From an uncultured Bacteroidales bacterium (lineage in GTDB: Bacteria; Bacteroidota; Bacteroidia; Bacteroidales; UBA932), in assembly GCA_944323845.1 (NCBI GenBank), contig CALUUA010000004.1, positions 62,001-126,000 of the forward strand: a stretch of 64,000 nt of DNA. The letters are read 5' to 3'. Positions 1 through 64,000 of this stretch are shown here, piece after piece. A program made the translations under genes and the position numbers. How positions within the stretch are numbered: the first letter of the stretch is position 1; each line of letters starts with the position of its first letter. The notes under the pieces are model-generated. The model did no database searches. It saw nothing but the letters and a program-made list of their open reading frames with translations, and was not told the origin of the DNA.

Positions 1-1240
1 CCACCAGCTGGTGGAACTCGACGATGGTCGGCACCCTGTATCCGTAAGGGCACGGGTTGTTGGCCTGGGCCGGATCATCGAGAGGCGCCGCGTGCGACAT
101 GTTGGTGAACTGTTCTTCAGTGGCAGTGCCGGTAGAGGCTATGGTGTACTGGCTGCCTCCCCAGAAACTTTCCTTCGTGTTTTCAGCCCAGTCATAGCTG
201 ACGGAGATGAAGCTGGAGTGGCCCGCATCCCGTCTGTCTGCAGCCTTGACCGTGACATAGTCGGTCAGGGTGTAGCCTCTGCCGTTTTCTCCGAGGATTT
301 CGCTCCACTTCACCTTCTCGTGTCCGTCAGCCTTTCTGGACCACTGGAACAGCGAGCCGAATGACAGGGAATCCTTGTAGGCATCGTTCATGCCCGGCGC
401 AGATTCGGTGGCGCGTCTTTCTGCTCCAAGATTCCTGTCCAGCCATGTCTGGATTTCCGTCGCACCGGTTCTGGCTCCGGTCCTGTCCAGTACAGGTACT
501 TCTATTTCGATCTGACCATAGGTCTTCTTGTAATATCCGTCATCGAACTGAGGCCCTGTCATGTCGTACAGCGCATCCTTGATTTCGTTTCCCGGGACAG
601 TGAAACGGCATTCGGCGAAAGCCCCGCCGCCGTCGATGGCCTCGCATCTGACAGTGGCTTCCCCTCCGCCTATGATCCTGACTTCACCGGCATCGCTGAC
701 CTGTACCACGAAGAGGTCGCTTGAAGACCATTTTACAGTCTCGATGGTGACAGGAACATCGGGGTCGGTGGCTTCAAGCGTGGCTGCAAGGGTGACAGGC
801 GCGTCGGAAATGTCCGTAAAATCGTGTTGTGTCTCGCTCAAGGTGATACTCTTGATAGGATTTTCAGCCACGTATGGCGTCACGAGAACATTTGCTACAG
901 CCCTTTTCCTTCCGTTCACAAGTTCCGCTCCTACGATGGCCTCTCCTTCGGCCAGAGCTGTCATAAGTCCCGTCTCCGAGACTGATACTATGTCAGGGTC
1001 GGATGTGATCCAGATATAGTCCGTATCCAGAGCCGTTTCAGGGAAAAACTCTACTGACAGCTGTGCTGTCCGGGTCCTGACGATTTCATATCCCGTCGCC
1101 GGCATCTCCCCGTCTTCGGAAACATGAAGGATCATCTGTTCGACAGCCAGCCCTTCTTCGGCATCTTCCGGTACCATGTCACATGCCGGAATCATGAAGA
1201 GAGAAAGGGCGGCCGCAATCAAGATAGTGTTAGTTCTCAT
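1..1240 (-). CDS. Ig-like/FISUMP-domain lipoprotein, 3' end cut by window
   Basis: Reading leftward from the ATG at 1240 the frame stays open to the window edge (413 codons visible, no stop). The protein starts with a lipoprotein signal (hydrophobic stretch, then IPAC with the lipid-bearing Cys near residue 20). Two bacterial Ig-like (BIG_2-type) repeats follow at about residues 30-125 and 126-215, with the typical pattern of a Ser-Ser/Asp core Trp strand followed by V-S-x-x-G-x-x. The visible end looks like a FISUMP domain: a W-L-D-R-N-L-G-A segment and a C-P-Y-G-Y-R-V-P-T motif. It is therefore probably a surface-exposed, possibly glycan-binding or adhesive lipoprotein. It is divergent from the HTCS regulator and may be the first gene of an opposite arm of the same locus. 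The three rightward open frames in this stretch are shadows of this gene. Confidence 0.8.
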   Translation of the reverse strand, partial: MRTNTILIAAALSLFMIPACDMVPEDAEEGLAVEQMILHVSEDGEMPATGYEIVRTRTAQLSVEFFPETALDTDYIWITSDPDIVSVSETGLMTALAEGEAIVGAELVNGRKRAVANVLVTPYVAENPIKSITLSETQHDFTDISDAPVTLAATLEATDPDVPVTIETVKWSSSDLFVVQVSDAGEVRIIGGGEATVRCEAIDGGGAFAECRFTVPGNEIKDALYDMTGPQFDDGYYKKTYGQIEIEVPVLDRTGARTGATEIQTWLDRNLGAERRATESAPGMNDAYKDSLSFGSLFQWSRKADGHEKVKWSEILGENGRGYTLTDYVTVKAADRRDAGHSSFISVSYDWAENTKESFWGGSQYTIASTGTATEEQFTNMSHAAPLDDPAQANNPCPYGYRVPTIVEFHQLV

Positions 1241-1271
1241 GTTATCAGGCTTTAAGGTGGTTATCTCTATT

Positions 1272-1279
1272 CAAAATTA
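1272..1279 (-). promoter_or_regulatory. -7 box of the divergent lipoprotein gene
   Basis: On the minus strand this reads TAATTTTG, a perfect TAnnTTTG. It lies 31 bp before the ATG at 1240. No TTG was found at the expected 19-22 nt upstream, so only the -7 half is supported. The HTCS gene on the other strand has TAATTTTA at 1381-1388, one base off, only 8 bp before its ATG. Confidence 0.5.
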
Positions 1280-1396
1280 AGTAAAATAACAGGCGTCCCG
1301 GACGTCCTGCAACCTATAAATCGCCGGTATCGTTCCCGAAATCCCGGTTTCCTTCTTCGCTTTCTCAGGAAAAATTTCATTAATTTTACGACCGTC

Positions 1397-4300
1397 ATGA
1401 AAAAGAACCCGATCATACTTGCAACTCTCGCCGTAATTGCCGGCCTGCTCGCACCTGTCTGCGGGGCGGACGCTCTGGAACGCATGTATCTGGAGCAGAT
1501 TTCGGTCGCCGAGGGGATGCCTCATACTGATGTGAATGCCATAGCCGGGGATCCTGAAGGCTTCCTCTGGTTCGGGACGTTTTCCGGACTGTGCAGGTAT
1601 GACGGCAGGAGGATGGAAGTGTTCAATGTCACTAATTCGATGCTGGAAAGCTCCAGAATAAAGTCCCTCCATGTTTCTGATGACGGACTTCTGTATGTCG
1701 GCACTGAGACCGGAGGCCTTTCTGTATATGATACTGCCGGGGACCGCTTTCTGATGACAGTGCCCGTCCCTCTGAACAACGTGAACAGGATTTTCAGCTA
1801 TAAGGGAAAGATATGCCTGTGTACCGACGCCGGAGTCTCGTTCGTGGAATTTTCAGACGGGAACTATGTCATGGAGTCCTACAGCCTCGGTTCCGGAGTC
1901 ATGGGCGGCTGTCCTATCCCGGGGAAAGGTCTGGCTTTATGTACACCTTCCGGACTGTTCCTTGCCTCGGAAAGCACTGGGGGGGGGTATTCATTCCGCA
2001 AGGTCCTGCCCGGGATTTACTGCTGCGAGGCTGTCCTTCCGGACGGACCGGACGAATTGCTGCTGGCAGGATATGACGGCTGCTTCAAGGTAGACACGCG
2101 GGACTGGTCCGCCGAAAAGTTAGACGGGCGGGAAGCCTTGTCCCTGTATAAGGCGGCCGACGGGAAAATATGGGTCGGAACCAGAAAGGACGGCATGCTG
2201 TGCTATGACAAGGAGCTGAATCTCCTGCATGACTCGGGCCCGGACAGGAAATACGGATTCAACAGCTGCGACATCACCTCTTTCTATATGGACGGCTCGT
2301 CCGTGCTGTGGATCGGCACCATAGGCAACGGCTGCTACAAGAAAATCCGCCATACCGATGACTTCCGTCTTTATTCCATTACCGGCTCCGCCGGCAATGA
2401 CCATATAATATGCATGTATGCGGACAGCCGGGACAGGCTGTGGATATCCACCAGAGACGGCGCCCTGTACGTCATGTGCGGGGAACAGGTCACACGTTTG
2501 GATGAAAGATCATTGTCGGTCTTCGGCGGGATGCCGGTTTCGTTCATATACGAGGATGACTTAGGCTCCATCTGGTTCGGGGCGTGGACACACGGCCCTC
2601 ATGTCATTTCCGGCAAGAATCTGGACCGGGCTGTCGCCGGTCTTCCGTTCGGCTTTTCCGGATTCCCCGGACACCCGCTGCTGAATGCCGCCAGCATATA
2701 TATGGCCGATACGGACGATTCCGGGAACATCTGGTTCAGTACGAATTACGGCGTATTCAGATATGAGGGCGGTTCCGACAGGATTTCCGGCCGGCCGGAC
2801 AGGTACGCCGGGAAGTGGACCTGCTTTACGAGCGATCCTGCCGACTCCTCATCTCTGACGGACAATTTCTGTACGGATATCTTCGCCGAGACATATGACG
2901 GCCGCCGGTATGTGTGGGTGGGCTCCCGTCTGGGTCTTACCAGATTCATCTGCTCGTCGGAAGGCGATGTGCAGTCCATATCCAGAATCTATCCCTCCAG
3001 AAGCGAGAACGGCCTGTCCGGCGATTACATATCTGTTATACACAGGGACAGGGAAGATTCACTCTGGATAGCGACCCTCGGAGGCGGACTTAACAAGCTG
3101 TCCGGAGACAGGAGCGCGCCGGAACTGCATTTCAGACACTATGACAGCGAAGATTTCCCGTTCGGCACCTGCGAATTCGAGTCCCTGCAGGAAGATTCCT
3201 CCGGCGTCTTCTGGATAGGAAGCGCCAGAGGGCTGGTCAGATTCGATCCCGGAAGCGGACAGGTGAAGACTTTCTCGAAGAAAGACGGGCTTCAGAGCGA
3301 TGTTTTCAAGATATGGGCCTCCACAGCATTCTCTGACGGCAGGATGGCCTTCGGCGGTCCTGAAGGTTTCAACATTTTCGACCCGTCCGGAATCAGCCGG
3401 AACGAGATACCGCCCGTCACCGTGCTGACAGGGCTGAGGATAAACGGCAGGGACGTGATGCCCGGGGATACGGTCGGGGGAAAGGTCGTCTTGTCCGGAC
3501 CACTGAGACACAGCAGGTCGATAACACTGCCCCACGACTGCAACAGCCTGGCATTCCGTTTCGCCGCCCTTCATTACGAGCATCCGGAAATGAACTCTTT
3601 CCGCTTCCGTCTGGAAGGTCTGGACAACATCTGGCACTATTCGTCCGACTCGAACGCTTCCGCCTCTTACCTGAACCTGAAACCGGGCAGATACGCTTTC
3701 ACTGTCTACGGAGCGAACAGCGACGGCATCTGGGGAACCGTCCCTGCAAGACTGGCTGTCACCATCCGTCCGCCTTTGTGGAAGAGTACTGCCGCCTGCA
3801 TCATTTATCTCCTGTCTGCCATGGGGCTGCTGTTCTTCCTGAAGACCGTCATCCAGCGTCGGAACAGACAGCATTACGAACTGGAAATGGAGCGCAAGCT
3901 CCGCATGGAAGAAGCCCAGCGCAACGAAAACGAAATGAAATTCCATACGGACTTCCTCCACGAAATCAAGACCCCACTCACCCTGATTTCCGCCCCTGTG
4001 GATGAGCTGCTCGAAAACCACAGCCTCGGGAAAACTACCAGAGAAAGGCTGCAACTGGTGCGCAGGAGTGCCATGATACTCCAGAAACTTCTCGACACAG
4101 TCACGGATTTCCGTAAATACGACAACGGAAAATCCCGCCTTCATGTCACGGAAGTGGATTTCTGCCGCTTTGTCGACGAGTCGGTCCGGCTTTTCGTCCC
4201 GTATATGAAAAACCGCGGCATATCCTTCTCGATTGAGCTTCCTAAGACTCCTGTCATGCTTTTCATCGACAGGATGGAAATGGAAAAAGTCCTGATGAAC

Positions 4301-5518
4301 CTGATGTCGAACGCCATAAGATACTCTCCCGAGACCGGAGGCAGGATCAGTGTGTCCGTCACGACGGACAATTCTGCCGGCTCAGCTCCGGTATTGCTGT
4401 CGGTCAGCAATACCGGTATGGGCATACTGCCCGAAGACATCGACAGGATTTTCGACAGATTCCGTCAGGGTTCTAACAATACTTCGAGGAAAGGCATGGG
4501 AATAGGTCTGGCAATATCGAAACACGTGGTGGAACTTCACGGAGGCGAAATATACGCCGAATCCGTGCCCGGGCAGAAGACGGTCTTCCATGTACGCCTG
4601 CGCACAGGCTGTTCGCATTTCCGGGAGGAAGACATAGACAGGAACGTCCGGGACAGTGACGGCATTTCCGGCTATGAAGACATATCGGACGTCATGGCAG
4701 GCCTGGCATCGAGACTGCCGCAGGCGTCCGACCGCACATATACGGTTCTGGTGGCGGACGACAGTCCAGACCTGCGCAGCTACCTCGGACAGCTGCTTTC
4801 GCTCAGATACAATGTCATAATCGCGTCGGCCGGCAGGGAGGCGTATGAAAAAGCCATCGCAGATCAGCCCGATGTCATCATTTCCGATGTGATAATGCCG
4901 GGAATGGACGGTATGGAACTTTGCTCGGCCATAAAGAAGAATCCTGACACTTCCCACATACCTGTAATCCTCCTTTCCGCGAGAAGTCTTCCTGTGGACA
5001 AGGTGGAAGGATTCGACGCCTTGGCCGATGAATACATGACAAAACCCTTCCAGTCCGAGGTCCTGCTGTCGCGTATAGCTAACCTTATCCGCCAGAGAGA
5101 GAGCATGAGGGATGCTTTCAGGAAAAACATAGTGCTGGAACCGTCTTCCGTCTCCGGAACCACATCGGACGAGAGATTCATGAAGAATGTCATTTCGGTC
5201 ATAGAGGAGCATGTGTCGGAACCGGAATTCGGAGTGGACGAGCTTTGCGAGGAAATCGGGGTCTCCCGCCCTGCCCTTTACCGGAAGATAAAATCCCTTA
5301 CCGGTCTTTCCGCCATCAGGTTCCTGCGGAGCATCCGTCTCAAGCGGGCTGCCCAACTCCTCGCATCGGATGAAAACATGTCTGTTTCATCGGTAATGTA
5401 TGCCACGGGATTCAGTAACATGTCCTACTTTTCCAGAATATTTTTCGACGAATTCCATGTCCTGCCGAAAGACTGGTACGGCCGGAGCCATGCCTCCGAC
5501 GGCTCGCTGCCCGGTTGA
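1397..5518 (+). CDS. Hybrid two-component system sensor/regulator (HTCS) of the PUL
   Basis: This 1373-residue protein has the complete HTCS order. A signal peptide (1-24) is followed by a periplasmic beta-propeller of Reg_prop repeats (about 30-690; many LW-x-G-T-x-x-G strands), a Y_Y_Y domain (about 731-790) and one membrane helix (about 798-818). Then come a HisKA domain with phospho-acceptor His855 (LHEIKTPLT), an ATPase domain with N box (NAIRYSPE) and glycine box (GMGIGLAIS), a receiver domain (about 1117-1235) with phospho-acceptor Asp1164 (SDVIMPGMDG), and an AraC-type DNA-binding domain (about 1266-1365). Such proteins bind a breakdown product of the target glycan in the periplasm and switch on the neighbouring susCD genes directly. 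The 19-bp motif at 5563 and 12185 is its likely binding site, which is an inference. Confidence 0.95.
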   Translation: MKKNPIILATLAVIAGLLAPVCGADALERMYLEQISVAEGMPHTDVNAIAGDPEGFLWFGTFSGLCRYDGRRMEVFNVTNSMLESSRIKSLHVSDDGLLYVGTETGGLSVYDTAGDRFLMTVPVPLNNVNRIFSYKGKICLCTDAGVSFVEFSDGNYVMESYSLGSGVMGGCPIPGKGLALCTPSGLFLASESTGGGYSFRKVLPGIYCCEAVLPDGPDELLLAGYDGCFKVDTRDWSAEKLDGREALSLYKAADGKIWVGTRKDGMLCYDKELNLLHDSGPDRKYGFNSCDITSFYMDGSSVLWIGTIGNGCYKKIRHTDDFRLYSITGSAGNDHIICMYADSRDRLWISTRDGALYVMCGEQVTRLDERSLSVFGGMPVSFIYEDDLGSIWFGAWTHGPHVISGKNLDRAVAGLPFGFSGFPGHPLLNAASIYMADTDDSGNIWFSTNYGVFRYEGGSDRISGRPDRYAGKWTCFTSDPADSSSLTDNFCTDIFAETYDGRRYVWVGSRLGLTRFICSSEGDVQSISRIYPSRSENGLSGDYISVIHRDREDSLWIATLGGGLNKLSGDRSAPELHFRHYDSEDFPFGTCEFESLQEDSSGVFWIGSARGLVRFDPGSGQVKTFSKKDGLQSDVFKIWASTAFSDGRMAFGGPEGFNIFDPSGISRNEIPPVTVLTGLRINGRDVMPGDTVGGKVVLSGPLRHSRSITLPHDCNSLAFRFAALHYEHPEMNSFRFRLEGLDNIWHYSSDSNASASYLNLKPGRYAFTVYGANSDGIWGTVPARLAVTIRPPLWKSTAACIIYLLSAMGLLFFLKTVIQRRNRQHYELEMERKLRMEEAQRNENEMKFHTDFLHEIKTPLTLISAPVDELLENHSLGKTTRERLQLVRRSAMILQKLLDTVTDFRKYDNGKSRLHVTEVDFCRFVDESVRLFVPYMKNRGISFSIELPKTPVMLFIDRMEMEKVLMNLMSNAIRYSPETGGRISVSVTTDNSAGSAPVLLSVSNTGMGILPEDIDRIFDRFRQGSNNTSRKGMGIGLAISKHVVELHGGEIYAESVPGQKTVFHVRLRTGCSHFREEDIDRNVRDSDGISGYEDISDVMAGLASRLPQASDRTYTVLVADDSPDLRSYLGQLLSLRYNVIIASAGREAYEKAIADQPDVIISDVIMPGMDGMELCSAIKKNPDTSHIPVILLSARSLPVDKVEGFDALADEYMTKPFQSEVLLSRIANLIRQRESMRDAFRKNIVLEPSSVSGTTSDERFMKNVISVIEEHVSEPEFGVDELCEEIGVSRPALYRKIKSLTGLSAIRFLRSIRLKRAAQLLASDENMSVSSVMYATGFSNMSYFSRIFFDEFHVLPKDWYGRSHASDGSLPG

Positions 5519-5562
5519 ATCCCGACGCCTGTACGGACGTGTTTTTCCGAAAGTGCAAAAAT

Positions 5563-5609
5563 CTGAACGATTTGTGCCGGTAGGCCATGGCGGCCAATGT
5601 TTATATTTG
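5563..5609 (+). promoter_or_regulatory. Candidate HTCS operator plus -7 box before the three-module enzyme
   Basis: The sequence CTGAACGATTTGTGCCGGT (5563-5581) is followed 39 bp after its first base by TATATTTG (5602-5609), a perfect -7 box. The same arrangement with CTGAACGATTCGTGACGGT recurs at 12185. There is no TTG at the normal -33 distance, as expected for a promoter that depends on an activator. The start codon of the gene is 60 bp further on. Confidence 0.65.
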
Positions 5610-5668
5610 CTCGAACCACGTCAGGCGGGGCCGGAAACGCCCGCCGGAACACTGAACTGTCGAAGAAA

Positions 5669-8600
5669 ATGAAAAAATCCCATGCCGCAAGGCTTTTCGG
5701 CCTTCTTTTCCTGATTCCTCTGCTTTCATGCAGGGGCGAGCATATGGTGGAAATCAATGCTGATCCTTCCGTGAAGGATTATACTCCCGTGGTAAGGCAG
5801 ATCCTTGAACAGCATCCGCGGGGTCATGTCACCCTGAAATTCTCTCCCGGCACATTCCGTTTCTTCCCTGAAGAAGCATTCGGCGAGTACATGACCGTCT
5901 CGAACAACGACAACGGCATGAAACGGATCATATTCAGGCTTAAAGGCATGAAGAATGTCACCGTAGAAGGCGATTCTTCCGATTTCGTGTTCCACGGAGC
6001 CGTTATCCCGTTCGCCGTGACGGACTCACGCCATGTCAGGATATCCGGAATATCCATAGACTATGATGCCCCGTTCACCCTTGAAGGCACGGTGACGGCC
6101 ACGGACAAGCAGGCGGGGACATTCACTCTGAAAATAGACCCGGCAAACAAATACAGGATAATGGATGAACGCTTTTATTTCCTCGGCTACGGCTGGGAGT
6201 CGCGGCTGGGTGAAAACGTCGTCTTCGACCCTGAAACGAAATCCCCTTACTACAATGCTGCCCGCTACCAGCATTGGCCTGTCCACCAGTTTTCTGCCCG
6301 TGAAGTAGGGGAAGGTCTGGTGGAGTTCGGGAATGTGTATGCTGCCGAGCTTCCTCCCGTGGGCAGCGTATGGGTGGACAAGGGTGTGCATCCGCAGGAC
6401 AGATATTGTTCCGCCATTGTCCTGAGCGACAGCGGGGACATAACAGTGGAGGATGTCCATATCTATCACAGCGGGGCAATGTCGCTTGTGGCCCAATATT
6501 GCGAGGATGTGACCGTAAGGAGGTTCGACACCTCGCGCAGGCCCGGCTCTTCGCGGATGGTCACCTCGTCGGCTGACGCGACGCATTTCGTGGACTGTTC
6601 CGGAGATATCCTGATCGAGGACTGCCGCTTCGAAAGCATGCTTGATGACGCCGTAAACATACACGGTGTCTACATGAAGCTGGAGAAAGTGCTGGGCCGG
6701 AGGGAATTTGCCGCATCATTCGGCCACAGGCAGCAGACCGGGAACCGTTTTGCCGACAAGGGAGACGTCATCCTGTTCATGGACAGGTCTACGATGCAGC
6801 CTGTGGGGACTGGCAGGGTCAGGGAAATCAGCCGCGTAAACGAGAACCGGTACGTCTTCCGGACTGATTTTCCTGTAGAAACTCTGCAGGATTCCGGAGA
6901 ATATGCGATAGAAAATATTTCGCGCGGAGCTTCTGCCGTCATCAGGAACTGCTCTGTAAAATACAACAGGGCGCGGAGCCTCCTTCTTTCCACTCCCGGA
7001 CAAGTCCTTGTGGAGGATTGTTCTTTCGCTTCCATGATGGCGGGGATAGTGATCTGCGGAGATGCCAATTTCTGGTTCGAGTCGGGCAGGACGCGCGATA
7101 TAGTGATAAGGAACTGCGAGTTTCAGGATCTGGCGCGCGGCGGAAACGGCCCGCAGGCTGTCCTGCAGATTGACCCCATGATTCCGGAAGAGGCGCGGAC
7201 GACGGACTTCTTCTATCACGGTCATATTTCATTCACGGGGAACACTGTAAGGACATTCGATTCGCAGATAATCTATGCCCGGAGTGTCGCGGATCTGGAT
7301 ATCAGGGATAACGTGTTCGTGGATTCCGGCACGTGGAAGCCGCTTTACGGCGATCAGGCTGCGATAGATGTCGAGTATTGCGGGAACGTCACGATAAGCG
7401 GAAATGATTTCTCGGGATGGAAAAAAGACGCCTGTATAAGCGTGCATGATTGTATCGGAGCCGATATCCATGCTCCGGGGATAAAGGTTACGGGCTGGAC
7501 GAGGCTGCCCCGGACCTCCGGTTCGGAGGCAATGGAAGATGCCATTGCCGCCTACGTCAGCGAGGCGGCAGCCGACAGTATCCCTATTCATTCCCTGATG
7601 GTCGTACAGAACGGAAGCGTCACAGCGGAGGCGTATCTCGACGGATGGACAGCCGCTGATCCTCATCGGATGTGGTCTGTGAGCAAGACTTTCACTTCCC
7701 TCGCGGTGGGTTATGCAGTGGAAGAAGGTCTGCTGGCCCTTGATGAGAAGATAGCGGCTATCTTTCCCGAAGAAGCGGCTGCGGTGCTGGACACGATGGA
7801 AAACGCGCTGTTCCGGAAACACCTCATGGATGCGGACGTGCGGGACTTTCTGGTCATGGCCACAGGGCAGACGGAAGATCCCACCTATGTGCTCGGCGCC
7901 CGATATGCCCCATACGGGCTGACCGGGATAGACAGTCTCGATGTCTTTATGGAAAGACATGGCGGAAGTCTGATTGCGGACTTTTTCTCTGTGCCGTTCA
8001 CAGCTGAACCGGGAACGGTGCGGTGCTATAACAGCATAGCCACCTATATTCTTTCGGCGGCCGTGCAGAAAGTCTCCGGAGAAAAGCTCGTCGATTACCT
8101 CTATCCCCGCCTTTTCGAGCCTCTCGGCATAGAGAAACCGCGTTGGGATGAGGTGCAGGGCATAAACTGCGGGGGTTGGGGGCTGTGGCTGAAGCCTGAA
8201 GACATGGCCCGGGCAGGTCAGGCCATGCTCTGCGGCGGACGTTATGCAGGCCGGCAGGTGATTCCTGAGAGGTATCTGGAAGAGGCGGCGAAGAGTTTCT
8301 TCACCTGGGACTTGCCGACGGGAAAAGAATCCGATACGGACAGGTACCATGCCACAGGATATGGTTATCAGATATGGCGGAACCCCGATTCCTTCTATGC
8401 CGCAGGCATGTGGGGACAGTTCATCTATGTGTTTCCGGAGCTGGATGCGGTAGTTGTGGCTACGGCAGATGTCAGGGATGACGACAGCCGGGAGTCCGCC
8501 CTGATATGGAAGCACATCGTTCCTGTGTTGAAAGCGGAGGCCGGGGCCGGACAGCGGCCTTTGCGCTGGGTCCTTTCAGGCCCCCATTCCATAACATGGA

Positions 8601-10492
8601 ATGTCCGGCCCCCCGCCCCGGGCCATCGCGACCATTTGGAAATGAGCGGCGAGAGAATATCAGTGATATATGAGTACGGTGTGGATGATTCCGGAGCCTT
8701 TTCCGTGGACAGGAATGTCATCTGGCCCCTGCTCCGGAAATATCCGAACGATACATACGGCCACACGTCCATGCGCTTCAGCCAGGATTTCCTCTCCGGC
8801 GTGACGGCGGACGGAACCCCTATCGGACCCGGAACAGCCTCAAGTCTCTCTCTGGACGGAAAACTTAACGTGGAAAGCCGCCATGGAGCCTTGAAAGTGT
8901 CCCGCTGCCTCTTCCCCTCCACTGTCCACGCTGCAGTATGCGAAGAATATGTCCTGACCAACATTTCAGACAGTCCTGTCACGGTGAGGATACCTGCCGC
9001 AAGATACAGTCATGTCACCGAGGCCGGAGTGTACGGAGCATACACCCTTGTCGCCCGTACATCGCATTCCTCCGACATGGAGGTGAAGCTGGAGCCTTCC
9101 GCTTCGGCAAGATTCTGCGCCTGCATCATCGGCAGCCGTTATCCCGAAGTGGAAGAATATATAGACGTCCCGTATGAAAAGAAGCTGAGGGACGGATTCG
9201 TGGAGGAAGTATGCACGAACCTCGTCCTCGACACCCCGGACCCGATACTGAACACGATGTTCGCCTTTGCCAAGATAAGAGGTTCCGAAAGCCTGTTCCG
9301 GACCAAAGGCGGGCTGACCCACAGTCCGGGAGGCGGATATTACTATTCGGCCGTCTGGGCCAACGACCAGGCCGAGTACATCTGCCCGTTCTTCCCCTTC
9401 CTCGGATATGCCGGGGGTAACGAGGCTGCCATGAATGCCTTCCTGCATTTTGCGGAATATATGAATGACGCTTACGCCCCAGTCCCGAGTTCTCTGATAG
9501 CCGAATTTACGGATATATGGAACGGCTGCGGAGACAGGGGAGATGCCGCGATGATAGCATACGGAGCCGGAAGATATGCCCTTGCCAGAGGCGATGCCGA
9601 TGCAGCACAGCGTCTGTGGCCTCTGATCAAATGGTGCCTGGAATATTGCCGCCTCCGCCTGACACCGGACGGAGTGGTGGCCTCGGATACGGACGAGCTG
9701 GAGAACCGTTTCCCTTCAGGGGATGCGAACCTGTGCACTTCGTCCCTGTATTATGATGCCCTGCTCTCGGCCGCCCGCATTGCAGAGGAATTCGGAGAGG
9801 ACAGCGACTACATGGAACGGGCTCATGAAATGAGAGCTTCGATAGAAAAATATTTCGGCGCGGACGTGGCAGGATTCAGGACATACCGGTATTATGACGG
9901 GAACGAACTGCTCCGCTCATGGATATGCATCCCTTTGGTCATGGGCATATATGACAGGGCCCCGGGGACAGCCGACGCCCTGCTTTCCGACAGGCTCTGG
10001 ACAGAAAACGGGATCCTTACCCAGGAAGGCTCAGATGTGTTCTGGGACAGGGCTACCCTGTATGCGTTGAGGGGTATTCTTGCTGCCGGCAGGACTGAGG
10101 ATGCCCTGTCCCGCCTGCAGCAATATTCTTCCCGCCGTTTGCTCGGAGAGCACGTACCCTATGCCATAGAGGCATGGCCGGAGAATGACCAGCGTCATCT
10201 TTCGGCAGAAAGCGGACTGTATTGCAGGGTTTACACCGAAGGCCTTTTCGGCTTCCGGCCGGAGGGCTTCAGGAGCTTTTCCCTGACGCCGCGTCTGCCT
10301 TCGTCATGGAAATCCATGTCCCTGAAGAAAGTCCATGCATGCAGCGACACTCCTTATGATATCGAGGTGCGCAGACTCCGTGGAGACAGGATTTCCGTTT
10401 CCGTGTCCATGAACGGAAGGCGGATATTCAGGGAATCTGTCCGGGACGGCGGGACTGTCGAGGTCTCCCTTGCCGGTGCGGATGAGATCTGA
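5669..10492 (+). CDS. Three-module glycan enzyme: GH110-like + serine hydrolase + six-hairpin glycosidase
   Basis: This 1607-residue lipoprotein (lipobox Cys21, LLSC) contains three enzyme-like modules in one uninterrupted frame. Residues about 24-611 are a right-handed beta-helix closely resembling the stand-alone GH110-like protein at 18389, with the shared motifs SADATHFVDCSG and MLDDA-x-N-x-HG; in the GH110 family acidic residues in this region are catalytic. Residues about 620-960 are a class-C beta-lactamase-like serine hydrolase with S670-x-x-K673 and Y787-N-S, possibly an esterase or deacetylase. Residues about 985-1577 resemble an (alpha/alpha)6 barrel glycosidase of unassigned family. 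The start at 5669 was preferred to an upstream in-frame start at 5597, which precedes the promoter -7 box. The substrate is probably a terminal alpha-1,3-galactose glycan carrying acyl groups; the acyl part is a guess. Confidence 0.8.
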   Translation: MKKSHAARLFGLLFLIPLLSCRGEHMVEINADPSVKDYTPVVRQILEQHPRGHVTLKFSPGTFRFFPEEAFGEYMTVSNNDNGMKRIIFRLKGMKNVTVEGDSSDFVFHGAVIPFAVTDSRHVRISGISIDYDAPFTLEGTVTATDKQAGTFTLKIDPANKYRIMDERFYFLGYGWESRLGENVVFDPETKSPYYNAARYQHWPVHQFSAREVGEGLVEFGNVYAAELPPVGSVWVDKGVHPQDRYCSAIVLSDSGDITVEDVHIYHSGAMSLVAQYCEDVTVRRFDTSRRPGSSRMVTSSADATHFVDCSGDILIEDCRFESMLDDAVNIHGVYMKLEKVLGRREFAASFGHRQQTGNRFADKGDVILFMDRSTMQPVGTGRVREISRVNENRYVFRTDFPVETLQDSGEYAIENISRGASAVIRNCSVKYNRARSLLLSTPGQVLVEDCSFASMMAGIVICGDANFWFESGRTRDIVIRNCEFQDLARGGNGPQAVLQIDPMIPEEARTTDFFYHGHISFTGNTVRTFDSQIIYARSVADLDIRDNVFVDSGTWKPLYGDQAAIDVEYCGNVTISGNDFSGWKKDACISVHDCIGADIHAPGIKVTGWTRLPRTSGSEAMEDAIAAYVSEAAADSIPIHSLMVVQNGSVTAEAYLDGWTAADPHRMWSVSKTFTSLAVGYAVEEGLLALDEKIAAIFPEEAAAVLDTMENALFRKHLMDADVRDFLVMATGQTEDPTYVLGARYAPYGLTGIDSLDVFMERHGGSLIADFFSVPFTAEPGTVRCYNSIATYILSAAVQKVSGEKLVDYLYPRLFEPLGIEKPRWDEVQGINCGGWGLWLKPEDMARAGQAMLCGGRYAGRQVIPERYLEEAAKSFFTWDLPTGKESDTDRYHATGYGYQIWRNPDSFYAAGMWGQFIYVFPELDAVVVATADVRDDDSRESALIWKHIVPVLKAEAGAGQRPLRWVLSGPHSITWNVRPPAPGHRDHLEMSGERISVIYEYGVDDSGAFSVDRNVIWPLLRKYPNDTYGHTSMRFSQDFLSGVTADGTPIGPGTASSLSLDGKLNVESRHGALKVSRCLFPSTVHAAVCEEYVLTNISDSPVTVRIPAARYSHVTEAGVYGAYTLVARTSHSSDMEVKLEPSASARFCACIIGSRYPEVEEYIDVPYEKKLRDGFVEEVCTNLVLDTPDPILNTMFAFAKIRGSESLFRTKGGLTHSPGGGYYYSAVWANDQAEYICPFFPFLGYAGGNEAAMNAFLHFAEYMNDAYAPVPSSLIAEFTDIWNGCGDRGDAAMIAYGAGRYALARGDADAAQRLWPLIKWCLEYCRLRLTPDGVVASDTDELENRFPSGDANLCTSSLYYDALLSAARIAEEFGEDSDYMERAHEMRASIEKYFGADVAGFRTYRYYDGNELLRSWICIPLVMGIYDRAPGTADALLSDRLWTENGILTQEGSDVFWDRATLYALRGILAAGRTEDALSRLQQYSSRRLLGEHVPYAIEAWPENDQRHLSAESGLYCRVYTEGLFGFRPEGFRSFSLTPRLPSSWKSMSLKKVHACSDTPYDIEVRRLRGDRISVSVSMNGRRIFRESVRDGGTVEVSLAGADEI

Positions 10493-10551
10493 CGGCGGCA
10501 TTCGAAGGCAAGCCGATCAGGAATGCAATGGGAATGTAAATAATATCATAT

Positions 10552-12132
10552 ATGAAACGCATCATATCATCATTGTTGGCCGTACCGGCCATCTTCATGG
10601 CTTTGGCATCATGCGACAAGGAGCAGGCTGGACCGAAGCCGCAGAGACCGGCAGGCTATGTCCCCGACGACCCTGATTATGAAATCTACGATGTGTCCCC
10701 GAGGGCTGAACAGGGCTGGGACATCTATACAGGCACGGGATACAGATACGGAGCGTCCGTCATAGTGAATGACGACAGTTCCGTGGATCTGTGGCTGGCG
10801 GCCCCGGGCGGAACCTTCGCCGAAGGCACGGATACATATCTTTCGGAGGAACAGGAGGCGCAGCAGCTCGGTACGGAGCATGTTTTCGCCCAATATTTCG
10901 AGTTCGGGGAGGAGTTCGTATGCGTGAGCCTTTATTGCCCGTCATGGAGCAGTTCCACGCAGTGCTTTACCCTGTCCATGTACAGCTGGGATACGGACTA
11001 TAGCACCACTGTCGGGAATGCTCCGCTTTCCACTGTCAGGTTCGAGAACTACAAGGACAATTCCTGGCTGAAGATCTATGCCGATGAGGCTCAGACCGGA
11101 ACCGTGAAATTCCCGGCCGGGCAATATCTGTGGGTGATGTCGGACGGTACGGAGACATCCGGAATCTGGAAATGCACGGATCCAGGCTCCAATGCCGGGA
11201 CGAATGCCGTATCCTATATCGACGGCGTCAGGATAGATGAAGAAGCCGTGATAGGCGGGCAGACAGTGACTCCGGGGCAGTTCCGCAGCATGATCTGCAC
11301 GGTGGACGGGTCTACCGATGTCTATTGGGACAAGATAGTCTACATGCATTCCGAAGACGGCGGCCGGAGCTGGTCTGAAGAAAAGGCGTCGCTTATCCCT
11401 ACGGAAGGAAGCCGTGATGCCCTGTCCTGCTGTGATCCGGGAGTGGCTGCATGGGGAGGCTATTATTATGTCGGCTATACTTCCACGGAAAACACTGCCG
11501 GCCGCGAAAACCATGTCTATATGGCGAGGAGCGCCGGACCGGCCGGACCATGGGAAAAATGGAACGGTTCCGGCTGGGGAGGGAACGACCCGCAGCCGGT
11601 GGTCACATTTGACGGGGCCAGAAGCGGTTTCGGCGCCGGCGAACCGTGTATCGTGGTCCTGAACGGGACTGTCTATCTCTACTATTCTTGGAATGACTGG
11701 AATACCGTGACCACGAGGGTGTCCACGGCTCCGGCAGATGATCCGAACTGGCCGGCGCGGCTGGAAAGCCACGGTACGGTGATAGACAAGACGGGCACTT
11801 CGAATCCCGACCATACCGATGTGAAATACATCGAGAGAAGCCGCAAGTTCGTGGCCGTATATACAGTGATGCGGGATACGGATGACAGTTATCTGCAGCT
11901 TTGGGAGTCGGAGGACGGGATAAACTTCGTTATGGGAGGCCGTATCGGCGGAGAATTGGAGCCCGGTATCATAAATGCCGGGATGAGCGGCGATGCTGTC
12001 GGGCATGTACGCCCGGATTCCGTCCAGTATCTGTGCTATGCCCACAGCGATGCCCCGAGGGAATGGGGGCACTGGGCCACATGGTGGTCTCCGTTAGTCT
12101 GGGAGAAATCAGTGTCAGGCGAAGTCGAGTGA
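10552..12132 (+). CDS. Beta-propeller glycosidase-like lipoprotein
   Basis: The 526-residue product has a lipoprotein signal (ALASCDKE, Cys near residue 21). Residues about 230-520 contain repeated strands of the five-bladed propeller kind seen in GH43/GH117-type enzymes: W-D-K-I-V-Y-M-H-S-E-D-G, a D-P-G-V segment, V-Y-M-A-R-S-x-x-P-x-G-P-W, GAGEPCIVV, and Y-L-Y-Y-S-W. Acidic residues at blade starts would form the active site, but I cannot assign a family. The N-terminal 200 residues look like a separate beta-sandwich domain. The gene lies 59 bp after the three-module enzyme with no promoter between them, so the two are probably co-transcribed. It could be a binding protein that has kept only the fold. 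Confidence 0.65.
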   Translation: MKRIISSLLAVPAIFMALASCDKEQAGPKPQRPAGYVPDDPDYEIYDVSPRAEQGWDIYTGTGYRYGASVIVNDDSSVDLWLAAPGGTFAEGTDTYLSEEQEAQQLGTEHVFAQYFEFGEEFVCVSLYCPSWSSSTQCFTLSMYSWDTDYSTTVGNAPLSTVRFENYKDNSWLKIYADEAQTGTVKFPAGQYLWVMSDGTETSGIWKCTDPGSNAGTNAVSYIDGVRIDEEAVIGGQTVTPGQFRSMICTVDGSTDVYWDKIVYMHSEDGGRSWSEEKASLIPTEGSRDALSCCDPGVAAWGGYYYVGYTSTENTAGRENHVYMARSAGPAGPWEKWNGSGWGGNDPQPVVTFDGARSGFGAGEPCIVVLNGTVYLYYSWNDWNTVTTRVSTAPADDPNWPARLESHGTVIDKTGTSNPDHTDVKYIERSRKFVAVYTVMRDTDDSYLQLWESEDGINFVMGGRIGGELEPGIINAGMSGDAVGHVRPDSVQYLCYAHSDAPREWGHWATWWSPLVWEKSVSGEVE

Positions 12133-12184
12133 ATGCAGGTTCGGGACAGTGTCAGGAGGCGTTTTTTTACAAAACTGAAAAAAA

Positions 12185-12231
12185 CTGAACGATTCGTGAC
12201 GGTTCCGCTATGGCGTTCTTTCCTAATATTG
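12185..12231 (+). promoter_or_regulatory. Second copy of the candidate HTCS operator, before the susCD operon
   Basis: CTGAACGATTCGTGACGGT (12185-12203) differs from the copy at 5563 at two of 19 positions. The -7-like box TAATATTG (12224-12231, one mismatch to TAnnTTTG) starts 39 bp after the motif start, exactly as in the first copy. A-rich sequence precedes both copies. The start codon of the PKD lipoprotein follows 31 bp later. Confidence 0.65.
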
Positions 12232-12262
12232 TAGAAAGAACACCAAATTAATAACACACATC

Positions 12263-13567
12263 ATGAAAAAGATCCTTTCATTATTGACCGTTTGCGGTCT
12301 TTTCTCATTGGCTGCATGCCAGCCTGACGATGCGGAGACTATAGAGAAGGATTTCGATTTCGGCGCCAGCGTGACTACCGTCAATGTCGGCGAGACCGTC
12401 ACCTTCACGGACTATTCCATAAACGTGCAGTCCCGTAAATGGACTTTTCCTGACGGAGAACCTGCCACTTCTTCCGAACCTGTGGTGGATGTAGTCTTCA
12501 CTACCCAAGGGACCAAGGATGTGACCCTTACCGTCACCTATTCCGACGGCACTGAAGACAAAGGGAATATTTCCATTACTGTCCTGAATCCTCTGACAGC
12601 CGAAATACAGGCGGACGGCCTGACTCCGAAAGGCTGCGCGAAAAAAGGTCAGGAAATAACTTTCTCTCTGGACGGAGTAGTCGGCTCTCCTGATTCTTAC
12701 GAGTGGACTTTCCCGGGCGGTACTCCTGCCACTTCTTCCGAGGCTTCCCCTAAGGTGGTGTGGATTGACCAGATAAATGACGTGGAGGTTACCTGCAAGC
12801 TGACCCGTTCTTCCGACGGAGCCACCGCTACGCTGACAAAGCATATCATAGCCGGAAATTATCCGATGCTTGTCTTCGACGAGGAGTATAATGTGGATGT
12901 TTTCGGATTTGAAGTAGGGGAGAATCTTGATAAAGCTTGGTATAACTGGGGAAATTTTCCTGTCAATGATCCGAGCATGGCTGCAGGAGAATATCCTGAC
13001 CTAATGACTGTAGTAGACGGGGGCTTTAATTCCGATAAATGTCTGCGTTTTGATTTGTCCAAAGGGGCGTTCAATGCTTCGCAAATGCCGGACTGCACCT
13101 GGATATTGGGTCACAGGAAAAACTGGTCTAATAATCCATGGCTTACAGTGGGCCAGAAATACGAAGTCAGCATTTCATTCAAGGCAGATGTGGATAACAT
13201 AGCTAAAATAGCCGCGTGCCATTGGCTGAAAGTAAATGCTTGGGTTTTGGATGAAGAGGATCCTCTCCGTGGACTGAATAGCAAGGTTGAATGGTCGAAT
13301 GTGTTTGACGGCGACCCATTTGAGGCTAATGCCGAAGTTGAATTGTTCAGTCAGGATGTATGGTTGGCACATATTAAAGAAGATCCGAATGCTTTTGATT
13401 TGCTGGAACCTGACTGGAAAACATACACTTATGAATTTACGGTTCCTGACACGCTCGGAAAGAGTGACGGCGAAGTCTTCAAGAATTGCTATGTGCTTAC
13501 AGGATTGGTAAGTATAGGTGCCGTTATCTGGATTGATAACGTCCAGATTAACCTTATCGAAGAATAG
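12263..13567 (+). CDS. PKD-domain surface glycan-binding lipoprotein
   Basis: This 434-residue lipoprotein (LAACQPDD, Cys near residue 20) has two PKD repeats at about residues 36-112 and 115-195, each with the W-T-F-P-x-G core. A C-terminal domain of about 230 residues is predicted to be a beta-sandwich carbohydrate-binding module. It sits directly before susC, where many PULs place other surface glycan-binding proteins after susD. Together with SusD it probably captures the glycan on the cell surface. From about 12880 on, base composition is visibly more AT-rich and codon choice differs from neighbouring genes, so the C-terminal domain may have been exchanged. The promoter with the shared operator lies just upstream. 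Confidence 0.75.
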   Translation: MKKILSLLTVCGLFSLAACQPDDAETIEKDFDFGASVTTVNVGETVTFTDYSINVQSRKWTFPDGEPATSSEPVVDVVFTTQGTKDVTLTVTYSDGTEDKGNISITVLNPLTAEIQADGLTPKGCAKKGQEITFSLDGVVGSPDSYEWTFPGGTPATSSEASPKVVWIDQINDVEVTCKLTRSSDGATATLTKHIIAGNYPMLVFDEEYNVDVFGFEVGENLDKAWYNWGNFPVNDPSMAAGEYPDLMTVVDGGFNSDKCLRFDLSKGAFNASQMPDCTWILGHRKNWSNNPWLTVGQKYEVSISFKADVDNIAKIAACHWLKVNAWVLDEEDPLRGLNSKVEWSNVFDGDPFEANAEVELFSQDVWLAHIKEDPNAFDLLEPDWKTYTYEFTVPDTLGKSDGEVFKNCYVLTGLVSIGAVIWIDNVQINLIEE

Positions 13568-13594
13568 TTCAAATTTTCCATTCTTTTCCCGAAA

Positions 13595-16500
13595 ATGTTG
13601 AAAAAATGCATTGCCCTGCTCTGCTTGATGCAGGCAGGGCTTGCTGTTTCCGCACAGCAGATTACTGTCACCGGCAGGGTGACCGACAGTTCCGGCGATC
13701 CTATTCCGTGGGCGGATGTCTACCAGAAAGGCACCAGTACCGGAACCGTGACTGATGACGACGGCTCCTACACTATAAAGGTTTCTTCTTCTGAAGCCGT
13801 GCTTGTGGCCTCTTTCATAGGGTATCAGGACTCCGAAGAGATTGTAGGCGTCAGGTCTGTCGTGAATTTTTCATTGCAGTCGGATTCGGAAATGCTGGAT
13901 AATGCCGTGGTCATCGGATACGGTACGGCACGCCGTCAGGACCTTACAGGATCCGTGGCTTCCATCAATCCCGAAAAACTGGACAATCAGGTGATTTTCT
14001 CCGTGGACGATGCCCTGAAGGGCGGAGTGGCGGGACTTATGGTCTCGTCTACCAGCGGACAGCCGGGTGCGGCCACGAAGATGCTCATCCGCGGGGCCAG
14101 CTCTCTTTCCGGCTCTACGGGACCTCTGGTCGTCGTGGACGGCTTCCCGCTTAACGGTGTGACTACTTCTTCCGGAATGGGTATGGGAAATCTGGACTCC
14201 CAGATGAGCGGACTTTCCATGATCAACCCTGAAGACATCGCATCCATAGAAGTGCTTAAAGACGCATCCTCTACGGCCATTTACGGAAACAGGGGAGCCA
14301 ACGGTGTCATCATGATCACCACGAAGAAAGGCCGGGGTTCTTCGGGCCGCATCCAGTACAACGGCTATGTCAGCATGCAGATGCTCCCGAAAAAACTCGA
14401 CATGCTGGACTTCAAGGGCTATGCTTCTATGATGAACGAACTGAATCCTGCATACCAGCTCTTTTCCGATGCGGACGGAAATCTGCGGAACTTCGATTTC
14501 GACAAGATCGAGAGCATCGACTGGCAGGACAGGCTCTATCGTACAGGATTCATCCATAATCACAACCTGTCTATCCAGAATGCCACCGACAAGACGAATT
14601 TCCTGCTGAGTGCATCTTTCATGCAGAACGAGTCGATAATAATTTCCACTGACTGGCAGAAATTCACGGCCAAGGCCAATGTGGACCATAAGTTCACCGA
14701 CAAATTCCGTCTGGGAGTGGACATAAACTACAGCAGGATCACCGATGACGGGGTGCCGACTTCCGGAGGCGAGGGTACGGCCATAGGTACAGTGATGAGC
14801 GCCCTGACCACCCAACCTTTCGACCTGCGGGATCCTGATACTCAGGCTTACTTCAGAAGAGCCGGACTGGAACAGTACCAGATAGACCAGTTCAATACTT
14901 CGAACAGGCAGAATCCGGTGACCATGGCGAACGACATCACCATGCTCAAGATTCTGAACAGGACCATTGCGAACGCATACATGGAGTATGACATCATCGA
15001 CGACCTGACCCTGAGGGTGACAGGCGGAGCCGACATGTATTCGCTCGAAGACAAGCAGTTCTATCCGGTCAGCACGCCGAGAGGCTATCTTTACAATTCG
15101 CAGGCGTGCATGGCCAATATCTCTACCTTCGGCTGGCTGAACGAGAACACCCTGACCTGGTCCCCGACTTTCGGAAAGCATAAGCTGAATGTCATGGCAG
15201 GTCTCACCGAGCAGGGGTCGAGGTATTACTATACCGCCACCGATGCCTCTTCTTTCGCGAACGAGACTCTCGGATTCAACAATCTGCAGATGGCCACCGA
15301 CTTCAACTCCTACTCGAACACGAGCACTACGGCCATGATGTCCTTCATCTTCCGCGGACATTATTCGTATGATGACAGATACATCGGCACATTCACTTTC
15401 AGGAGGGACGGTACTTCGGCCTTCGTGAAGAACAAGTGGGGTTCGTTCTATTCCGGCGCCATTGCATGGAATGCAAAGGAAGAGGAATTCCTGAAGCATG
15501 TGAATACGGTCAGCACCTTGAGACTGAGGCTGTCCGTCGGAGAAGTGGGAAACTCCAGCGTGCCGACGTCCGGTTCTTTCGCACAGCTGTATAACACGAA
15601 TACGGCATTCGGCACGGATCTGAGCATAGGACAGTCGCCGATTACCCTTGCGAATGAGGATCTGACCTGGGAGAAGACTCTGGAGTACAATCTCGGGCTG
15701 GAGCTCGGACTCTGGAACGAGAGGCTTCATTTCGATCTGGATCTGTACCACAAGACTACGAGGGACCTGCTGCTGGAAGCTCCGGTACTGAATATTTCCG
15801 GCTATACCAAGGCATGGCAGAACATAGGCAGCATCAGGAACATGGGCGCCGAGCTGTCGATGTCCGCTGTCCTGATAGACAAGCATGACTTCCAGTGGAC
15901 CATGAATGCCAACATGACCAGAAACGTGTCCAAAATCCTTCATCTCGGACAGAACGGGGCTCCGATTTATCTCGGAATCACGTGCCTTAACGGTCAGAAT
16001 GCCGTCATCCTGAGGGAAGGCGGCAGCGTGGGTGAACTTTTCGGCTACCGTGCCATCGGTCTGTACCAGCTCGATGAATTCGATGCGGTTCCGAGTACAT
16101 CCGATCCGGATGAGATGGTCTATACCCTTAAATCGGGCATCCCGGGCCAGGGCGGGGAGCAGCCGGGTTCGCTGAAACTTTACGACAAGAGCGGCAATGG
16201 CAAGATAGACGATGCCGACAGGGAGGTGATAGGCAATTTCCTTCCCGATGTCTACGGAGCGTTCTCCACGACCTTGAACTACAAGTCCTTCAACCTTTAC
16301 CTCGGCTTCCAGTATTCCATAGGAAACGATCTGTACAATGCCAATTACAGCATGATAGGCTCTTTCCAGGGGAATGCATCGAACCAGCTGGCGACATGGA
16401 ACGACAGATGGACGGAAAGCAACCAGTCTTCGTCCCAGTATGCCCAGATTCCTGACGGTCTGGTGTCATCGGCTTTCGTGGAAGACGCCTCATATCTGCG

Positions 16501-16747
16501 TTTTGCTACGGCGCGCCTGACCTATACGCTGCCGCAGAAGGTATTGCGCCGGACGAAGCATCTGGAGTCTTGCAAGTTCTACATATCGGCGGACAATATC
16601 TGGGTGTTCACGAAATATTCGGGATACGATCCGGAAGTCGGCATCAGCCAGAATTCCGCGGCTGCCATACTGTCTCAGGGCTTCGATTACGGCAACTTCC
16701 CGAAGGCCAGGACTTTCACTTTCGGGGTTAACCTTTCGTTCAGATAA
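13595..16747 (+). CDS. SusC-family TonB-dependent outer-membrane transporter
   Basis: This 1050-residue protein has a signal peptide ending at VSAQQ. It is followed by a carboxypeptidase-regulatory-like beta-sandwich (about 25-95), a TonB-box-like segment (DNAVVIGYG), a plug domain (about 115-235, including the SusC-typical IEVLKDASSTAIYGNRGANGV) and a 22-strand barrel to the C-terminal aromatic FGVNLSFR. It imports oligosaccharides across the outer membrane using TonB energy. The gene starts 27 bp after the PKD lipoprotein and is followed 17 bp later by susD, so it belongs to one operon. Length and domain order are normal for the family, and no frameshift is seen. Confidence 0.97.
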   Translation: MLKKCIALLCLMQAGLAVSAQQITVTGRVTDSSGDPIPWADVYQKGTSTGTVTDDDGSYTIKVSSSEAVLVASFIGYQDSEEIVGVRSVVNFSLQSDSEMLDNAVVIGYGTARRQDLTGSVASINPEKLDNQVIFSVDDALKGGVAGLMVSSTSGQPGAATKMLIRGASSLSGSTGPLVVVDGFPLNGVTTSSGMGMGNLDSQMSGLSMINPEDIASIEVLKDASSTAIYGNRGANGVIMITTKKGRGSSGRIQYNGYVSMQMLPKKLDMLDFKGYASMMNELNPAYQLFSDADGNLRNFDFDKIESIDWQDRLYRTGFIHNHNLSIQNATDKTNFLLSASFMQNESIIISTDWQKFTAKANVDHKFTDKFRLGVDINYSRITDDGVPTSGGEGTAIGTVMSALTTQPFDLRDPDTQAYFRRAGLEQYQIDQFNTSNRQNPVTMANDITMLKILNRTIANAYMEYDIIDDLTLRVTGGADMYSLEDKQFYPVSTPRGYLYNSQACMANISTFGWLNENTLTWSPTFGKHKLNVMAGLTEQGSRYYYTATDASSFANETLGFNNLQMATDFNSYSNTSTTAMMSFIFRGHYSYDDRYIGTFTFRRDGTSAFVKNKWGSFYSGAIAWNAKEEEFLKHVNTVSTLRLRLSVGEVGNSSVPTSGSFAQLYNTNTAFGTDLSIGQSPITLANEDLTWEKTLEYNLGLELGLWNERLHFDLDLYHKTTRDLLLEAPVLNISGYTKAWQNIGSIRNMGAELSMSAVLIDKHDFQWTMNANMTRNVSKILHLGQNGAPIYLGITCLNGQNAVILREGGSVGELFGYRAIGLYQLDEFDAVPSTSDPDEMVYTLKSGIPGQGGEQPGSLKLYDKSGNGKIDDADREVIGNFLPDVYGAFSTTLNYKSFNLYLGFQYSIGNDLYNANYSMIGSFQGNASNQLATWNDRWTESNQSSSQYAQIPDGLVSSAFVEDASYLRFATARLTYTLPQKVLRRTKHLESCKFYISADNIWVFTKYSGYDPEVGISQNSAAAILSQGFDYGNFPKARTFTFGVNLSFR

Positions 16748-16764
16748 CAGGAGGAGGACGACAT

Positions 16765-18345
16765 ATGAAAAAATTACTGATAATATCGGTGTCTCTGATG
16801 TGCGCGGTCTCTTCATGCGATTTTCTGGAGACCAAGGTGGAGAGCAATATCACCACCCAGAACTTTTTCCGGACTACGGAGGATTTCGATATGGCCCTGA
16901 CGGGCATATACTATACATTCACTTCGGTAGAATGGGACAATCAGCACAGGTACGGAAATTATTTCACGGGCTTCATGTACTGGGGCAGGATAGGTACGGA
17001 TGAATGTTATGTGCCGTCAGCCAATAACGGCGAGGACATGATAGGCTACTATACCTACACTCCGGAGCATCTTTTCGTGGAGAAAGTCTGGTTCATGCAG
17101 TATTTAGGCATCCAGCGGGCGAATGTGGTCCTGAACAGGCTGGCGCAATATACCGGGGATGCCATTTCCGAACAGGACCGGAACCGGATAGCGGGAGAGG
17201 CGTACTTCCTGAGGGGATGGTTCTATTTCCAGCTGGCGAGGTATTTCGGCGAAGTGCCTCTGGTGCTTAAGGAGACTACCGATCTGGATGAACTGGATAC
17301 CAGAAAGGCATCTCTGGCCGAAGTTTACGACAGGGTGATAAAGGATTATGAAGAGGCGGAAAAACTCCTGCCGGAGACGAACACTGTCGGTCACGCCTAC
17401 AAGATGGCGGCCACGGCCCTCAAGGCGAGGGCCTACCTCCAGATGTCGGGCGAGCCGCTCCGCGACCCGTCGGCCGCCTCCCTTGCCGCCGCAGCCTGCA
17501 GGACAGTGATCCAGAGCGGCAGATTCCACTTGGTCGAAGACTATTTCTCGCAGTTCGACGGCCTGCACGAGCACAACAGCGAATACATCTTCGATGTGGA
17601 GTTCGACAACTCCCACAGCAATTCCTTCTACGGCGGCCAGGTCGGGACTACGGACGGGATGCCGCATCCTGACGAAATCTACTGGACCCAGGTCAGGGCA
17701 TTCCCGGAAATGTACAGGAAATTCGAGGAAAACGACCTCAGACGCGGTGCCGTGGACTACGGCGGACATGTGGAACAGAACCCGCAGACCGGCAAGATGG
17801 AAATCATATACGGCGACGAGAACTACAAGAACGACTACTGGGTCTACAAGTTCCGTCACCCTCTCGAAAGAGCCGACAGGGGCAGCAGCTGGGCGAACTG
17901 GTGCAACAACATCAATTTCCCTATCATTCGCTACGCCGATGTCCTGCTGATGCTTGCAGAAGCCGAATGGAGGGCGGACGGATCCCCGTCATCCGAGGCC
18001 ATAGAATACGTGAACAAGGTCCGCCGCAGAGGCTATGGCGTCCCTATGGACACCGAAGACTCTGATGTGGATTATTCCCTCTCGGACGAGCCGTTCGAGG
18101 ATTTCATTCTGGAGGAAAGAAGCCGCGAACTCTGTTTTGAAGGCCATCGCTGGGCTGACCTCGTGCGTTTCGGAAAGCTGCAGGAAGCCTACCGCTCCGT
18201 AGGTCTCGACCCGGACTGGCTCCTGACCCCGTATTATGACGTCTTGAGGCCGAACTGTCAGGAAAAACACAGTATTTTCCCTATCCCGCAGTCCGTGATA
18301 GACGCCTCGCACGGAGCCATAAAGCAGAATCCTCTTTGGGAATGA
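16765..18345 (+). CDS. SusD/RagB-family outer-membrane lipoprotein
   Basis: The 526-residue product carries a lipoprotein signal (SSCDFLET) and the family hallmark NFFRTTEDFDMALTGIY near the N-terminus. TPR-like helices follow (residues about 80-260, including AEAYFLRGWFYFQLARYFGEVPL), and the C-terminal RagB/SusD domain has L-x-F-E-G-H-R-W-x-D-L-V-R-F. SusD forms the lid over SusC and delivers bound glycan to it. The preceding susC partner and the following GH110-like gene support a role in alpha-galactosylated glycan uptake. The start ATG at 16765 is preceded by a purine-rich stretch. Confidence 0.97.
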   Translation: MKKLLIISVSLMCAVSSCDFLETKVESNITTQNFFRTTEDFDMALTGIYYTFTSVEWDNQHRYGNYFTGFMYWGRIGTDECYVPSANNGEDMIGYYTYTPEHLFVEKVWFMQYLGIQRANVVLNRLAQYTGDAISEQDRNRIAGEAYFLRGWFYFQLARYFGEVPLVLKETTDLDELDTRKASLAEVYDRVIKDYEEAEKLLPETNTVGHAYKMAATALKARAYLQMSGEPLRDPSAASLAAAACRTVIQSGRFHLVEDYFSQFDGLHEHNSEYIFDVEFDNSHSNSFYGGQVGTTDGMPHPDEIYWTQVRAFPEMYRKFEENDLRRGAVDYGGHVEQNPQTGKMEIIYGDENYKNDYWVYKFRHPLERADRGSSWANWCNNINFPIIRYADVLLMLAEAEWRADGSPSSEAIEYVNKVRRRGYGVPMDTEDSDVDYSLSDEPFEDFILEERSRELCFEGHRWADLVRFGKLQEAYRSVGLDPDWLLTPYYDVLRPNCQEKHSIFPIPQSVIDASHGAIKQNPLWE

Positions 18346-18357
18346 GACTGCATGACA

Positions 18358-18377
18358 TTGACATAAATTGACATAAA
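18358..18377 (+). repeat. Tandem 10-bp direct repeat between susD and the GH110-like gene
   Basis: The decamer TTGACATAAA occurs twice head to tail (18358-18367 and 18368-18377), preceded by a partial GACAT copy. It lies in the 43-bp gap before the GH110-like start codon. It may be a protein-binding site or an accidental duplication; no TAnnTTTG box accompanies it. Confidence 0.5.
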
Positions 18378-18388
18378 CAGCTACGAAG

Positions 18389-20242
18389 ATGAATAGAGTA
18401 TCAGCATATGCAGCATCGCTGCTCCTGCCGCTCCTGTCTCTGGCAGCGTGCGGCCCTGAAACGGTCACGATAAGCCAGGATGCGGAAATCGCGGACTATA
18501 CTCCTGTGGTGAGGAAAATCCTCGAGGACCATCCCGACGGCAATGTCGAGATCCGCTTTGCTCCGGGCCGGTATGACTTCTATCCGGAGCAGGCCGTGAC
18601 GGAGTTCCTGAGCATGTCGAACAACGACAGCGGAGACCGCCGCGTCGCCTTCCTTCTCAAGGATATGAAGGATGTGTCCGTCAGGGGAGACAGCTCGGAA
18701 TTTCTTTTCCACGGGGCGATAGTGCCCTTTGCCGTGAAAAATTCCCGGAACGTCAGCCTCGGGGGTTTTTCCATAGACTACGATTTCCCCTGGACATTCG
18801 AGGGTGAGGTCATAGCCAATGACCAGCGGTCGATGACTTTCATTGTCAGGGTCTTCCCTGACAACAAATACAGGATTGAGGGGGACAGTCTCCTGTTCGG
18901 AGGCTATGATTGGGAATACCCGACGGCAGAGAACATAGTGTTCGATCCGGAGACGCGTCGTCCTCTGTATAATACGGCGATTTACGAGCACCGTCACTGG
19001 AACGGCAGGATGAAGGCGCGCGAACTCTCGCCCGGAATAGTGGAATTTTCGGGTTTCGATGCAGTCAGGGTGCCGCCCGTAGGCAGTATCTGGGACGATA
19101 AGGGGCCTATGGATATGAACCGTTCCTATCCCGGGTTCGCCATACTTCAGAGCCGGGACGTGGCCGTGGAAGACGTGCATGTCTACAGGGCCGGAGCCAT
19201 GGCGCTGATAGCCGAGTTCTCCGAAGATATCAGGGTGTCCCGCATGTCTACGGCAGCCAGACCCGGTTCGGAGAGGATGATTACCATCTCGGCCGATGCC
19301 ACCCATTTCGTGGATTGCAGCGGCACCGTCACGCTTGAAGACTGCACCTTCGAGAGTATGCTGGACGATGCGACAAACATCCATGGAGTGTACATGAAAG
19401 TGGATTCCCTGCTTTCCCCGGGTGTGGTCATGGCATCGTTCGGACATTTCCAGCAGGTGGGGAACCATTTCGCGGACGAGGGGGACATGCTCAGGTTCGT
19501 GGACAGGAAGACGATGCATCCTGTGGCTTCGGGCAGGCTCATTGAACTGAAACGTCCGGACAGGAACCGTTATGAGCTTGTCACCGATGCAGACCTTTCC
19601 TTGGCAGGGGATGTCGCGGCTCTGGCCGTGGAGAACATATCCCGAGGCTGCGATGTCGTCATACGGAACTGTAAGGTGCGTTACAACAGAGCCAGAAGCC
19701 TGCTGCTCTCCACTTCCGGCGACATCCTCGTGGAGAACTGCGATTTCAGTTCCATGATGGCGGGCATACGCATCTGCGGGGACGCCAACTGGTGGTACGA
19801 ATCCGGGAATACGAGGAACGTGACGATACGGAACAACAGCTTTACCGACGGCGGCCTTGGCGGCGGACAGCCTCAGGCCATACTCCAGATAGACCCTGTC
19901 ATCCCGAAAGAGTCCCGAAGCTGCGACTTCTTTTTCCACGACAGCATCGTCTTTTCCGGGAACACTGTCAGGACATTCGACAGCCAGGTCATATACGGGC
20001 TGAGCACGGAAAATCTGGTGATATCGGACAATGTGTTCATAGACAGCAAGTCGCATGAACCGATTTTCCCCGGCCTGCCTGTGATAGACGTCCAGTATTG
20101 CGGGAAAGTGACCATTTCCGGAAACGACTTTTCGCGCTGGAAACCCGATGCGGTGATAAGTGTCCATGAGTGTCTCGAGGTGGAGAATGATTCCGGACTG
20201 GAGACAGTCGACCGCCCAAATCCGTATTTTTACGGCAGCTGA
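18389..20242 (+). CDS. GH110-like alpha-1,3-galactosidase
   Basis: This 617-residue protein consists of an export signal (SLAACGPE, lipobox-like Cys) and a single right-handed parallel beta-helix. It aligns along its whole length with the first module of the 5669 gene; the two share D-Y-T-P-V-V-R, SADATHFVDCSG, MLDDA-T-N-I-H-G-V-Y-M, YNRARSLLLST and MMAGI-x-I-C-G-D-A-N. These features fit family GH110, known enzymes of which remove terminal alpha-1,3-linked galactose from blood group B or linear alpha-Gal structures. Length matches known GH110 enzymes of about 600 residues. It is the last gene of the susCD operon and is followed by a terminator hairpin. Family assignment rests on remembered motifs, so other beta-helix enzymes remain possible. 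Confidence 0.75.
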   Translation: MNRVSAYAASLLLPLLSLAACGPETVTISQDAEIADYTPVVRKILEDHPDGNVEIRFAPGRYDFYPEQAVTEFLSMSNNDSGDRRVAFLLKDMKDVSVRGDSSEFLFHGAIVPFAVKNSRNVSLGGFSIDYDFPWTFEGEVIANDQRSMTFIVRVFPDNKYRIEGDSLLFGGYDWEYPTAENIVFDPETRRPLYNTAIYEHRHWNGRMKARELSPGIVEFSGFDAVRVPPVGSIWDDKGPMDMNRSYPGFAILQSRDVAVEDVHVYRAGAMALIAEFSEDIRVSRMSTAARPGSERMITISADATHFVDCSGTVTLEDCTFESMLDDATNIHGVYMKVDSLLSPGVVMASFGHFQQVGNHFADEGDMLRFVDRKTMHPVASGRLIELKRPDRNRYELVTDADLSLAGDVAALAVENISRGCDVVIRNCKVRYNRARSLLLSTSGDILVENCDFSSMMAGIRICGDANWWYESGNTRNVTIRNNSFTDGGLGGGQPQAILQIDPVIPKESRSCDFFFHDSIVFSGNTVRTFDSQVIYGLSTENLVISDNVFIDSKSHEPIFPGLPVIDVQYCGKVTISGNDFSRWKPDAVISVHECLEVENDSGLETVDRPNPYFYGS

Positions 20243-20273
20243 GGCGTCATTTCCGAATATTATTCTTATTTTT

Positions 20274-20306
20274 ATTGGCCGGATTTCCGGCCAATTTATT
20301 TTTATT
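20274..20306 (+). terminator. Terminator ending the PUL
   Basis: A perfect 9-bp stem (ATTGGCCGG, loop ATTT, CCGGCCAAT, 20274-20295) is followed by TTATTTTTATT. It lies between the GH110-like gene and the pyrophosphatase gene and separates the locus from the housekeeping genes. Confidence 0.8.
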
Positions 20307-20317
20307 CCCGAACTCTT

Positions 20318-22516
20318 ATGATGAACTTGTTCTATCTCGTGCCGTTCGCGGCAATCGTCGCCCTGTTTTTCGCATGGTTTTTCTTCCGCCAGATGATGAA
20401 GGAGAGCGAAGGCTCGGCTACCATGAAGGAAATCGCCCTTTTCGTCCGCAAGGGGGCAATGGCTTATCTGAAGCAGCAGTACAAGGTGGTGACAATTGTT
20501 TTCGTCATCCTTGCCCTGTTCTTCGCAGTGCTGGCATACGGTTTCGGCGTCCAGAATGCATGGGTGCCGTTTGCATTCCTGACAGGCGGGTTTTTCTCCG
20601 GACTGGCCGGTTTCGTGGGCATGAAGACCGCCACTTACGCTTCTGCAAGGACGGCCAATGCGGCCATGCGTTCCCTGAATTCCGGTCTCAAGGTGGCTTT
20701 CCGTTCAGGAGCCGTCATGGGGCTTACTGTGGTAGGGCTCGGACTCCTCGACATTTCCCTGTGGTACATCGTTCTGGATGTGTTCACAGATGCGCCGGGC
20801 CCGCAGAAGCTGGTCATGATCACCACGACGATGCTGACTTTCGGGATGGGGGCTTCCACGCAGGCGCTTTTCGCCCGTGTCGGAGGCGGCATATATACGA
20901 AGGCGGCCGATGTCGGAGCCGATCTTGTGGGCAAGGTCGAGGCCGGAATACCTGAAGATGATCCGCGGAATCCGGCCACCATCGCAGACAATGTGGGAGA
21001 CAATGTAGGCGATGTCGCAGGCATGGGCGCAGACCTGTACGAGTCGTACTGCGGCTCTATTCTCGCTACCATGGCCCTCGGCGCGTCCGCTTTCATCATG
21101 GCGGGGGAAGAGATGCAGATGAAGGCCGTTTTCGCTCCTATGCTCGTGGCGGCCGTAGGCGTCATCCTGTCTGTCTTAGGGATATTCACCGTCAGGACGA
21201 ATGAGAATGCCGGCATGAGCCAGCTTCTGAAGTCCCTCGGTTTCGGCACGAATGTGAGCGCGGTGCTGATAGCTGTCGCCACTTTCGCCATCATGTATGT
21301 CTTGGGCATGGAGAACTGGATAGGCATTTCATTTTCCGTGGTGACCGGACTGGTGGCCGGCGTCATAATAGGACAGTCCACTGAATATTATACGTCGCAT
21401 TCATACAAGCCTGTACGCAGGCTGGCCGACAGCTCGAAGACCGGGCCGGCTACGGTTATCATTTCGGGTGTGGGGCTCGGCATGATTTCCACAGCCGTTC
21501 CGGTGGTGACCATAGCTGCCGCCATCATGCTTTCCTATCTCTGTGCCATCGGCTTCGACTTCGCGCATATCCTTTCCGCTGAAAACCTGAGTCTCGGCCT
21601 GTACGGAATAGGAATCGCAGCCGTAGGTATGCTGTCCACCTTGGGTATAACCCTCGCTACGGATGCCTACGGGCCTATAGCCGACAACGCCGGAGGCAAT
21701 GCCCAGATGAGCGGACTCGACCCTGAAGTGAGACGCCGCACCGATGTTCTGGATGCCCTCGGCAATACGACGGCCGCCACCGGAAAGGGTTTCGCCATAG
21801 GTTCCGCCGCCCTCACGGGTCTGGCTCTTCTGGCTTCCTACATGGAGGAGATAAAGATCGCCCTCGACAGGATGGGCGAGACAGTCATCGGGGTTTCCGG
21901 CGAGGCAATAGAGGCGGTGCAGGCTACCATACCGGATCTGATGGCGCATTATCATATCGACCTGATGAATCCTATGGTTCTGGCCGGCGTGTTCATAGGC
22001 GCCATGATGTCCTTCCTTTTCTGCGGGCTGACCATGAATGCGGTAGGCAGGGCGGCGCAGAAGATGGTGGAGGAAGTGCGCAGGCAGTTCCGCGAAATCA
22101 AGGGCATACTGACCCGCGAAGCGACTCCCGATTATGCCCGCTGCGTGGAAATCTCCACTATAGGGGCGCAGCGCGAGATGCTTCTGCCGTCATGCATAGC
22201 TATCATAGTCCCTGTCGCAGTAGGGCTTGTGCTCGGCGTGGCCGGTGTCATGGGGCTGCTCATCGGTGGCCTCGGTTCTGGCTTTGTGCTGGCTATCTTC
22301 ATGGCAAATTCCGGAGGCGCCTGGGACAATGCGAAGAAATATGTGGAAGAGGGGAATCTGGGCGGGAAAAATTCCGAATGCCATCATGCCACCGTGGTGG
22401 GCGACACTGTCGGCGACCCGTTCAAGGATACATCCGGCCCGTCCCTGAATATCCTGATAAAGCTGATGAGCATGGTCTCCATCGTCATGGCGGGTCTCAC
22501 AGTCTGGCTGGGCTGA
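20318..22516 (+). CDS. hppA: Membrane-bound ion-pumping pyrophosphatase
   Basis: This 732-residue protein has about 16 hydrophobic helices and the pyrophosphate-binding acidic motifs of the family: [31 protein letters not shown] and, near the C-terminus, [16 protein letters not shown]. It hydrolyses cytoplasmic pyrophosphate and pumps Na+ and/or H+ across the inner membrane. The segment [10 protein letters not shown] has Ala486 and Gly489 at the positions that, in characterised members, mark potassium-dependent enzymes; potassium-independent ones have Lys and Thr. Two adjacent ATG codons are possible starts (20318, 20321). A terminator separates it from the PUL. Confidence 0.97.
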
Positions 22517-22528
22517 CAGCGCCATGTC

Positions 22529-25312
22529 ATGAAAACGCTCCGGCTTCTGTACTGTCTTGCAGCCATGGCCTTATTCCCTGTCCTGTGCCATGGCCGGAGC
22601 GGAATATGGATAAAGGGTACTGTCCTCGATTCCCTGACGCGGCAGCCGGTTCCCGGTGCGGTCGTGGAGGTGGCCGACACTTCCGGTGCGACATTGCAGT
22701 ACGGAATGAGCGCAGATGACGGGAGTTTCTTTTTCAGCGATGTCCCGGAGGAAGTGCTTCTTCTGAAAATATCCATCCTCGGCTATCGTTCCGGGCTCGT
22801 CAGGCTTGACGTCCATGACCCGGGTCATGATGTAGGGAATATCCTGATGCAGGAGGATGCGATTATGCTGGAAACGGCCGTACACAGCGATCAGGCCATA
22901 CGTTCTTCGCAGAGCGGGGATACTTTGAGCTATAGCGCGGCGGCCTACAAGGTGATGTTGGGCTCCGATGCCGAATCCCTTGTGTCCAGAATGCCGGGTA
23001 TATCGGTCTCGGAAAGCGGAGTGGAAGCGAACGGCCGCGAGGTCAGGAGGATAATGATAGACGGGCAGGAATATTTCGGTTCGGAGGTGCTGACGGCGTT
23101 GAAAAACCTTCCGGCCGATATGATCAGGCAGATAGAAGTCATAAACAAATTGAGCGACATGGCGGAGCTCACCGGTGTGGATGACGGGAACGGTTATACG
23201 GCTATCAATGTGGTGACGCGTCCGGGGACAAGGGACGGCTCTCTGTCAGGAAGACTTTATGCGGGCTACGGGATTCCGGACAAATACATTGCGGGAGCGA
23301 ATCTTAACTGGTTCAAGGGCGAGCATACGGCTTCCCTGCTTGCGATGGGGAACAATATCAGCAGATACAATTTCGCTTCGGAAAGCATAGTCGGGGCTTC
23401 GGCGGTGAGCGATGTCTCTACCGGGAACACATTCAAGGTCAAGCCTCTGCCGGGTCTGTCATCGGTGCAGTCGACTGGGGTGAACTATTCGAACGACTGG
23501 TTCAGCGGAAGCTATTTTTTCAGCAGGATAGACAATCATGACGAGCCGCTGAACGACAAGGAGACTTTTCTCGACGGCGGACGGAGACAGGTGACGGGAA
23601 CTGCGTCGGATTTCAACGCCCTGAACTACAATCACAATTTCACTTCCCGGATAGCATGGTCTCCGGCAGACAATCACAGTCTGGTCTTCAGGCCGTCTGT
23701 GAATGTGCAGGATCTCGGAGACGCTTCCCTGCAGAAGGTCAGGCAGTCGAACATACTTGCGGACGGGAACGAGAGTTTCCTGCGGGAGAGGCTCGTGGAC
23801 AGGGACAATGACAGGCTGGCAGTAAGGATATCCGGAAGTGTTTCCTACAGATACAGTTTTCCAAAGCGCGGCAGGACCCTTTCCGTCTCCGCCTCAGGAA
23901 GATACAACAAGAATACTGCTTCGGAGAGCTCGGACCAGTATCAGTTCCGTGAAGAAAGCGGACTTTTCGACATTTCCGAAGCGGACTCCCGTTCTTCGCA
24001 GCTTCGCAGCAGGGTGACGGAGCAGGTCTATGCCGGCGGAAGCCTTACCTATACGGACCGTCTGAGCAAGAGATCGAGGCTCAGCATGGAATACAGGTTC
24101 AGTTTCAACAAGAGTTTCGGGAACAATATCGTCCGTGCCCGCAATACCGATACCGGAGAGCTGGAGCCTGAACCTGACGGCAGGCAGTCCAATGTCAATA
24201 CCAGCAGATTCATCACCAATACTGCAGGACTCAGATATAACTACGCTTTCAGAAAAGTGACTGTCTCGGCCTACGGAGGGTATCAGAATACCGGTTTTAC
24301 CGGAGTGTACAGGCTGCCTGTCGCCGGAGAGTCTTCAAAGGAGTTCCACAATTTCATCTATACTGTCATCGCAAATGTCCCTTTCGACAGGAAAAACTCA
24401 CTCAGGATAGATGCCAGAAGCCGGACGGCGAACCCTTCTGTCAATACCCTGCAGACTGCCGTCAATCTGAACAATATGAGCAATATCCGCGCGGGGAATC
24501 CGGATGTGGTGCCGAGTTATCTTCACGAGGTGGGGCTCAGGTATGTCCATACAGGGGTGGAGAAGGGGTCCACGCTGTCCCTTTCCCTGAAATATACCGG
24601 CAGTTCGAACTATCTCTGCGACTCTCTGGTCATAGATTCTCCGGATTTCGAGGTGGCTGACGGAGTGCTTCTCGGCGAAGGGAACCAGTATGTGAAGCCG
24701 GTGAATCTCGGCGGCTATTCGAAGTTCAACGGCAAGATGACTTACGGCTTTCCCGTGAATTTCATCAGGAGCAACCTGAATCTCGATGCAGAAGTGTCGG
24801 TATCCGTCCTCCCCGGGATGATCAATGCGGACAGGGTGCCTGTCTACCGCAACTGGTATGATCTCGGGGCCAGAATAGACAGCAATCTAGGCGAATTTCT
24901 GGATTTTTCCGTCAGTTATTCCGGCCGCTATACGCAGAACGAATATTCCGGCCGTTTCGGGAAGGTGAACAACAATTTCATCACGCATGACGCCAAAGCA
25001 TGGTTCAAATGGATATTCTGGTCGGGCTTCTCGGTGACTGCGGCAGTGAACTGGAGACAGTACAGGAGTCTGGAAGGCCGTTTCGATGACAGGATGTGTC
25101 TGTGCGACATATACATCGGAAAGCAGCTTTTCCGGAACGGTCTCGGAGAGATCAGCATAGGCGTGAACGACTTGCTGGACGACAATATCAGGCAATTCGC
25201 CCACAGCATTTCCGCATCGGGTACGTCGGATACGGTCAATCTCGGAGTGGGGAGATATTTTTCAGTCCAGTTCGTCTATCATCTCAGGACGAGGACCGGG
25301 AAGTCCCGGTGA
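22529..25312 (+). CDS. Orphan TonB-dependent-receptor-like outer-membrane beta-barrel
   Basis: This 927-residue protein has a signal peptide (to CHGRSG), a carboxypeptidase-regulatory-like domain (about 28-110), a plug-like region (about 130-230, with VSRMPGISV and [12 protein letters not shown]) and a long barrel of the outer-membrane beta-barrel family. It lacks the SusC-type plug signature and no susD gene is nearby, so it is unlikely to be a classical glycan importer; siderophore, peptide or structural roles are equally possible. The gene begins 12 bp after hppA and may share its transcript. It ends in an overlap with a possible upstream start of metX (TGATG at 25310). Confidence 0.85.
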
Positions 25313-25344
25313 TGCCGGAAATCCCTTATATGTCATCTTGCCAA

Positions 25345-25375
25345 TTGGATTTTAACGCGGAAATTCATAACTTTG
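25345..25375 (+). promoter_or_regulatory. Promoter of the metX unit
   Basis: TTG at 25345-25347, 20 nt, then TAACTTTG at 25368-25375 gives a full match to the Bacteroides-type promoter. Transcription would begin near 25380, which argues that the translation start is 25384 or 25396, not the in-frame ATG at 25312. Confidence 0.75.
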
Positions 25376-25383
25376 GCCGGATT

Positions 25384-26421
25384 ATGCATTTCCGTATGGT
25401 AAGAGAAGAATACAGTCATAATGATATATTCCGTCTTGAAGGAGGGGAGACTATAGAAGGCCTATCCGTAGTCTATCACAGGTCCGACAGGCAGTATAAT
25501 CCCGGGGCTGACGGCAGGAAGGTGGTGTGGATATGCCATGCATTTACGGCCAATTCGGATCCCCAGGACTGGTGGCCGGATCTTGTGGGGCCGGGCAAGG
25601 TCATTGATCCCGACCGGTATTTCGTGGTGTGCGTGAACATGCTCGGATCTCCATATGGCACGACGTCGCCGGCTTCGGTAAAGCCGGGCACCGGCCGTCC
25701 GTATTATTTCGACTTTCCGAAAATTACCGTCAGGGATATAGTGAACGTGAATATATTGGTGCGGAAGCACCTCGGTGTGGATAAGATAGACCTGATGATA
25801 GGAGGGTCGATAGGCGGGTTCCAGGCTTTGGAGTGGATGATTATGGAGCCGGACGTGATGAAGAAGGCTTTGGTGTCTGCCTGCGGCGCACGGGTGACCC
25901 CATGGGTGACTGCCTACAACGAATCCCAGAGGATGGCTTTGGAGGCCGATCCTACTTTCAGGGAGTGTGCCGGACTGGACGGAGGAAAGGCAGGTCTGGC
26001 CTGTGCCCGGGCGATAGCTCTGATATCGTACAGGAACTACATCTGCTATGACGAAACGCAGTGCGAGGCGGATCCGGACAAGATGTTTGCGGACAAGGTC
26101 TGCTCATACCAGCAGTATCAGGGGCGGAAACTGGTGAACAGGTTCGATGCCTATTCCTATTATTGCCTGACATATTCGCTCGACAGTCACAATGTGGGCA
26201 GGGGAAGAGGCGGGGTCGAAGCGGCCCTGAAGACCATCAAGGCGGATACGGTGGTGGTGGGCATAGATACTGACAATCTTTTCCCGGTACAGGAACAGAA
26301 ATATATGGCTACCCATATAGACGGAGCCATGTATGTGGAGATAAATTCCAAATTCGGGCACGACGGCTTCCTTATCGAGAGCGGCCCGTTGGGCAATATC
26401 ATCCAGCAGTTGCTGGACTAA
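25384..26421 (+). CDS. metX: Homoserine O-acetyltransferase (MetX family)
   Basis: An alpha/beta-hydrolase of about 345 residues. It has the nucleophile elbow GGSIGG (Ser142 from this start), the catalytic Asp in GIDTDNLFP and the catalytic His in KFGHDGF. The N-terminal VVWICHAFTANSD block is typical of MetX. It transfers an acyl group, usually acetyl, from acyl-CoA to homoserine, the committed step of methionine synthesis; acetyl versus succinyl specificity cannot be read with certainty. The next gene is O-acetylhomoserine sulfhydrylase, followed by asd, so three steps of the aspartate-to-methionine route are grouped. Start alternatives are 25312 (too early for the promoter) and 25396. Confidence 0.93.
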   Translation: MHFRMVREEYSHNDIFRLEGGETIEGLSVVYHRSDRQYNPGADGRKVVWICHAFTANSDPQDWWPDLVGPGKVIDPDRYFVVCVNMLGSPYGTTSPASVKPGTGRPYYFDFPKITVRDIVNVNILVRKHLGVDKIDLMIGGSIGGFQALEWMIMEPDVMKKALVSACGARVTPWVTAYNESQRMALEADPTFRECAGLDGGKAGLACARAIALISYRNYICYDETQCEADPDKMFADKVCSYQQYQGRKLVNRFDAYSYYCLTYSLDSHNVGRGRGGVEAALKTIKADTVVVGIDTDNLFPVQEQKYMATHIDGAMYVEINSKFGHDGFLIESGPLGNIIQQLLD

Positions 26422-26437
26422 TTGAAAAACTTTCGTC

Positions 26438-27715
26438 ATGGAAAACAGAAAATACGGTTTCGAGACCCTCCAGCTGAGGGCGGGACAGGAGATAGACCCG
26501 GTATCCAACGCTACGGCGGTTCCCCTTTACCAGACTACTGCATATGTCTTCGAGAATATGCAGCAGGGCGCGGATCTTTTCGCGCTGAAGACGCCGGGAA
26601 ACATCTACACACGTATCACCAACACTACCAATGATGTCTTCGAGAAGAGGATGGCTGCGCTGGAAGGCGGAGTGGCTTCGGTGGCCACGGCTTCCGGAAC
26701 TGCCGCTATTTTTCTGGCTGTGACGAACATATGCGGTCCCGGAGACAACATAGTGACCTCCCCGTTCCTGTACGGCGGGACTTTCACCATGTTCGAGATT
26801 ACGCTCAGGGACATGGGGATTCAGGTCAGGTTCGCGGAGAGCGACAGAGTGGAGGATCTGGAAAAGCTGACGGACGACCGCACGAAGGCCATATATCTGG
26901 AGATATTGGGCAATCCCGCCTTCAATGTCCCGGATTTCGAACCGATTGTCGATATGGCCCGCAGAAAGGGGATATGCGTGATGGTGGACAACACTTTCGG
27001 CTGCGGCGGCTATCTTTTCCAGCCTTTCAGCTGGGGAGCCAACGTTTCCATCCACTCTGCGACCAAGTGGATCTGCGGTCACGGCACCGCTCTCGGCGGA
27101 GTGGTGGTCGACGGAGGGAATTTCGACTGGACGCCTGAAAAATATCCGTTGCTGGCGGCTCCGGCAGAGAGCTACCACGGTCTTGTCTATAAGGAAGTCT
27201 TCGGCAATGCCGCCTTTGCCGGCAGGGTAAGGGTGGACGGCTTGAGGAACATCGGCGCATCCGCTTCTCCGTTCAATTCATTCCTGATGCTTCAGGGACT
27301 GGAAACGCTTTCGTTGAGAGTGGAGAGGTCATGCTCGAACGCCCTCGCCATAGCAGAGTTCCTGTCCCGTCATCCGAAGGTGTCGGCCGTGAGCTATACC
27401 GGCCTCCCGGACAATCCTTATCATGCCCTTGCTAAGAAGTATCTCCGCCACGGTTTCGGAGCCGTGCTTACTTTCCGCGTGAAAGGCGGTTTCGATGCGG
27501 CGGCCTCCCTGGTCAGCAAGCTGGGGCTGATCCTTCATGTGAGCAGCGTGGGGGATTCCAAGTCACTGATAGTCCATCCGGCTTCGACCACGCATTCCCA
27601 GCTCGGGGAGAAGGAGCAGATCGCCAGCGGCGTATATCCGGATCTGCTGAGGCTGTCAGTAGGGACGGAAAGCGTGGACGACCTCATATATGACCTCGAT
27701 CAGGCCTTGAAATAA
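26438..27715 (+). CDS. metY: O-acetylhomoserine sulfhydrylase (MetY-type)
   Basis: This 425-residue PLP enzyme of the Cys/Met-metabolism family has the PLP-binding Lys210 in HSATKWICGHG, the phosphate-anchoring ATASGTAAIF segment and the C-terminal HPASTTHSQL. It joins O-acetylhomoserine and sulfide (or methanethiol) to give homocysteine (or methionine) in the cytoplasm. The gene starts 16 bp after metX, clearly the same operon, and the substrate is the product of MetX. The length of about 425 suits O-acetylhomoserine sulfhydrylase better than cystathionine gamma-synthase (about 385). Confidence 0.94.
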   Translation: MENRKYGFETLQLRAGQEIDPVSNATAVPLYQTTAYVFENMQQGADLFALKTPGNIYTRITNTTNDVFEKRMAALEGGVASVATASGTAAIFLAVTNICGPGDNIVTSPFLYGGTFTMFEITLRDMGIQVRFAESDRVEDLEKLTDDRTKAIYLEILGNPAFNVPDFEPIVDMARRKGICVMVDNTFGCGGYLFQPFSWGANVSIHSATKWICGHGTALGGVVVDGGNFDWTPEKYPLLAAPAESYHGLVYKEVFGNAAFAGRVRVDGLRNIGASASPFNSFLMLQGLETLSLRVERSCSNALAIAEFLSRHPKVSAVSYTGLPDNPYHALAKKYLRHGFGAVLTFRVKGGFDAAASLVSKLGLILHVSSVGDSKSLIVHPASTTHSQLGEKEQIASGVYPDLLRLSVGTESVDDLIYDLDQALK

Positions 27716-27769
27716 GGGGTCATCCGACTTGTAACCTAATGTGAAAACGAACTTATAAACTGAAAAATC

Positions 27770-28774
27770 ATGAAAGTAGCTGTAGTAGGTGCCACCGGAC
27801 TTGTAGGCACCAGAATGCTGGAAGTGCTCGCGGAACGCGATTTTCCCGTAACCGAACTCCTGCCTGTGGCCTCATCCAGGTCAGTCGGCCGGAAAGTCTC
27901 CTTCAAGGGCCGCGAATGGACTGTCGTAAGCGCTGAAGACGCCATCGCAGCCAGACCGGATCTCGCTCTTTTTTCTGCCGGAGCCGGCGCCTCCAGAGAA
28001 CTCGCCCCTAAATTCGCGGAGGTCGGATGCCGTGTCGTGGACAATTCTTCATGCTGGAGGATGGATCCGTCGAAGAAGCTCGTCGTTCCTGAAATCAACG
28101 GCGATGCCATCACGGCGGATGACTATATCATAGCGAATCCGAACTGCTCCACGATACAGATGCTCATGCCGCTGGCCCCTCTGCACAGAGCATTCAGGAT
28201 ACGCAGGATAGTCGTCTCCACATACCAGTCTGTCACAGGGACAGGATACAAGGCCCTCGATCAGATGGAAGCGGAGCGCGCAGGAAAGAAATGGGGTGAA
28301 TATCCTGCCGTCTATCCTTATCCTATAGATGAAAACATACTTCCTCACATAGATTCTTTCCTGGAGACGGGCTATACGAAAGAGGAGATGAAGATGGTGA
28401 ACGAGACCCACAAGATTCTGGACGAGAATATTCTGGTGTCTCCTACCACGGTCCGCGTACCTGTCAAGGGCGGGCATTCGGAGTCGGTCAATGTCGAATT
28501 CGAGAACGACTTCACTCTTGAGGAGGTCCGCAGGCTGATTTCAGAGGCTCCGGGCTGTGTCCTTCAGGATGATCCGGCCAATAACATATATCCTATGCCT
28601 CTTTATGCCTGGGGACACGATGAGGTCTATGTGGGCCGTATCCGTCGGGATCCGTCTGTCCGTTACGGGCTGAACCTCTGGTGCGTCGCGGACAATCTCC
28701 GGAAGGGCGCAGCCACCAATGCTGTGCAGATCGCGCAGTATATGATCTCGAAAGGATTCCTTCCTGAAAGATAA
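27770..28774 (+). CDS. asd: Aspartate-semialdehyde dehydrogenase
   Basis: This 334-residue protein has the NADP-binding loop GATGLVG at its N-terminus, the catalytic Cys126 in NPNCST and the substrate-binding GGHSESVNVEF. It reduces aspartyl phosphate to aspartate semialdehyde, the branch point to lysine, threonine and methionine. It lies 54 bp after metY; no TAnnTTTG box is visible in the gap, so co-transcription with metX-metY is likely. The length is standard for the family. Confidence 0.96.
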   Translation: MKVAVVGATGLVGTRMLEVLAERDFPVTELLPVASSRSVGRKVSFKGREWTVVSAEDAIAARPDLALFSAGAGASRELAPKFAEVGCRVVDNSSCWRMDPSKKLVVPEINGDAITADDYIIANPNCSTIQMLMPLAPLHRAFRIRRIVVSTYQSVTGTGYKALDQMEAERAGKKWGEYPAVYPYPIDENILPHIDSFLETGYTKEEMKMVNETHKILDENILVSPTTVRVPVKGGHSESVNVEFENDFTLEEVRRLISEAPGCVLQDDPANNIYPMPLYAWGHDEVYVGRIRRDPSVRYGLNLWCVADNLRKGAATNAVQIAQYMISKGFLPER

Positions 28775-28792
28775 AAGCCGGCAGACGAAGGT

Positions 28793-29284
28793 ATGGAAGT
28801 GGTCGTAGGAGTATTGGCGGTTCTCGCCGGAATCATCGGGATATTGGGCAGCATCCTTCCCGCATTGCCCGGCCCGCCGTTGAGCTGGGCGGGCATGCTG
28901 CTCCTGTATTTCTGGGGAGGGACGAACGGCAGGGGAGAGGAAATGTCCCTGACCATTTTGCTGGTGATGCTGGCGGTGACCATCATCGTGACGGTGCTCG
29001 ATTATCTCATCCCTTCTTATCTGACCAAGGCTACAGGCGGCTCGAAGGCGGCGGAACGGGGTACGTTCATCGGCATGATATTGGGTATTTTCATCCTGCC
29101 TCCGTGGGGAATGATCATTTTTTCCTTCCTCGGGGCTTTTCTCGCCGAAATCATATTCGCCGAAAAGAAAGGTTCGGAAGCCCTGAAGTCGGCTTTCGGC
29201 TCTCTTCTGGGCTTTTTGGTCGGTACGGGCGTGAAACTTGTCGCCTGCGGCGTGATGATGTACTATATCATAGTCTATCTATAG
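28793..29284 (+). CDS. DUF456 membrane protein
   Basis: This 163-residue integral membrane protein has three to five helices. The Gly/Pro-rich first loop (LPALPGPPLSWAG) and the middle GTFIGMILGIFILPPWGM segment are characteristic of DUF456. The function is unknown. It starts 18 bp after asd and overlaps the stop of the convergent aminopeptidase gene by 6 bp, so there is no room for a classical terminator between them. Confidence 0.85.
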   Translation: MEVVVGVLAVLAGIIGILGSILPALPGPPLSWAGMLLLYFWGGTNGRGEEMSLTILLVMLAVTIIVTVLDYLIPSYLTKATGGSKAAERGTFIGMILGIFILPPWGMIIFSFLGAFLAEIIFAEKKGSEALKSAFGSLLGFLVGTGVKLVACGVMMYYIIVYL

Positions 29285-30724
29285 GCCTGCGGACATCGCG
29301 GCTTCCACATCGTCTGCCTTTATCGGCAGGCGATGCGGGCCGAGTCTGCGGCATCCGTCTTCTGTGATCAGCAAATCGTCTTCCAGCCTGATGCCGCCGA
29401 AGTCTATATATTTCTCCACTGCGCCATAGTTTACCATGCCCTTGTCCGTGCCTTCCTTTTTCCATTTGGAGATGAGGGCAGGGATGAAATATATCCCTGG
29501 CTCATCGGTGATGACATGTCCGGGTTTCAGTTTCCTGGCCATCCTGAGCGAGCCGAGTCCCGGCATGGATGCTCTGGTCTGGTCCGGGTCATAGCCTACG
29601 AGGTCTTCACCGAGATCTTCCATGTCGTGGACGTCAATACCCATGTTGTGCCCGAGCCCGTGCGGCATGAACAGGCCGGCTATGCCTTCTGCTACCATGT
29701 CGTCGATGCGGCCGGTCACCAGCCCGAGCGATTTCAGCCCGTCCAGCATCTTCGCCGCCACTGCCAGATGTACTTCGCGGTAAGGAACCCCCGGGGAGGC
29801 CAGCCGGAAGGCCAGTTCGTTGCACTCTTCCACGATGTCGTATATCCCGCGCTGTTTCTGCGTGAATTTGCCGCTGCATGGCAGGGTTCTGGTAAAGTCC
29901 GATGCATAGTGCGTATTGCTTTCCGCCCCCGCATCTATGAGCAGCATCCTGCCGGGAGTGATGACCTGATGGTGGGAATGATTGTGCAGGGTCTCCCCGT
30001 TCTGCGACAGAATAGTCGTAAAGGAGACGCCCCAGCCTTTCGATATGGTCACCCCTTCCATTTTCCCGACAATATCCTGCTCCATCGCTCCCGGCCTGCA
30101 TTCCTGCCGCGCCGCAGTGTGCATCAGCCATCCGATTTCGCAGGCCTTGTCTATCTCTTCTATTTCGCATGCTTCCTTTATGAGTCTCATGGATATTACG
30201 GCCTTCGTCAGTTCGAGCGAAGCCGTCGTTTCTCGGCTGTCTGCGGGGCCTGTCCTGCGGACATTTTCAGCCGGACATCCCATCAGTCCGGAAAGCAGCA
30301 TGGTGTTGTAGTATCTGGACGCCGGAAGGAAATGCACCGTCCGTCCCGTTTCCCTCGCTTTCCGCACCGTTTCCGCGAATCCTGCATACGGGGCGGTCTT
30401 CCAGACTCCGACAAGCTCTCCCTTCGATGCCACGGACGGCTGCGGCCCCATCCAGATGATATCGTCTATGTCCACATCGTTCCCGTACAGGACTTCCTCT
30501 CCGGTATCCAGATCCAGAACCGCCGCAAATCCCGGCTCGTCTATCCCCCAGAAATACAGGAAAGAACTCTCCTGCCTGAATTTGTAGTCATTCCCGCGAT
30601 AGTTCTGCGGAGCTTCGACATTTCCCGGGAAGACCGCTATGCCGAGTTTTCCCTCATTTCCGGTTGCTCTCATTCTTTCGAGCAATGTTTTCCGTCTTCT
30701 GACGTATATTTCCTTTTCGAACAT
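29279..30724 (-). CDS. pepP: Xaa-Pro aminopeptidase (aminopeptidase P, M24B)
   Basis: The protein of about 481 residues has an aminopeptidase-P N-terminal domain (residues about 1-150) and a pita-bread metallopeptidase domain. The expected metal ligands are visible: the two Asp of L-I-D-A-G-A-x11-D-F-T-R-T, His in GLGHNMG, Glu in DEPGIYF and Glu in IRLEDDLL. It removes the N-terminal residue from peptides with proline at position 2. The start at 30724 was chosen because the promoter at 30762-30792 lies directly upstream and the conserved N-terminus begins there; the open frame runs back to 30901, upstream of that promoter. Confidence 0.93.
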   Translation of the reverse strand: MFEKEIYVRRRKTLLERMRATGNEGKLGIAVFPGNVEAPQNYRGNDYKFRQESSFLYFWGIDEPGFAAVLDLDTGEEVLYGNDVDIDDIIWMGPQPSVASKGELVGVWKTAPYAGFAETVRKARETGRTVHFLPASRYYNTMLLSGLMGCPAENVRRTGPADSRETTASLELTKAVISMRLIKEACEIEEIDKACEIGWLMHTAARQECRPGAMEQDIVGKMEGVTISKGWGVSFTTILSQNGETLHNHSHHQVITPGRMLLIDAGAESNTHYASDFTRTLPCSGKFTQKQRGIYDIVEECNELAFRLASPGVPYREVHLAVAAKMLDGLKSLGLVTGRIDDMVAEGIAGLFMPHGLGHNMGIDVHDMEDLGEDLVGYDPDQTRASMPGLGSLRMARKLKPGHVITDEPGIYFIPALISKWKKEGTDKGMVNYGAVEKYIDFGGIRLEDDLLITEDGCRRLGPHRLPIKADDVEAAMSAGL

Positions 30725-30761
30725 GGCTGCTATGAATTTCAGGCCGTTGTCACGGCAATGC

Positions 30762-30792
30762 CAAATATAATACAATGTCGGATAGAAAACAA
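30762..30792 (-). promoter_or_regulatory. Promoter of pepP
   Basis: On the minus strand TTG (30792-30790), 20 nt, then TATATTTG (30769-30762). This is a full consensus match 38 bp before the pepP start codon. Confidence 0.75.
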
Positions 30793-30872
30793 CTTCCGCC
30801 GCGCCAAAAACAAATGAAAGAGCCGGCACCCCGCGGTCCCGACTCCTTCTACTTATGGAATTAGCGGAAATT

Positions 30873-33107
30873 TTAAGCCAGTTTCCTGGAAGCCCGTGCA
30901 TAATGCTTCAGCGAGATGCAGAGCTGTTCGGACTCCTGTACCAGATTCAGGTACATGTAAGCCATGGTCAGGTTCAGGTTCTTTTCCTGAATGTCTGTCA
31001 TGAGGGCTTTGCGCAGGTCGGAGAACTTTATCTGAAGTTTGCTCAAGGCCTCTTCCTGGGCTCTCATGCCTTCATAGTCCCTGTTCTTGAAATGTCCGGC
31101 CAGATTATGGATCGTGTCCACCAGTTCGTCGCGCACTGTGCTGAAAGCCTTGCAATATTCTTCCGGAATCGGCGTGAAATTGTTGTCCACGTGTTCGTAA
31201 GCAGGCTCGCAGATCCGTCGCAGCGAGTAGTACACCTGTTCCATGTAATTGAATGCGGTGTGGAACCACGCGCTCTTCTTCAGGCCCGTTTCCGGATCTA
31301 CCATCCTCAGACAGACAGTCTCCTTCTTGCGCAGGCTCTTCAGTCTGGTCTTGTAGTTCTTCAGATCGGTCACTGTCCGTTTCAGCGTCCTGACATTCTC
31401 TTGCATCAGACCGTCGGTAACGGATGTGTACCGGGCAGCCATTTCATCGAGGAATGCCTTGTCGTTTTCAGCCACGTATTTAAGGAACGGCGCCCATACC
31501 TGCTTCTTGTCGGTTATCCGGAGGATGTCGTAGTAGGCCTTGTCGCCCTTGGAGGTGTCGTCTTTCTCCTTGTATTTTATGTTGCTGTGAATCAGCACGG
31601 CCAGACCGGCTACCACTATTATGACAGTGACTACTGTGCCGCCGAATGACATCAGGAGAGCTATGAAGAACGCGCTTATGAATGCTATCGCCGCTGTCAG
31701 GAACCATCCTCCGATGACCGAGAGGACTCCGGTTATCCTGAACACAGCGCTTTCCCTGCTCCATGCACGGTCGGCAAGCGATGTACCCATGGCTACCATG
31801 AATGTGACATAAGTAGTGGAGAGCGGAAGTTTGAGCGATGTTCCCAGGGCAATGAGCAGCGATGCCACCACGAGGTTTACCGATGCCCTGACCACATCGT
31901 AAGCGGCGTTGTCCTCGATGTCCAGACCGGTCTTGTCGAACCTCTTGTCTATCCATTTCCTGACCTTGAGAGGTGTGGCGGAAACGATGAAATTCGCAGT
32001 GGAATTGCTCCATCTTACTATGCTTCTGGCAGCTTTGGAAGAGCCGAACATCTCGTCCCCTTCGTCCTGACGTGCCAGATTGATCTCCGTTTTGGTCACG
32101 TTGTGCGCTTTCTTGGAAGTGGCGAGTGCGATGACCATCACCACGCCGGCGGCTATGAGGAATATCAGCGGAGTGGAAGCCGATTCGTTAAGTACGCCCA
32201 TCATGTGGCCTGACGGATTTCCGCCTCCGGCTTCCATATAATCCAGATATGAGGAGTATCCGGCGAGTGGCACGCCTATGAAGTTCACAAGGTCGTTGCC
32301 GGCGAATGCCATGGCGAGGGCGAAGGTGCCTATCAGCACGATGACCTTGAATACGTTCACTTTAAGGAAATGCAGTATCTGCATGAGTATCGTGAAGAAT
32401 ACCAGACAGCCTCCCAGAAGCATCCATGTGTGCTCTTCAATCCATGTCTTCACATCGGCAGTCATGAACGACAGGTCCTTGGTGCCTTTGAACAGCATGA
32501 AATACACGATGGCCGTAGCGGCGATTCCTCCGTAGATGCCTATTTTCCATTTCAGTCCCTTGTGGAAGTCGAATGTGAAGATAAGTCTGGCTATGTATTG
32601 TATGAGAGAACCGCAGACGAATGCGATTGCCACGGATACGAATATGGCCATGATTACCGACAGGGCCTTTTCCGTATTCATGTAGTCCGCGAATCCGAGT
32701 CCGGTATCCGCACCGGCCATCTTGATGATAGTGAGAGCGAAAGTGGCTCCGAGCAGTTCGAATACCAGAGATACGGTAGTGGAGGTCGGCATTCCGAGGG
32801 AATTGAAGACGTCGAGCAGGATGATGTCCGTGACCATTACGGCCAGAAAGATGTACATCAGTTCCTGGAACGCGAACTGTTCAGGCCTGAAGATGCCGTG
32901 TCGGGCGAAGTCCATCATTCCGTTGCTCATGATGGCTCCCAGAAAAACGCCCGTGGCGGCTACTATGATGATTGTCCTGAACCTGGCGACTTTCGCGCCG
33001 ATAGCTGAATTGAGGAAGTTGACTGCATCGTTGCTGACACCGACCCAGAGGTCGGATATGGCAAGGATGAATAGGAATATCACAAATCCCAGATATATCC
33101 AGTCCAT
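30873..33107 (-). CDS. Pit-family inorganic phosphate transporter with fused PhoU-like tail
   Basis: The 744-residue protein begins with a PHO4/Pit transporter: duplicated signature GVSNDAVNFLNSAIG near the N-terminus and GMPTSTT at about residue 124, the second repeat unit at about 260-480 (GNDLVNFIG; LPLSTTYV). The last 220 residues or so are soluble, helical and heptad-rich, resembling a PhoU domain. It imports phosphate with a cation. Pit and PhoU are separate genes in many bacteria, so a fused regulator domain is notable though not unique. The gene is divergent from the PhoB/PhoR-like pair and shares a symmetric Pho-box region with it. Confidence 0.9.
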   Translation of the reverse strand: MDWIYLGFVIFLFILAISDLWVGVSNDAVNFLNSAIGAKVARFRTIIIVAATGVFLGAIMSNGMMDFARHGIFRPEQFAFQELMYIFLAVMVTDIILLDVFNSLGMPTSTTVSLVFELLGATFALTIIKMAGADTGLGFADYMNTEKALSVIMAIFVSVAIAFVCGSLIQYIARLIFTFDFHKGLKWKIGIYGGIAATAIVYFMLFKGTKDLSFMTADVKTWIEEHTWMLLGGCLVFFTILMQILHFLKVNVFKVIVLIGTFALAMAFAGNDLVNFIGVPLAGYSSYLDYMEAGGGNPSGHMMGVLNESASTPLIFLIAAGVVMVIALATSKKAHNVTKTEINLARQDEGDEMFGSSKAARSIVRWSNSTANFIVSATPLKVRKWIDKRFDKTGLDIEDNAAYDVVRASVNLVVASLLIALGTSLKLPLSTTYVTFMVAMGTSLADRAWSRESAVFRITGVLSVIGGWFLTAAIAFISAFFIALLMSFGGTVVTVIIVVAGLAVLIHSNIKYKEKDDTSKGDKAYYDILRITDKKQVWAPFLKYVAENDKAFLDEMAARYTSVTDGLMQENVRTLKRTVTDLKNYKTRLKSLRKKETVCLRMVDPETGLKKSAWFHTAFNYMEQVYYSLRRICEPAYEHVDNNFTPIPEEYCKAFSTVRDELVDTIHNLAGHFKNRDYEGMRAQEEALSKLQIKFSDLRKALMTDIQEKNLNLTMAYMYLNLVQESEQLCISLKHYARASRKLA

Positions 33108-33134
33108 AAAAATTATGAGTTATAGTTTCAGGCG

Positions 33135-33142
33135 CAAAAATA
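33135..33142 (-). promoter_or_regulatory. -7 box of the phosphate transporter gene
   Basis: On the minus strand this reads TATTTTTG, a perfect -7 box, 28 bp before the start codon. There is no TTG at -33; in its place, just upstream, is the direct repeat at 33171-33190. This suits a promoter that needs an activator. Confidence 0.6.
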
Positions 33143-33170
33143 ATCCTACTATGTTGGGTTTCTGTTGCAG

Positions 33171-33218
33171 AAATGTTAAAAAATTGTTACGGGATTCCGT
33201 AACAATTAATTTACATTC
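33171..33218. promoter_or_regulatory. Two mirror-image Pho-box-like elements between pit and phoB-like genes
   Basis: On the minus strand TAACA occurs at 33189-33185 and 33178-33174, and on the plus strand TAACA at 33200-33204 and TTACA at 33211-33215. Both pairs have an 11-bp period. The two elements are inverted relative to each other and form a perfect 11-bp palindrome (33182-33192 and 33197-33207, centre GATT). The outer repeat of each lies 31-32 bp from the respective -7 box, so each covers the position just upstream of -33. PhoB-type regulators bind direct repeats with an 11-bp period, so this is a plausible operator for the neighbouring regulator. Confidence 0.6.
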
Positions 33219-33247
33219 CAGTAAGGCCGCGAATAAAAGAAAAAACA

Positions 33248-33255
33248 TACCTTTG
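33248..33255 (+). promoter_or_regulatory. -7 box of the phoB-like gene
   Basis: TACCTTTG is a perfect -7 box, 73 bp before the chosen start codon. No TTG lies at -33, and the Pho-box-like repeat ends about 32 bp upstream. Confidence 0.6.
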
Positions 33256-33328
33256 TCCCGATGATTGCCGGACATCCGTCCGGGATCTTTTTTTGAGGCG
33301 GCCGGACGAATTGCCGGCAGGCATAACA

Positions 33329-34027
33329 ATGAATCGTATGGACAAGAAAAGGATAATGGTCGTGGACGATGAGCCGGACATCCGCGAAATACTTCAGTTC
33401 AACCTTGAGAACGCAGGTTATGAGGTAGTGCCGGCGGCATCGGCGGAGGCGGCTCTCGAGCTTTGTGGCCAGGGGGTGGATCTGATATTGCTGGATGTGA
33501 TGATGGAGGGCATGTCGGGATTCAAGATGGCGGAAGTGCTCAGGAAAGAAAGGCACAGCCAGATTCCTATAATATTCCTGACAGCCAGAAGTGCGGAAAA
33601 CGATCTGCTGACAGGGTTTTCAGCCGGAGGGGATGACTATATCGCCAAGCCTTTTTCGATAAACGAGGTGCTGGCGAGAGTCCGGGCGGTGCTCAAAAGG
33701 AGCGGCATGGCCAGACAGGAGAAGGTGCAGGACGAGATACTTCTCGGCAAGCTGAAGATAGATGTGGCGAGGAAAATGGTGTATGTGGACGGGGTCGCCG
33801 TGGTCCTTCCGAAAAAGGAACTGGAGATACTGACGCTTCTGGCCTCGCATCCCGGCAGGATATATTCCAGAGAGGAAATGATAAACGAATTGTGGGACGA
33901 TGCCCCGTATGTGCTGGACAGGACTGTGGATGTGCATATTGCGAGGATAAGGAGCAAGCTCGGGATATGCAAGTCATATCTTACGAACAGGTCCGGCTAC
34001 GGATATTCGATGAATGCAGAAGAATAG
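33329..34027 (+). CDS. PhoB/OmpR-family response regulator
   Basis: The product of about 232 residues has a receiver domain (acidic pair DDEPD; phospho-acceptor Asp56 in LLDVMMEGM; Lys in AKPFS) and a C-terminal winged-helix DNA-binding domain (KELEILTLL, RTVDVHIARIRSKLG, RSGYGYS). It pairs with the histidine kinase that starts 33 bp later and is divergent from a phosphate transporter. A PhoB-like role in phosphate starvation is likely but inferred from context. Start alternatives are 33338 (ATG) and an upstream TTG at 33293; 33329 is the first ATG after the promoter. Confidence 0.92.
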   Translation: MNRMDKKRIMVVDDEPDIREILQFNLENAGYEVVPAASAEAALELCGQGVDLILLDVMMEGMSGFKMAEVLRKERHSQIPIIFLTARSAENDLLTGFSAGGDDYIAKPFSINEVLARVRAVLKRSGMARQEKVQDEILLGKLKIDVARKMVYVDGVAVVLPKKELEILTLLASHPGRIYSREEMINELWDDAPYVLDRTVDVHIARIRSKLGICKSYLTNRSGYGYSMNAEE

Positions 34028-34060
34028 AAGGCGGAAAGTGTCGTCCGCATCCCGTAACAG

Positions 34061-35788
34061 ATGAATATGAAAATCAGAAAAAGGTCATACAAGAGACAGC
34101 TGTTGATATATTTCGCGGCTGTTTTCGCGCTTTTTGCCGTCCTGCTCATACTTTTCCAGTTCCGCAGCGACAAGACGGGCAGGAAACTGATGCTGCAGGA
34201 CAGGCTTTCATGTTATGCGGATATCATCGCCCAGTCGGATGACTATTCGTCTACGGTGGAGCTTTTTCCTCCGGAACTCAGGGTGACTGTCATCGACAAG
34301 AACGGAAATGTGCTTTTCGACTCTGTGGAGGACAGGATGGCGATGGACAACCATGCCTCGCGCCCGGAGGTGAAGGAGGCTATCAGAGGCAAGGAGGGCG
34401 GTTCTATCCGTAAATCCGATACCGTCGGCATAAATTATTTCTATTATGCGAAGTCCTACGGCGGCTATATCGTCAGGATGGCCCTGCCTTTCGAGTACGA
34501 TGTGAAAAAGGCCCTGCGCCCTGATTCGGTCTTCATCCTCATAGTCGTGCTGGTCTTCCTCATCGCCCTTTTCTTCATCATTTTCCTTTCCGACAAGTTC
34601 GGTGAGGGTGTGTCGCGGCTGCACAGGTTCGCCGAGGCTGCGGAAAAAGGACAGGTGGACTACGAGAACATGTCTTTTCCCGATTCCGAGCTCGGAGACA
34701 TCGGCAAGCAGATGTTGAGGAGTTACTACAGGCTGGAGCAGAGCAACCAGATTATCGCCCTCGAAAAGGAAAGGCTGCTCCTGCATCTGCATTATTATGA
34801 CGGAGGCATAGCCATCTTTTCGCAGGAGCGCAGGAAGGTCTACGCGAACGCGAAATTCGTCCAGTTCGTGAACCTGATGCTGGACCGGCCCACTCCTGAT
34901 CTGGATTCCCTCTGGGACAATGAAATATTCCGACCTGCGGCCGAATTCGTCGCCCGCAATACCAGAAATTCCCGGGTGGACAATGTTCCTGTCTTCCAGT
35001 ACAATATAACCAAAGGCGCGCGCACATATACGCTTCAGGTGCTTGTATATCCGGACAATGGCTGCGAAATTTCCGTCAATGATGTCACCGATGTGGAGAA
35101 GAACAGGGTCATGAAGCAGCAGATGACGAACAACATCGCGCATGAACTGCGTACCCCTGTCAGCAGCATCAGGGGATATCTGGAAACCTTGACCGTGTGC
35201 AAGGATATTTCGGCTGAAAAGCGTGCCATGTTTCTGGACAGGGCTTATGTCCAGGTGATGAGATTATCGGATCTTATCAGGGATATAGGCCTGATCACCA
35301 AGATAGAAGAGGCTCCGGAACAGCTTTTCAAGGAGAAGGTGAATCTGAAAAATGTCGTGGACGAGGTATCGGACGAGCTGCGTGACAGGCTGGACGCGAT
35401 GGGGATTCTGGTAGAGAATGCCCTCGAACCGGACCTGACGGTGAACGGGAATCCGAGCCTCCTGTATGCCGTATTCCGAAATCTGATGGAAAACAGTCTC
35501 AAGTACGGAGGCCGCGAAATAAAGATTCATGTCGAGTGCTACGCAAAAGGCGACGGATATTGCCACTTCTCGTATTACGATACCGGCAAAGGTGTCCCTG
35601 AGGAGCATCTGTCGAAGATTTTCGAGAGGTTCTACAGGGTATCCGAGGGTCGCACCCGCGATGACGGCGGCTCGGGACTCGGACTGTCCATAGTCAGGAA
35701 TGCGATAGCTTTCCATAAAGGCGATGTACGTGCCTTGAACCGCAAGGGCGGAGGCCTCGAATTCATATTCTCCCTCAGCGAAATATAG
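34061..35788 (+). CDS. Sensor histidine kinase, PhoR-like
   Basis: This 575-residue kinase has two membrane helices (about 15-30 and 158-180) enclosing a periplasmic sensor of about 125 residues. It then has a linker (HAMP-like) and a PAS-like domain (about 215-340), a HisKA domain with His361 (IAHELRTPVSS) and an ATPase domain (N box FRNLMENSLKYGG; DTGKGVPEEHL; GGSGLGLSIV). It should phosphorylate the regulator encoded just before it. The sensor domain contains no motif that identifies the signal; phosphate status, perhaps through the PhoU-like tail of the divergent transporter, is an inference. ATG at 34067 is an alternative start. Confidence 0.93.
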   Translation: MNMKIRKRSYKRQLLIYFAAVFALFAVLLILFQFRSDKTGRKLMLQDRLSCYADIIAQSDDYSSTVELFPPELRVTVIDKNGNVLFDSVEDRMAMDNHASRPEVKEAIRGKEGGSIRKSDTVGINYFYYAKSYGGYIVRMALPFEYDVKKALRPDSVFILIVVLVFLIALFFIIFLSDKFGEGVSRLHRFAEAAEKGQVDYENMSFPDSELGDIGKQMLRSYYRLEQSNQIIALEKERLLLHLHYYDGGIAIFSQERRKVYANAKFVQFVNLMLDRPTPDLDSLWDNEIFRPAAEFVARNTRNSRVDNVPVFQYNITKGARTYTLQVLVYPDNGCEISVNDVTDVEKNRVMKQQMTNNIAHELRTPVSSIRGYLETLTVCKDISAEKRAMFLDRAYVQVMRLSDLIRDIGLITKIEEAPEQLFKEKVNLKNVVDEVSDELRDRLDAMGILVENALEPDLTVNGNPSLLYAVFRNLMENSLKYGGREIKIHVECYAKGDGYCHFSYYDTGKGVPEEHLSKIFERFYRVSEGRTRDDGGSGLGLSIVRNAIAFHKGDVRALNRKGGGLEFIFSLSEI

Positions 35789-35804
35789 TTTCGCGTAAAA
35801 CTTG

Positions 35805-35812
35805 TATCTTTG
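35805..35812 (+). promoter_or_regulatory. -7 box before lolD
   Basis: TATCTTTG is a perfect -7 box located 26 bp before the lolD start codon and 17 bp after the kinase stop. No clear TTG is seen at -33. Confidence 0.55.
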
Positions 35813-35837
35813 CATGGTATGATTAAACGCCATTCTG

Positions 35838-36515
35838 ATGCAAGCTATCATTGAAGCCAGTGGTATAGAGAAGTCTTTCGGGAAACTGAAGGTGCTGAAA
35901 AGCATAGACTTGTCTGTCGCAGAATCCGAAGTGCTGTCCATAATGGGGGCGTCGGGAGCCGGCAAGTCGACGCTTCTGCAGATTCTCGGCACGCTTTCCA
36001 CTCCGGATTCCGGTTCGCTGGCCATTGCCGGCATAGATGTGCTGTCGCTTGACAGCAGGCTGTTGGCCGTGTTCAGGAATACGAAAGTCGGTTTCGTGTT
36101 CCAGTTCCATCATCTTCTTCCCGAGTTCACGGCTATGGAGAATATCATGATTCCAGCCCTCATCGCCGGGAAATCCATGAAGACGGCCAAGGCTGAGGCT
36201 GCATCTCTTCTGGAAGAGCTCGGCCTGTCGGACAGGTCAGGTCACAAGCCTTCCGAACTTTCCGGGGGAGAGCAGCAGAGAGTCGCCATCGCCCGCGCCC
36301 TTGTGAACCGTCCGGCCGTAGTTTTCGCCGACGAGCCGTCCGGAAATCTGGACAGTGTCACCAAAAAGGAACTGCACAGCCTCTTTTTCCGTCTGCGGGA
36401 TACTCACGGGCAGACCTTTGTCATAGTTACGCACGATCCGGATCTGGCCTCCATGTGCGACCGCAGTCTTTACATGCAGGACGGCCTTTTCGTGGAGAAT
36501 CCGCAGTCCAGATGA
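35838..36515 (+). CDS. lolD: ABC transporter ATP-binding protein, LolD-type
   Basis: This 225-residue ATPase has Walker [10 protein letters not shown] (37-45), the Q loop [16 protein letters not shown], signature [14 protein letters not shown], Walker [13 protein letters not shown] and the switch His in IVTHD. The Q-loop sequence followed by LLPEFTA matches LolD and FtsE-like members of the MacB family. With a LolCE membrane partner (not in this window) it would extract lipoproteins from the inner membrane. Its stop codon overlaps the start of trmN6 (ATGA), so they are translationally coupled. Confidence 0.85.
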
Positions 36516-37237
36516 GTGTCTTCCGCTTTCGCCGTTTTACGGTAGAGAATAACGAATCCGCCATGAAGGTGAATACGGACGGGGTGCTTCTCGGTGCGCT
36601 GATGACGCTGCGCGCGGCGGACAGGAACTGTCTCGACGTGGGCACCGGCACGGGGACCGTCGCCTTGATGGCGGCGCAGCGTCTGTATGACGCCGGCGTC
36701 TCCGATGCAAGGATAACCGCAATAGACATCGACGGCCCTTCCGCGCGTGAGGCAGCCGCGAATTTTGCCGGCTCCCCGTGGCCGGACATGCTTGAAGCGA
36801 AGCATCTTCCGCTTTCCGGGCTCTCCGGTCCTGATGTGCCGGCAGCCTTCGACCACATCTTCTCCAATCCTCCGTACTATGACCTTTCTCTCCAGGCGCC
36901 GGACATGAGACGCAATGCCGCCCGGCACACCGATACATTGTCATACAGGGAACTGGCTGCTTTCGCCGCGGAACATCTTGCGTCAGACGGCATCCTGTCC
37001 ATGATTCTCCCTGCAGATTCGGAATTGTGGCTGCTGCGCCATGCCCGCATGTCCGGCCTGCACCCTTTCCGTATTGTCCGGATACGGACTACCGAAAGGA
37101 AAAGACCTTCACGGATAGTCGCGGAGTTTTCCCGTTCCAGACGTGAATGTCCCGAAGAATCCTTGCTGACGATTCATCAGGGTGATGGCTACAGCGCGGA
37201 CTATATTGCACTTACTGAAGAGTTCTATCTCAAATGA
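36512..37237 (+). CDS. trmN6: tRNA1(Val) A37 N6-methyltransferase-like protein
   Basis: The protein of about 241 residues is a class I methyltransferase. It shows the early KVNTDGVLLGA block typical of the TrmN6/YfiC family, the SAM-binding DVGTGTGTVALMAAQ and the catalytic NPPYYD motif of adenine-N6 methyltransferases. It probably methylates A37 of tRNA-Val. The frame opens at 36455, but ATG at 36512 overlaps the lolD stop in the common ATGA form and begins the conserved sequence. Confidence 0.88.
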   Translation: MSVFRFRRFTVENNESAMKVNTDGVLLGALMTLRAADRNCLDVGTGTGTVALMAAQRLYDAGVSDARITAIDIDGPSAREAAANFAGSPWPDMLEAKHLPLSGLSGPDVPAAFDHIFSNPPYYDLSLQAPDMRRNAARHTDTLSYRELAAFAAEHLASDGILSMILPADSELWLLRHARMSGLHPFRIVRIRTTERKRPSRIVAEFSRSRRECPEESLLTIHQGDGYSADYIALTEEFYLK

Positions 37238-37323
37238 ACTTGCGGCCGGCTCAGGAGGGGCTTTCTGCCTTGCGCTTTCATTACTGACGGGAACTTGCAG
37301 TGAGGTAATTCGGTAATTCTTGT

Positions 37324-37331
37324 TATCTTTG
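37324..37331 (+). promoter_or_regulatory. -7 box of lepA
   Basis: TATCTTTG is a perfect -7 box 67 bp before the lepA start codon. A TTG at 37295 is 26 bp upstream, longer than usual, so the -33 half is doubtful. Confidence 0.5.
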
Positions 37332-37398
37332 CAGGATATTGTCGTCCGGAGGCGGAGACTGCCGCATTGCCGGAGGCAGAAGAAAGAAAAGGAACCGT

Positions 37399-39186
37399 AT
37401 GAAGAATATCAGGAATTTCTGCATTATCGCGCATATCGACCACGGGAAGAGTACGCTTGCCGACAGGATGATCGAGATTACCAAGACTCTGGCCGCCAGG
37501 GATATGGAGGCACAGGTGCTGGATTCGATGGATCTGGAGAAAGAGAAAGGAATTACGATCAAGAGTCATGCGATTCAGATGGATTATGTGCATGGCGGCG
37601 AAAAGTATGTCCTGAACCTGATAGATACTCCGGGGCATGTGGATTTCTCCTACGAGGTGTCCCGCGCCATAGCATCCTGCGAAGGTGCGCTCTTGGTAGT
37701 GGATGCCACTCAGGGGATACAGGCGCAGACTATTTCCAACCTCTACCTCGCCATAGAGCACGATCTCGAAATCATACCGGTCCTTAACAAGATAGACGTG
37801 GATTCGGCCATGGTGGATGTGGTGACGGATCAGGTGGTGGACCTGCTCGGATGCTCTCCGGATGAGATTCTCTGCGCTTCCGGGAAGACGGGACAGGGCG
37901 TTCCGGAAATTCTGGATGCGATAGTGGAGCGGATTCCTGCTCCGAAAGGGGATCCGCAGGCGCCTCTCCAGGCTCTCATATTCGATTCCGTCTTCAATTC
38001 GTTCCGTGGAATAATAGCCTATTTCAAGGTGGTGAACGGTACTTTGAAGTCCGGCGACAAGGTGAAGTTTTTCAATACAGGGAAAATATACGATGCCGAT
38101 GAAGTGGGCGTACTGAAAATGAAGCTCGACCCTCGTGCTGAAATTCCGTGCGGAAGTGTAGGGTATATCATATCCGGCATCAAGACGGCGTCCGAAGTCA
38201 AGGTCGGGGATACCATCACTCATGTGGAAAATCCGTGCAGCGAGGCGATTGCGGGATTCGAGGAAGTGAAGCCCATGCTTTTCGCCGGAGTCTATCCCGT
38301 GGAAACGGACCAGTACGAGGAGCTCAGGTCCTCGCTGGAAAAGCTGCAGCTGAACGATGCTTCCCTGGTGTTCGAGCCGGAGTCTTCTCTGGCCCTCGGT
38401 TTCGGCTTCAGATGCGGTTTCCTCGGGCTTCTGCATCTGGAAATCATTCAGGAAAGGCTGTATCGGGAATTCAATATGGATGTCATCACGACAGTGCCGA
38501 ACGTTTCATATAAGGTCTATACTACCCAGGGGGAAGTGATTGATGTCCATAATCCTTCAGGACTGCCTGCCCCTACCCTCATCTCGAAAATCGAAGAGCC
38601 GTATATCAGGGCGCAGGTCATTTCCAAGTCCGAATTTTACGGACCTATCATGAAACTCTGTCTCGACAAGCGCGGCGTCCTCATAAACCAGCATTACATC
38701 ACTTCCGACAGGCTGGAGCTTACTTATGACATGCCTTTGTCGGAGATAGTCTTCGATTTCTATGACAAGCTGAAGTCGATATCGAAGGGCTATGCTTCCT
38801 TCGACTATCATCTGCAAGGCTTCAAGGAAGCGCGGCTGGTCAAACTGGATATCCTGCTGAACGGAGACCCGGCAGACGCCCTGTCGAGCCTGATACATGC
38901 CGACCACGCATATGAGTTCGGACGCAAGATATGCGAGAAGCTGAAGGAACTTATCCCGAGACAGCAGTTCGATGTGGCCATCCAGGCGGCCATCGGAGCC
39001 AAAATCATAGCGCGGGAGACGGTGAAGGCGGTAAGGAAGGACGTAACCGCGAAGTGCTATGGCGGCGACATATCCAGAAAACGCAAGCTCCTCGAAAAAC
39101 AGAAGCAGGGGAAAAAGCGTATGCGTCAGATAGGTACGGTGGAGGTGCCGCAAAGTGCTTTCATGGCCGTGCTGAAACTGGATTAG
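37399..39186 (+). CDS. lepA: Elongation factor 4 (LepA)
   Basis: The 595-residue GTPase begins [22 protein letters not shown]. The G motifs are intact: P loop [17 protein letters not shown]. The C-terminal LepA-specific domain includes [24 protein letters not shown]. It binds ribosomes and affects translocation under stress. The start at 37399 (and not the in-frame ATG at 37339) is chosen because conserved sequence begins there. It is a single-gene unit ended by the hairpin at 39259. Confidence 0.97.
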
Positions 39187-39258
39187 CATCGTCGCAGGCG
39201 CGCTGCCGGCTTGTTTCCAGGACGAACGCTGCCCGGCGCCAGGACAGGCGGACAAAAC

Positions 39259-39288
39259 AAAACGGGTTGTCTCCCGACAACCCGTTTT
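39259..39288 (+). terminator. Terminator downstream of lepA
   Basis: A perfect 12-bp stem, AAAACGGGTTGT (39259-39270) and ACAACCCGTTTT (39277-39288), with loop CTCCCG. The 3' arm ends in TTTT. It lies 72 bp after the lepA stop. Confidence 0.85.
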
Positions 39289-39290
39289 AG

Positions 39291-39344
39291 TTCTGTGGAC
39301 ATGGGAACGATTGCACGCGTTCCCGATTCAATGTCTCCACAGAA
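39291..39344 (+). ncRNA. Candidate structured RNA before menA
   Basis: Directly after the lepA terminator is a second, longer irregular hairpin. TTCTGTGG/CCACAGAA (8 bp), ACAT/ATGT (4 bp) and GGGAACG/CGTTCCC (7 bp) stack with small bulges (CT and GATTCA) around an 8-nt loop, 19 pairs in total. It has no T run, so it is not a simple terminator. It could be part of the menA leader or a small RNA; no family is recognised. The rest of the gap to menA is AT-rich with TTGTT repeats. Confidence 0.4.
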
Positions 39345-39412
39345 AGAGACGAATAAGATTCTTAACCGGAAACAAAAGTCGCCTCTTTTTCAGGATACGA
39401 TGTTGTAATTTT

Positions 39413-39448
39413 TGTTGTTTTAGCTGTTGTTTTAGTTGTTGTAAGTTG
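39413..39448 (+). repeat. 12-bp tandem repeat just before menA
   Basis: TGTTGTTTTAGC, TGTTGTTTTAGT and TGTTGTAAGTTG follow one another (two near-identical copies and one degenerate). They end 8 bp before the menA ATG, so the repeat would lie in the translation initiation region. Confidence 0.55.
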
Positions 39449-39456
39449 TCTCAATC

Positions 39457-40368
39457 ATGAAGAGTGTCAAACCTTATATTACGGCCATGCGCCTGAGGAC
39501 GCTGCCGCAGTCGATGGCCGGAGTCTCTTTAGGTCTTTTCCTTGCCGCCGCTGATTATGTCATCAGTCCGTGGACGGCTTTCTTTACGCTGCTGACTGCG
39601 TTTTTCCTGCAGATATTGTCAAATACCGCCAATGAACTCGGGGATTTCATGAACGGGACAGACCGCAGGTCGGACAGGCAGGGCCCGGCATACACCCTCA
39701 CCCGGGGCCTGATATCTGAAAAGGAGTACCGTATCATGATGTGGATTTATGCCGCCCTTTCAGCGGCAAGCGGTCTGGCTATGGTCTGGTTTTCTTTCGG
39801 AACCTTCTTCAGCTACGGCGCCATCATCACCCTTTTCCTCGGGATCATGGCTCTGTCCGCGGCCATGAGATATACTCTCGGGAAGCATCCCTATGGATAC
39901 AAGGGGTACGGAGACCTGAATGTGTTCATATATTTCGGTCTGGTCTCTGTCCTCGGCTCCTATTTCGTAGCTGTACACACCATCCCGAGCTGGTTCCTGC
40001 TGCTGCCGGCAGTTTCGATAGGCTGCCTGAGTACGGCGGTGCTGAACGTGAACAATATCAGGGACATGAAGTCTGACGCGCTGACCAGAAAGACGATACC
40101 TGTCAGATTCGGCGAGAAAAAGGCGAAGATATATCATACAGTCCTTATCGTGACCGGATGGGCCGCCATGCTCGCGTATTCCGCCGTGCGCTTTTTCGAC
40201 TGGTGGCATTATCTTTTCGTGCTGACCCTGCCGCTTTTCGTCTTCCATCTGGTCAAAGTATGGAAACTCTCGGGCAAGGCTTTGGACCCGCAGCTTCCTT
40301 TTCTGGTCATCTCCACTTTCCTGTTCGCACTGCTGGCAGGATTCGGTTTCGTGGCCTTTCTTCTTTGA
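39457..40368 (+). CDS. menA: 1,4-dihydroxy-2-naphthoate polyprenyltransferase
   Basis: This 303-residue UbiA-family membrane enzyme has about eight helices. The first polyprenyl-diphosphate/Mg site appears as NTANELGDFMNGTD, and the second region NVNNIRDMKSD also carries Asp residues. It attaches the polyprenyl tail to dihydroxynaphthoate in menaquinone synthesis. Its tail-to-tail neighbour at 40410 encodes the next and final enzyme, MenG, and a polyprenyl synthase is at 52084. Confidence 0.93.
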   Translation: MKSVKPYITAMRLRTLPQSMAGVSLGLFLAAADYVISPWTAFFTLLTAFFLQILSNTANELGDFMNGTDRRSDRQGPAYTLTRGLISEKEYRIMMWIYAALSAASGLAMVWFSFGTFFSYGAIITLFLGIMALSAAMRYTLGKHPYGYKGYGDLNVFIYFGLVSVLGSYFVAVHTIPSWFLLLPAVSIGCLSTAVLNVNNIRDMKSDALTRKTIPVRFGEKKAKIYHTVLIVTGWAAMLAYSAVRFFDWWHYLFVLTLPLFVFHLVKVWKLSGKALDPQLPFLVISTFLFALLAGFGFVAFLL

Positions 40369-40409
40369 CCGACCGGAGGGAAATTATACGATGCGCTGGA
40401 AATCAGCGT

Positions 40410-41114
40410 CTATCTGATACCGGTGAACATCCTGCATATGCCGAAGGTCATGGCCGTGGCCCTGACGTCGGAAAAGCCTGCTTCGCGCATCATGCCCTTG
40501 AATTTTTCAGGAGCCGGAAATCCGAGTACGGAAGCCGGCAGGTATCTGTAGGCATCCTTGTCGCCGGAGACCAGTCCTCCTATGACAGGGAGCAGATGCA
40601 GGAAATACAGCTTGTAGGCTGCCAGCAGCACAGGATTGCCGGGAACGGAAAGCTCCAGAATCACGGCCTTGCCTCCCGGCCTGAGGATGCGGTACATTTC
40701 GGAAAGGCCCTTGTCTATATGCTCGAAATTCCTGATTCCGAACGCTATCGACACCCTGTCGAAACTGCCGTCAGGAAAATCCAGATGTTCGCAGTCTCCC
40801 GCTTCCAGACTTATCATATCGCACAGCCCTGCCGCCTCCACCTTCTTCCTTCCCCCGGCGAGCATTCCTTCTGAAATGTCAGCTCCGGTTATCCTGCTGC
40901 CCGGTACGGCGTCCCGGGCAATGGCCATGGCGAAGTCTCCGGTGCCGCAGGCCATGTCCAGAATCCTGAGCGGGGCACCGCTGCCGCCGACTATCTCCTT
41001 CACGGCCTTTTTTCTCCAGGATTTGTCCACATCCAGAGACAGTATATGGTTCAGCCTGTCGTAGTCGCCCGCGATACTGTCAAACATTTTGCGTACGTTC
41101 TCTTTCTTCGGCAT
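40410..41114 (-). CDS. menG: Demethylmenaquinone methyltransferase
   Basis: This 234-residue UbiE/MenG-family enzyme has MFDSIAGDYDRLNHILSLD near the N-terminus, the SAM-binding DMACGTGDFA, and the family signature IAFGIRNFEHIDKGL. It carries out the last step of menaquinone synthesis. It is the last gene of a leftward cluster with yidD and rnpA upstream, and convergent with menA; only 41 bp separate the two stops. Confidence 0.95.
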   Translation of the reverse strand: MPKKENVRKMFDSIAGDYDRLNHILSLDVDKSWRKKAVKEIVGGSGAPLRILDMACGTGDFAMAIARDAVPGSRITGADISEGMLAGGRKKVEAAGLCDMISLEAGDCEHLDFPDGSFDRVSIAFGIRNFEHIDKGLSEMYRILRPGGKAVILELSVPGNPVLLAAYKLYFLHLLPVIGGLVSGDKDAYRYLPASVLGFPAPEKFKGMMREAGFSDVRATAMTFGICRMFTGIR

Positions 41115-41157
41115 AGATTGGATATTGAATGTCTGTCTTTTGTCTGGTCCGGGTCAT

Positions 41158-41406
41158 TCAAGGCACGGGATCATATCCGCTTCCTCCCCACGGATTGCAG
41201 CGCAGGATTCTGCGGACGCTCAGATACAGCCCCTTGAAAGGCCCGTGTTTCCGGAAAGCCTCCAGTGCGTATTGCGAGCATGTCGGAGTGAACCTGCATG
41301 CGGGAGGTGTAAACGGAGATATGCACTTCCTGTAGAACATTATCAGGAATACGAAAGGAAATATCGCGATCTTTTTCAGTATTTCCTTAATTTTCTCCGG
41401 TTTCAT
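41158..41406 (-). CDS. yidD: Membrane protein insertion efficiency factor YidD
   Basis: The 82-residue protein has one amphipathic or membrane helix and the three-cysteine YidD signature: [24 protein letters not shown]. It assists YidC in membrane protein insertion. Its start overlaps the 3' end of rnpA by 20 bp, the usual rnpA-yidD arrangement. Confidence 0.96.
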
Positions 41407-41767
41407 GGCTGATTTCGTTTAGTATCCGCCCGATCAGGGAGAATATCTCGCTGCTGTCCATTATTGTCTTTGCATTGTAGATGAACAGGATATCCATGCC
41501 TCTTCCTTCAGGAAGCAGATGCTTCTGCAGCCTGTAGCTTTCACGGATGCGCCTCTTCAGAAGGTTCCTTTTCACGGCCCGTTTGAACAGCTTTTTCGGG
41601 ACTGATACCATTATCCGGCTGAATGCAAGGCCGTTGTCTGCGCGCAGACAATATCTGATACCCTTTAATGAGCGGAATCTGCCTTGCGCAAGGAGAGTTT
41701 CGATGTCCTTCTTGCCGTGCAGCCTTTCCTCTTTAGGCAGGGAGTACGGATGTGCGGCGGATGTCAT
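41387..41767 (-). CDS. rnpA: Ribonuclease P protein component
   Basis: This 126-residue basic protein contains the RNase P signature [16 protein letters not shown] and the N-terminal [16 protein letters not shown]. It binds RNase P RNA for 5' maturation of tRNA. Its ATG overlaps the hemD stop (ATGA at 41767-41764), so it is coupled to hemD and not to rpmH, which is its usual partner in many other phyla. Confidence 0.95.
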
Positions 41768-42507
41768 TTATCCGACTTTTCCAGATACAGTTCTATCGCT
41801 TTGGCTACGGACGGTGCTGCCGACGTAGGTGCGGATATTTCGATGGAAAGTCCTTTGTCGGTCATGGCCTTGACCACCGACTTTCCGTAAGAGACGAATC
41901 TGATGCCTCCCTGGCTGAAATCGGGGAAGTTCTCGAAAAGGGATTTGACGTCTGAAGGGTTATACAGCACTATCATGTCATAATCCGGCAGAGCCAGGCT
42001 TTTCAGATCCCTTGATACAGGCTTGACGAATATTGCGCTGCTGAAATCGAAGCCCTGCTCTTCGAAGACTCTGGTTATGTCATTGTTTGCGGAATCTGAT
42101 GTAGCCACAAGGAACTTTTCTCCCTTGTGCTTGGTCCCTATCAGGGAGATCAGGGAAGACGCCGTCCCGTCGCCGAAGAATATTTTCCTTTTCCTGTAGA
42201 CGATGTGCTTCTGCAGGTACATGGCCACGGCTTCGGTGGTGCAGAAATATTTCATGGTCTCCGGAATCTTGACCCTGAGTTCGCTGCAAAGATGAAAAAA
42301 TGCGTCTATCGTGGATCTGGCTGAAAAGACTATGGCCGTATGGTCGAGAATGTTTATCCTCTGTGCCCTGAACTCTCTGGATGACAGAGGCTCAATCGAA
42401 AAAAAAGGGACAAAGTCAAACTTGACCCCATATTTCGCAGTTATCTCCGCGTACGGAGAATTCGCTTTCGGCGGCTGCTGTGAAATAAGAATATTCCTGA
42501 CGTTCAT
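41764..42507 (-). CDS. hemD: Uroporphyrinogen-III synthase
   Basis: This 247-residue two-lobed protein of the HemD family has NILISQQPP at the N-terminus, TAIVFSARSTIDAFFHLC, and C-terminal PDYDMIVLYNPSDVKSLFENF. HemD sequences are poorly conserved, but length, fold pattern and the neighbouring DUF4271 and rnpA genes agree with the Bacteroidales arrangement. It closes hydroxymethylbilane to uroporphyrinogen III for haem synthesis. The frame opens at 42621; ATG at 42507 is chosen because the promoter -7 box lies between. Confidence 0.85.
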   Translation of the reverse strand: MNVRNILISQQPPKANSPYAEITAKYGVKFDFVPFFSIEPLSSREFRAQRINILDHTAIVFSARSTIDAFFHLCSELRVKIPETMKYFCTTEAVAMYLQKHIVYRKRKIFFGDGTASSLISLIGTKHKGEKFLVATSDSANNDITRVFEEQGFDFSSAIFVKPVSRDLKSLALPDYDMIVLYNPSDVKSLFENFPDFSQGGIRFVSYGKSVVKAMTDKGLSIEISAPTSAAPSVAKAIELYLEKSDK

Positions 42508-42508
42508 G

Positions 42509-43132
42509 TTATAATAATACTGCCGGGAGCAACAATATCCCCGTAGGTAAAATTTCCAGGGCGCAAAGATACAAAATTGAAGATAAAAACGAGCAACAGT
42601 TGCTGAAAATTTGCAGCTCACGGAAAATGGCGAGGATATAGAATCCGAGCATGATATATAGGATCAGCGGCCGTGTCACGTCATCGGAAATATCTGAAAA
42701 CGAACAGATTCCTGCTGCGGCCAATATTATCGGCACCGTCAGGCAGCAAAAACTGCGGAATGTCTTCGTGCCGGCGTGGAAAAGCTTTTCGCCGCTTCCT
42801 GCCTTTCTGACGGTTTTGCGCATGACTGTCCGCAGGAGCCAGTACGCCGCCGTCACGGCGCATATGAATGCGAAATATGCGGAACCATCCATTCCTGCCG
42901 ACAGCTCCGGGCAGTAAAGGCGGTAGCGGGAAACGAGGGCGCAGAACGGGAGCGCGAGAAACGCTGCGAAAATATTCCGTTCCCTGGCTAATCTTACGCT
43001 GTTTTCTATGGTGAGACATTCTTTCCATCTGAGCAGGCAGCCGGGCAGCAGGGGAAGTATGTCGGATATTTTTCTGACGAGCAGAATGCCGATGATGACA
43101 GAGACTGCGGCTACTATGTCGATTATGTCCAT
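42509..43132 (-). CDS. DUF4271 membrane protein
   Basis: The protein of about 207 residues has five or six hydrophobic helices and Arg/Lys-rich loops. Its size, topology and position directly before hemD match the DUF4271 family of Bacteroidota; its function is unknown. ATG at 43132, directly after the stop of the SUI1-like gene, is preferred to the open frame start at 43249. The hemD promoter is inside its 3' end. Confidence 0.7.
   Translation of the reverse strand: MDIIDIVAAVSVIIGILLVRKISDILPLLPGCLLRWKECLTIENSVRLARERNIFAAFLALPFCALVSRYRLYCPELSAGMDGSAYFAFICAVTAAYWLLRTVMRKTVRKAGSGEKLFHAGTKTFRSFCCLTVPIILAAAGICSFSDISDDVTRPLILYIMLGFYILAIFRELQIFSNCCSFLSSILYLCALEILPTGILLLPAVLL
42564..42596 (-). 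promoter_or_regulatory. Internal promoter of hemD-rnpA-yidD
   Basis: On the minus strand TTG (42596-42594), 22 nt, then TATCTTTG (42571-42564). The promoter lies inside the end of the DUF4271 gene, 57 bp before the hemD start codon, so hemD can be expressed separately from its upstream genes. Confidence 0.6.
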
Positions 43133-43134
43133 TT

Positions 43135-43479
43135 TCAGTTGCCCCTTCTGGCCTTGTAGCCCATTTCCGTAAGCAGGGCTGTCACCTTTTCCCTGAAATC
43201 TCCCTGAATGGTGATTTCTCCGTTTTTCGCGCTGCCCCCGACGCCGCATTTCACTTTCAGCGTCTTTCCGAGAGCTGCCAGATCTTCATCCGTCCCGATG
43301 AATCCGGTTACGAGGGTCACCTGTTTTCCTCCGCGGTTCCGCCTGTCGATGGATACGATGAGCTTCTGCGAGGCGGGCGGGAGGGTTACGGCCTCCTCTG
43401 CGGTTTCTTCTTCATATTTGAAATCGGGATTGGTCGAATAGACCACCCCAAGTCTCCTTTTCCAGTCGTTGTCTGCCAT
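43135..43479 (-). CDS. SUI1/eIF1-like translation factor (YciH type)
   Basis: The protein of about 114 residues ends in a SUI1 domain: IDRRNRGGKQVTLVTGF, then LKVKCGVGGSAKNGEITIQGD. Bacterial members are related to eukaryotic eIF1 and are thought to affect start-codon selection. ATG at 43479 follows the promoter at 43496-43503; the longer frame to 43623 would run through that promoter. It is first in the leftward cluster to menG. Confidence 0.93.
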   Translation of the reverse strand: MADNDWKRRLGVVYSTNPDFKYEEETAEEAVTLPPASQKLIVSIDRRNRGGKQVTLVTGFIGTDEDLAALGKTLKVKCGVGGSAKNGEITIQGDFREKVTALLTEMGYKARRGN

Positions 43480-43495
43480 CGGTAGAAAATTTTTG

Positions 43496-43524
43496 CAAAG
43501 ATAGCCAATATGTTTGTATATTTG
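43496..43524. promoter_or_regulatory. Back-to-back -7 boxes of the SUI1-like and DUF2723 genes
   Basis: The minus strand carries TATCTTTG (43503-43496) and the plus strand TATATTTG (43517-43524); only 13 bp separate the two boxes. Each polymerase would cover the other's start region, so the two promoters should exclude each other. Confidence 0.65.
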
Positions 43525-43552
43525 CCAGATTGAACAGAAAAGATACTGATAC

Positions 43553-46500
43553 ATGGATAACAGGAAATTCACTCTGTGGAACAGAATTTCAGCCGTATTC
43601 GTGCTCGTGGTTTCGGCTGTCACTTATCTGCTGACCATAGAGCCGACGGCCTCGTTCTGGGATTGCGGGGAATTCATAGCGTCATCTTATAAACTGGAAG
43701 TGGGTCATCCTCCCGGAAACCCTGTGTTCCAGCTGATTGCACGCTTCTTTACAATGTTTGCGGACAATATGCATGCGGCAGTGGCCGTAAATGTGATGAG
43801 CGCACTTTGTTCCGCACTCACCATATTTTTCCTGCATCTGACTATCGTGTTTCTGGCCAAAAGGGTGATAAAGCCGGATGCTGACGGGAAATATTCCGTT
43901 CCCCGCGCCATTGCCGTTTACGGCTCGGGAATAGTCGGTTCTCTGGCTTACTGCTTCTCCGACACTTTCTGGTTTTCGGCGGTCGAAGGTGAGGTCTATG
44001 CGATGTCTTCGCTTTTCACGGCGATGGTATTCTGGGCGATGACGAAGTGGTACGAACAGGCCGACACGCCTTATGCGAACAGGTGGATAGTGCTCATATC
44101 GTTTCTGATGGGCCTGTCCATAGGCGTACACCTGCTGAACCTGCTTACGATTCCGGCCCTTGTCTTCATGTTCTACTACAGGAAGCGTGAGGACGGGCAT
44201 TATTCTTTCTGGGAGTATGTGAAGATATTCCTGCTTTCCGCCGTCATACTCGCCGTCATCCTGTTCGGTATCATACCGTATCTGCCGAAATTCGCGGCAT
44301 ATACCGACCTGTTTTTCGTGAATGTCCTGGGACTCCCGTTCAACACCGGAGCCGCCTTTTTCATGATAGCCCTGCTGGCTGCATGTTTCTGGGGGCTTTT
44401 CCATACTATGAAGAAGAAGGCGGTGCTGGCGAATACCCTGCTCCTCTGTTTTACGGTGATTGTCATAGGTTTCTCCATATTTTCGGTGGTAATCATCCGT
44501 TCGGCAGCCAAGACGCCTACGAACGAGTACCAGCCGGACAATCCTTTTACTCTCATACGGTATCTGGGGCGCGAGCAGTACGGTTCCAATCCGATACTGT
44601 ACGGGCAGTATTTTGATGCCCCGTATGAAGTGGTGACTCCGAAATACTGGGCGCCTATGGGTGACAGGTACGTACATGCCGACAGCCCTGGGGAACTGAA
44701 ATATCCTGCAGAGGGCAAGATGCTCTTCCCGCGCATGTGGGCCGGAGGAGACCAGCGGTACATCGACTTCTACGAGTCTTACATGAACGGGAAAGGCACC
44801 CCTGTACCGGGGGCGGAACACAAGAAGCCCACTTTCGGCACGAATCTCTATTTCTTCCTGGACTATCAGTTGAACTGGATGTACTGGAGATACTTCATGT
44901 GGAATTTTGCCGGAAGGCAGAATGATATCCACAGCCCGTCGCCGGGAGAGATTTTCGCGGGAAACTGGGAAAGCGGCATAGGATTCATAGACAAGGCCCG
45001 TCTCGGCGACCAGACCGACGCTCCCGACTATCTGAAGAACAACAAGGGGAAGAATCATTATTACATGCTTCCTCTTCTGCTCGGTCTCATAGGCCTGTTC
45101 TTCCAGTTCTCCCGCGACAAGAGGGGGACATGGCTCACTTTCCTTCTGTTCTTCATGACCGGAATAGCCATCGTGATATACCTCAACCAGCCTCCGTATC
45201 AGGTCAGGGAGAGGGATTATGCATATGCAGGCTCGTTCTATGCATTTTCCATATGGATAGGATTGGCCGTAGCCGCCATATATTCCTTCATCGAAGACCT
45301 GCTTGCCGGCAAGACCGGCAATGCGTCGGCGCAGACAGTCCGCACGGCCGCCGCTTCCGTCGTGTCGCTGGTATGCCTCGGAGTGCCGGCTCTCATGGCG
45401 CAGCAGAACTGGGACGACCATGACAGAAGCCATCGCCGCACCGCCGTCGAGCTTGCGCGGAACTATCTGAATTCTGTGGGTCCGGACGGAATCCTTATCA
45501 CGCATGGCGACAATGATACCTTCCCTCTCTGGTATGCCCAGGAGGTGGAGAATGTCCGGACTGACGTGAGGATATGCAACACGTCCCTGCTCGGTACGGA
45601 CTGGCATATCGACCAGATGAAATATGCCTGCAACGAGTCCGCCCCTCTGCCTCTGACGGTGGGTATGGACCAGTATCTGTACGGTACGAACGAACTCGTG
45701 TTCATTTACGATGTCCGCGATACCGTCATTCCCATCAAGGACGTGATGCGCGTTTTCAAGCATCCTCGAGCCAAGGTGGAACTTACCAGCGGCAAGATGG
45801 TGGACTATATCATGTCCCGGAAGATAAGCGTGCCTGTGAACAAGGAGAATGTCATCAAGTACGGCATTCTGGACGAAAAATATGCCGGCATGATACCTGA
45901 TGAGATAGTGCTCGAAATGCCTGAAAGCAAGACCTTCATCACCAAGCCAGAGCTCTTCCTTCTGGATCTCCTTTCCAATTATCAGTGGGACAGACCGATA
46001 AACATGCTTTCAATGGGCGGTGATCTGGATATCGGCCAGAAGAGCTACCTGATGTATGAAGGCTTCTCCTACAAGCTCGTTCCGATAAAGGGGCCTATGA
46101 GCAGCTCCGAACCGGGACTGACGGATACCGAAGACCTTTATCGCAAGATGACGGAGGTTTTCAGTTGGGACGCCCTCAGCAGAGATGACTATTTTGTGGA
46201 TTATCAGAATCTTTATACGTTCTGCGGAGTCATGTCCCAGAGGAACCTTTTCCTGAATGCCGCCGAGAAGATGATGGACGAAGGCCGCAGCGACAGGGCA
46301 TTGGAGATGCTGGACATGTGCGAGCGGAATGTGCCTGAATACAATTTCCCTCTGGATATGACCTACCTCGGATTCAGCAACGAGTATATGGTTCTGAGGA
46401 TGATTTCACTGTACTATGATCTGGGACAGGGGGACAAGGCCCGCAGCATGGCGGCCAGATTCGCCGACGAACTGATGGATTCCGCCGGATTCTTCCTCTC

Positions 46501-46669
46501 GTTCTATGATTACAGGCCGGATGAGTTCAACACTGTCTTCACGTATATCCAGAATCTGCAATATGTCTATGATGCCGGAGGGGACAAGGCTCTGGCCGAC
46601 GAGCTTGATGCCAGGATTACTGCCCTGATCGACCCGACCGGAGAACTTTCGGCAGGGCAGGAAAGTTAG
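43553..46669 (+). CDS. DUF2723 multi-pass membrane protein, possible glycosyltransferase
   Basis: The 1038-residue protein has about 10-12 membrane helices in its first 600 residues and a soluble C-terminal part (about 690-1038) that includes TPR-like helices. The N-terminal loop TIEPTASFWDCGEFIASSYKLEVGHPPGNP is the mark of DUF2723, a family related to GT-C protein O-mannosyltransferases. The Asp/Glu in this loop resembles the catalytic acidic residue of GT-C enzymes. Protein glycosylation in the periplasm is a plausible but unproven role. It is the only gene in its unit. Confidence 0.88.
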   Translation: MDNRKFTLWNRISAVFVLVVSAVTYLLTIEPTASFWDCGEFIASSYKLEVGHPPGNPVFQLIARFFTMFADNMHAAVAVNVMSALCSALTIFFLHLTIVFLAKRVIKPDADGKYSVPRAIAVYGSGIVGSLAYCFSDTFWFSAVEGEVYAMSSLFTAMVFWAMTKWYEQADTPYANRWIVLISFLMGLSIGVHLLNLLTIPALVFMFYYRKREDGHYSFWEYVKIFLLSAVILAVILFGIIPYLPKFAAYTDLFFVNVLGLPFNTGAAFFMIALLAACFWGLFHTMKKKAVLANTLLLCFTVIVIGFSIFSVVIIRSAAKTPTNEYQPDNPFTLIRYLGREQYGSNPILYGQYFDAPYEVVTPKYWAPMGDRYVHADSPGELKYPAEGKMLFPRMWAGGDQRYIDFYESYMNGKGTPVPGAEHKKPTFGTNLYFFLDYQLNWMYWRYFMWNFAGRQNDIHSPSPGEIFAGNWESGIGFIDKARLGDQTDAPDYLKNNKGKNHYYMLPLLLGLIGLFFQFSRDKRGTWLTFLLFFMTGIAIVIYLNQPPYQVRERDYAYAGSFYAFSIWIGLAVAAIYSFIEDLLAGKTGNASAQTVRTAAASVVSLVCLGVPALMAQQNWDDHDRSHRRTAVELARNYLNSVGPDGILITHGDNDTFPLWYAQEVENVRTDVRICNTSLLGTDWHIDQMKYACNESAPLPLTVGMDQYLYGTNELVFIYDVRDTVIPIKDVMRVFKHPRAKVELTSGKMVDYIMSRKISVPVNKENVIKYGILDEKYAGMIPDEIVLEMPESKTFITKPELFLLDLLSNYQWDRPINMLSMGGDLDIGQKSYLMYEGFSYKLVPIKGPMSSSEPGLTDTEDLYRKMTEVFSWDALSRDDYFVDYQNLYTFCGVMSQRNLFLNAAEKMMDEGRSDRALEMLDMCERNVPEYNFPLDMTYLGFSNEYMVLRMISLYYDLGQGDKARSMAARFADELMDSAGFFLSFYDYRPDEFNTVFTYIQNLQYVYDAGGDKALADELDARITALIDPTGELSAGQES

Positions 46670-46726
46670 CGCTGGGCGGTTCTGCGGCCGGCCGGACCGG
46701 GAAACTTTAAAGAAAAACCGGAAACG

Positions 46727-46759
46727 TTGCCGGAAATTGAAATAATTGATTTATATTTG
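46727..46759 (+). promoter_or_regulatory. Promoter of tRNA-Ala
   Basis: TTG (46727-46729), 22 nt, TATATTTG (46752-46759). The mature tRNA begins 32 bp after the -7 box. Confidence 0.65.
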
Positions 46760-46790
46760 CAGCCGGATCCTGAACGGTCCGGCATGCAAT

Positions 46791-46864
<74 letters not shown>

Positions 46865-46869
46865 CACAG

Positions 46870-46902
46870 GCGGAAAGGCTGGAAAGTCTTTCCGCTTTTT
46901 TT
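46870..46902 (+). terminator. Terminator of tRNA-Ala
   Basis: GCGGAAAG (46870-46877) pairs with CTTTCCGC (46888-46895), followed by seven T. It reaches into the stop codon of the convergent methyltransferase gene. Confidence 0.85.
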
Positions 46903-47833
46903 ATCTTCTCAGCCTTACGAAGATGCTTAACGGAAGATTCTTCCCGAAACTGTCCCGCAGGACAAGTTCTCCGCATTCCAGCCCCGGGCAGTCCTGCGGG
47001 AGCCCGAATGCCTGCCTCACTACAGTTTCCCCGAGCATGGCCGAATATCCGTTCGAATACAGGTTGAGCACCATGAAACTGTCCTGTGGAGCCAGAATCG
47101 CGCCCACGCATTTCATGATTTCGTACAGGCATTCGTCGAGTTTCCATTTTTCGCCGTCAGGACCGTGCCCGTAGGCCGGAGGATCCAGAATGATGCCCTG
47201 ATACGTGTTTCCTCTTTTCGCTTCCCGTCCGGCAAACTTCAGTGCATCTTCCACTACCCACCTGATATTGTCCAGACGGCTCAGTTCCATGTTGTTCCTG
47301 GCCCACGTGACCACCTGCCTTACCGAGTCCAGATGCGTGACGTCGGCTCCCGCCGCCTTTGCCGCCAGCGATGCAGCTCCGGTGTAGGCGAACAGATTCA
47401 GCACCTTCGGCTTCGGCCTGCCTTGCGCGGCGTTTCCTTTCACCAGATCGAGCGTGTTCCTGTAGATGTATTCCCAGTTCGGAGCCTGCTCCGGGAAGAC
47501 TCCTACATGCTTGAATGCAGTGAGTCCGAGCCGCAATGTGAAATCCAGTCCTTCCTGCGAGCCGCGGTACCTTATCAGCCACTGGTCCTCCATCTTCCTG
47601 CGCCTGTCCCATGTACCGCTGTCTTCCTTTCCGGCTTTTCCGAAACCTGCTCCCGGACGGAATGCCACATGTATCCTCCTGTTCCATTCTGCTTCGGACA
47701 ATGTCTTGTCCCACAGGGCTTTCGGCTCCGGTCTGGACATGTAGTACCGCCCGAATCTTTCGAGCTTTTCGAAATGGCCGGAATCCACCAGTTCATAGTC
47801 ATTCCAGAAATCCCCGGGAGTTTCTATCTTCAT
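46901..47833 (-). CDS. Class I SAM-dependent methyltransferase, RlmI/RlmK-like
   Basis: The 310-residue protein has an N-terminal domain of about 100 residues, then a Rossmann methyltransferase with NLFAYTGAASLAAKAAGADVTHLDS and the IILDPPAYG motif that follows the catalytic strand. This pattern is that of 23S rRNA (cytosine-C5) methyltransferases related to YccW/RlmI and the C-terminal half of RlmKL; the PUA domain of RlmI is absent. Substrate therefore uncertain: most likely rRNA. A standalone gene convergent with the tRNA. Confidence 0.8.
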   Translation of the reverse strand: MKIETPGDFWNDYELVDSGHFEKLERFGRYYMSRPEPKALWDKTLSEAEWNRRIHVAFRPGAGFGKAGKEDSGTWDRRRKMEDQWLIRYRGSQEGLDFTLRLGLTAFKHVGVFPEQAPNWEYIYRNTLDLVKGNAAQGRPKPKVLNLFAYTGAASLAAKAAGADVTHLDSVRQVVTWARNNMELSRLDNIRWVVEDALKFAGREAKRGNTYQGIILDPPAYGHGPDGEKWKLDECLYEIMKCVGAILAPQDSFMVLNLYSNGYSAMLGETVVRQAFGLPQDCPGLECGELVLRDSFGKNLPLSIFVRLRR

Positions 47834-47889
47834 CTTTGCTTGTCATTTACGGAATTATCCGGCAAATATACTCTAAATGAATAAAAATA

Positions 47890-47918
47890 TTGTATTTCGC
47901 TGAAATTTGTTAATTTTG
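47890..47918 (+). promoter_or_regulatory. Promoter of pgk
   Basis: TTG (47890-47892), 18 nt, TAATTTTG (47911-47918), 64 bp before the start codon. A GGGCAATGATAAAAGG segment fills the leader, in which the short inverted pair ATTGCCCG/CGGGCAAT (47933-47949) may form a hairpin. Confidence 0.65.
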
Positions 47919-47982
47919 CAAGGATGTATTGGCATTGCCCGACGGGCAATGATAAAAGGATTTAACTTATAATCATTTTTAT

Positions 47983-49236
47983 ATGCAACAGAATATTGAT
48001 ACTTACGATTTTTCCGGCAAGAAAGCCATCGTAAGGGTGGATTTCAATGTTCCACTCAATGAGAAGTTTGAGATTACCGATGACACCCGTATCAGGGCTG
48101 CCATTCCGACTCTGAAGAAAGTGCTTGAAAAAGGCGGTTCGCTCATCATCATGTCCCATCTGGGCCGTCCGAAGGGCGTATCGGAGAAATTCTCTCTCAA
48201 ACATATCCTCGGCCGTGTGGAGGAACTGCTCGGTGTCCCTGTGAAATTCGCGGATGACTGCATGGCTGCAGACGACAAGGTCGCCGCCCTCAAGCCGGGC
48301 GAAGTCCTCGTGCTCGAAAACCTGCGTTTCTATGCAGAGGAGGAAGGCAAGCCGAGAGGTCTCGCGGAAGACGCTACCGATGAGGAAAAGAAAGCTGCCA
48401 AGGCTGCCGTGAAGGAAAGCCAGAAGAAATTCGTCGAAAAGCTGGCTTCATATGCCGACTGCTATATCAATGACGCATTCGGAACAGCTCACCGCGCACA
48501 TGCATCCACAGCCCTCATCGCCAAGTATTTCCCGAACGACAAGATGTTCGGTTACATCATGGAAGGCGAGATCAAGGCCATCGACCGCGTGCTGAAGACT
48601 CCGGAGCATCCTGTAACCGCTATCATCGGCGGAGCCAAGGTGTCATCGAAGATAGGCATCATCGAGCATCTGTTCGATGTGGTGGACAACATGATCATCG
48701 GCGGCGGCATGGTCTACACTTTCATCAAGGCCCAGGGCGGCAAGATCGGAAATTCCCTCTGCGAGGATGACCAGCAGCAGCTTGCTCTCGATACCATGAA
48801 GAAGGCTGAGGAAAAAGGCGTCAAGCTGTTCCTCTCCAAGGAAGTGGTCATCGCCGATGCATTCTCTGCCGATGCCAATACGAAGATCTGCCGCAACGAC
48901 GAGATTCCTGACGGATGGGAGGGTGTCGATGCAGCTCCGAGCACTCTTGCAGCATGGGAGGATGTCATCATGAAGTCCAAGACCATTCTTTGGAACGGAC
49001 CTGTGGGCGTATTCGAGATTCCGGCATTCGCCAAAGGTACCAACAAAGTGGCCGAAATGCTGGCAAAAGCTACGGAAAACGGAGCGTTCACCCTTGTAGG
49101 CGGCGGCGATTCTGTAGCGGCTGTCACCCAGATGGGTTATGCGAAGAAAGTCAGCTATGTATCTACCGGCGGCGGCGCCATGCTCGAATACCTCGAAGGC
49201 AAGGAACTCCCCGGCATTGCAGCCATCAGGGAATAA
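47983..49236 (+). CDS. pgk: Phosphoglycerate kinase
   Basis: The 417-residue glycolytic enzyme has the signature [12 protein letters not shown] at the N-terminus, HLGRPKG, the central [10 protein letters not shown] and the C-terminal GGGDSVAAV. It transfers a phosphate from 1,3-bisphosphoglycerate to ADP. Codon use is strongly biased and the gene has its own promoter and terminator, consistent with high expression. The length is standard. Confidence 0.98.
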
Positions 49237-49276
49237 TCATATCTTCCGAATCAAGAAGGTTTTCTTAAAATTTTAA

Positions 49277-49284
49277 TACCTTTG
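49277..49284 (+). promoter_or_regulatory. -7 box of lgt, overlapping the pgk terminator
   Basis: TACCTTTG is a perfect -7 box 37 bp before the lgt start. Its last three bases are also the first of the terminator stem. No TTG at the -33 position is visible. Confidence 0.55.
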
Positions 49285-49315
49285 CGGTCTGGAATAATCC
49301 GGACCGCAATTTTTT
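49282..49315 (+). terminator. Terminator of pgk
   Basis: TTGCGGTC (49282-49289) pairs with GACCGCAA (49302-49309), extended inward by TGG/CCG with one wobble, loop AATAAT, followed by six T (49310-49315). Transcripts begun at the overlapping lgt promoter would start within the 5' arm and could not form it. Confidence 0.8.
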
Positions 49316-49321
49316 ACTGTT

Positions 49322-50203
49322 ATGTTAGATTTTCTGGCAATATACTGGAATGTCAGCCCCGAAATTTTCCATATCGGGTCGCTGTCTATCCGGTGGTACT
49401 CCCTTCTTTTCGTGTCGGGCTTTGTACTGGGATGGTTTATCTTCAAATGGTTCTTCAAGCGGGAAGGCCTTCCTCTGACCCTCTTGGATCCGCTGCTCTA
49501 TACTCTTCTTATCGGTACGATAGTGGGTGCGAGATTAGGCCACTGTATTTTCTATCAGCCTGACTACTATTTCGGAAGCTGGCAGGGCTTCTGGGAGATT
49601 TTCATGCCGTGGAAAGGGGGACTGGCCAGCCACGGTGGCACTATAGCCCTGTTTCTGGCCATGTGGTGGTATGCAAGGCATTACGGAAGGAAGTATGATT
49701 TCGACCTGTTGTGGATATTGGACCGTCTCTGCATCGCCGTCTGTTTCGCCGGTGCGCTGATCCGTCTCGGAAACCTCTTCAATTCCGAGATTTACGGTGA
49801 TGTGACCGGGCTTCCGTGGGGATTCGTATTCGAGCTGCGCGGGGAGACTGAGCCGAAACATCCTACACAGCTGTATGAGGCCTTGAGCTATACCATACTC
49901 GGCTTCGTTCTGCTTGCGCTTTACAAGTACAGGCTTGAAAAACTGAAAAGGGGCACGATTATCGGCATATTCTTCATAGTGCTGTTCGGAATGCGCTTCC
50001 TTATAGAATTCATAAAGGAACCTCAGGTGGGCTTCGAGGAGAACATGATCCTGAATATGGGACAGATCCTTAGCATCCCGTTCATCCTGATAGGCGTCGG
50101 CATACTGATATATAGTCTGAAGTGCGGCAAGCCGGCCATGATAGTCCATCCTGAAAAGCCGAAGCAGACTCCGGTACATTATGCCAGAAGCTTGAAAAAG
50201 TAA
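49322..50203 (+). CDS. lgt: Prolipoprotein diacylglyceryl transferase
   Basis: This 293-residue integral membrane enzyme (about seven helices) has SIRWYSLLFVSGFVLGW near the N-terminus, the catalytic HGG segment (MPWKGGLASHGGTIAL), and the Lgt signature RLGNLFNSEIYGDVTGLPWG. It attaches diacylglycerol to the lipobox Cys of prolipoproteins, such as the SusD and PUL lipoproteins of this window. The ATG at 49322 follows the pgk terminator by 6 bp. Confidence 0.97.
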   Translation: MLDFLAIYWNVSPEIFHIGSLSIRWYSLLFVSGFVLGWFIFKWFFKREGLPLTLLDPLLYTLLIGTIVGARLGHCIFYQPDYYFGSWQGFWEIFMPWKGGLASHGGTIALFLAMWWYARHYGRKYDFDLLWILDRLCIAVCFAGALIRLGNLFNSEIYGDVTGLPWGFVFELRGETEPKHPTQLYEALSYTILGFVLLALYKYRLEKLKRGTIIGIFFIVLFGMRFLIEFIKEPQVGFEENMILNMGQILSIPFILIGVGILIYSLKCGKPAMIVHPEKPKQTPVHYARSLKK

Positions 50204-50213
50204 GGGAACATAT

Positions 50214-50987
50214 ATGATAAAGGCGGTTTTTTTCGATATAGACGGGACACTGGTCAGTTTCAGGACCCATGAAATTTCCCGGCCGGTCATGGATGCGCTT
50301 TACAGTCTGAAGGAAAAAGGCGTGAAGCTCTTCATTGCCAGCGGCAGGCATTTCCTGATAATGGACAATCTGGGCGGTTTCCCTTTTGACGGCTATGTAT
50401 GCATGAACGGTTCCCTTATCATGGATCAGGGGGAAATCATATACAGCCATCCTATGGATAAGGATGATGTGGCTGCCGTCATCGACGTGGCGGAGTCCGG
50501 ACAGATTCCGTGCGTGCTTTTTGCGGAAAAGGAGATAGTGATAAATTGTCAGAACGAGCTTACGGATCGGGTTGCCCGCATGATCCGGCTGCCTATGCCG
50601 GAACCTTCCTCTCTGGAGCCGTTCAAGTCTTCTCCGGTCTGTCAGTTCACCATTTTCATGAACGGTGACGTTGAGGCGGAACGCCTCACCCCGGTGCTGA
50701 AACATTCGGTGACGACCCGCTGGCATCCTGAATTTACGGACATTGTTCCGGAGAACATTTCCAAGGCTGAAGGGGTGGCCAGGATCATTGCCCGATACGG
50801 TATCGGGCAGGATGAGGTCATGGCTTTCGGCGACGGCGGAAACGATGTGGAGATGATTGAATATGCCGGGATAGGCGTGGCGATGGGCAATGCGGCCCCT
50901 GATGTCAGGAAACATGCCGATTATGTCACGTCCTCCGTGGATGAAGACGGGGTCGTGGCCGCGTTCCGGCATTTCGGCCTTCTTTAG
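50214..50987 (+). CDS. Cof-type HAD phosphatase
   Basis: This 257-residue HAD-superfamily hydrolase has motif I FFDIDGTLVSF, motif II ASGR, Lys in SKAEGVARI and motif IV GDGGNDVEM. The type IIB cap between motifs II and III assigns it to the Cof subfamily, whose members dephosphorylate sugar phosphates, pyridoxal phosphate or flavin nucleotides. The true substrate cannot be deduced. It begins 10 bp after lgt, so probably co-transcribed. Confidence 0.9.
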   Translation: MIKAVFFDIDGTLVSFRTHEISRPVMDALYSLKEKGVKLFIASGRHFLIMDNLGGFPFDGYVCMNGSLIMDQGEIIYSHPMDKDDVAAVIDVAESGQIPCVLFAEKEIVINCQNELTDRVARMIRLPMPEPSSLEPFKSSPVCQFTIFMNGDVEAERLTPVLKHSVTTRWHPEFTDIVPENISKAEGVARIIARYGIGQDEVMAFGDGGNDVEMIEYAGIGVAMGNAAPDVRKHADYVTSSVDEDGVVAAFRHFGLL

Positions 50988-51016
50988 GAAACCATGTCCA
51001 TCCGCTTCAGAATTCA

Positions 51017-51048
51017 TTTGTGAATGACCCTATAAATTTTTATATTTG
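51017..51048 (+). promoter_or_regulatory. Promoter of trxA
   Basis: TTTG (51017-51020), 20 nt, TATATTTG (51041-51048) is a complete consensus match, 24 bp before the start codon. Confidence 0.8.
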
Positions 51049-51072
51049 TCATCTGTATAAATCAAGTTAGAA

Positions 51073-51387
51073 ATGGAAAAGATAATCAATGACGCGAATA
51101 TCGCTGAAGTGCTGGCTTCGGACAAGCCGGTGATGATAGATTTCTGGGCTACATGGTGCGGCCCGTGCAGGATGCTGGCTCCGGTCGTGGAGGAAATCGC
51201 TGCCGAGTATGAAGGCCGTGCGGTCATCGGAAAATGCAATGTGGACGAGTCTTCGGACACGCCGATGAAATACGGAATCAGGAACATCCCTACCCTGCTG
51301 TTCTTCAAGAACGGACAGCTGGTGGACAGGCTGGTGGGCGCTGTTCCCAAGGGCGAGATTACAGCCAAGCTGGATTCCCTCCTGTAG
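51073..51387 (+). CDS. trxA: Thioredoxin
   Basis: The 104-residue single-domain protein has the active site WCGPC (Cys29, Cys32) and the cis-Pro in the NIPTLLFF segment. No signal peptide is visible, so it acts in the cytoplasm, reducing disulfides. It has its own promoter and is followed 42 bp later by a beta-barrel protein gene. Confidence 0.97.
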   Translation: MEKIINDANIAEVLASDKPVMIDFWATWCGPCRMLAPVVEEIAAEYEGRAVIGKCNVDESSDTPMKYGIRNIPTLLFFKNGQLVDRLVGAVPKGEITAKLDSLL

Positions 51388-51429
51388 TCCATGTTGTAAA
51401 GTGAAATCAGTCAAAAAGAGATCCGGAAG

Positions 51430-52080
51430 ATGAAAAAGATATTGACAGGGGCGTTGCTTGCATTTGCGCTCATCTTTGCCGCAGCGTCGGAGGCTTCAGC
51501 CCAGGTTTCGTTCGGAGTGACGGGCGGGGCTACCTTCTCCAGACTCAGCAAAGAGGTAATCAAGGGTGAAAACATGACGCAGTATCATGTGGGAGGAACG
51601 GTGCAGATCAGCCTGCCTCTCGGATTTTCCATCCAGCCTTCTCTCATATATAATGTGAAAGGTTCGAGGTTCAGCCTTGCGGACACTCCGGCGGCTCCTT
51701 CCGGAAATGTGACTGTAGGTTATCTGGAAGTGCCTGTGTCTCTTCAGTGGGGCCCGGATCTTCTCCTGTTCCGCCCGTTTCTGGATGTGACCCCGTTCGT
51801 GGGTTATGGTCTGAACAACAGATTCAGCATCTCCGGGATGGAGACAGTGAAGAATTCATGGGACGGGAGTTCTGTCAACCGCTGGGAATACGGCGTGGGC
51901 GTAGGTATAGGACTTGAAATCTGGAAATTCCAGGTGATCGGCAGATACAACTGGAATTTCGGTTCCCTTCTCGACTTCAGCAAGGATCTCGGGGACGGTG
52001 GTTTCGGTCCGGCTCTGCGCAATTCGTTCGAACGCGGGAATTTCGGCGGTTTTACGTTGACTGCTGCGATTCTTTTCTGA
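51430..52080 (+). CDS. Outer-membrane beta-barrel protein (porin-family type)
   Basis: The 216-residue product has a signal peptide ending EASAQVSFG and a small barrel of about eight strands with alternating hydrophobic residues and a C-terminal aromatic residue (TLTAAILF). It resembles the PorT/OmpW-like 'outer membrane beta-barrel' family common in Bacteroidota. The ligand or role is unknown. It may be transcribed with trxA. Confidence 0.8.
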   Translation: MKKILTGALLAFALIFAAASEASAQVSFGVTGGATFSRLSKEVIKGENMTQYHVGGTVQISLPLGFSIQPSLIYNVKGSRFSLADTPAAPSGNVTVGYLEVPVSLQWGPDLLLFRPFLDVTPFVGYGLNNRFSISGMETVKNSWDGSSVNRWEYGVGVGIGLEIWKFQVIGRYNWNFGSLLDFSKDLGDGGFGPALRNSFERGNFGGFTLTAAILF

Positions 52081-52083
52081 TGT

Positions 52084-53100
52084 ATGCTTTCTGTCAGGGT
52101 TCAGGATGTCGAGATGATTGTTGATAAGATAAAAGAGTTTTGCGGAAACGACTGGAAAAGGGTCGGGGTCAGGATGAAAGGATCGCTCATGAGCGACATT
52201 TCCCTGTTGAATTCCACCAATGATATGATTCTTTCCCATTCCGGGAAGCAATTGCGGCCGATGCTGTCGCTGCTCGTGGCCAAGGCCTGTTCCGGTGACA
52301 GTGTCTTGCCTGAAGACAGCATAAGGGTCGCGGCTGCCGCCGAGCTCCTGCACAACGCTACCCTTCTTCATGATGATGTCGCCGACGAAAGCGATGTCAG
52401 AAGGGGAAATCCGACATTGAACAGCCTGATGGGGCCTTCCGTCTCCGTTCTGGTAGGGGATTACTGGCTGGTGGCCGCCATGAACGAGATACAGGCCGCC
52501 GAGCATTTCGGGCCCAGACTTATTTCCATCTTTTCCCGGACATTGACGCATCTGGCCGAAGGGGAAATGCTCCAGCTTCAGAAAGCCCGGTCGGGGGATA
52601 CCGTGGAGGAAGATTATCTCAGGATTATTTTCAGCAAGACAGCTTCCCTTTTCGAGGCAGCCGCTCTGGCAGCCGCCATTTCGGTAAATGCCGGCGCGGA
52701 GGCTGAAGAGGCTGTCCGGAAGTATGCAGTTTCTCTCGGGCTGGCCTTCCAGATCAGGGATGACATCTTCGATTATTCCGATGACCGTGGCATAGGTAAA
52801 CCTGTAGGCGTGGATATTATGGAGCAGAAGATTACCATGCCGCTGCTCGGAGCTTTCAGGAATGCGTCTCCGGAAGAGGAAAGGGAAGTCCGCACCTGGA
52901 TTTCCTCCATACGGGAGCATCCGGAATACGGCTCGGAAATAGTGGACTTCGTCAGAAGCCGTGACGGCATAAGCTATGCTGAAAAAAGGCTTGGCGACTA
53001 TATCGGAGCGGCTACTGATGCCATAGCCGGATTTCAGAAGACCCGGTCCGGAAGATATCTTGAAGAAATGGCCCATTATGTGGCGGAGAGGAGAATCTGA
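52084..53100 (+). CDS. Polyprenyl (octaprenyl-type) diphosphate synthase
   Basis: This 338-residue trans-prenyltransferase has the first Asp-rich motif LLHDDVADESDVRRG, in the DDxxD form, and the second, FQIRDDIFDYSDD. GKQLRPML is the isopentenyl-diphosphate site. It makes the long isoprenoid chain used by MenA for menaquinone. The start at 52084 lies 3 bp after the preceding stop; the stop overlaps the next start (TGATG). Confidence 0.9.
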   Translation: MLSVRVQDVEMIVDKIKEFCGNDWKRVGVRMKGSLMSDISLLNSTNDMILSHSGKQLRPMLSLLVAKACSGDSVLPEDSIRVAAAAELLHNATLLHDDVADESDVRRGNPTLNSLMGPSVSVLVGDYWLVAAMNEIQAAEHFGPRLISIFSRTLTHLAEGEMLQLQKARSGDTVEEDYLRIIFSKTASLFEAAALAAAISVNAGAEAEEAVRKYAVSLGLAFQIRDDIFDYSDDRGIGKPVGVDIMEQKITMPLLGAFRNASPEEEREVRTWISSIREHPEYGSEIVDFVRSRDGISYAEKRLGDYIGAATDAIAGFQKTRSGRYLEEMAHYVAERRI

Positions 53101-54227
53101 TGCGTTTTGCCGACATACCCGGGAATGAAGCACTGAAGAAGGTTTTAGTTTCGATGGCGGATTCAGGGCGGGTAGGACACGCCCTCCTGCTGTTCGAAAA
53201 CGAAGGTTGCGGCGCACTGCCGCTTGCCTTGGCATATGTCCAGTATCTGAATTGTTCATGCAGGAAAGACGGAGACTCGTGCGGGGAGTGCCAGTCGTGT
53301 CTCCAGATGTCCCGTCTTGTCCATCCGGACACTCATTTCATTTTCCCTGTCAACTCCAGCAAGAAGGTGGATGTGTCCAAACCTCTTTCGGAATCGTTTC
53401 TCGGGCTGTGGAGGGAACTTGTCATCAGCAATCCGTATTTTCTGGAAGCTGATCTGTATTCCGCTCTCGGCATAGAAGGCAAGTCCGGCGTCATAGCCAT
53501 AGCCGAGGCCAGATATATTCTGGAGAAACTGTCCTATTCGGCAGTCGGGGACGGATACAAGTCCGTTCTGGTCTGGCTTCCCGAAAAAATGAATGCAGAG
53601 ACAGCCAACAAGTTGTTGAAAGTCGTGGAGGAGCCGCCGCAGAAGACGATTTTCATATTCATGACCCATAATCCGGACAAGGTCCTGCAGACGATTTTTT
53701 CCCGCTGCCAGAGCTACAGGGTCCTGCCTCTGCCGAAGGACGAGCTGAAGACGGCTCTTGCTGACAGGTTCGGAAAGGACGCTTCGTCTGCGGAGGAGTA
53801 TGCGGCAGCTGCGGGCGGCAGTATAGGGGTTGCGCTGGATGCCATGGGTGAAAGGGCGGAGCGTCAGGCTTTCATGCAGATATTCTCGGATCTGATTTCA
53901 GCCCTGTCTTCCCGGAATCTGTCCATGGCTTTGGACGCTTCCGATCAGATGGCTTCTCTGGATTCACGGGAAAAACAGAAAGCATTTTGTATATTTGCAG
54001 GAGAGTGTCTGCGTAAAATATTCCTGTATCAGCAGAATTTGCCGGAATTGGCAGGTGCAGGCCGGAACGAGGCCGGATTTTATGAGTCTGCCGCCGCGTC
54101 TGCGGGAAAGACATTCTGCCGCAAGGCGCTTTCGCTGACCGACCGTTCGCTTATGTTGCTTGACCGCAATGTCAATCCCAAAATGGTGTTCTGCGATATG
54201 GTGGGGCAGATGTTTTTAATTTTTTGA
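53100..54227 (+). CDS. holB: DNA polymerase III delta-prime-like clamp loader subunit
   Basis: This 375-residue AAA-type protein has the zinc-binding cysteine cluster CSCRKDGDSCGECQSC, the Walker-B-region KLLKVVEEPP, and the SRC motif (FSRCQSYRVLPL). A canonical Walker A lysine is absent (ENEGCGALPLA), as expected for delta-prime, which does not hydrolyse ATP. It would load the sliding clamp with tau/gamma and delta. It overlaps the prenyl synthase stop by one base. Confidence 0.85.
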   Translation: MRFADIPGNEALKKVLVSMADSGRVGHALLLFENEGCGALPLALAYVQYLNCSCRKDGDSCGECQSCLQMSRLVHPDTHFIFPVNSSKKVDVSKPLSESFLGLWRELVISNPYFLEADLYSALGIEGKSGVIAIAEARYILEKLSYSAVGDGYKSVLVWLPEKMNAETANKLLKVVEEPPQKTIFIFMTHNPDKVLQTIFSRCQSYRVLPLPKDELKTALADRFGKDASSAEEYAAAAGGSIGVALDAMGERAERQAFMQIFSDLISALSSRNLSMALDASDQMASLDSREKQKAFCIFAGECLRKIFLYQQNLPELAGAGRNEAGFYESAAASAGKTFCRKALSLTDRSLMLLDRNVNPKMVFCDMVGQMFLIF

Positions 54228-54234
54228 GAGAATT

Positions 54235-55431
54235 ATGGAAGGTTTTGATACAAACGAGGCCAAACAATATGACTGCTCCAGAGGCTGTATAGTCGAGCGG
54301 ACAGACGAAGGCGAACTGAAGTGTTCGTACCGGCAGGGATGCTGCAAACTGGAAGTCTACGACTGGCTTCCAGGCGTCGTGCAGGAGAAATACAGCAATT
54401 ATTTCGAGGTGCGTTTCAAGAATACGCGCAAAGGCATTTATGTCAACGCTTCGGGGCAGACAGTGAAGACCGGGGACATGGTGATAGTGGAGGCGGCGAA
54501 CGGACATGACCTCGGGATCGTGACTCTGGAAGGTCCGGTGGTGTCGAGGCAGATGATATGCAAGAAAATCAATCCCGAGACAGCCGCCCTCAAACGGATT
54601 TACCGGAAGGCGAAGCTGTTCGACATAGAGAAATGGCAGGAATCCATAGCAAGGGAACATGAAACTATGATCCGGGCCAGACAGATAGCCGCAGAAATGG
54701 GGCTTGAAATGAAAATCGGGGATGTCGAATTTCAGGGAGACGGGACCAAGGCCATCTTCTATTACATCGCAGACGGCAGGGTGGACTTCCGCCAGCTCAT
54801 CAAGGTCTTTGCGGAAGAATTCCGCATCAGGATAGAGATGAAGCAGATCGGCGCACGCCAGGAAGCGGGGCTTATAGGAGGACTCGGCGTCTGCGGCAGG
54901 GAATTGTGCTGCTCGAACTATATTTCGTCATTCCAGTCCATCACTACGGCATCCGCCAAATGTCAGGATCTTTCCCTGAATCCGCAGAAACTTGCAGGAC
55001 AGTGCGGAAAACTGAAATGCTGCCTGAACTATGAGACGGCGGCATACATTGACGCCCAGTCGCGCATACCCAAGGTTACCGGGCCGCTGGAGTTCCAGGA
55101 TGGCCTGGCTTATCTGATGAAGACGGATATCTTGAAGGAAGTGATGTATTTCTCCTATGACCAGAACAGTCTGGCGAACCTTTATCCGTTGGCAGCCTCC
55201 GATGTTCTGGATATCATACGCATGAACAGGAGAGGAGAAAAGCCGGAATCCCTTAAAACCGAACCGGAACCGTCGAATCTGGAGTTCGTCACGGCTGTCG
55301 GGGACGACAGCATCACCCGCTTCGACGACAACAGGAAGAAACGCAGGAAAAACCAGAGAAACAGGCAGTCCGGCCGTCAGAACGGCGGGCAGCAGCGTCA
55401 GACACGCCAGCCGAATCAGAAGAAGTCATGA
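54235..55431 (+). CDS. PSP1-domain protein (RicT/YaaT-like)
   Basis: This 398-residue protein has a conserved PSP1 core (about 40-300) with the Cys-rich segments GVCGRELCCSNYISSF and CGKLKCCLNYE, which in the related B. subtilis RicT help hold iron-sulfur clusters. The C-terminus (about 360-398) is Arg/Gln/Asn-rich and probably disordered, perhaps RNA-binding. The gene is 7 bp after holB; the same neighbours (holB-yaaT) are known from Firmicutes, which supports the call. Its stop overlaps trmB (ATGA). Confidence 0.85.
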   Translation: MEGFDTNEAKQYDCSRGCIVERTDEGELKCSYRQGCCKLEVYDWLPGVVQEKYSNYFEVRFKNTRKGIYVNASGQTVKTGDMVIVEAANGHDLGIVTLEGPVVSRQMICKKINPETAALKRIYRKAKLFDIEKWQESIAREHETMIRARQIAAEMGLEMKIGDVEFQGDGTKAIFYYIADGRVDFRQLIKVFAEEFRIRIEMKQIGARQEAGLIGGLGVCGRELCCSNYISSFQSITTASAKCQDLSLNPQKLAGQCGKLKCCLNYETAAYIDAQSRIPKVTGPLEFQDGLAYLMKTDILKEVMYFSYDQNSLANLYPLAASDVLDIIRMNRRGEKPESLKTEPEPSNLEFVTAVGDDSITRFDDNRKKRRKNQRNRQSGRQNGGQQRQTRQPNQKKS

Positions 55432-56204
55432 GCGGAAAAGACAAATTGAGGAAATTCAGGGAAAACGAGACCTTTTCCTGCCTCGTACAGCCGCAGACTT
55501 CCGAAGTCCTCGGCTGCGACCATCCTTTGAAAGGCCGGTGGAACGGGACTTTTTTCAAGAACCCCCAGCCGATAGTGCTGGAGCTGGGATGCGGCAAGGG
55601 CGAATATACCGTAGATCTGGGCTTGCGGACACCGTCATTGAACTACATAGGCGTGGACATAAAAGGCGCCAGATTGTGGAAAGGGGCCAAGTTCGCCCAT
55701 GAGCACCAGCTCCCGAATGTCGGATTCCTCCGCACCAGAATCGAGTTCATCGAGTCTCTTTTCGCTCCCGGGGAAGTCTCTGAAGTGTGGATCACATTTG
55801 CTGACCCTCAGATCGGCCGGGAAAAGAAACGCCTGACATCCCCGCTTTTCCTGTCCAGATACAGGAATTTCATGAAGCAGGGAGGTATCGTACACTTGAA
55901 GACGGACAGCAGGTACCTTCACGAATATTCCAAGGCCATTGCGCAGCATAACGGTCTGAAAATATTGGCGGCTTCCACCGATATATACGGAAAGGACAGG
56001 GAAAAACTTTACGGCAGCGGAATCATGTCCGTCTGCGGGAAGGACGCCGTGGATGCCTTGTTCGAAGTCAGGACTTTCTATGAAAACCAGTATCTGGCCA
56101 AAGGCCTGCCTATCACATATCTGGCATTCATTATCGACCACGACGGCCCGTATCTCAGTCCAGATTGGGAGCCTGATCCGTCATGGCTGCCCAGTGAATC
56201 CTGA
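55428..56204 (+). CDS. trmB: tRNA (guanine-46-N7)-methyltransferase
   Basis: The 258-residue protein has the SAM-binding LELGCGKGEYTVDL, the ITFADPQIGREKKRLTSPLFL segment equivalent to the family's DPWPK...KRR block, and C-terminal VRTFYENQYLAKGLPITYLAF. It methylates G46 in the variable loop of tRNA. Starts in an ATGA overlap with the PSP1 gene, and its last 50 bp overlap the 3' end of the convergent miaA gene. Confidence 0.94.
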   Translation: MSGKDKLRKFRENETFSCLVQPQTSEVLGCDHPLKGRWNGTFFKNPQPIVLELGCGKGEYTVDLGLRTPSLNYIGVDIKGARLWKGAKFAHEHQLPNVGFLRTRIEFIESLFAPGEVSEVWITFADPQIGREKKRLTSPLFLSRYRNFMKQGGIVHLKTDSRYLHEYSKAIAQHNGLKILAASTDIYGKDREKLYGSGIMSVCGKDAVDALFEVRTFYENQYLAKGLPITYLAFIIDHDGPYLSPDWEPDPSWLPSES

Positions 56205-57171
56205 CCCCGCGCCTTTCCATGCCGCGGAACCATGTCATCTGCCTTTTCGCGAACTGATGTATCGCGATGGCCAGCAGTTTCTTCATTTCCTCGTACTCCA
56301 GTACGCCGGTTAAGTACAGGGTGACGAATTTGTATTCAAGTCCGTAATATATCAGGTCTTCGGCTTTCAGACCGCTGTCCAGCAGCCTTCGCACTTCATC
56401 CGTCAGCCCTTCTTCCAGTCGGGCCTCAAGCCTCCTGTCTATTCTGGCATTCCTTTCCTCCCGGCTTACCAACGTCCCGATGAAATAAGTGCTTTTCGGC
56501 AGCACGGAAGTGTGCCCTACCGGATGCTCGGCCTCGTAAACCGCTATCTCTATGGCTCTTATCAGACGCTTTCTGGTGTCGTAGTCGGTAGAATTGTGAA
56601 GCGGTTTCAGGGAAGCGAGTTTCCGGATGAGCGAAGGGGTGTCCATCTGCTCCAGCGCGGCCCTCAATTCAGGGTCTGCAGGAACTTCCGGAAGCGAGTA
56701 TCCCATAGTGGCAGCCTCGATGTAAAGCCCTGAACCGCCGCAGAGTATCGGGATATTCCCCCTCTCCCTGACCTCTTTCCACGCTCTTTCGAAATCCCGC
56801 TGATACTCGTAGATATTGTATTTGCTCCCGGCGTCGGCTATGTCTATCAGATGATAGGCCACATCCCCGTACTCTCCCAGATCCTTCCCGGTCCCTATAT
56901 CCATGCCTCTGTAGACCTGCCTCGAATCGGCCGAGATGATTTCCGCCCGTGTGCCTGCGGCAATATCGCCGTTTTCCGCCATCCTCCTCACCTGATGTGC
57001 CAGACTGACAGCATATCCCGTCTTCCCTGAAGCTGTCGGCCCCAATACGCAGATAAGGTCATATTGTCCGTCAAGATATTGACGGACAACGCTGTCGAAA
57101 TCTACCGCCTCGCCTTGCGGCAATTCTGCCATCGGCGGGACTCCTTTTGCGGGTATGTCTTTTGCTTTCAT
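56155..57171 (-). CDS. miaA: tRNA dimethylallyltransferase
   Basis: This 338-residue enzyme has the Walker-A loop GPTASGKT (44-51), the DSRQVYRGMDIGTGK block and the GGSGLYIEA segment of MiaA. It adds an isopentenyl group to A37 of tRNAs that read UNN codons. The N-terminal 35 residues extend beyond the usual start, and ATG at residue 14 is an alternative. Convergent with trmB; coding regions overlap tail to tail by 50 bp. Confidence 0.95.
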   Translation of the reverse strand: MKAKDIPAKGVPPMAELPQGEAVDFDSVVRQYLDGQYDLICVLGPTASGKTGYAVSLAHQVRRMAENGDIAAGTRAEIISADSRQVYRGMDIGTGKDLGEYGDVAYHLIDIADAGSKYNIYEYQRDFERAWKEVRERGNIPILCGGSGLYIEAATMGYSLPEVPADPELRAALEQMDTPSLIRKLASLKPLHNSTDYDTRKRLIRAIEIAVYEAEHPVGHTSVLPKSTYFIGTLVSREERNARIDRRLEARLEEGLTDEVRRLLDSGLKAEDLIYYGLEYKFVTLYLTGVLEYEEMKKLLAIAIHQFAKRQMTWFRGMERRGVRIHWAAMTDQAPNLD

Positions 57172-57194
57172 AGCGGCTCCGGAATTTTATGCTG

Positions 57195-57202
57195 CAAATT
57201 TA
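57195..57202 (-). promoter_or_regulatory. -7 box of miaA
   Basis: Minus-strand TAAATTTG, a perfect -7 box 23 bp before the ATG at 57171. No -33 element was found. Confidence 0.55.
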
Positions 57203-57249
57203 ATAAAATGTATTGACCGGATAAAATGGGCACATTTGCCGAAAAACAT

Positions 57250-57257
57250 TAAATTTG
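57250..57257 (+). promoter_or_regulatory. -7 box of smpB
   Basis: TAAATTTG, 37 bp before the smpB start. The TTTG at 57235 is too near for a -33 element. Confidence 0.55.
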
Positions 57258-57294
57258 TAGGATTATATTATATAATAGGAGAGGAAACTGTATC

Positions 57295-57744
57295 ATGCCC
57301 AAGGCGAAGAGTAAAGTAGAGATAAAGAACAGGCGGGCTTCATTCGACTATGAATTCATAGACACCTATGTGGCCGGCATAGTTCTGACAGGGACGGAGA
57401 TCAAGTCGATAAGGGCCGGCAAGGCGTCCCTTGTCGACGGGTTCTGTTATTTCAACAACGGAGAGCTTTATGTGAAAAACATGCATGTCGCGGAGTACCA
57501 CTGGGGCAGTTGGGGGAAGCACGATCCGAGACGGGACCGCAAGCTGCTTCTCAAGAAAAAGGAACTCGACAGGCTGCAGAGGGCGGTGAAGGAAAAAGGA
57601 CTGACCATAGTGGCTGTCAGGCTCTTCATCGCGGAGAACGGGTACGCGAAACTGCTCATAGCTCTGGCCAGGGGAAAGAAAGAATACGACAAGCGGCAGT
57701 CGATCAAGGAGAAAGACCTGCGCCGCGAAATGGAACGATACTGA
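57295..57744 (+). CDS. smpB: SsrA-binding protein SmpB
   Basis: The 149-residue basic protein has the SmpB pattern: [29 protein letters not shown] is interrupted by no gaps, then [13 protein letters not shown] and the Lys/Arg-rich tail ([23 protein letters not shown]). It brings tmRNA to stalled ribosomes. The tmRNA gene itself is not in this window. pfkA follows after 27 bp and may share the transcript. Confidence 0.97.
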
Positions 57745-57771
57745 TTCAATCAAATCAAAACAAGAGATACT

Positions 57772-58761
57772 ATGGCTAAAAGGATTTCAACGATCGGGAT
57801 TCTAACTTCAGGCGGCGATGCTCCCGGAATGAATGCCGCCATCAGGGCCGTGACCCGCGCGGCCATATACAACGGATGGAAAGTCAAGGGCATATACAGA
57901 GGGTATGAAGGCCTAATCAACAATGAAATCAAGGATCTGACTACGGAAAGCGTCAGCAGCACGATCCAGAGAGGCGGGACTATCCTCAAGACGGCGCGGT
58001 CGGAAGAATTTATGACCGAAGCCGGCAGGACCAAGGCTTATGAGAATCTTGTGGCGCATGGTATCGACGCCCTTATCGTCATAGGCGGAAACGGATCCCT
58101 CGCAGGAGCCCAGGCTCTCGCGCAGGAGCATGACATCACATGCATCGGTCTTCCGGGGACTATCGACAATGACCTTTACGGTACCGATTCGACCATAGGC
58201 TATGATACGGCACTAAATACCATAGTGGAATGCGTGGACAAGATCAGGGATACCGCCACTTCCCATGACCGGATATTCTTCATAGAAGTCATGGGCAGGG
58301 ATGCCGGTTTTCTGGCGCAGAACAGCGCCATTGCCGCCGGCGCCGAGGCGGCTATCATTCCTGAAGATCAGACCGATATCGACCAGCTGGAGCAGTTCAT
58401 CAGCAGAGGGGTGAGAAAGAGCAAGAACAGCAGCATTGTCATAGTGGCGGAAGCGTCCAAGGACGGAGTCGGAGGCGCCATGCACTATGCCGAACGTGTC
58501 AGGAACGAATATCCGCAGTACGATGTGCGCGTGACGATTCTGGGACATCTCCAGAGGGGAGGCAAGCCGAGCGCTTTCGACAGGATTCTGGCCAGCCGCC
58601 TCGGTACTGCCAGCATAGAAGCCCTGCTTGAAGGCCAGCGGAATGTCATGATCGGCATTTCCGATGATCAGATCGTCTATGTACCTTTCTCCAAGGCTAT
58701 CAAAAAGGACAAACCGATCGACAAGGAACTGATAAATGTCCTGAACGTGTTGTCTATCTGA
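57772..58761 (+). CDS. pfkA: 6-phosphofructokinase
   Basis: This 329-residue enzyme has [12 protein letters not shown] near its N-terminus, the catalytic [11 protein letters not shown] and the fructose-6-phosphate site EVMGRDAGF. It phosphorylates fructose-6-phosphate in glycolysis. The nucleotide-loop motif reads GGNGS in place of the common GGDGS: Asn sits where E. coli PfkA has the Mg-binding Asp103, while the following Gly that favours ATP over pyrophosphate is kept. ATP use is therefore likely but not certain. Confidence 0.93.
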
Positions 58762-58780
58762 AAAAATATTCTTACCTTTG
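58750..58780 (+). promoter_or_regulatory. Promoter of the rplM-rpsI(-rpsB-tsf) unit
   Basis: TTG (58750-58752), 20 nt, TACCTTTG (58773-58780), a full consensus match partly inside the pfkA stop region. A 5-bp hairpin, CCCTA/TAGGG (58785-58801), would sit at the extreme 5' end of the transcript. Confidence 0.75.
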
Positions 58781-58840
58781 CACCCCCTATATAGAGTAGG
58801 GATCGCAAAATTTAGTATTAACCATTTAAAGATCAAGACA

Positions 58841-59293
58841 GTGGACACACAGAGTTACAAAACAGTATCGCTTAAAGCAGGCGATATCAAAAAGGAGTGG
58901 GTTCTCATAGATGCCACAGACCTGGTGCTGGGCCGTCTTGCTTCCAGAGTCGCGCTTGTACTTCGCGGGAAGAACAAGCCGAGCTATACTCCGCATATGG
59001 ATTGCGGGGATAATGTCATCATTATCAATGCTGACAAGATAAAGCTGACGGGGGACAAGATGACCGACAAGGTGTATGTCCGTCATACCGGCTATCCGGG
59101 AGGACAGCGCTTCACCACGCCTAAGGAAATTTTGAAGAAAAAGCCCACAGAGCTTGTAAGGATGGCCGTCAAGGGTATGCTTCCGAAGAACCGTCTCGGA
59201 GCAAAGCTGATCAATAACCTGTATCTGTATCAGGGCAGCGAGCATCCGCATCAGGCGCAGAAACCAAAAACAATCAAGTTAAACGAAATTTAG
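58841..59293 (+). CDS. rplM: 50S ribosomal protein L13
   Basis: The protein of about 150 residues starts with GTG ([24 protein letters not shown]), the normal L13 N-terminus in Bacteroidota; the ATG at 58778 lies inside the promoter and is excluded. Conserved blocks [27 protein letters not shown] and [12 protein letters not shown] are present. An early assembly protein of the large subunit. rpsI follows after 7 bp. Confidence 0.97.
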
Positions 59294-59300
59294 TCAGAGG

Positions 59301-59690
59301 ATGAAAGTAGTAAACGCCCTTGGAAGACGTAAATCGGCAGTCGCTCGTGTTTATGTCGTTGCTGGAAAAGGCAACATCACCGTTAATGGTCGTGAAATCA
59401 ACAACTATTTCAAAGAAGACGCGCTCCGTTATATTGTGAACCAGCCTTTTGAAGTTACAGGAACGGCAGGACAGTTTGACGTGAAGGTTAATGTCGACGG
59501 CGGCGGTGTCAAAGGTCAGGCAGAGGCCATAAGGCTCGGCATCTCCCGCGCACTTTGCGAGGTGGACAAAGAGGCTTATCGCCCTGCATTGAAAGCCAAC
59601 GGCTTCCTTACCCGCGACGCACGCGAAGTCGAGAGAAAGAAACCTGGTCAGCCTGGTGCACGTAGACGCTTCCAGTTCAGCAAACGTTAG
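59301..59690 (+). CDS. rpsI: 30S ribosomal protein S9
   Basis: The 129-residue protein has [12 protein letters not shown], the internal [19 protein letters not shown] and the basic C-terminal tail [18 protein letters not shown] that reaches the P-site tRNA. Gene order rplM-rpsI is standard. Confidence 0.98.
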
Positions 59691-59905
59691 TGTTTGGTCT
59701 GACGATTTACAGTGTCAGGCAGTCCGTCCGGAAAATCAGTGGACCTGTGCGGGGATGTGAATCTCCCATTGCTACCACGGTTTGACGAGACTGCGGAAAA
59801 TCACGGAGACCGGCAAGTCCGCTACTCCGGATTGAAGTGGATAAACCCTGCAGGCAGGCATTCGGACCTGGAGGGAAAGTGAAACAAAAGTAAAAATCAT
59901 TTAAG
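59691..59905 (+). ncRNA. Structured leader RNA between rpsI and rpsB, family unassigned
   Basis: This 215-bp gap is GC-rich, unlike the AT-rich short gaps elsewhere, and has several possible helices: CTGAC/GTCAG (59699-59725 region), GGGGAT/ATCTCCC (59754-59770 region), and two competing helices, GCGGA/TCCGC and CGGAG/CTCCG, between 59795 and 59840. There is no open frame of note and no TAnnTTTG box. It probably acts as a leader that controls rpsB-tsf, for example through binding of S2. I do not recognise a known family. Confidence 0.45.
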
Positions 59906-60787
59906 ATGCCAAGAACAAATTTCCAAGAACTGCTTGATGCAGGTGTTCATTTCGGACATCTGGCGAGGAAGTGGAACCCTAAAATGGCTCCTTATATCTT
60001 CGATCAGAAAAACGGAATCCATATCATTGACCTGCACAAGAGTATAGTAAAGATAGACGAAGCTGCGAACGTAATGAAACAGTTCGCCCGTTCAGGCCGC
60101 AAAATCCTTTTTGTAGCCACCAAGAAGCAGGCGAAGGATATCGTTGCGGAGAAGGCAGCATCGGTCAACATGCCATATGTGACAGAGAGATGGCCGGGCG
60201 GAATGCTTACCAATTTCCCTACCATCCGCAAGGCTGTCAAGAAGATGAACTCCATCGACAAGATGATTGAAGATGGTACTTTCGATACTCTGGCCAAGAG
60301 AGAGCGTCTCCAGATCACCCGTCAGAGGGCGAAACTGGAGAAGAACCTCGGTTCCATCAAGGATCTGAGCCGTCTCCCTTCCGCTATTTTCGTAGTGGAC
60401 GTGCAGAAAGAGATGAATGCAGTAAAAGAGGCAAATCGTCTTAATATCCCGGTTATCGCAATGGTTGATACTTGCTGCGATCCTACTCCGGTTGACTATG
60501 TGATTCCGGCAAATGACGATGCTGCAAAATCCATCTCTTATATCGTGGATGTCCTCTGCCGTGCTGTGGCGGAAGGCCTTGAAGAAAGGAAGATAGAGAA
60601 GGAAAAAGAGGCTCCTGAGCAGATTGACGCCCAGAACGCCGGCGGCAAGAAGCTTCGCGCACGCAAGGTGAAGACTGAAGAGGCTGCGGAAGAGGCAGCA
60701 CCTGCTCCTAAGGAGGAGACAGCTGCACCGGCACCAGTCGAGGAACCGGTTGCAGAGCCTGCGGCTGATGAGGCCAAGGCCGAGTAA
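59906..60787 (+). CDS. rpsB: 30S ribosomal protein S2
   Basis: This 293-residue protein matches S2 over residues 1-230 ([54 protein letters not shown]). The remaining tail of about 60 residues is rich in Ala, Glu and Pro and likely unstructured. Such acidic tails occur in Bacteroidota S2 proteins. It is followed by tsf, the usual pair. Confidence 0.98.
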
Positions 60788-60819
60788 GAAGGTACAAATA
60801 TTCTAAATTCTTGAAAACA

Positions 60820-61815
60820 ATGGAAATCAAAGCAGCTGACGTAATGAAACTGCGTCAAATGACAGGCGCCGGAATGATGGACTGCAAGAAGGCACTTGTG
60901 GAAGCCAATGGCGATTATGCCCGGGCACAGGAGATTATCCGTGAGAAAGGCAAGCTCGTGGCAGCCAAAAGGGCTGACAGGGAGACTTCGGAAGGTGCTG
61001 CCATCGCTAAGGTGGACGGCGGCAAGGCTATCCTTGTGGCTCTCGGCTGTGAGACTGACTTCGTTGCCAAGAACGAAGAGTTCCAGACACTTGCCAATGC
61101 CATAGCTGATGCAGCGCTTGCACAGTTCCCTGCAGATGCCCAGGCGCTCAATGCCTGCAAGCTCGCAGACGGCAGGACAGTGGAGGCAGCCGTTACGGAA
61201 CAGACCGGAAAGACCGGCGAGAAGCATTCGATAGCTTACTATGCATGTCTTGAGGCTCCGTACATCTCATCTTATATCCACAAGATCAACGGGAAACTTG
61301 CTGCCCTCGTGGCATTCAGCAAGGAAGTCCCTGCCGAAGCCGGCAAAGGCATCGCAATGCAGGTCGCTTCCATGAATCCGGTGGCTGTAAACAAGGAGTC
61401 CGTGCCTCAGAGTGTCATTGACAATGAACTTGCAGTGGCAGTCGAGAAGACTAAGGAAGAGCTTGTGAAGAAAGCGGTGAACTCCGCTCTCGAAAAGGCC
61501 GGAATCAATCCGGCACATGTCGACAGCGAGGATCATATCGAGTCGAATACAGCCAAGGGGTGGCTTACTCCAGAACAGGCTGACAAGGCCCGCGAGATCA
61601 TCAAGACCGTTTCCGCCGAGAAGTCTGCAAATCTTCCTGAGGCCATGATCAAGAATATCGCGAACGGCCGTCTGAACAAGTTCTTCAAGGAGAACACCCT
61701 CGAGGAACAGGAGTATCAGATGGGCGACGGAAAGGTATCCGTGAAGGATTATCTTGCCGGCGTAGACAAGGACGCGAAGATCATCGCATTCAAGAGATTC
61801 TCTCTTAACGACTAA
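60820..61815 (+). CDS. tsf: Elongation factor Ts
   Basis: The 331-residue protein has the N-terminal UBA domain ([19 protein letters not shown]), the [12 protein letters not shown] core motif that contacts EF-Tu, and two dimerisation/core repeats. It exchanges GDP for GTP on EF-Tu. It is somewhat longer than the E. coli protein (283), with extra residues in the core. ATG at 60820 is used; a TTG three codons earlier is less likely. The unit ends at the hairpin from 61849. Confidence 0.97.
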
Positions 61816-61848
61816 ATGACAGATCCCGGTTTCCGGATCATCTATAGG

Positions 61849-61887
61849 AAAAATCCGTCAGTGCGTTTGCACTGTCGGATTTTTTTC
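61849..61887 (+). terminator. Terminator of the ribosomal protein operon, overlapping the his promoter
   Basis: AAAAATCCG-T-CAGTGC (61849-61864) pairs with GCACTG-T-CGGATTTTT (from 61869), loop GTTT, one T-T mismatch, then a run of T to 61887. Its loop region supplies the TTTG (-33) of the histidine promoter. Confidence 0.85.
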
Positions 61888-61897
61888 TTTAAATTTG
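61866..61897 (+). promoter_or_regulatory. Promoter of the histidine operon
   Basis: TTTG (61866-61869), 20 nt, TAAATTTG (61890-61897) is a complete consensus. The -33 element lies in the loop of the preceding terminator and the -7 box begins 3 bp after its T run. Transcription would begin near 61904, 13 bp before the leader peptide ATG. Confidence 0.8.
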
Positions 61898-61916
61898 TAG
61901 GAACAACGGATAAAAC

Positions 61917-61970
61917 ATGACACTTCGACTTTCATACAGGCTTCACCACCATCATATTTACGGAATATGA
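61917..61970 (+). CDS. hisL: Histidine operon leader peptide
   Basis: A 17-codon frame, MTLRLSYRLHHHHIYGI, ends in TGA at 61968. Four consecutive His codons (CAC CAC CAT CAT, 61944-61955) lie just downstream of the his promoter and before a terminator and hisG, the classic layout of a leader peptide that senses charged tRNA-His. The start ATG is about 13 nt from the predicted transcription start. Too short for standard gene finders. Confidence 0.85.
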   Translation: MTLRLSYRLHHHHIYGI

Positions 61971-61977
61971 CGGCAGG
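61971..61977 (+). promoter_or_regulatory. Antiterminator segment of the his attenuator
   Basis: CGGCAGG begins right after the leader stop codon. It is identical to the core of the terminator's 3' arm (62027-62033), so it can pair with CTTGCCG (62013-62019) in the 5' arm and block the terminator. A ribosome at the leader stop covers it; one stalled on the His codons leaves it free. Confidence 0.75.
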
Positions 61978-62007
61978 TCTGGCCATGCATTGAAGTATTG
62001 GATTATA

Positions 62008-62043
62008 AAGAGCTTGCCGCAAAGACCGGCAGGCTCTTTTTTT
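62008..62043 (+). terminator. his operon attenuator terminator
   Basis: AAGAGCTTGCCG (62008-62019) pairs with CGGCAGGCTCTT (62027-62038), 12 pairs including one G-T, 7-nt loop, then seven T in a row (62037-62043). It lies 38 bp after the leader stop and 44 bp before the hisG ATG, the right place to end transcription before the structural genes. Confidence 0.88.
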
Positions 62044-62087
62044 ATGCCGGTCTGCAGAGCCCGGTATTTTAAAACGAACTTACTATT

Positions 62088-62939
62088 ATGCTGAGAATTG
62101 CCTTACAGTCCAAAGGACGACTGAACGAGAAAAGCATCGAGCTGCTGCGGGAAGCAGGTATCAGTATCGAAGAAAGCAGTAGGAAACTTCTGTCCAGATC
62201 TTCCAATTTCCCTATGGAAGTACTCTATCTTAGAGATGACGACATTCCGCAGACGGTTTCATGCGGTATTGCCGACATCGGAATTGTCGGTTATAATGAA
62301 GTCATGGAGCGGGCCTATCCCGTAGATGTCCTCAAACATCTGGAGTTCGGGAAATGCCGGCTCTCGCTGGCGATTCCGAAATATATGGAATATGACGGGC
62401 CGGAGTTTTTCAACGGCAAGAGAGTGGCGACTTCGTATCCGGTGATCCTGAAATCCTATTTCGACAGGAAAGGAATTTCATGCGAAATCAGGGAAATCGC
62501 AGGAAGTGTGGAGATTTCCCCGTCCATCGGGTTGGCCGACGGTATTTTCGATATTGTCAGCAGCGGCGGCACGCTGGTCCAGAACGGATTGGCAGAGGTC
62601 GAGACTGTCATGGAGTCGGATGCCGTCCTTATCGGCAGGCCCGGTCTCGACGAGGAGAAAATGCAGACTGTCAGGATTCTGCTGTCCCGATTCACCTCCG
62701 TATTGCGAAGCAGGGGAAAGAAATACATGCTGGTAAATGTCCCGAATGACAAGATAGATGAAGCGTTGAAAATCATCCCTTCGATGAAAAGTCCTACATT
62801 GCTGCCTTTAGCCGATAAGGGCTGGAGTGCCATACATGCAGTGGTGGACGAATCGGAAGTCTGGGACAAGGCGGACAGGCTCAAAAAAATAGGGGCGGAG
62901 GACATCCTCGTCCTGTCAATGGAAAAACTGATCATATGA
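62088..62939 (+). CDS. hisG: ATP phosphoribosyltransferase, long form
   Basis: The 283-residue enzyme has LRIALQSKGRL at the N-terminus, the PRPP-site region GLADGIFDIVSSGGTLVQNGL and a C-terminal ACT-like domain (about 205-283, including MLVNVPNDKIDEALKIIPSMKSPTLLPL) that binds histidine for feedback inhibition. This is the long, hexameric, self-regulated form, which does not need HisZ. It performs the first step of histidine synthesis. Control by the leader attenuator adds a second His-responsive level. It overlaps hisD (ATGA). Confidence 0.97.
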   Translation: MLRIALQSKGRLNEKSIELLREAGISIEESSRKLLSRSSNFPMEVLYLRDDDIPQTVSCGIADIGIVGYNEVMERAYPVDVLKHLEFGKCRLSLAIPKYMEYDGPEFFNGKRVATSYPVILKSYFDRKGISCEIREIAGSVEISPSIGLADGIFDIVSSGGTLVQNGLAEVETVMESDAVLIGRPGLDEEKMQTVRILLSRFTSVLRSRGKKYMLVNVPNDKIDEALKIIPSMKSPTLLPLADKGWSAIHAVVDESEVWDKADRLKKIGAEDILVLSMEKLII

Positions 62940-64000
62940 AAACATACCGATTCCCAGACAAGAAAGACTGGCCGGCCATAGTCGGCCGCCAGAAGGCAGG
63001 CGTGTCCCGGAAAGTCAAGGACATTGTTTCCGGCATTCTGTCAAATGTCCGCGAATACGGAGACAGAAAGGTGCTGGAATATATCAGGACTCTGGACGGT
63101 TTCGATACGGATGCTGCCGGGCTTGCCGTCACTGAAGCGGAACTGGAAGCTGCCGAAACGGAACTTGACAATGACCTTAAAGATGCGGTGAAGGCAGCTG
63201 CCGCTAATATCAGACGTTTCCATGAGGCGCAGAAAACAGGGGAAGTGGTCGTGGAAACAGCCCCCGGCGTAGTATGCAGACAGAAAAATGTGCCCATAGA
63301 CAGTGTCGGCCTTTATATTCCCGGCGGGACGGCCCCGCTTTTCTCTACGGTACTCATGCTTGCAGTTCCGGCTGTCATAGCCGGCTGCAGGAGAATCGTA
63401 CTCTGTACTCCGGCGGGCCCTCGCGGACAGATTTCCCCGGCCATACTCTATTCGGCGAAAATATGCGGGGTCAGGGAGATATACAGGATCGGAGGGGCGG
63501 TCGCCATAGGAGCCATGGCTTACGGGACGGAAACCGTACCGAAGGTGGACAAGATTTTCGGTCCAGGAAATTCGTATGTGACCGAAGCCAAGCAGCAGGT
63601 GTCCCAGGACTGCGCCATAGACATGCCTGCCGGTCCTTCCGAGGTGATGATCATGGCCGATGACAGTGCCAACCCTGCATTCGTGGCTTCCGATTTCCTA
63701 TCACAGCTCGAACACGGGAAAGACAGCCAGGCCATACTCCTGTCCACTTCGGCCTCGCTGGTGGAATCCATGTCGCGCGAACTGGGACTGCAGTACGGCG
63801 CTCTGTCCCGGCAGGCTGTGATAGACTCGTCCATGACCCGGAGTGCTGCAGTCATTCTGGCGACCGAAGACGATATGGCTGATTTTGCGAATTTCTATGC
63901 CCCGGAACATCTTATCATAGCCACACGCGACTATCGCAGGACCGTGGAAAAAATCCGCAACGCAGGCAGCGTCTTCCTCGGGAACTGGTCCACTGAAAGT
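62936..64000 (+). CDS. hisD: Histidinol dehydrogenase, 3' end cut by window
   Basis: 355 codons are visible and the frame is open to the window end; the full enzyme is about 430 residues. Blocks of the family are present: VGLYIPGGTAPLFSTVLM, KVDKIFGPGNSYVTEAK, the zinc/catalytic region DMPAGPSEVMIMAD, SQLEHGKDSQA and the FYAPEHL Glu-His that takes part in catalysis. It catalyses the last two steps of histidine synthesis. It starts inside the hisG stop (ATGA at 62936), thus is translationally coupled. Confidence 0.97.
   Translation, partial: MKTYRFPDKKDWPAIVGRQKAGVSRKVKDIVSGILSNVREYGDRKVLEYIRTLDGFDTDAAGLAVTEAELEAAETELDNDLKDAVKAAAANIRRFHEAQKTGEVVVETAPGVVCRQKNVPIDSVGLYIPGGTAPLFSTVLMLAVPAVIAGCRRIVLCTPAGPRGQISPAILYSAKICGVREIYRIGGAVAIGAMAYGTETVPKVDKIFGPGNSYVTEAKQQVSQDCAIDMPAGPSEVMIMADDSANPAFVASDFLSQLEHGKDSQAILLSTSASLVESMSRELGLQYGALSRQAVIDSSMTRSAAVILATEDDMADFANFYAPEHLIIATRDYRRTVEKIRNAGSVFLGNWSTES

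Follow-up and report, generated by a model that had tools for sequence, protein, structure and literature searches.

A candidate three-module lipoprotein joining GH110, a serine hydrolase, and an unnamed six-hairpin-type module in a Cryptobacteroides polysaccharide utilisation locus

In the 64,000-nucleotide stretch of DNA that we analysed (hereafter the window), a single uninterrupted frame of 1607 codons plus a stop (5669-10492, forward strand) encodes, in this order, a signal peptide, a GH110 module, a PF00144 serine hydrolase (SH), and a C-terminal module of 633 residues (CT). We read the product, with moderate confidence, as a membrane-anchored lipoprotein with several catalytic activities that belongs to a GH110-type polysaccharide utilisation locus, arose by in-frame deletion, and is predicted to carry out a three-step glycan degradation. 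The host is a Cryptobacteroides, a gut bacterium.

The frame is open throughout, as the first-pass annotation of this DNA had described it. The longest open reading frame starts at 5597; we preferred the start at 5669 because the lipoprotein-type N-terminus MKKSHAARLFGLLFLIPLLSC begins there. Inspection by eye identified a signal peptide (5669..5734, +) with the sequence LLSC and Cys21, which we take to be a lipobox, and the three-module lipoprotein is predicted to be surface exposed. The family searches that the annotation had called for placed modules 1 and 2 in GH110 and PF00144 through Pfam and the PDB, and gave no Pfam match for module 3. E-values as small as those given below exclude chance as the source of the domain matches.

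The origin of the frame was read from the junction between its first two modules (VTGWT/RLPR, 7487..7513, +), located by comparison with relatives. Five related genomes (G366, G632, G464 = L044, G499 = L045, and G593) have a GH110 gene and then an SH-CT gene, the latter running off the contig end in G499 and G593. G464 is, by identity of its DNA, Candidatus Cryptobacteroides intestinigallinarum, and it is listed in the same genus as the window, which places the window in Cryptobacteroides. Where the gap between the genes was read (L017, L044, L045, and L089), the GH110 protein ends in NPYFYGN, with two extra residues in L044, and the second gene opens on a lipoprotein-type signal peculiar to it and continues with an LPRxEGSxEMKAALEAYV-like sequence. 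The window reads IKVTGWT-RLPRTSGSEAMEDAIAAYV across the junction, unbroken. What is missing is exactly the GH110 tail, the stop, the spacer, and the second signal, and the frame is kept. On these comparisons, the GH110-SH join looks recent and the SH-CT pair is the older of the two. The fusion had been singled out as unusual; this stands for the GH110-SH join, which is peculiar to this genome, but not for the SH-CT pair, which is common to the five relatives.

It had also been proposed that the same architecture be sought in other genomes. Beyond the window's own genome, no whole-protein match appeared among the matches listed for 400 genus genomes and no whole-junction match among those listed for 398 family genomes, and the three-part join is known, among the matches listed, from one assembly. 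Several weak matches to the junction query start before the junction (e.g. in G369, G151, G064, G189, and G220); no GH110 was found in the other frames of G220 and G369. A read-through of the stop between GH110 and CT in G204 (open frame 1621) was considered and rejected, as the stop is an ordinary TAA followed by a new start and signal. The GH110 frame in G204 is 618, and the CT gene there bears an alpha/beta hydrolase.

A join present in one of 400 genus genomes and one of 398 family genomes, among the matches listed, in a group where the five relatives that possess both parts encode them in two genes, could also be an assembly artefact, the true genome having GH110 and SH-CT as two genes. 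We give this a slim chance. The join is in frame, the lost stretch coincides exactly with tail, stop, spacer, and second signal, mature sequence lies on either side, and the whole sits within a 136-kb contig. All three modules are also constrained: they are 68-77% identical to their counterparts in the relatives, and comparison with four relatives gave dN of 0.18-0.24 and dS of at least 1.65, or saturated, in every module, which shows purifying constraint that is alike in all three. A mis-assembled junction is accordingly unlikely, and an in-frame deletion is the origin that we prefer.

The surrounding genes, all on the forward strand, form a polysaccharide utilisation locus. Upstream lies a hybrid two-component sensor (HTCS; 1397..5518), identified by Pfam and kept beside the relatives' genes. 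Downstream are a GH43-like protein (10552..12132), a weak match for which GH43 was found in five of six homologues (best E 2.9e-07) and no PDB relative was found by sequence; a PKD-domain lipoprotein-like protein (12263..13567; Pfam); a SusC/RagA-type TonB-dependent transporter (13595..16747) and a SusD-type lipoprotein (16765..18345), both identified by Pfam and NCBIfam; and a second GH110 (18389..20242; Pfam). The order HTCS, GH110, SH-CT, GH43-like, PKD, SusC, SusD is common to the relatives within their fetched stretches. Outside the locus, the window encodes a 1038-residue protein (43553-46669) with a TMEM260-like O-mannosyl-transferase domain (PF11028).

The assignment of module 1 (residues 21-611; 5729..7501, +) to GH110 was borne out, and domain searches do not place it elsewhere. 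Pfam found GLAA-B barrel I (E 1.5e-18, 67.2 bits against a cut-off of 28), GLAA-B barrel II (E 2.4e-07, 31.3 bits against 28), and Beta_helix (E 3e-12, 46.9 bits against 25.9), and residues 21-586 match GH110 chains in the PDB (9beh, E 4e-89). Asp303, Asp326, and Asp327, which we assign as catalytic, align with Asp321, Asp344, and Asp345 of PdGH110B, and each is Asp in 22 of 22 aligned sequences. The acid and base roles of the PdGH110B aspartates are known (PMC7939477). The copy at 18389 is indeed a single-module protein, stand-alone and 617 residues long, and 55% identical to the fused GH110. Two further adjoining GH110-type genes occur in the window's genome (G000:C2:138345-141624; L003 and L004); they share 50% and 26% identity with the fused one. 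Elsewhere (L153:1861-4890, in G042), a sodium:neurotransmitter (SNF) symporter and a GH110 module follow one another in a single open frame, possibly a fusion and possibly a chance joining of frames.

Module 2 (SH, residues 612-960; 7502..8548, +) matches the Pfam family Beta-lactamase, PF00144, at residues 635-935 (E 3.3e-24, 86.1 bits against a cut-off of 27), and PF00144-type hydrolases in the PDB match residues ~640-940. Its motifs are Ser670-x-x-Lys673, Tyr787-Asn-Ser, and Gly913-x-x-Gly916-Gln917, and the motif residues, including the Ser670, Lys673, and Tyr787 that had been reported as intact, are present in 10 of 10 aligned sequences. The description of this module as class-C beta-lactamase-like holds for the PF00144 fold family and its intact motifs, but not for class C itself, since the class C model (NF033085) reached 15.2 of 415 bits, under its curated cut-off, and the nearer named relatives are of the 6-aminohexanoate-dimer hydrolase type, along with other PF00144 serine hydrolases. 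The name 3-succinylated cholic acid synthase (NF045925), a bile-acid succinyl transferase, was likewise rejected at 158.4 of 800 bits, under its curated cut-off. A structure model of SH-CT had pLDDT mostly of 25-60 across SH and was set aside.

SH is promiscuous in its choice of fusion partners across these genomes. The partner of an SH-type domain is GH43 in L093 and L155, an epimerase-type domain in L092, and a DPPIV/S9 peptidase in G074 (L154:3102-6011); in L091, SH is joined to a GH110-like module. CT changes partners as well. CT and GH110 form a single frame in L081 and L082. In L080, CT is preceded by an alpha/beta hydrolase of the BD-FAE/carboxylesterase type (PF20434, E 5.6e-14) with a GSSAG motif, presumably the serine motif. 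In L086, it is preceded by a domain with a GNSF motif that matches PF16227 slightly below the cut-off (E 2.6e-05); this is a DUF4886 domain, which we take to be SGNH-like. That two other hydrolase folds occupy the N-terminal position of SH suggests that SH is an esterase and removes an acyl group. The CT genes of L084 and L085 have at that end 370-440 residues of a secreted-type domain with HExxH (HEFGH). The motif reads HEFGHGRGVPD in L084 and HEFGHARGVPD in L085, with a later CIMDYPYG; the domain is metallopeptidase-like by eye, and its Pfam matches are weak. This HExxH partner is not an esterase and does not fit a picture in which CT pairs with esterases alone, and its fusion to CT could hint at a glycopeptide substrate.

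It is possible, though in our judgement rather doubtful, that SH is an amidase, a peptidase-like enzyme, or an acyl-transfer enzyme like its PF00144 relatives, and not a carbohydrate esterase. Its closest PDB and NCBIfam relatives bear such names (6-aminohexanoate-dimer hydrolase and 3-succinylated cholic acid synthase), and both the S9 peptidase fusion of L154 and the HExxH-CT fusions, which could point to a glycopeptide, would fit. The carboxylesterase-type and SGNH-like proteins at the position of SH in L080 and L086 argue the other way, as do the fusions of SH to GH43 and the SASA carbohydrate-esterase proteins among the CT neighbours (below). We retain the esterase reading. That these parts are kept separate or recombined in relatives hints that they act on the same decorated glycan.

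Module 3 (CT, residues 975-1607; 8591..10489, +) was delimited from the Pfam scan, a structure model, and full-length relatives. Pfam gave no match for it at the usual threshold, and NCBIfam none of its own. Even a profile of 34 sequences had no meaningful PDB sequence match and none to GH94, GH65, or GH78; the profile came from 35 cluster representatives, with L063 dropped because its match contained a stop and the window used in place of L005. Weak matches to PF17389 (best E 0.0015) and PF03633 (best E 0.0039) turned up in six of the 34 members each, with an E of 0.1 as the limit. These results agree with the suggestion of the first-pass annotation that the last domain may be an unclassified family. 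An MGH1-like neighbour, compared with CT at the profile level, scored a probability of 2.4, with no relation seen.

An AlphaFold2 model of CT, built from five sequences, is of moderate quality (pLDDT 70.9, pTM 0.64). The model has the fold of the (alpha/alpha)6 superfamily, with two predicted beta domains flanking an (alpha/alpha)6 barrel, the N-terminal one a beta-sandwich. The six-hairpin, (alpha/alpha)6-type architecture proposed earlier is thus supported on the model, by Foldseek matches headed by the GH94 and GH65 phosphorylases (GH94, E 7.2e-15) and by a second structural aligner that gave Z of ~19-21, tied among rhamnosidases, GH94, and GH65. Of 12 acidic positions checked, 11 are kept in 34 of 34 sequences and the other, Asp1340, in 33; Glu1343, Glu1501, Glu1505, and Glu1514 are among the invariant acids.

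Within the genus, 10 of 101 genomes carry a CT relative, and within the family 38 of 299 do, where some matches are short. In the phylum, CT is full-length in 10 of 395 genomes, including the window's own, and 25 more have short, weak stretches. Microbulbifer taiwanensis (L048) also has a relative. The majority of CT relatives stand alone, at ~670-720 residues. CT is therefore an established yet unnamed glycosidase-like family, and probably an undescribed glycosidase family. In two loci, L083 (8224-12174) and L098 (8347-12297), CT is followed by ~630 residues in a shared frame of 1317 residues; in L083, this extension has a weak likeness to the (alpha/alpha)6 families C5-epimerase, GlcNAc 2-epimerase, and GH127.

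The rank of the GH94 and GH65 phosphorylases among the Foldseek matches, and the appearance of cellobiose 2-epimerases at Z of 16-17, raise the alternative that CT acts within the (alpha/alpha)6 superfamily not as a hydrolase but as a phosphorylase, a lyase, or an epimerase. We think this improbable. The Z scores are tied with rhamnosidases and other hydrolases, and many acidic residues are invariant. A phosphorylase is also less likely because CT appears to be secreted: on such lipoproteins, phosphate-dependent cleavage would be expected to waste the product. A glycoside hydrolase remains our preferred assignment for CT.

CT and GH110 tend to occur in the same genomes. In 61 genomes (G000-G060), CT was found in eight, a GH110 barrel in nine, and both in six; GH110 was thus present in 6/8 genomes with CT and 3/53 without it (Fisher p 3.8e-05, a test that ignores kinship and genome size). 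Without the window's genome, the same test gave p 2.0e-04. A GH110-like protein lies near CT in 15 of 39 distinct loci, or 13 without the weak cases L094 and L095, a share that is biased upward because the CT loci were partly picked for long reading frames (the raw count was 16/40; L044 and L090 are one record). The beta-helix beside CT in L094 and L095 was rejected as a strict GH110, as Pfam finds no GLAA-B barrel in it. Among 75 proteins neighbouring CT, six have GH110 barrels, four are GH97, and three are SASA-type esterases; GH97 adjoins CT in L130, L144, L084, and the Microbulbifer locus. Alpha-galactosidases occur in both GH97 and GH110, so CT tends to lie with alpha-cap-removing enzymes. 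CT nevertheless does not require GH110, because a GH110-like protein was not seen nearby in 24 of the 39 distinct loci and is a weak beta-helix in two of the other 15.

In the account that we propose, an in-frame deletion joined a GH110 gene to a neighbouring, pre-existing SH-CT fusion gene. The GH110 module would cut off a terminal alpha-1,3-galactose by inversion, with Asp326 as the acid and Asp303/Asp327 as the base. SH would use Ser670, Lys673, and Tyr787 to take an acyl (ester) group off the same branch, and CT, taken as a glycoside hydrolase with an (alpha/alpha)6 fold and outside the named families, would then cleave the uncovered sugar, with uptake of the product by SusC/SusD. The anatomy of the protein, its intact motifs, the constraint on its modules, the history of the join, and the linkage of CT with GH110 are observed, while the activities of the modules, their order of action, the substrate, and surface exposure are predictions. 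The order galactose, acyl group, next sugar is our guess, and stepwise removal is suggested indirectly by the domain swaps, the strongest clue to joint action, and by the co-occurrence of the parts. Plant, dietary, and host glycans are all possible substrates, as are glycopeptides. More tentatively, and with somewhat less than an even chance, CT may found an undescribed glycoside hydrolase family for an alpha-galactose-capped sugar guarded by acyl or peptide groups. The genus would then repeatedly rebuild this function as interchangeable fusions (with GH110, beta-lactamase-fold, alpha/beta, SGNH, and HExxH partners), of which the window would hold the most complete, able to degrade the glycan from its end in three steps on a single anchor.

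If these proposals are true, a natural set of fusions makes it possible to deduce, and then to test, what an unnamed glycosidase family acts on, the gene fusion of two secreted lipoproteins is seen next to its unfused relatives, and GH110, a family of interest for the removal of B and alpha-Gal antigens, joins the multicatalytic enzymes. In a search of open-licence papers, we met no GH110 fusion of this type and no paper treating GH110 together with Cryptobacteroides. Esterase-glycosidase fusions are already known; what is new is that these modules are combined, that the combination is built around the unnamed CT family, and that the fusion can be seen beside the unfused form.

Module 1 resembles the GH110 alpha-1,3-galactosidases (PdGH110B, 7jw4; GH110A, 9beh; alpha-1,3-galactosidase B, 8pvs) in its barrels, its acid/base aspartates, and its alignment over residues 21-586. 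Unlike them, it is joined to two more enzyme-like modules, and it lacks the C-terminal tail NPYFYGN conserved in its stand-alone relatives. SH shares S-x-x-K, Tyr, and G-x-x-G-Q with PF00144 serine hydrolases such as the 6-aminohexanoate-dimer hydrolase 4gb7 and NF045925 (PDB match E 5.3e-19), but it sits in a glycan locus, fused to glycosidases, and scores far under the NF045925 and class C cut-offs. The CT model has the three-part fold of GH94, GH65, and GH78-type enzymes (beta-sandwich, (alpha/alpha)6 barrel, and C-terminal beta domain), whereas CT is mostly 9-13% identical to them in structural alignment, and weak Pfam matches occur in a minority of its members. For the protein as a whole, the nearest comparison is with multicatalytic esterase-glycosidase enzymes of Bacteroidota loci, of which BeCE15A-Rex8A is an example (PMC8417218); fused acetyl-feruloyl esterases are also reported from such loci (PMC7110780). 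Like the window's protein, these have joined catalytic domains, an esterase with a glycoside hydrolase or two esterases, and are encoded in utilisation loci. The window's protein differs in having three modules, a GH110, a beta-lactamase-fold hydrolase, and a member of an unnamed glycosidase-like family, and it would be aimed at an alpha-galactosylated substrate in place of a xylan-type one.

Follow-up and report, generated by a model that had tools for sequence, protein, structure and literature searches.

A probable ribosome-mediated attenuator of the histidine operon in an uncultured Bacteroidales bacterium, with counterparts at hisG loci across Bacteroidota

According to our analysis of a 64,000-nucleotide stretch of contig CALUUA010000004.1 from an uncultured Bacteroidales bacterium (here called the window), a histidine operon begins near the end of the stretch and is complete in the genome, with the order hisG-D-CB-H-A-F-IE. 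NCBIfam matches place a hisCB fusion, hisH, hisA, hisF, and hisIE after hisD, the hisC-hisB fusion forming a single 560-aa frame at positions 4230 to 5912 of locus L175. Upstream lies tsf (NCBIfam tsf), whose stop codon occupies positions 61813 to 61815 and whose own terminator hairpin, recognized from the sequence, is found at 61849 to 61886. The elements of the putative attenuator span positions 61890 to 62043, ahead of the his operon (Table 1), and the T run lies about 45 nt before the ATG of hisG at 62088.

Table 1. Features of the putative histidine attenuator and of the beginning of the his operon; positions are those of the window
Feature	Position	Strand	Basis
Promoter: TTTG (61866 to 61869), 20-nt spacer, -7 box TAAATTTG (61890 to 61897)	61866 to 61897	+	Sequence
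Leader peptide ORF, MTLRLSYRLHHHHIYGI and stop codon, 17 codons	ATG 61917 to TGA 61970	+	Sequence; predicted translation
Protector hairpin (1:2), core: 61945 to 61957 (His-codon region) with 61965 to 61978	61945 to 61978	+	MFE/ensemble folding, covariation
Segment 2, CGGCAGG, antiterminator 5' arm, adjoining the leader stop codon	61971 to 61977	+	Sequence, pairing comparison across loci
Segment 3, terminator 5' arm	62007 to 62019	+	Sequence, pairing, covariation
Segment 4, terminator 3' arm (62027 to 62039) and T run (62037 to 62043, 7 T)	62027 to 62043	+	Fold, covariation
hisG, ATP phosphoribosyltransferase, first his operon gene	62088 to 62939	+	NCBIfam TIGR00070 and TIGR03455 above cut-off
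hisD	62936 to 64000, continues beyond the window end	+	NCBIfam on L175 ORFs

The consensus promoter that the first-pass annotation had described is present in its Bacteroidota form, with TAAATTTG as the -7 box. The Bacteroidota -7 consensus is TAnnTTTG; in 90 of 138 relatives a copy lies in the 60 nt that precede the leader ATG (6.4 in shuffles), most commonly about 27 nt upstream of the ATG. Since the box is most often found at this distance, the leader ATG would probably lie only 11 to 15 nt from the transcript end, with transcription predicted to start near 61902 to 61906. The TTTG at 61866 to 61869, which forms the -33 element of this promoter, is located within the loop and stem of the tsf terminator hairpin (61849 to 61886).

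The predicted leader peptide carries four consecutive His codons (CAC CAC CAT CAT) at 61944 to 61955, and its length of 17 codons is kept without indels in 14 of the 14 closest leaders. Segment 2 follows the fourth His codon at a distance of 16 nt and the first at 27 nt. The 17-codon leader, its four His codons, CGGCAGG right after the stop codon, and the stall distances of 16 to 27 nt are thus all as the first-pass annotation had given them.

We gathered 174 hisG loci from named genomes and from family, order, and phylum samples, of which 170 were usable; these span many families, but some are closely related and a few are duplicates, and they do not amount to 170 independent events. An ORF of at most 40 aa containing three or more His within seven codons was present upstream of hisG at 143 of these loci, whereas the reverse strand gave 8 of 170 and dinucleotide shuffles 2.5%; with at least four His the counts were 112 of 170 against 1 of 170 and 0.18%, respectively. 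Cultured relatives that carry the leader include Prolixibacter bellariivorans and a Lutibacter strain. The leader was found in 48 of 59 order-sample loci, in 16 of 23 family-sample loci, and in 22 of 40 further phylum-sample loci. In this last set it is present at nearly all loci whose HisG shares at least about 41% identity with that of the window, and at none of the 16 with divergent HisG (about 24 to 35% identity); the element therefore follows one HisG lineage. The Flavobacteriaceae loci of the set share the same leader and terminator layout. A hisG match was obtained in only 61 of the 119 genomes sampled from the order and in none of three members of the genus to which the window belongs, from which we conclude that histidine synthesis is often missing close to this genome.

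Most hisG loci devoid of a His-rich leader are also devoid of a terminator, so that in most cases the two have been lost jointly. An intact terminator unaccompanied by a His-rich frame, the pattern that the first-pass annotation had named as adverse to its proposal, is rare among relatives. Seven such cases (L020, L030, L042, L044, L066, L163, and L165) mostly reflect leaders below threshold, cut contigs, or degenerate frames, and a terminator with no clear His frame is seen at L073, L098, and L170.

Between leader and hisG we found an intrinsic terminator, and at the leader stop codon an antiterminator arm. The terminator stem has 13 bp including one G-U (12 to 13 by A-U counting) and a loop at 62020 to 62026, in agreement with the 12 bp and seven T of the first-pass annotation, and the transcript from 61907 to 62046 folds at z = -4.9 relative to its shuffles. 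In an alignment of 14 close relatives, 96% of the cells of the terminator stem are paired, with covariation. The last 7 nt of segment 3 (CTTGCCG, 62013 to 62019) pair with segment 2 as well, and CGGCAGG with CTTGCCG is the arm pair of the window's clade. The arm pairs of different lineages include GGCAGG with CTTGCC, CAAGCGAGG with CCCGTTTG, and GGTAAGC with GCTTACC; in many Flavobacteriaceae the partner of CCCGTTTGAG is CTCAAGCGAGG, which overlaps the final codons of the leader, and a rumen group has AAGGGTAGG with GCCTGCTCTT. Because lineages use different arm sequences, both arms have changed together.

In each of 125 distinct loci with leader and terminator, we searched for the 12-nt stretch that pairs best with the terminator 5' arm. 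At about 107 of the 125 loci, by a hand count from the partner table, it lies between -22 and +12 nt relative to the leader stop codon, where position alone would place about 45%. This location of the best partner sustains the earlier proposal that segment 2 competes with the terminator 3' arm for the 5' arm. Furthermore, the arm of each locus pairs with its own stop-codon segment at a mean of -9.7 kcal/mol, as opposed to -6.95 kcal/mol for arms from unrelated loci (Wilcoxon p of about 1e-15) and -4.03 kcal/mol with the adjacent upstream stretch (p of about 3e-18), p-values that take no account of shared ancestry. The swaps were restricted to arms having no 5-mer in common; swapping among all loci, tried as well, was a weak control and was replaced, the GCTTGCC core being common to Bacteroidales. 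In the 14-sequence alignment the antiterminator helix is 96% filled and almost invariant, and therefore its covariation comes only from the comparison between lineages.

The protector hairpin lies over the regulatory codons, and its outer stem extends to about 61929 to 61996. When the pre-terminator transcripts of 13 distinct close relatives are folded, nearly all form a long hairpin with the His codons on one side and the stop codon and segment 2 on the other, and the outer stem is often present among them. In the 14-sequence alignment the protector has 24 pairs, with 84% of cells paired and seven pairs changed on both sides; its covariation score was reached by none of 500 shuffles, and slid versions are 30 to 44% filled. 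Pre-terminator transcripts of the 125 loci average z = -2.2, and segment 2 is paired with upstream sequence in 94 of these loci. The first-pass annotation had regarded the design as simpler than that of E. coli, a duplicated segment taking over from the chain of four arms. This does not hold, as arm 1 is present and shows compensatory changes in relatives, and any competition between 2:3 and 3:4 needs arm 4 to be duplicated at position 2. Since the arm 1 hairpin is found and conserved, the arrangement is an ordinary four-arm chain. The comparison of related hisG upstream regions that the first-pass annotation had proposed thus bears out the conserved His codons at the 143 loci and the covariation of protector and terminator, while the antiterminator is nearly invariant in the close clade.

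Sequence and comparison together establish the parts, their order, their spacing, and their conservation. On these grounds we hold with high confidence that a classical 1:2:3:4 ribosome-mediated transcription attenuator, responding to charged His-tRNA, controls the his operon, and the comparison between loci leaves attenuation of transcription by a translating ribosome as the very likely mode of control. With scarce His-tRNA, the ribosome would stall on the four His codons and open the protector (1:2), freeing CGGCAGG (2) to pair with the terminator 5' arm (3), so that RNA polymerase would enter hisG. With ample His-tRNA, the ribosome at the stop codon would cover segment 2 and the terminator (3:4) would form. 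In the absence of translation, the protector would sequester segment 2, which predicts termination as the default outcome. From this scheme we infer termination in vivo and its response to histidine.

A footprint model, the energies of which are those of a static fold without kinetics, agrees with the stall-on, stop-off logic of the first-pass annotation. Its mean antiterminator probability, P(2:3), is about 1.0 while the A site holds one of the His codons (codons 10 to 13) and 0.0 at codons 17 and 18, the last codon and the stop, with the changeover between codons 14 and 17 and the same outcome at each downstream edge from 9 to 16 nt. With no ribosome, the window favors the protector (P(1:2) = 0.89, P(2:3) = 0.15), and the untranslated leader is therefore predicted to terminate. 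Some relatives form the antiterminator in the no-ribosome model (mean 0.33, maximum 1.0), and default termination is not uniform.

An alternative is that the His-rich leader acts mainly on translation of hisG or on RNA stability, with the hairpin at 62007 to 62039 only partly a terminator. In its favor, a His-rich leader with no recognizable T-run terminator is retained at four loci (L125, L128, L142, and L151), which are possibly a translational or Rho-linked variant; two of them, L125 and L128, form a small hairpin at the stop codon, which reads ATTCCTCTTGAGAGGAAT in L125. However, a strong hairpin with a T run after it, about 45 nt ahead of hisG, is present in the window and in most relatives, the 5' arm of this hairpin is matched to the stop-codon segment, and the structures are explained with no pairing to the hisG start, which makes this alternative very improbable.

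A second alternative is that the terminator is driven by a riboswitch that senses a tRNA or a ligand, for instance a T-box, with the His run incidental; the T-box layout likewise places a switchable terminator before an amino-acid operon. Yet the only Rfam match at gathering score in the window is a distant tRNA gene, neither the T-box nor RF00514 (His_leader) was found in the leader at gathering score or at E ≤ 10, and the His-rich frame is kept across very different RNA sequences, so that we give such a riboswitch almost no credence. The best weak Rfam match of the leader is Thr_leader, at 25.4 bits against a cut-off of 55. Just as implausible is that the hairpin is the plain terminator of the tsf unit, which does end just upstream at 61815, and that the His-rich ORF arose by chance, since tsf owns a hairpin of its own with the promoter box after it and His-rich leaders recur at 143 of 170 hisG loci as against 2.5% by chance.

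The ribosome-mediated attenuator, instead, has in common with the enterobacterial his leader (RF00514) a His-rich peptide, alternative antiterminator and terminator, hisG as the first gene, and the stall-on logic, and differs from it in the arm sequences and in the number of His codons, which is four in the window and seven in the E. coli his leader.

In the same genome, the region upstream of pheA (contig C5, L196:1311-1467) contains the box TATATTTG and a Phe/Tyr-rich leader, MSTRFSAYGYFYFYFHKR, followed by a strong terminator (TTGGAGCTGTC/GACAGCTCCAA and a T run) directly before pheA, and is likely a second attenuator, for phenylalanine. A simple scan of the flanks of the homoserine dehydrogenase and HMGL-like (leuA-type) loci gave no leader-plus-terminator pattern. 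The TrpE-type (chorismate-binding) family has no match in the whole genome, and since this genome is rated 100% complete, it suggests an organism that does not synthesize tryptophan.

Naville and Gautheret (2010; PMC2965389) stated that, before their Bacillus case, leader-peptide systems were previously seen only in Proteobacteria and Actinobacteria. A later report (PMC9413887), in which his attenuators are attributed to Proteobacteria, describes Firmicutes candidates in the B. cereus group, Peptostreptococcaceae, and Erysipelotrichales. These share with the present element three to five consecutive His codons, a terminator with an antiterminator, and no match to RF00514, but they belong to another phylum and to few lineages, whereas in Bacteroidota most sampled close-type hisG loci are concerned. 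For Flavobacterium psychrophilum, PMC9723704 presents strong clues of leader-peptide attenuation before amino-acid operons and a structured element 5' of hisG that is kept in Flavobacteriaceae and has no Rfam match. That element concerns the same gene in the same phylum and likewise belongs to no Rfam family; it is named in the available part of that source with no mechanism given there, and the window differs in being from Bacteroidales and in having unrelated arms. The first-pass annotation had placed most well-studied cases outside Bacteroidota, which stands insofar as we found no well-studied case in this phylum but must be qualified for Flavobacteriaceae, where hisG leaders and leader-peptide attenuation had been noted before (PMC9723704). 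We found no report of a Bacteroidales his attenuator in the open-access literature, to which the search was confined. A comparative survey of attenuation reportedly published by Lopatovskaya et al. in 2010 could include Bacteroidetes cases.

The kind of mechanism is therefore already known, while the breadth of the hisG attenuator in Bacteroidota seems undocumented. We lean towards the view that the main Bacteroidota lineage inherited a four-arm his attenuator from its ancestor and that hisG is still mostly controlled in this way, with the function kept while the RNA diverged and no Rfam family covers it. Histidine attenuators are usually described from Proteobacteria, with scattered cases in Firmicutes; if the element is present at most close-type hisG genes of Bacteroidota, it would rank as a standard form of regulation in a phylum of major importance in gut and marine habitats. 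The anatomy and the ortholog set reported here provide a basis for a new RNA family. Because the switch works only with a ribosome closely behind RNA polymerase, the hisG leader would also serve as a natural assay of transcription-translation coupling in Bacteroidota, which make little use of Shine-Dalgarno sites. If our reading is true, early translation would match the pace of RNA polymerase on a leader that begins about 11 to 15 nt from the transcript end.
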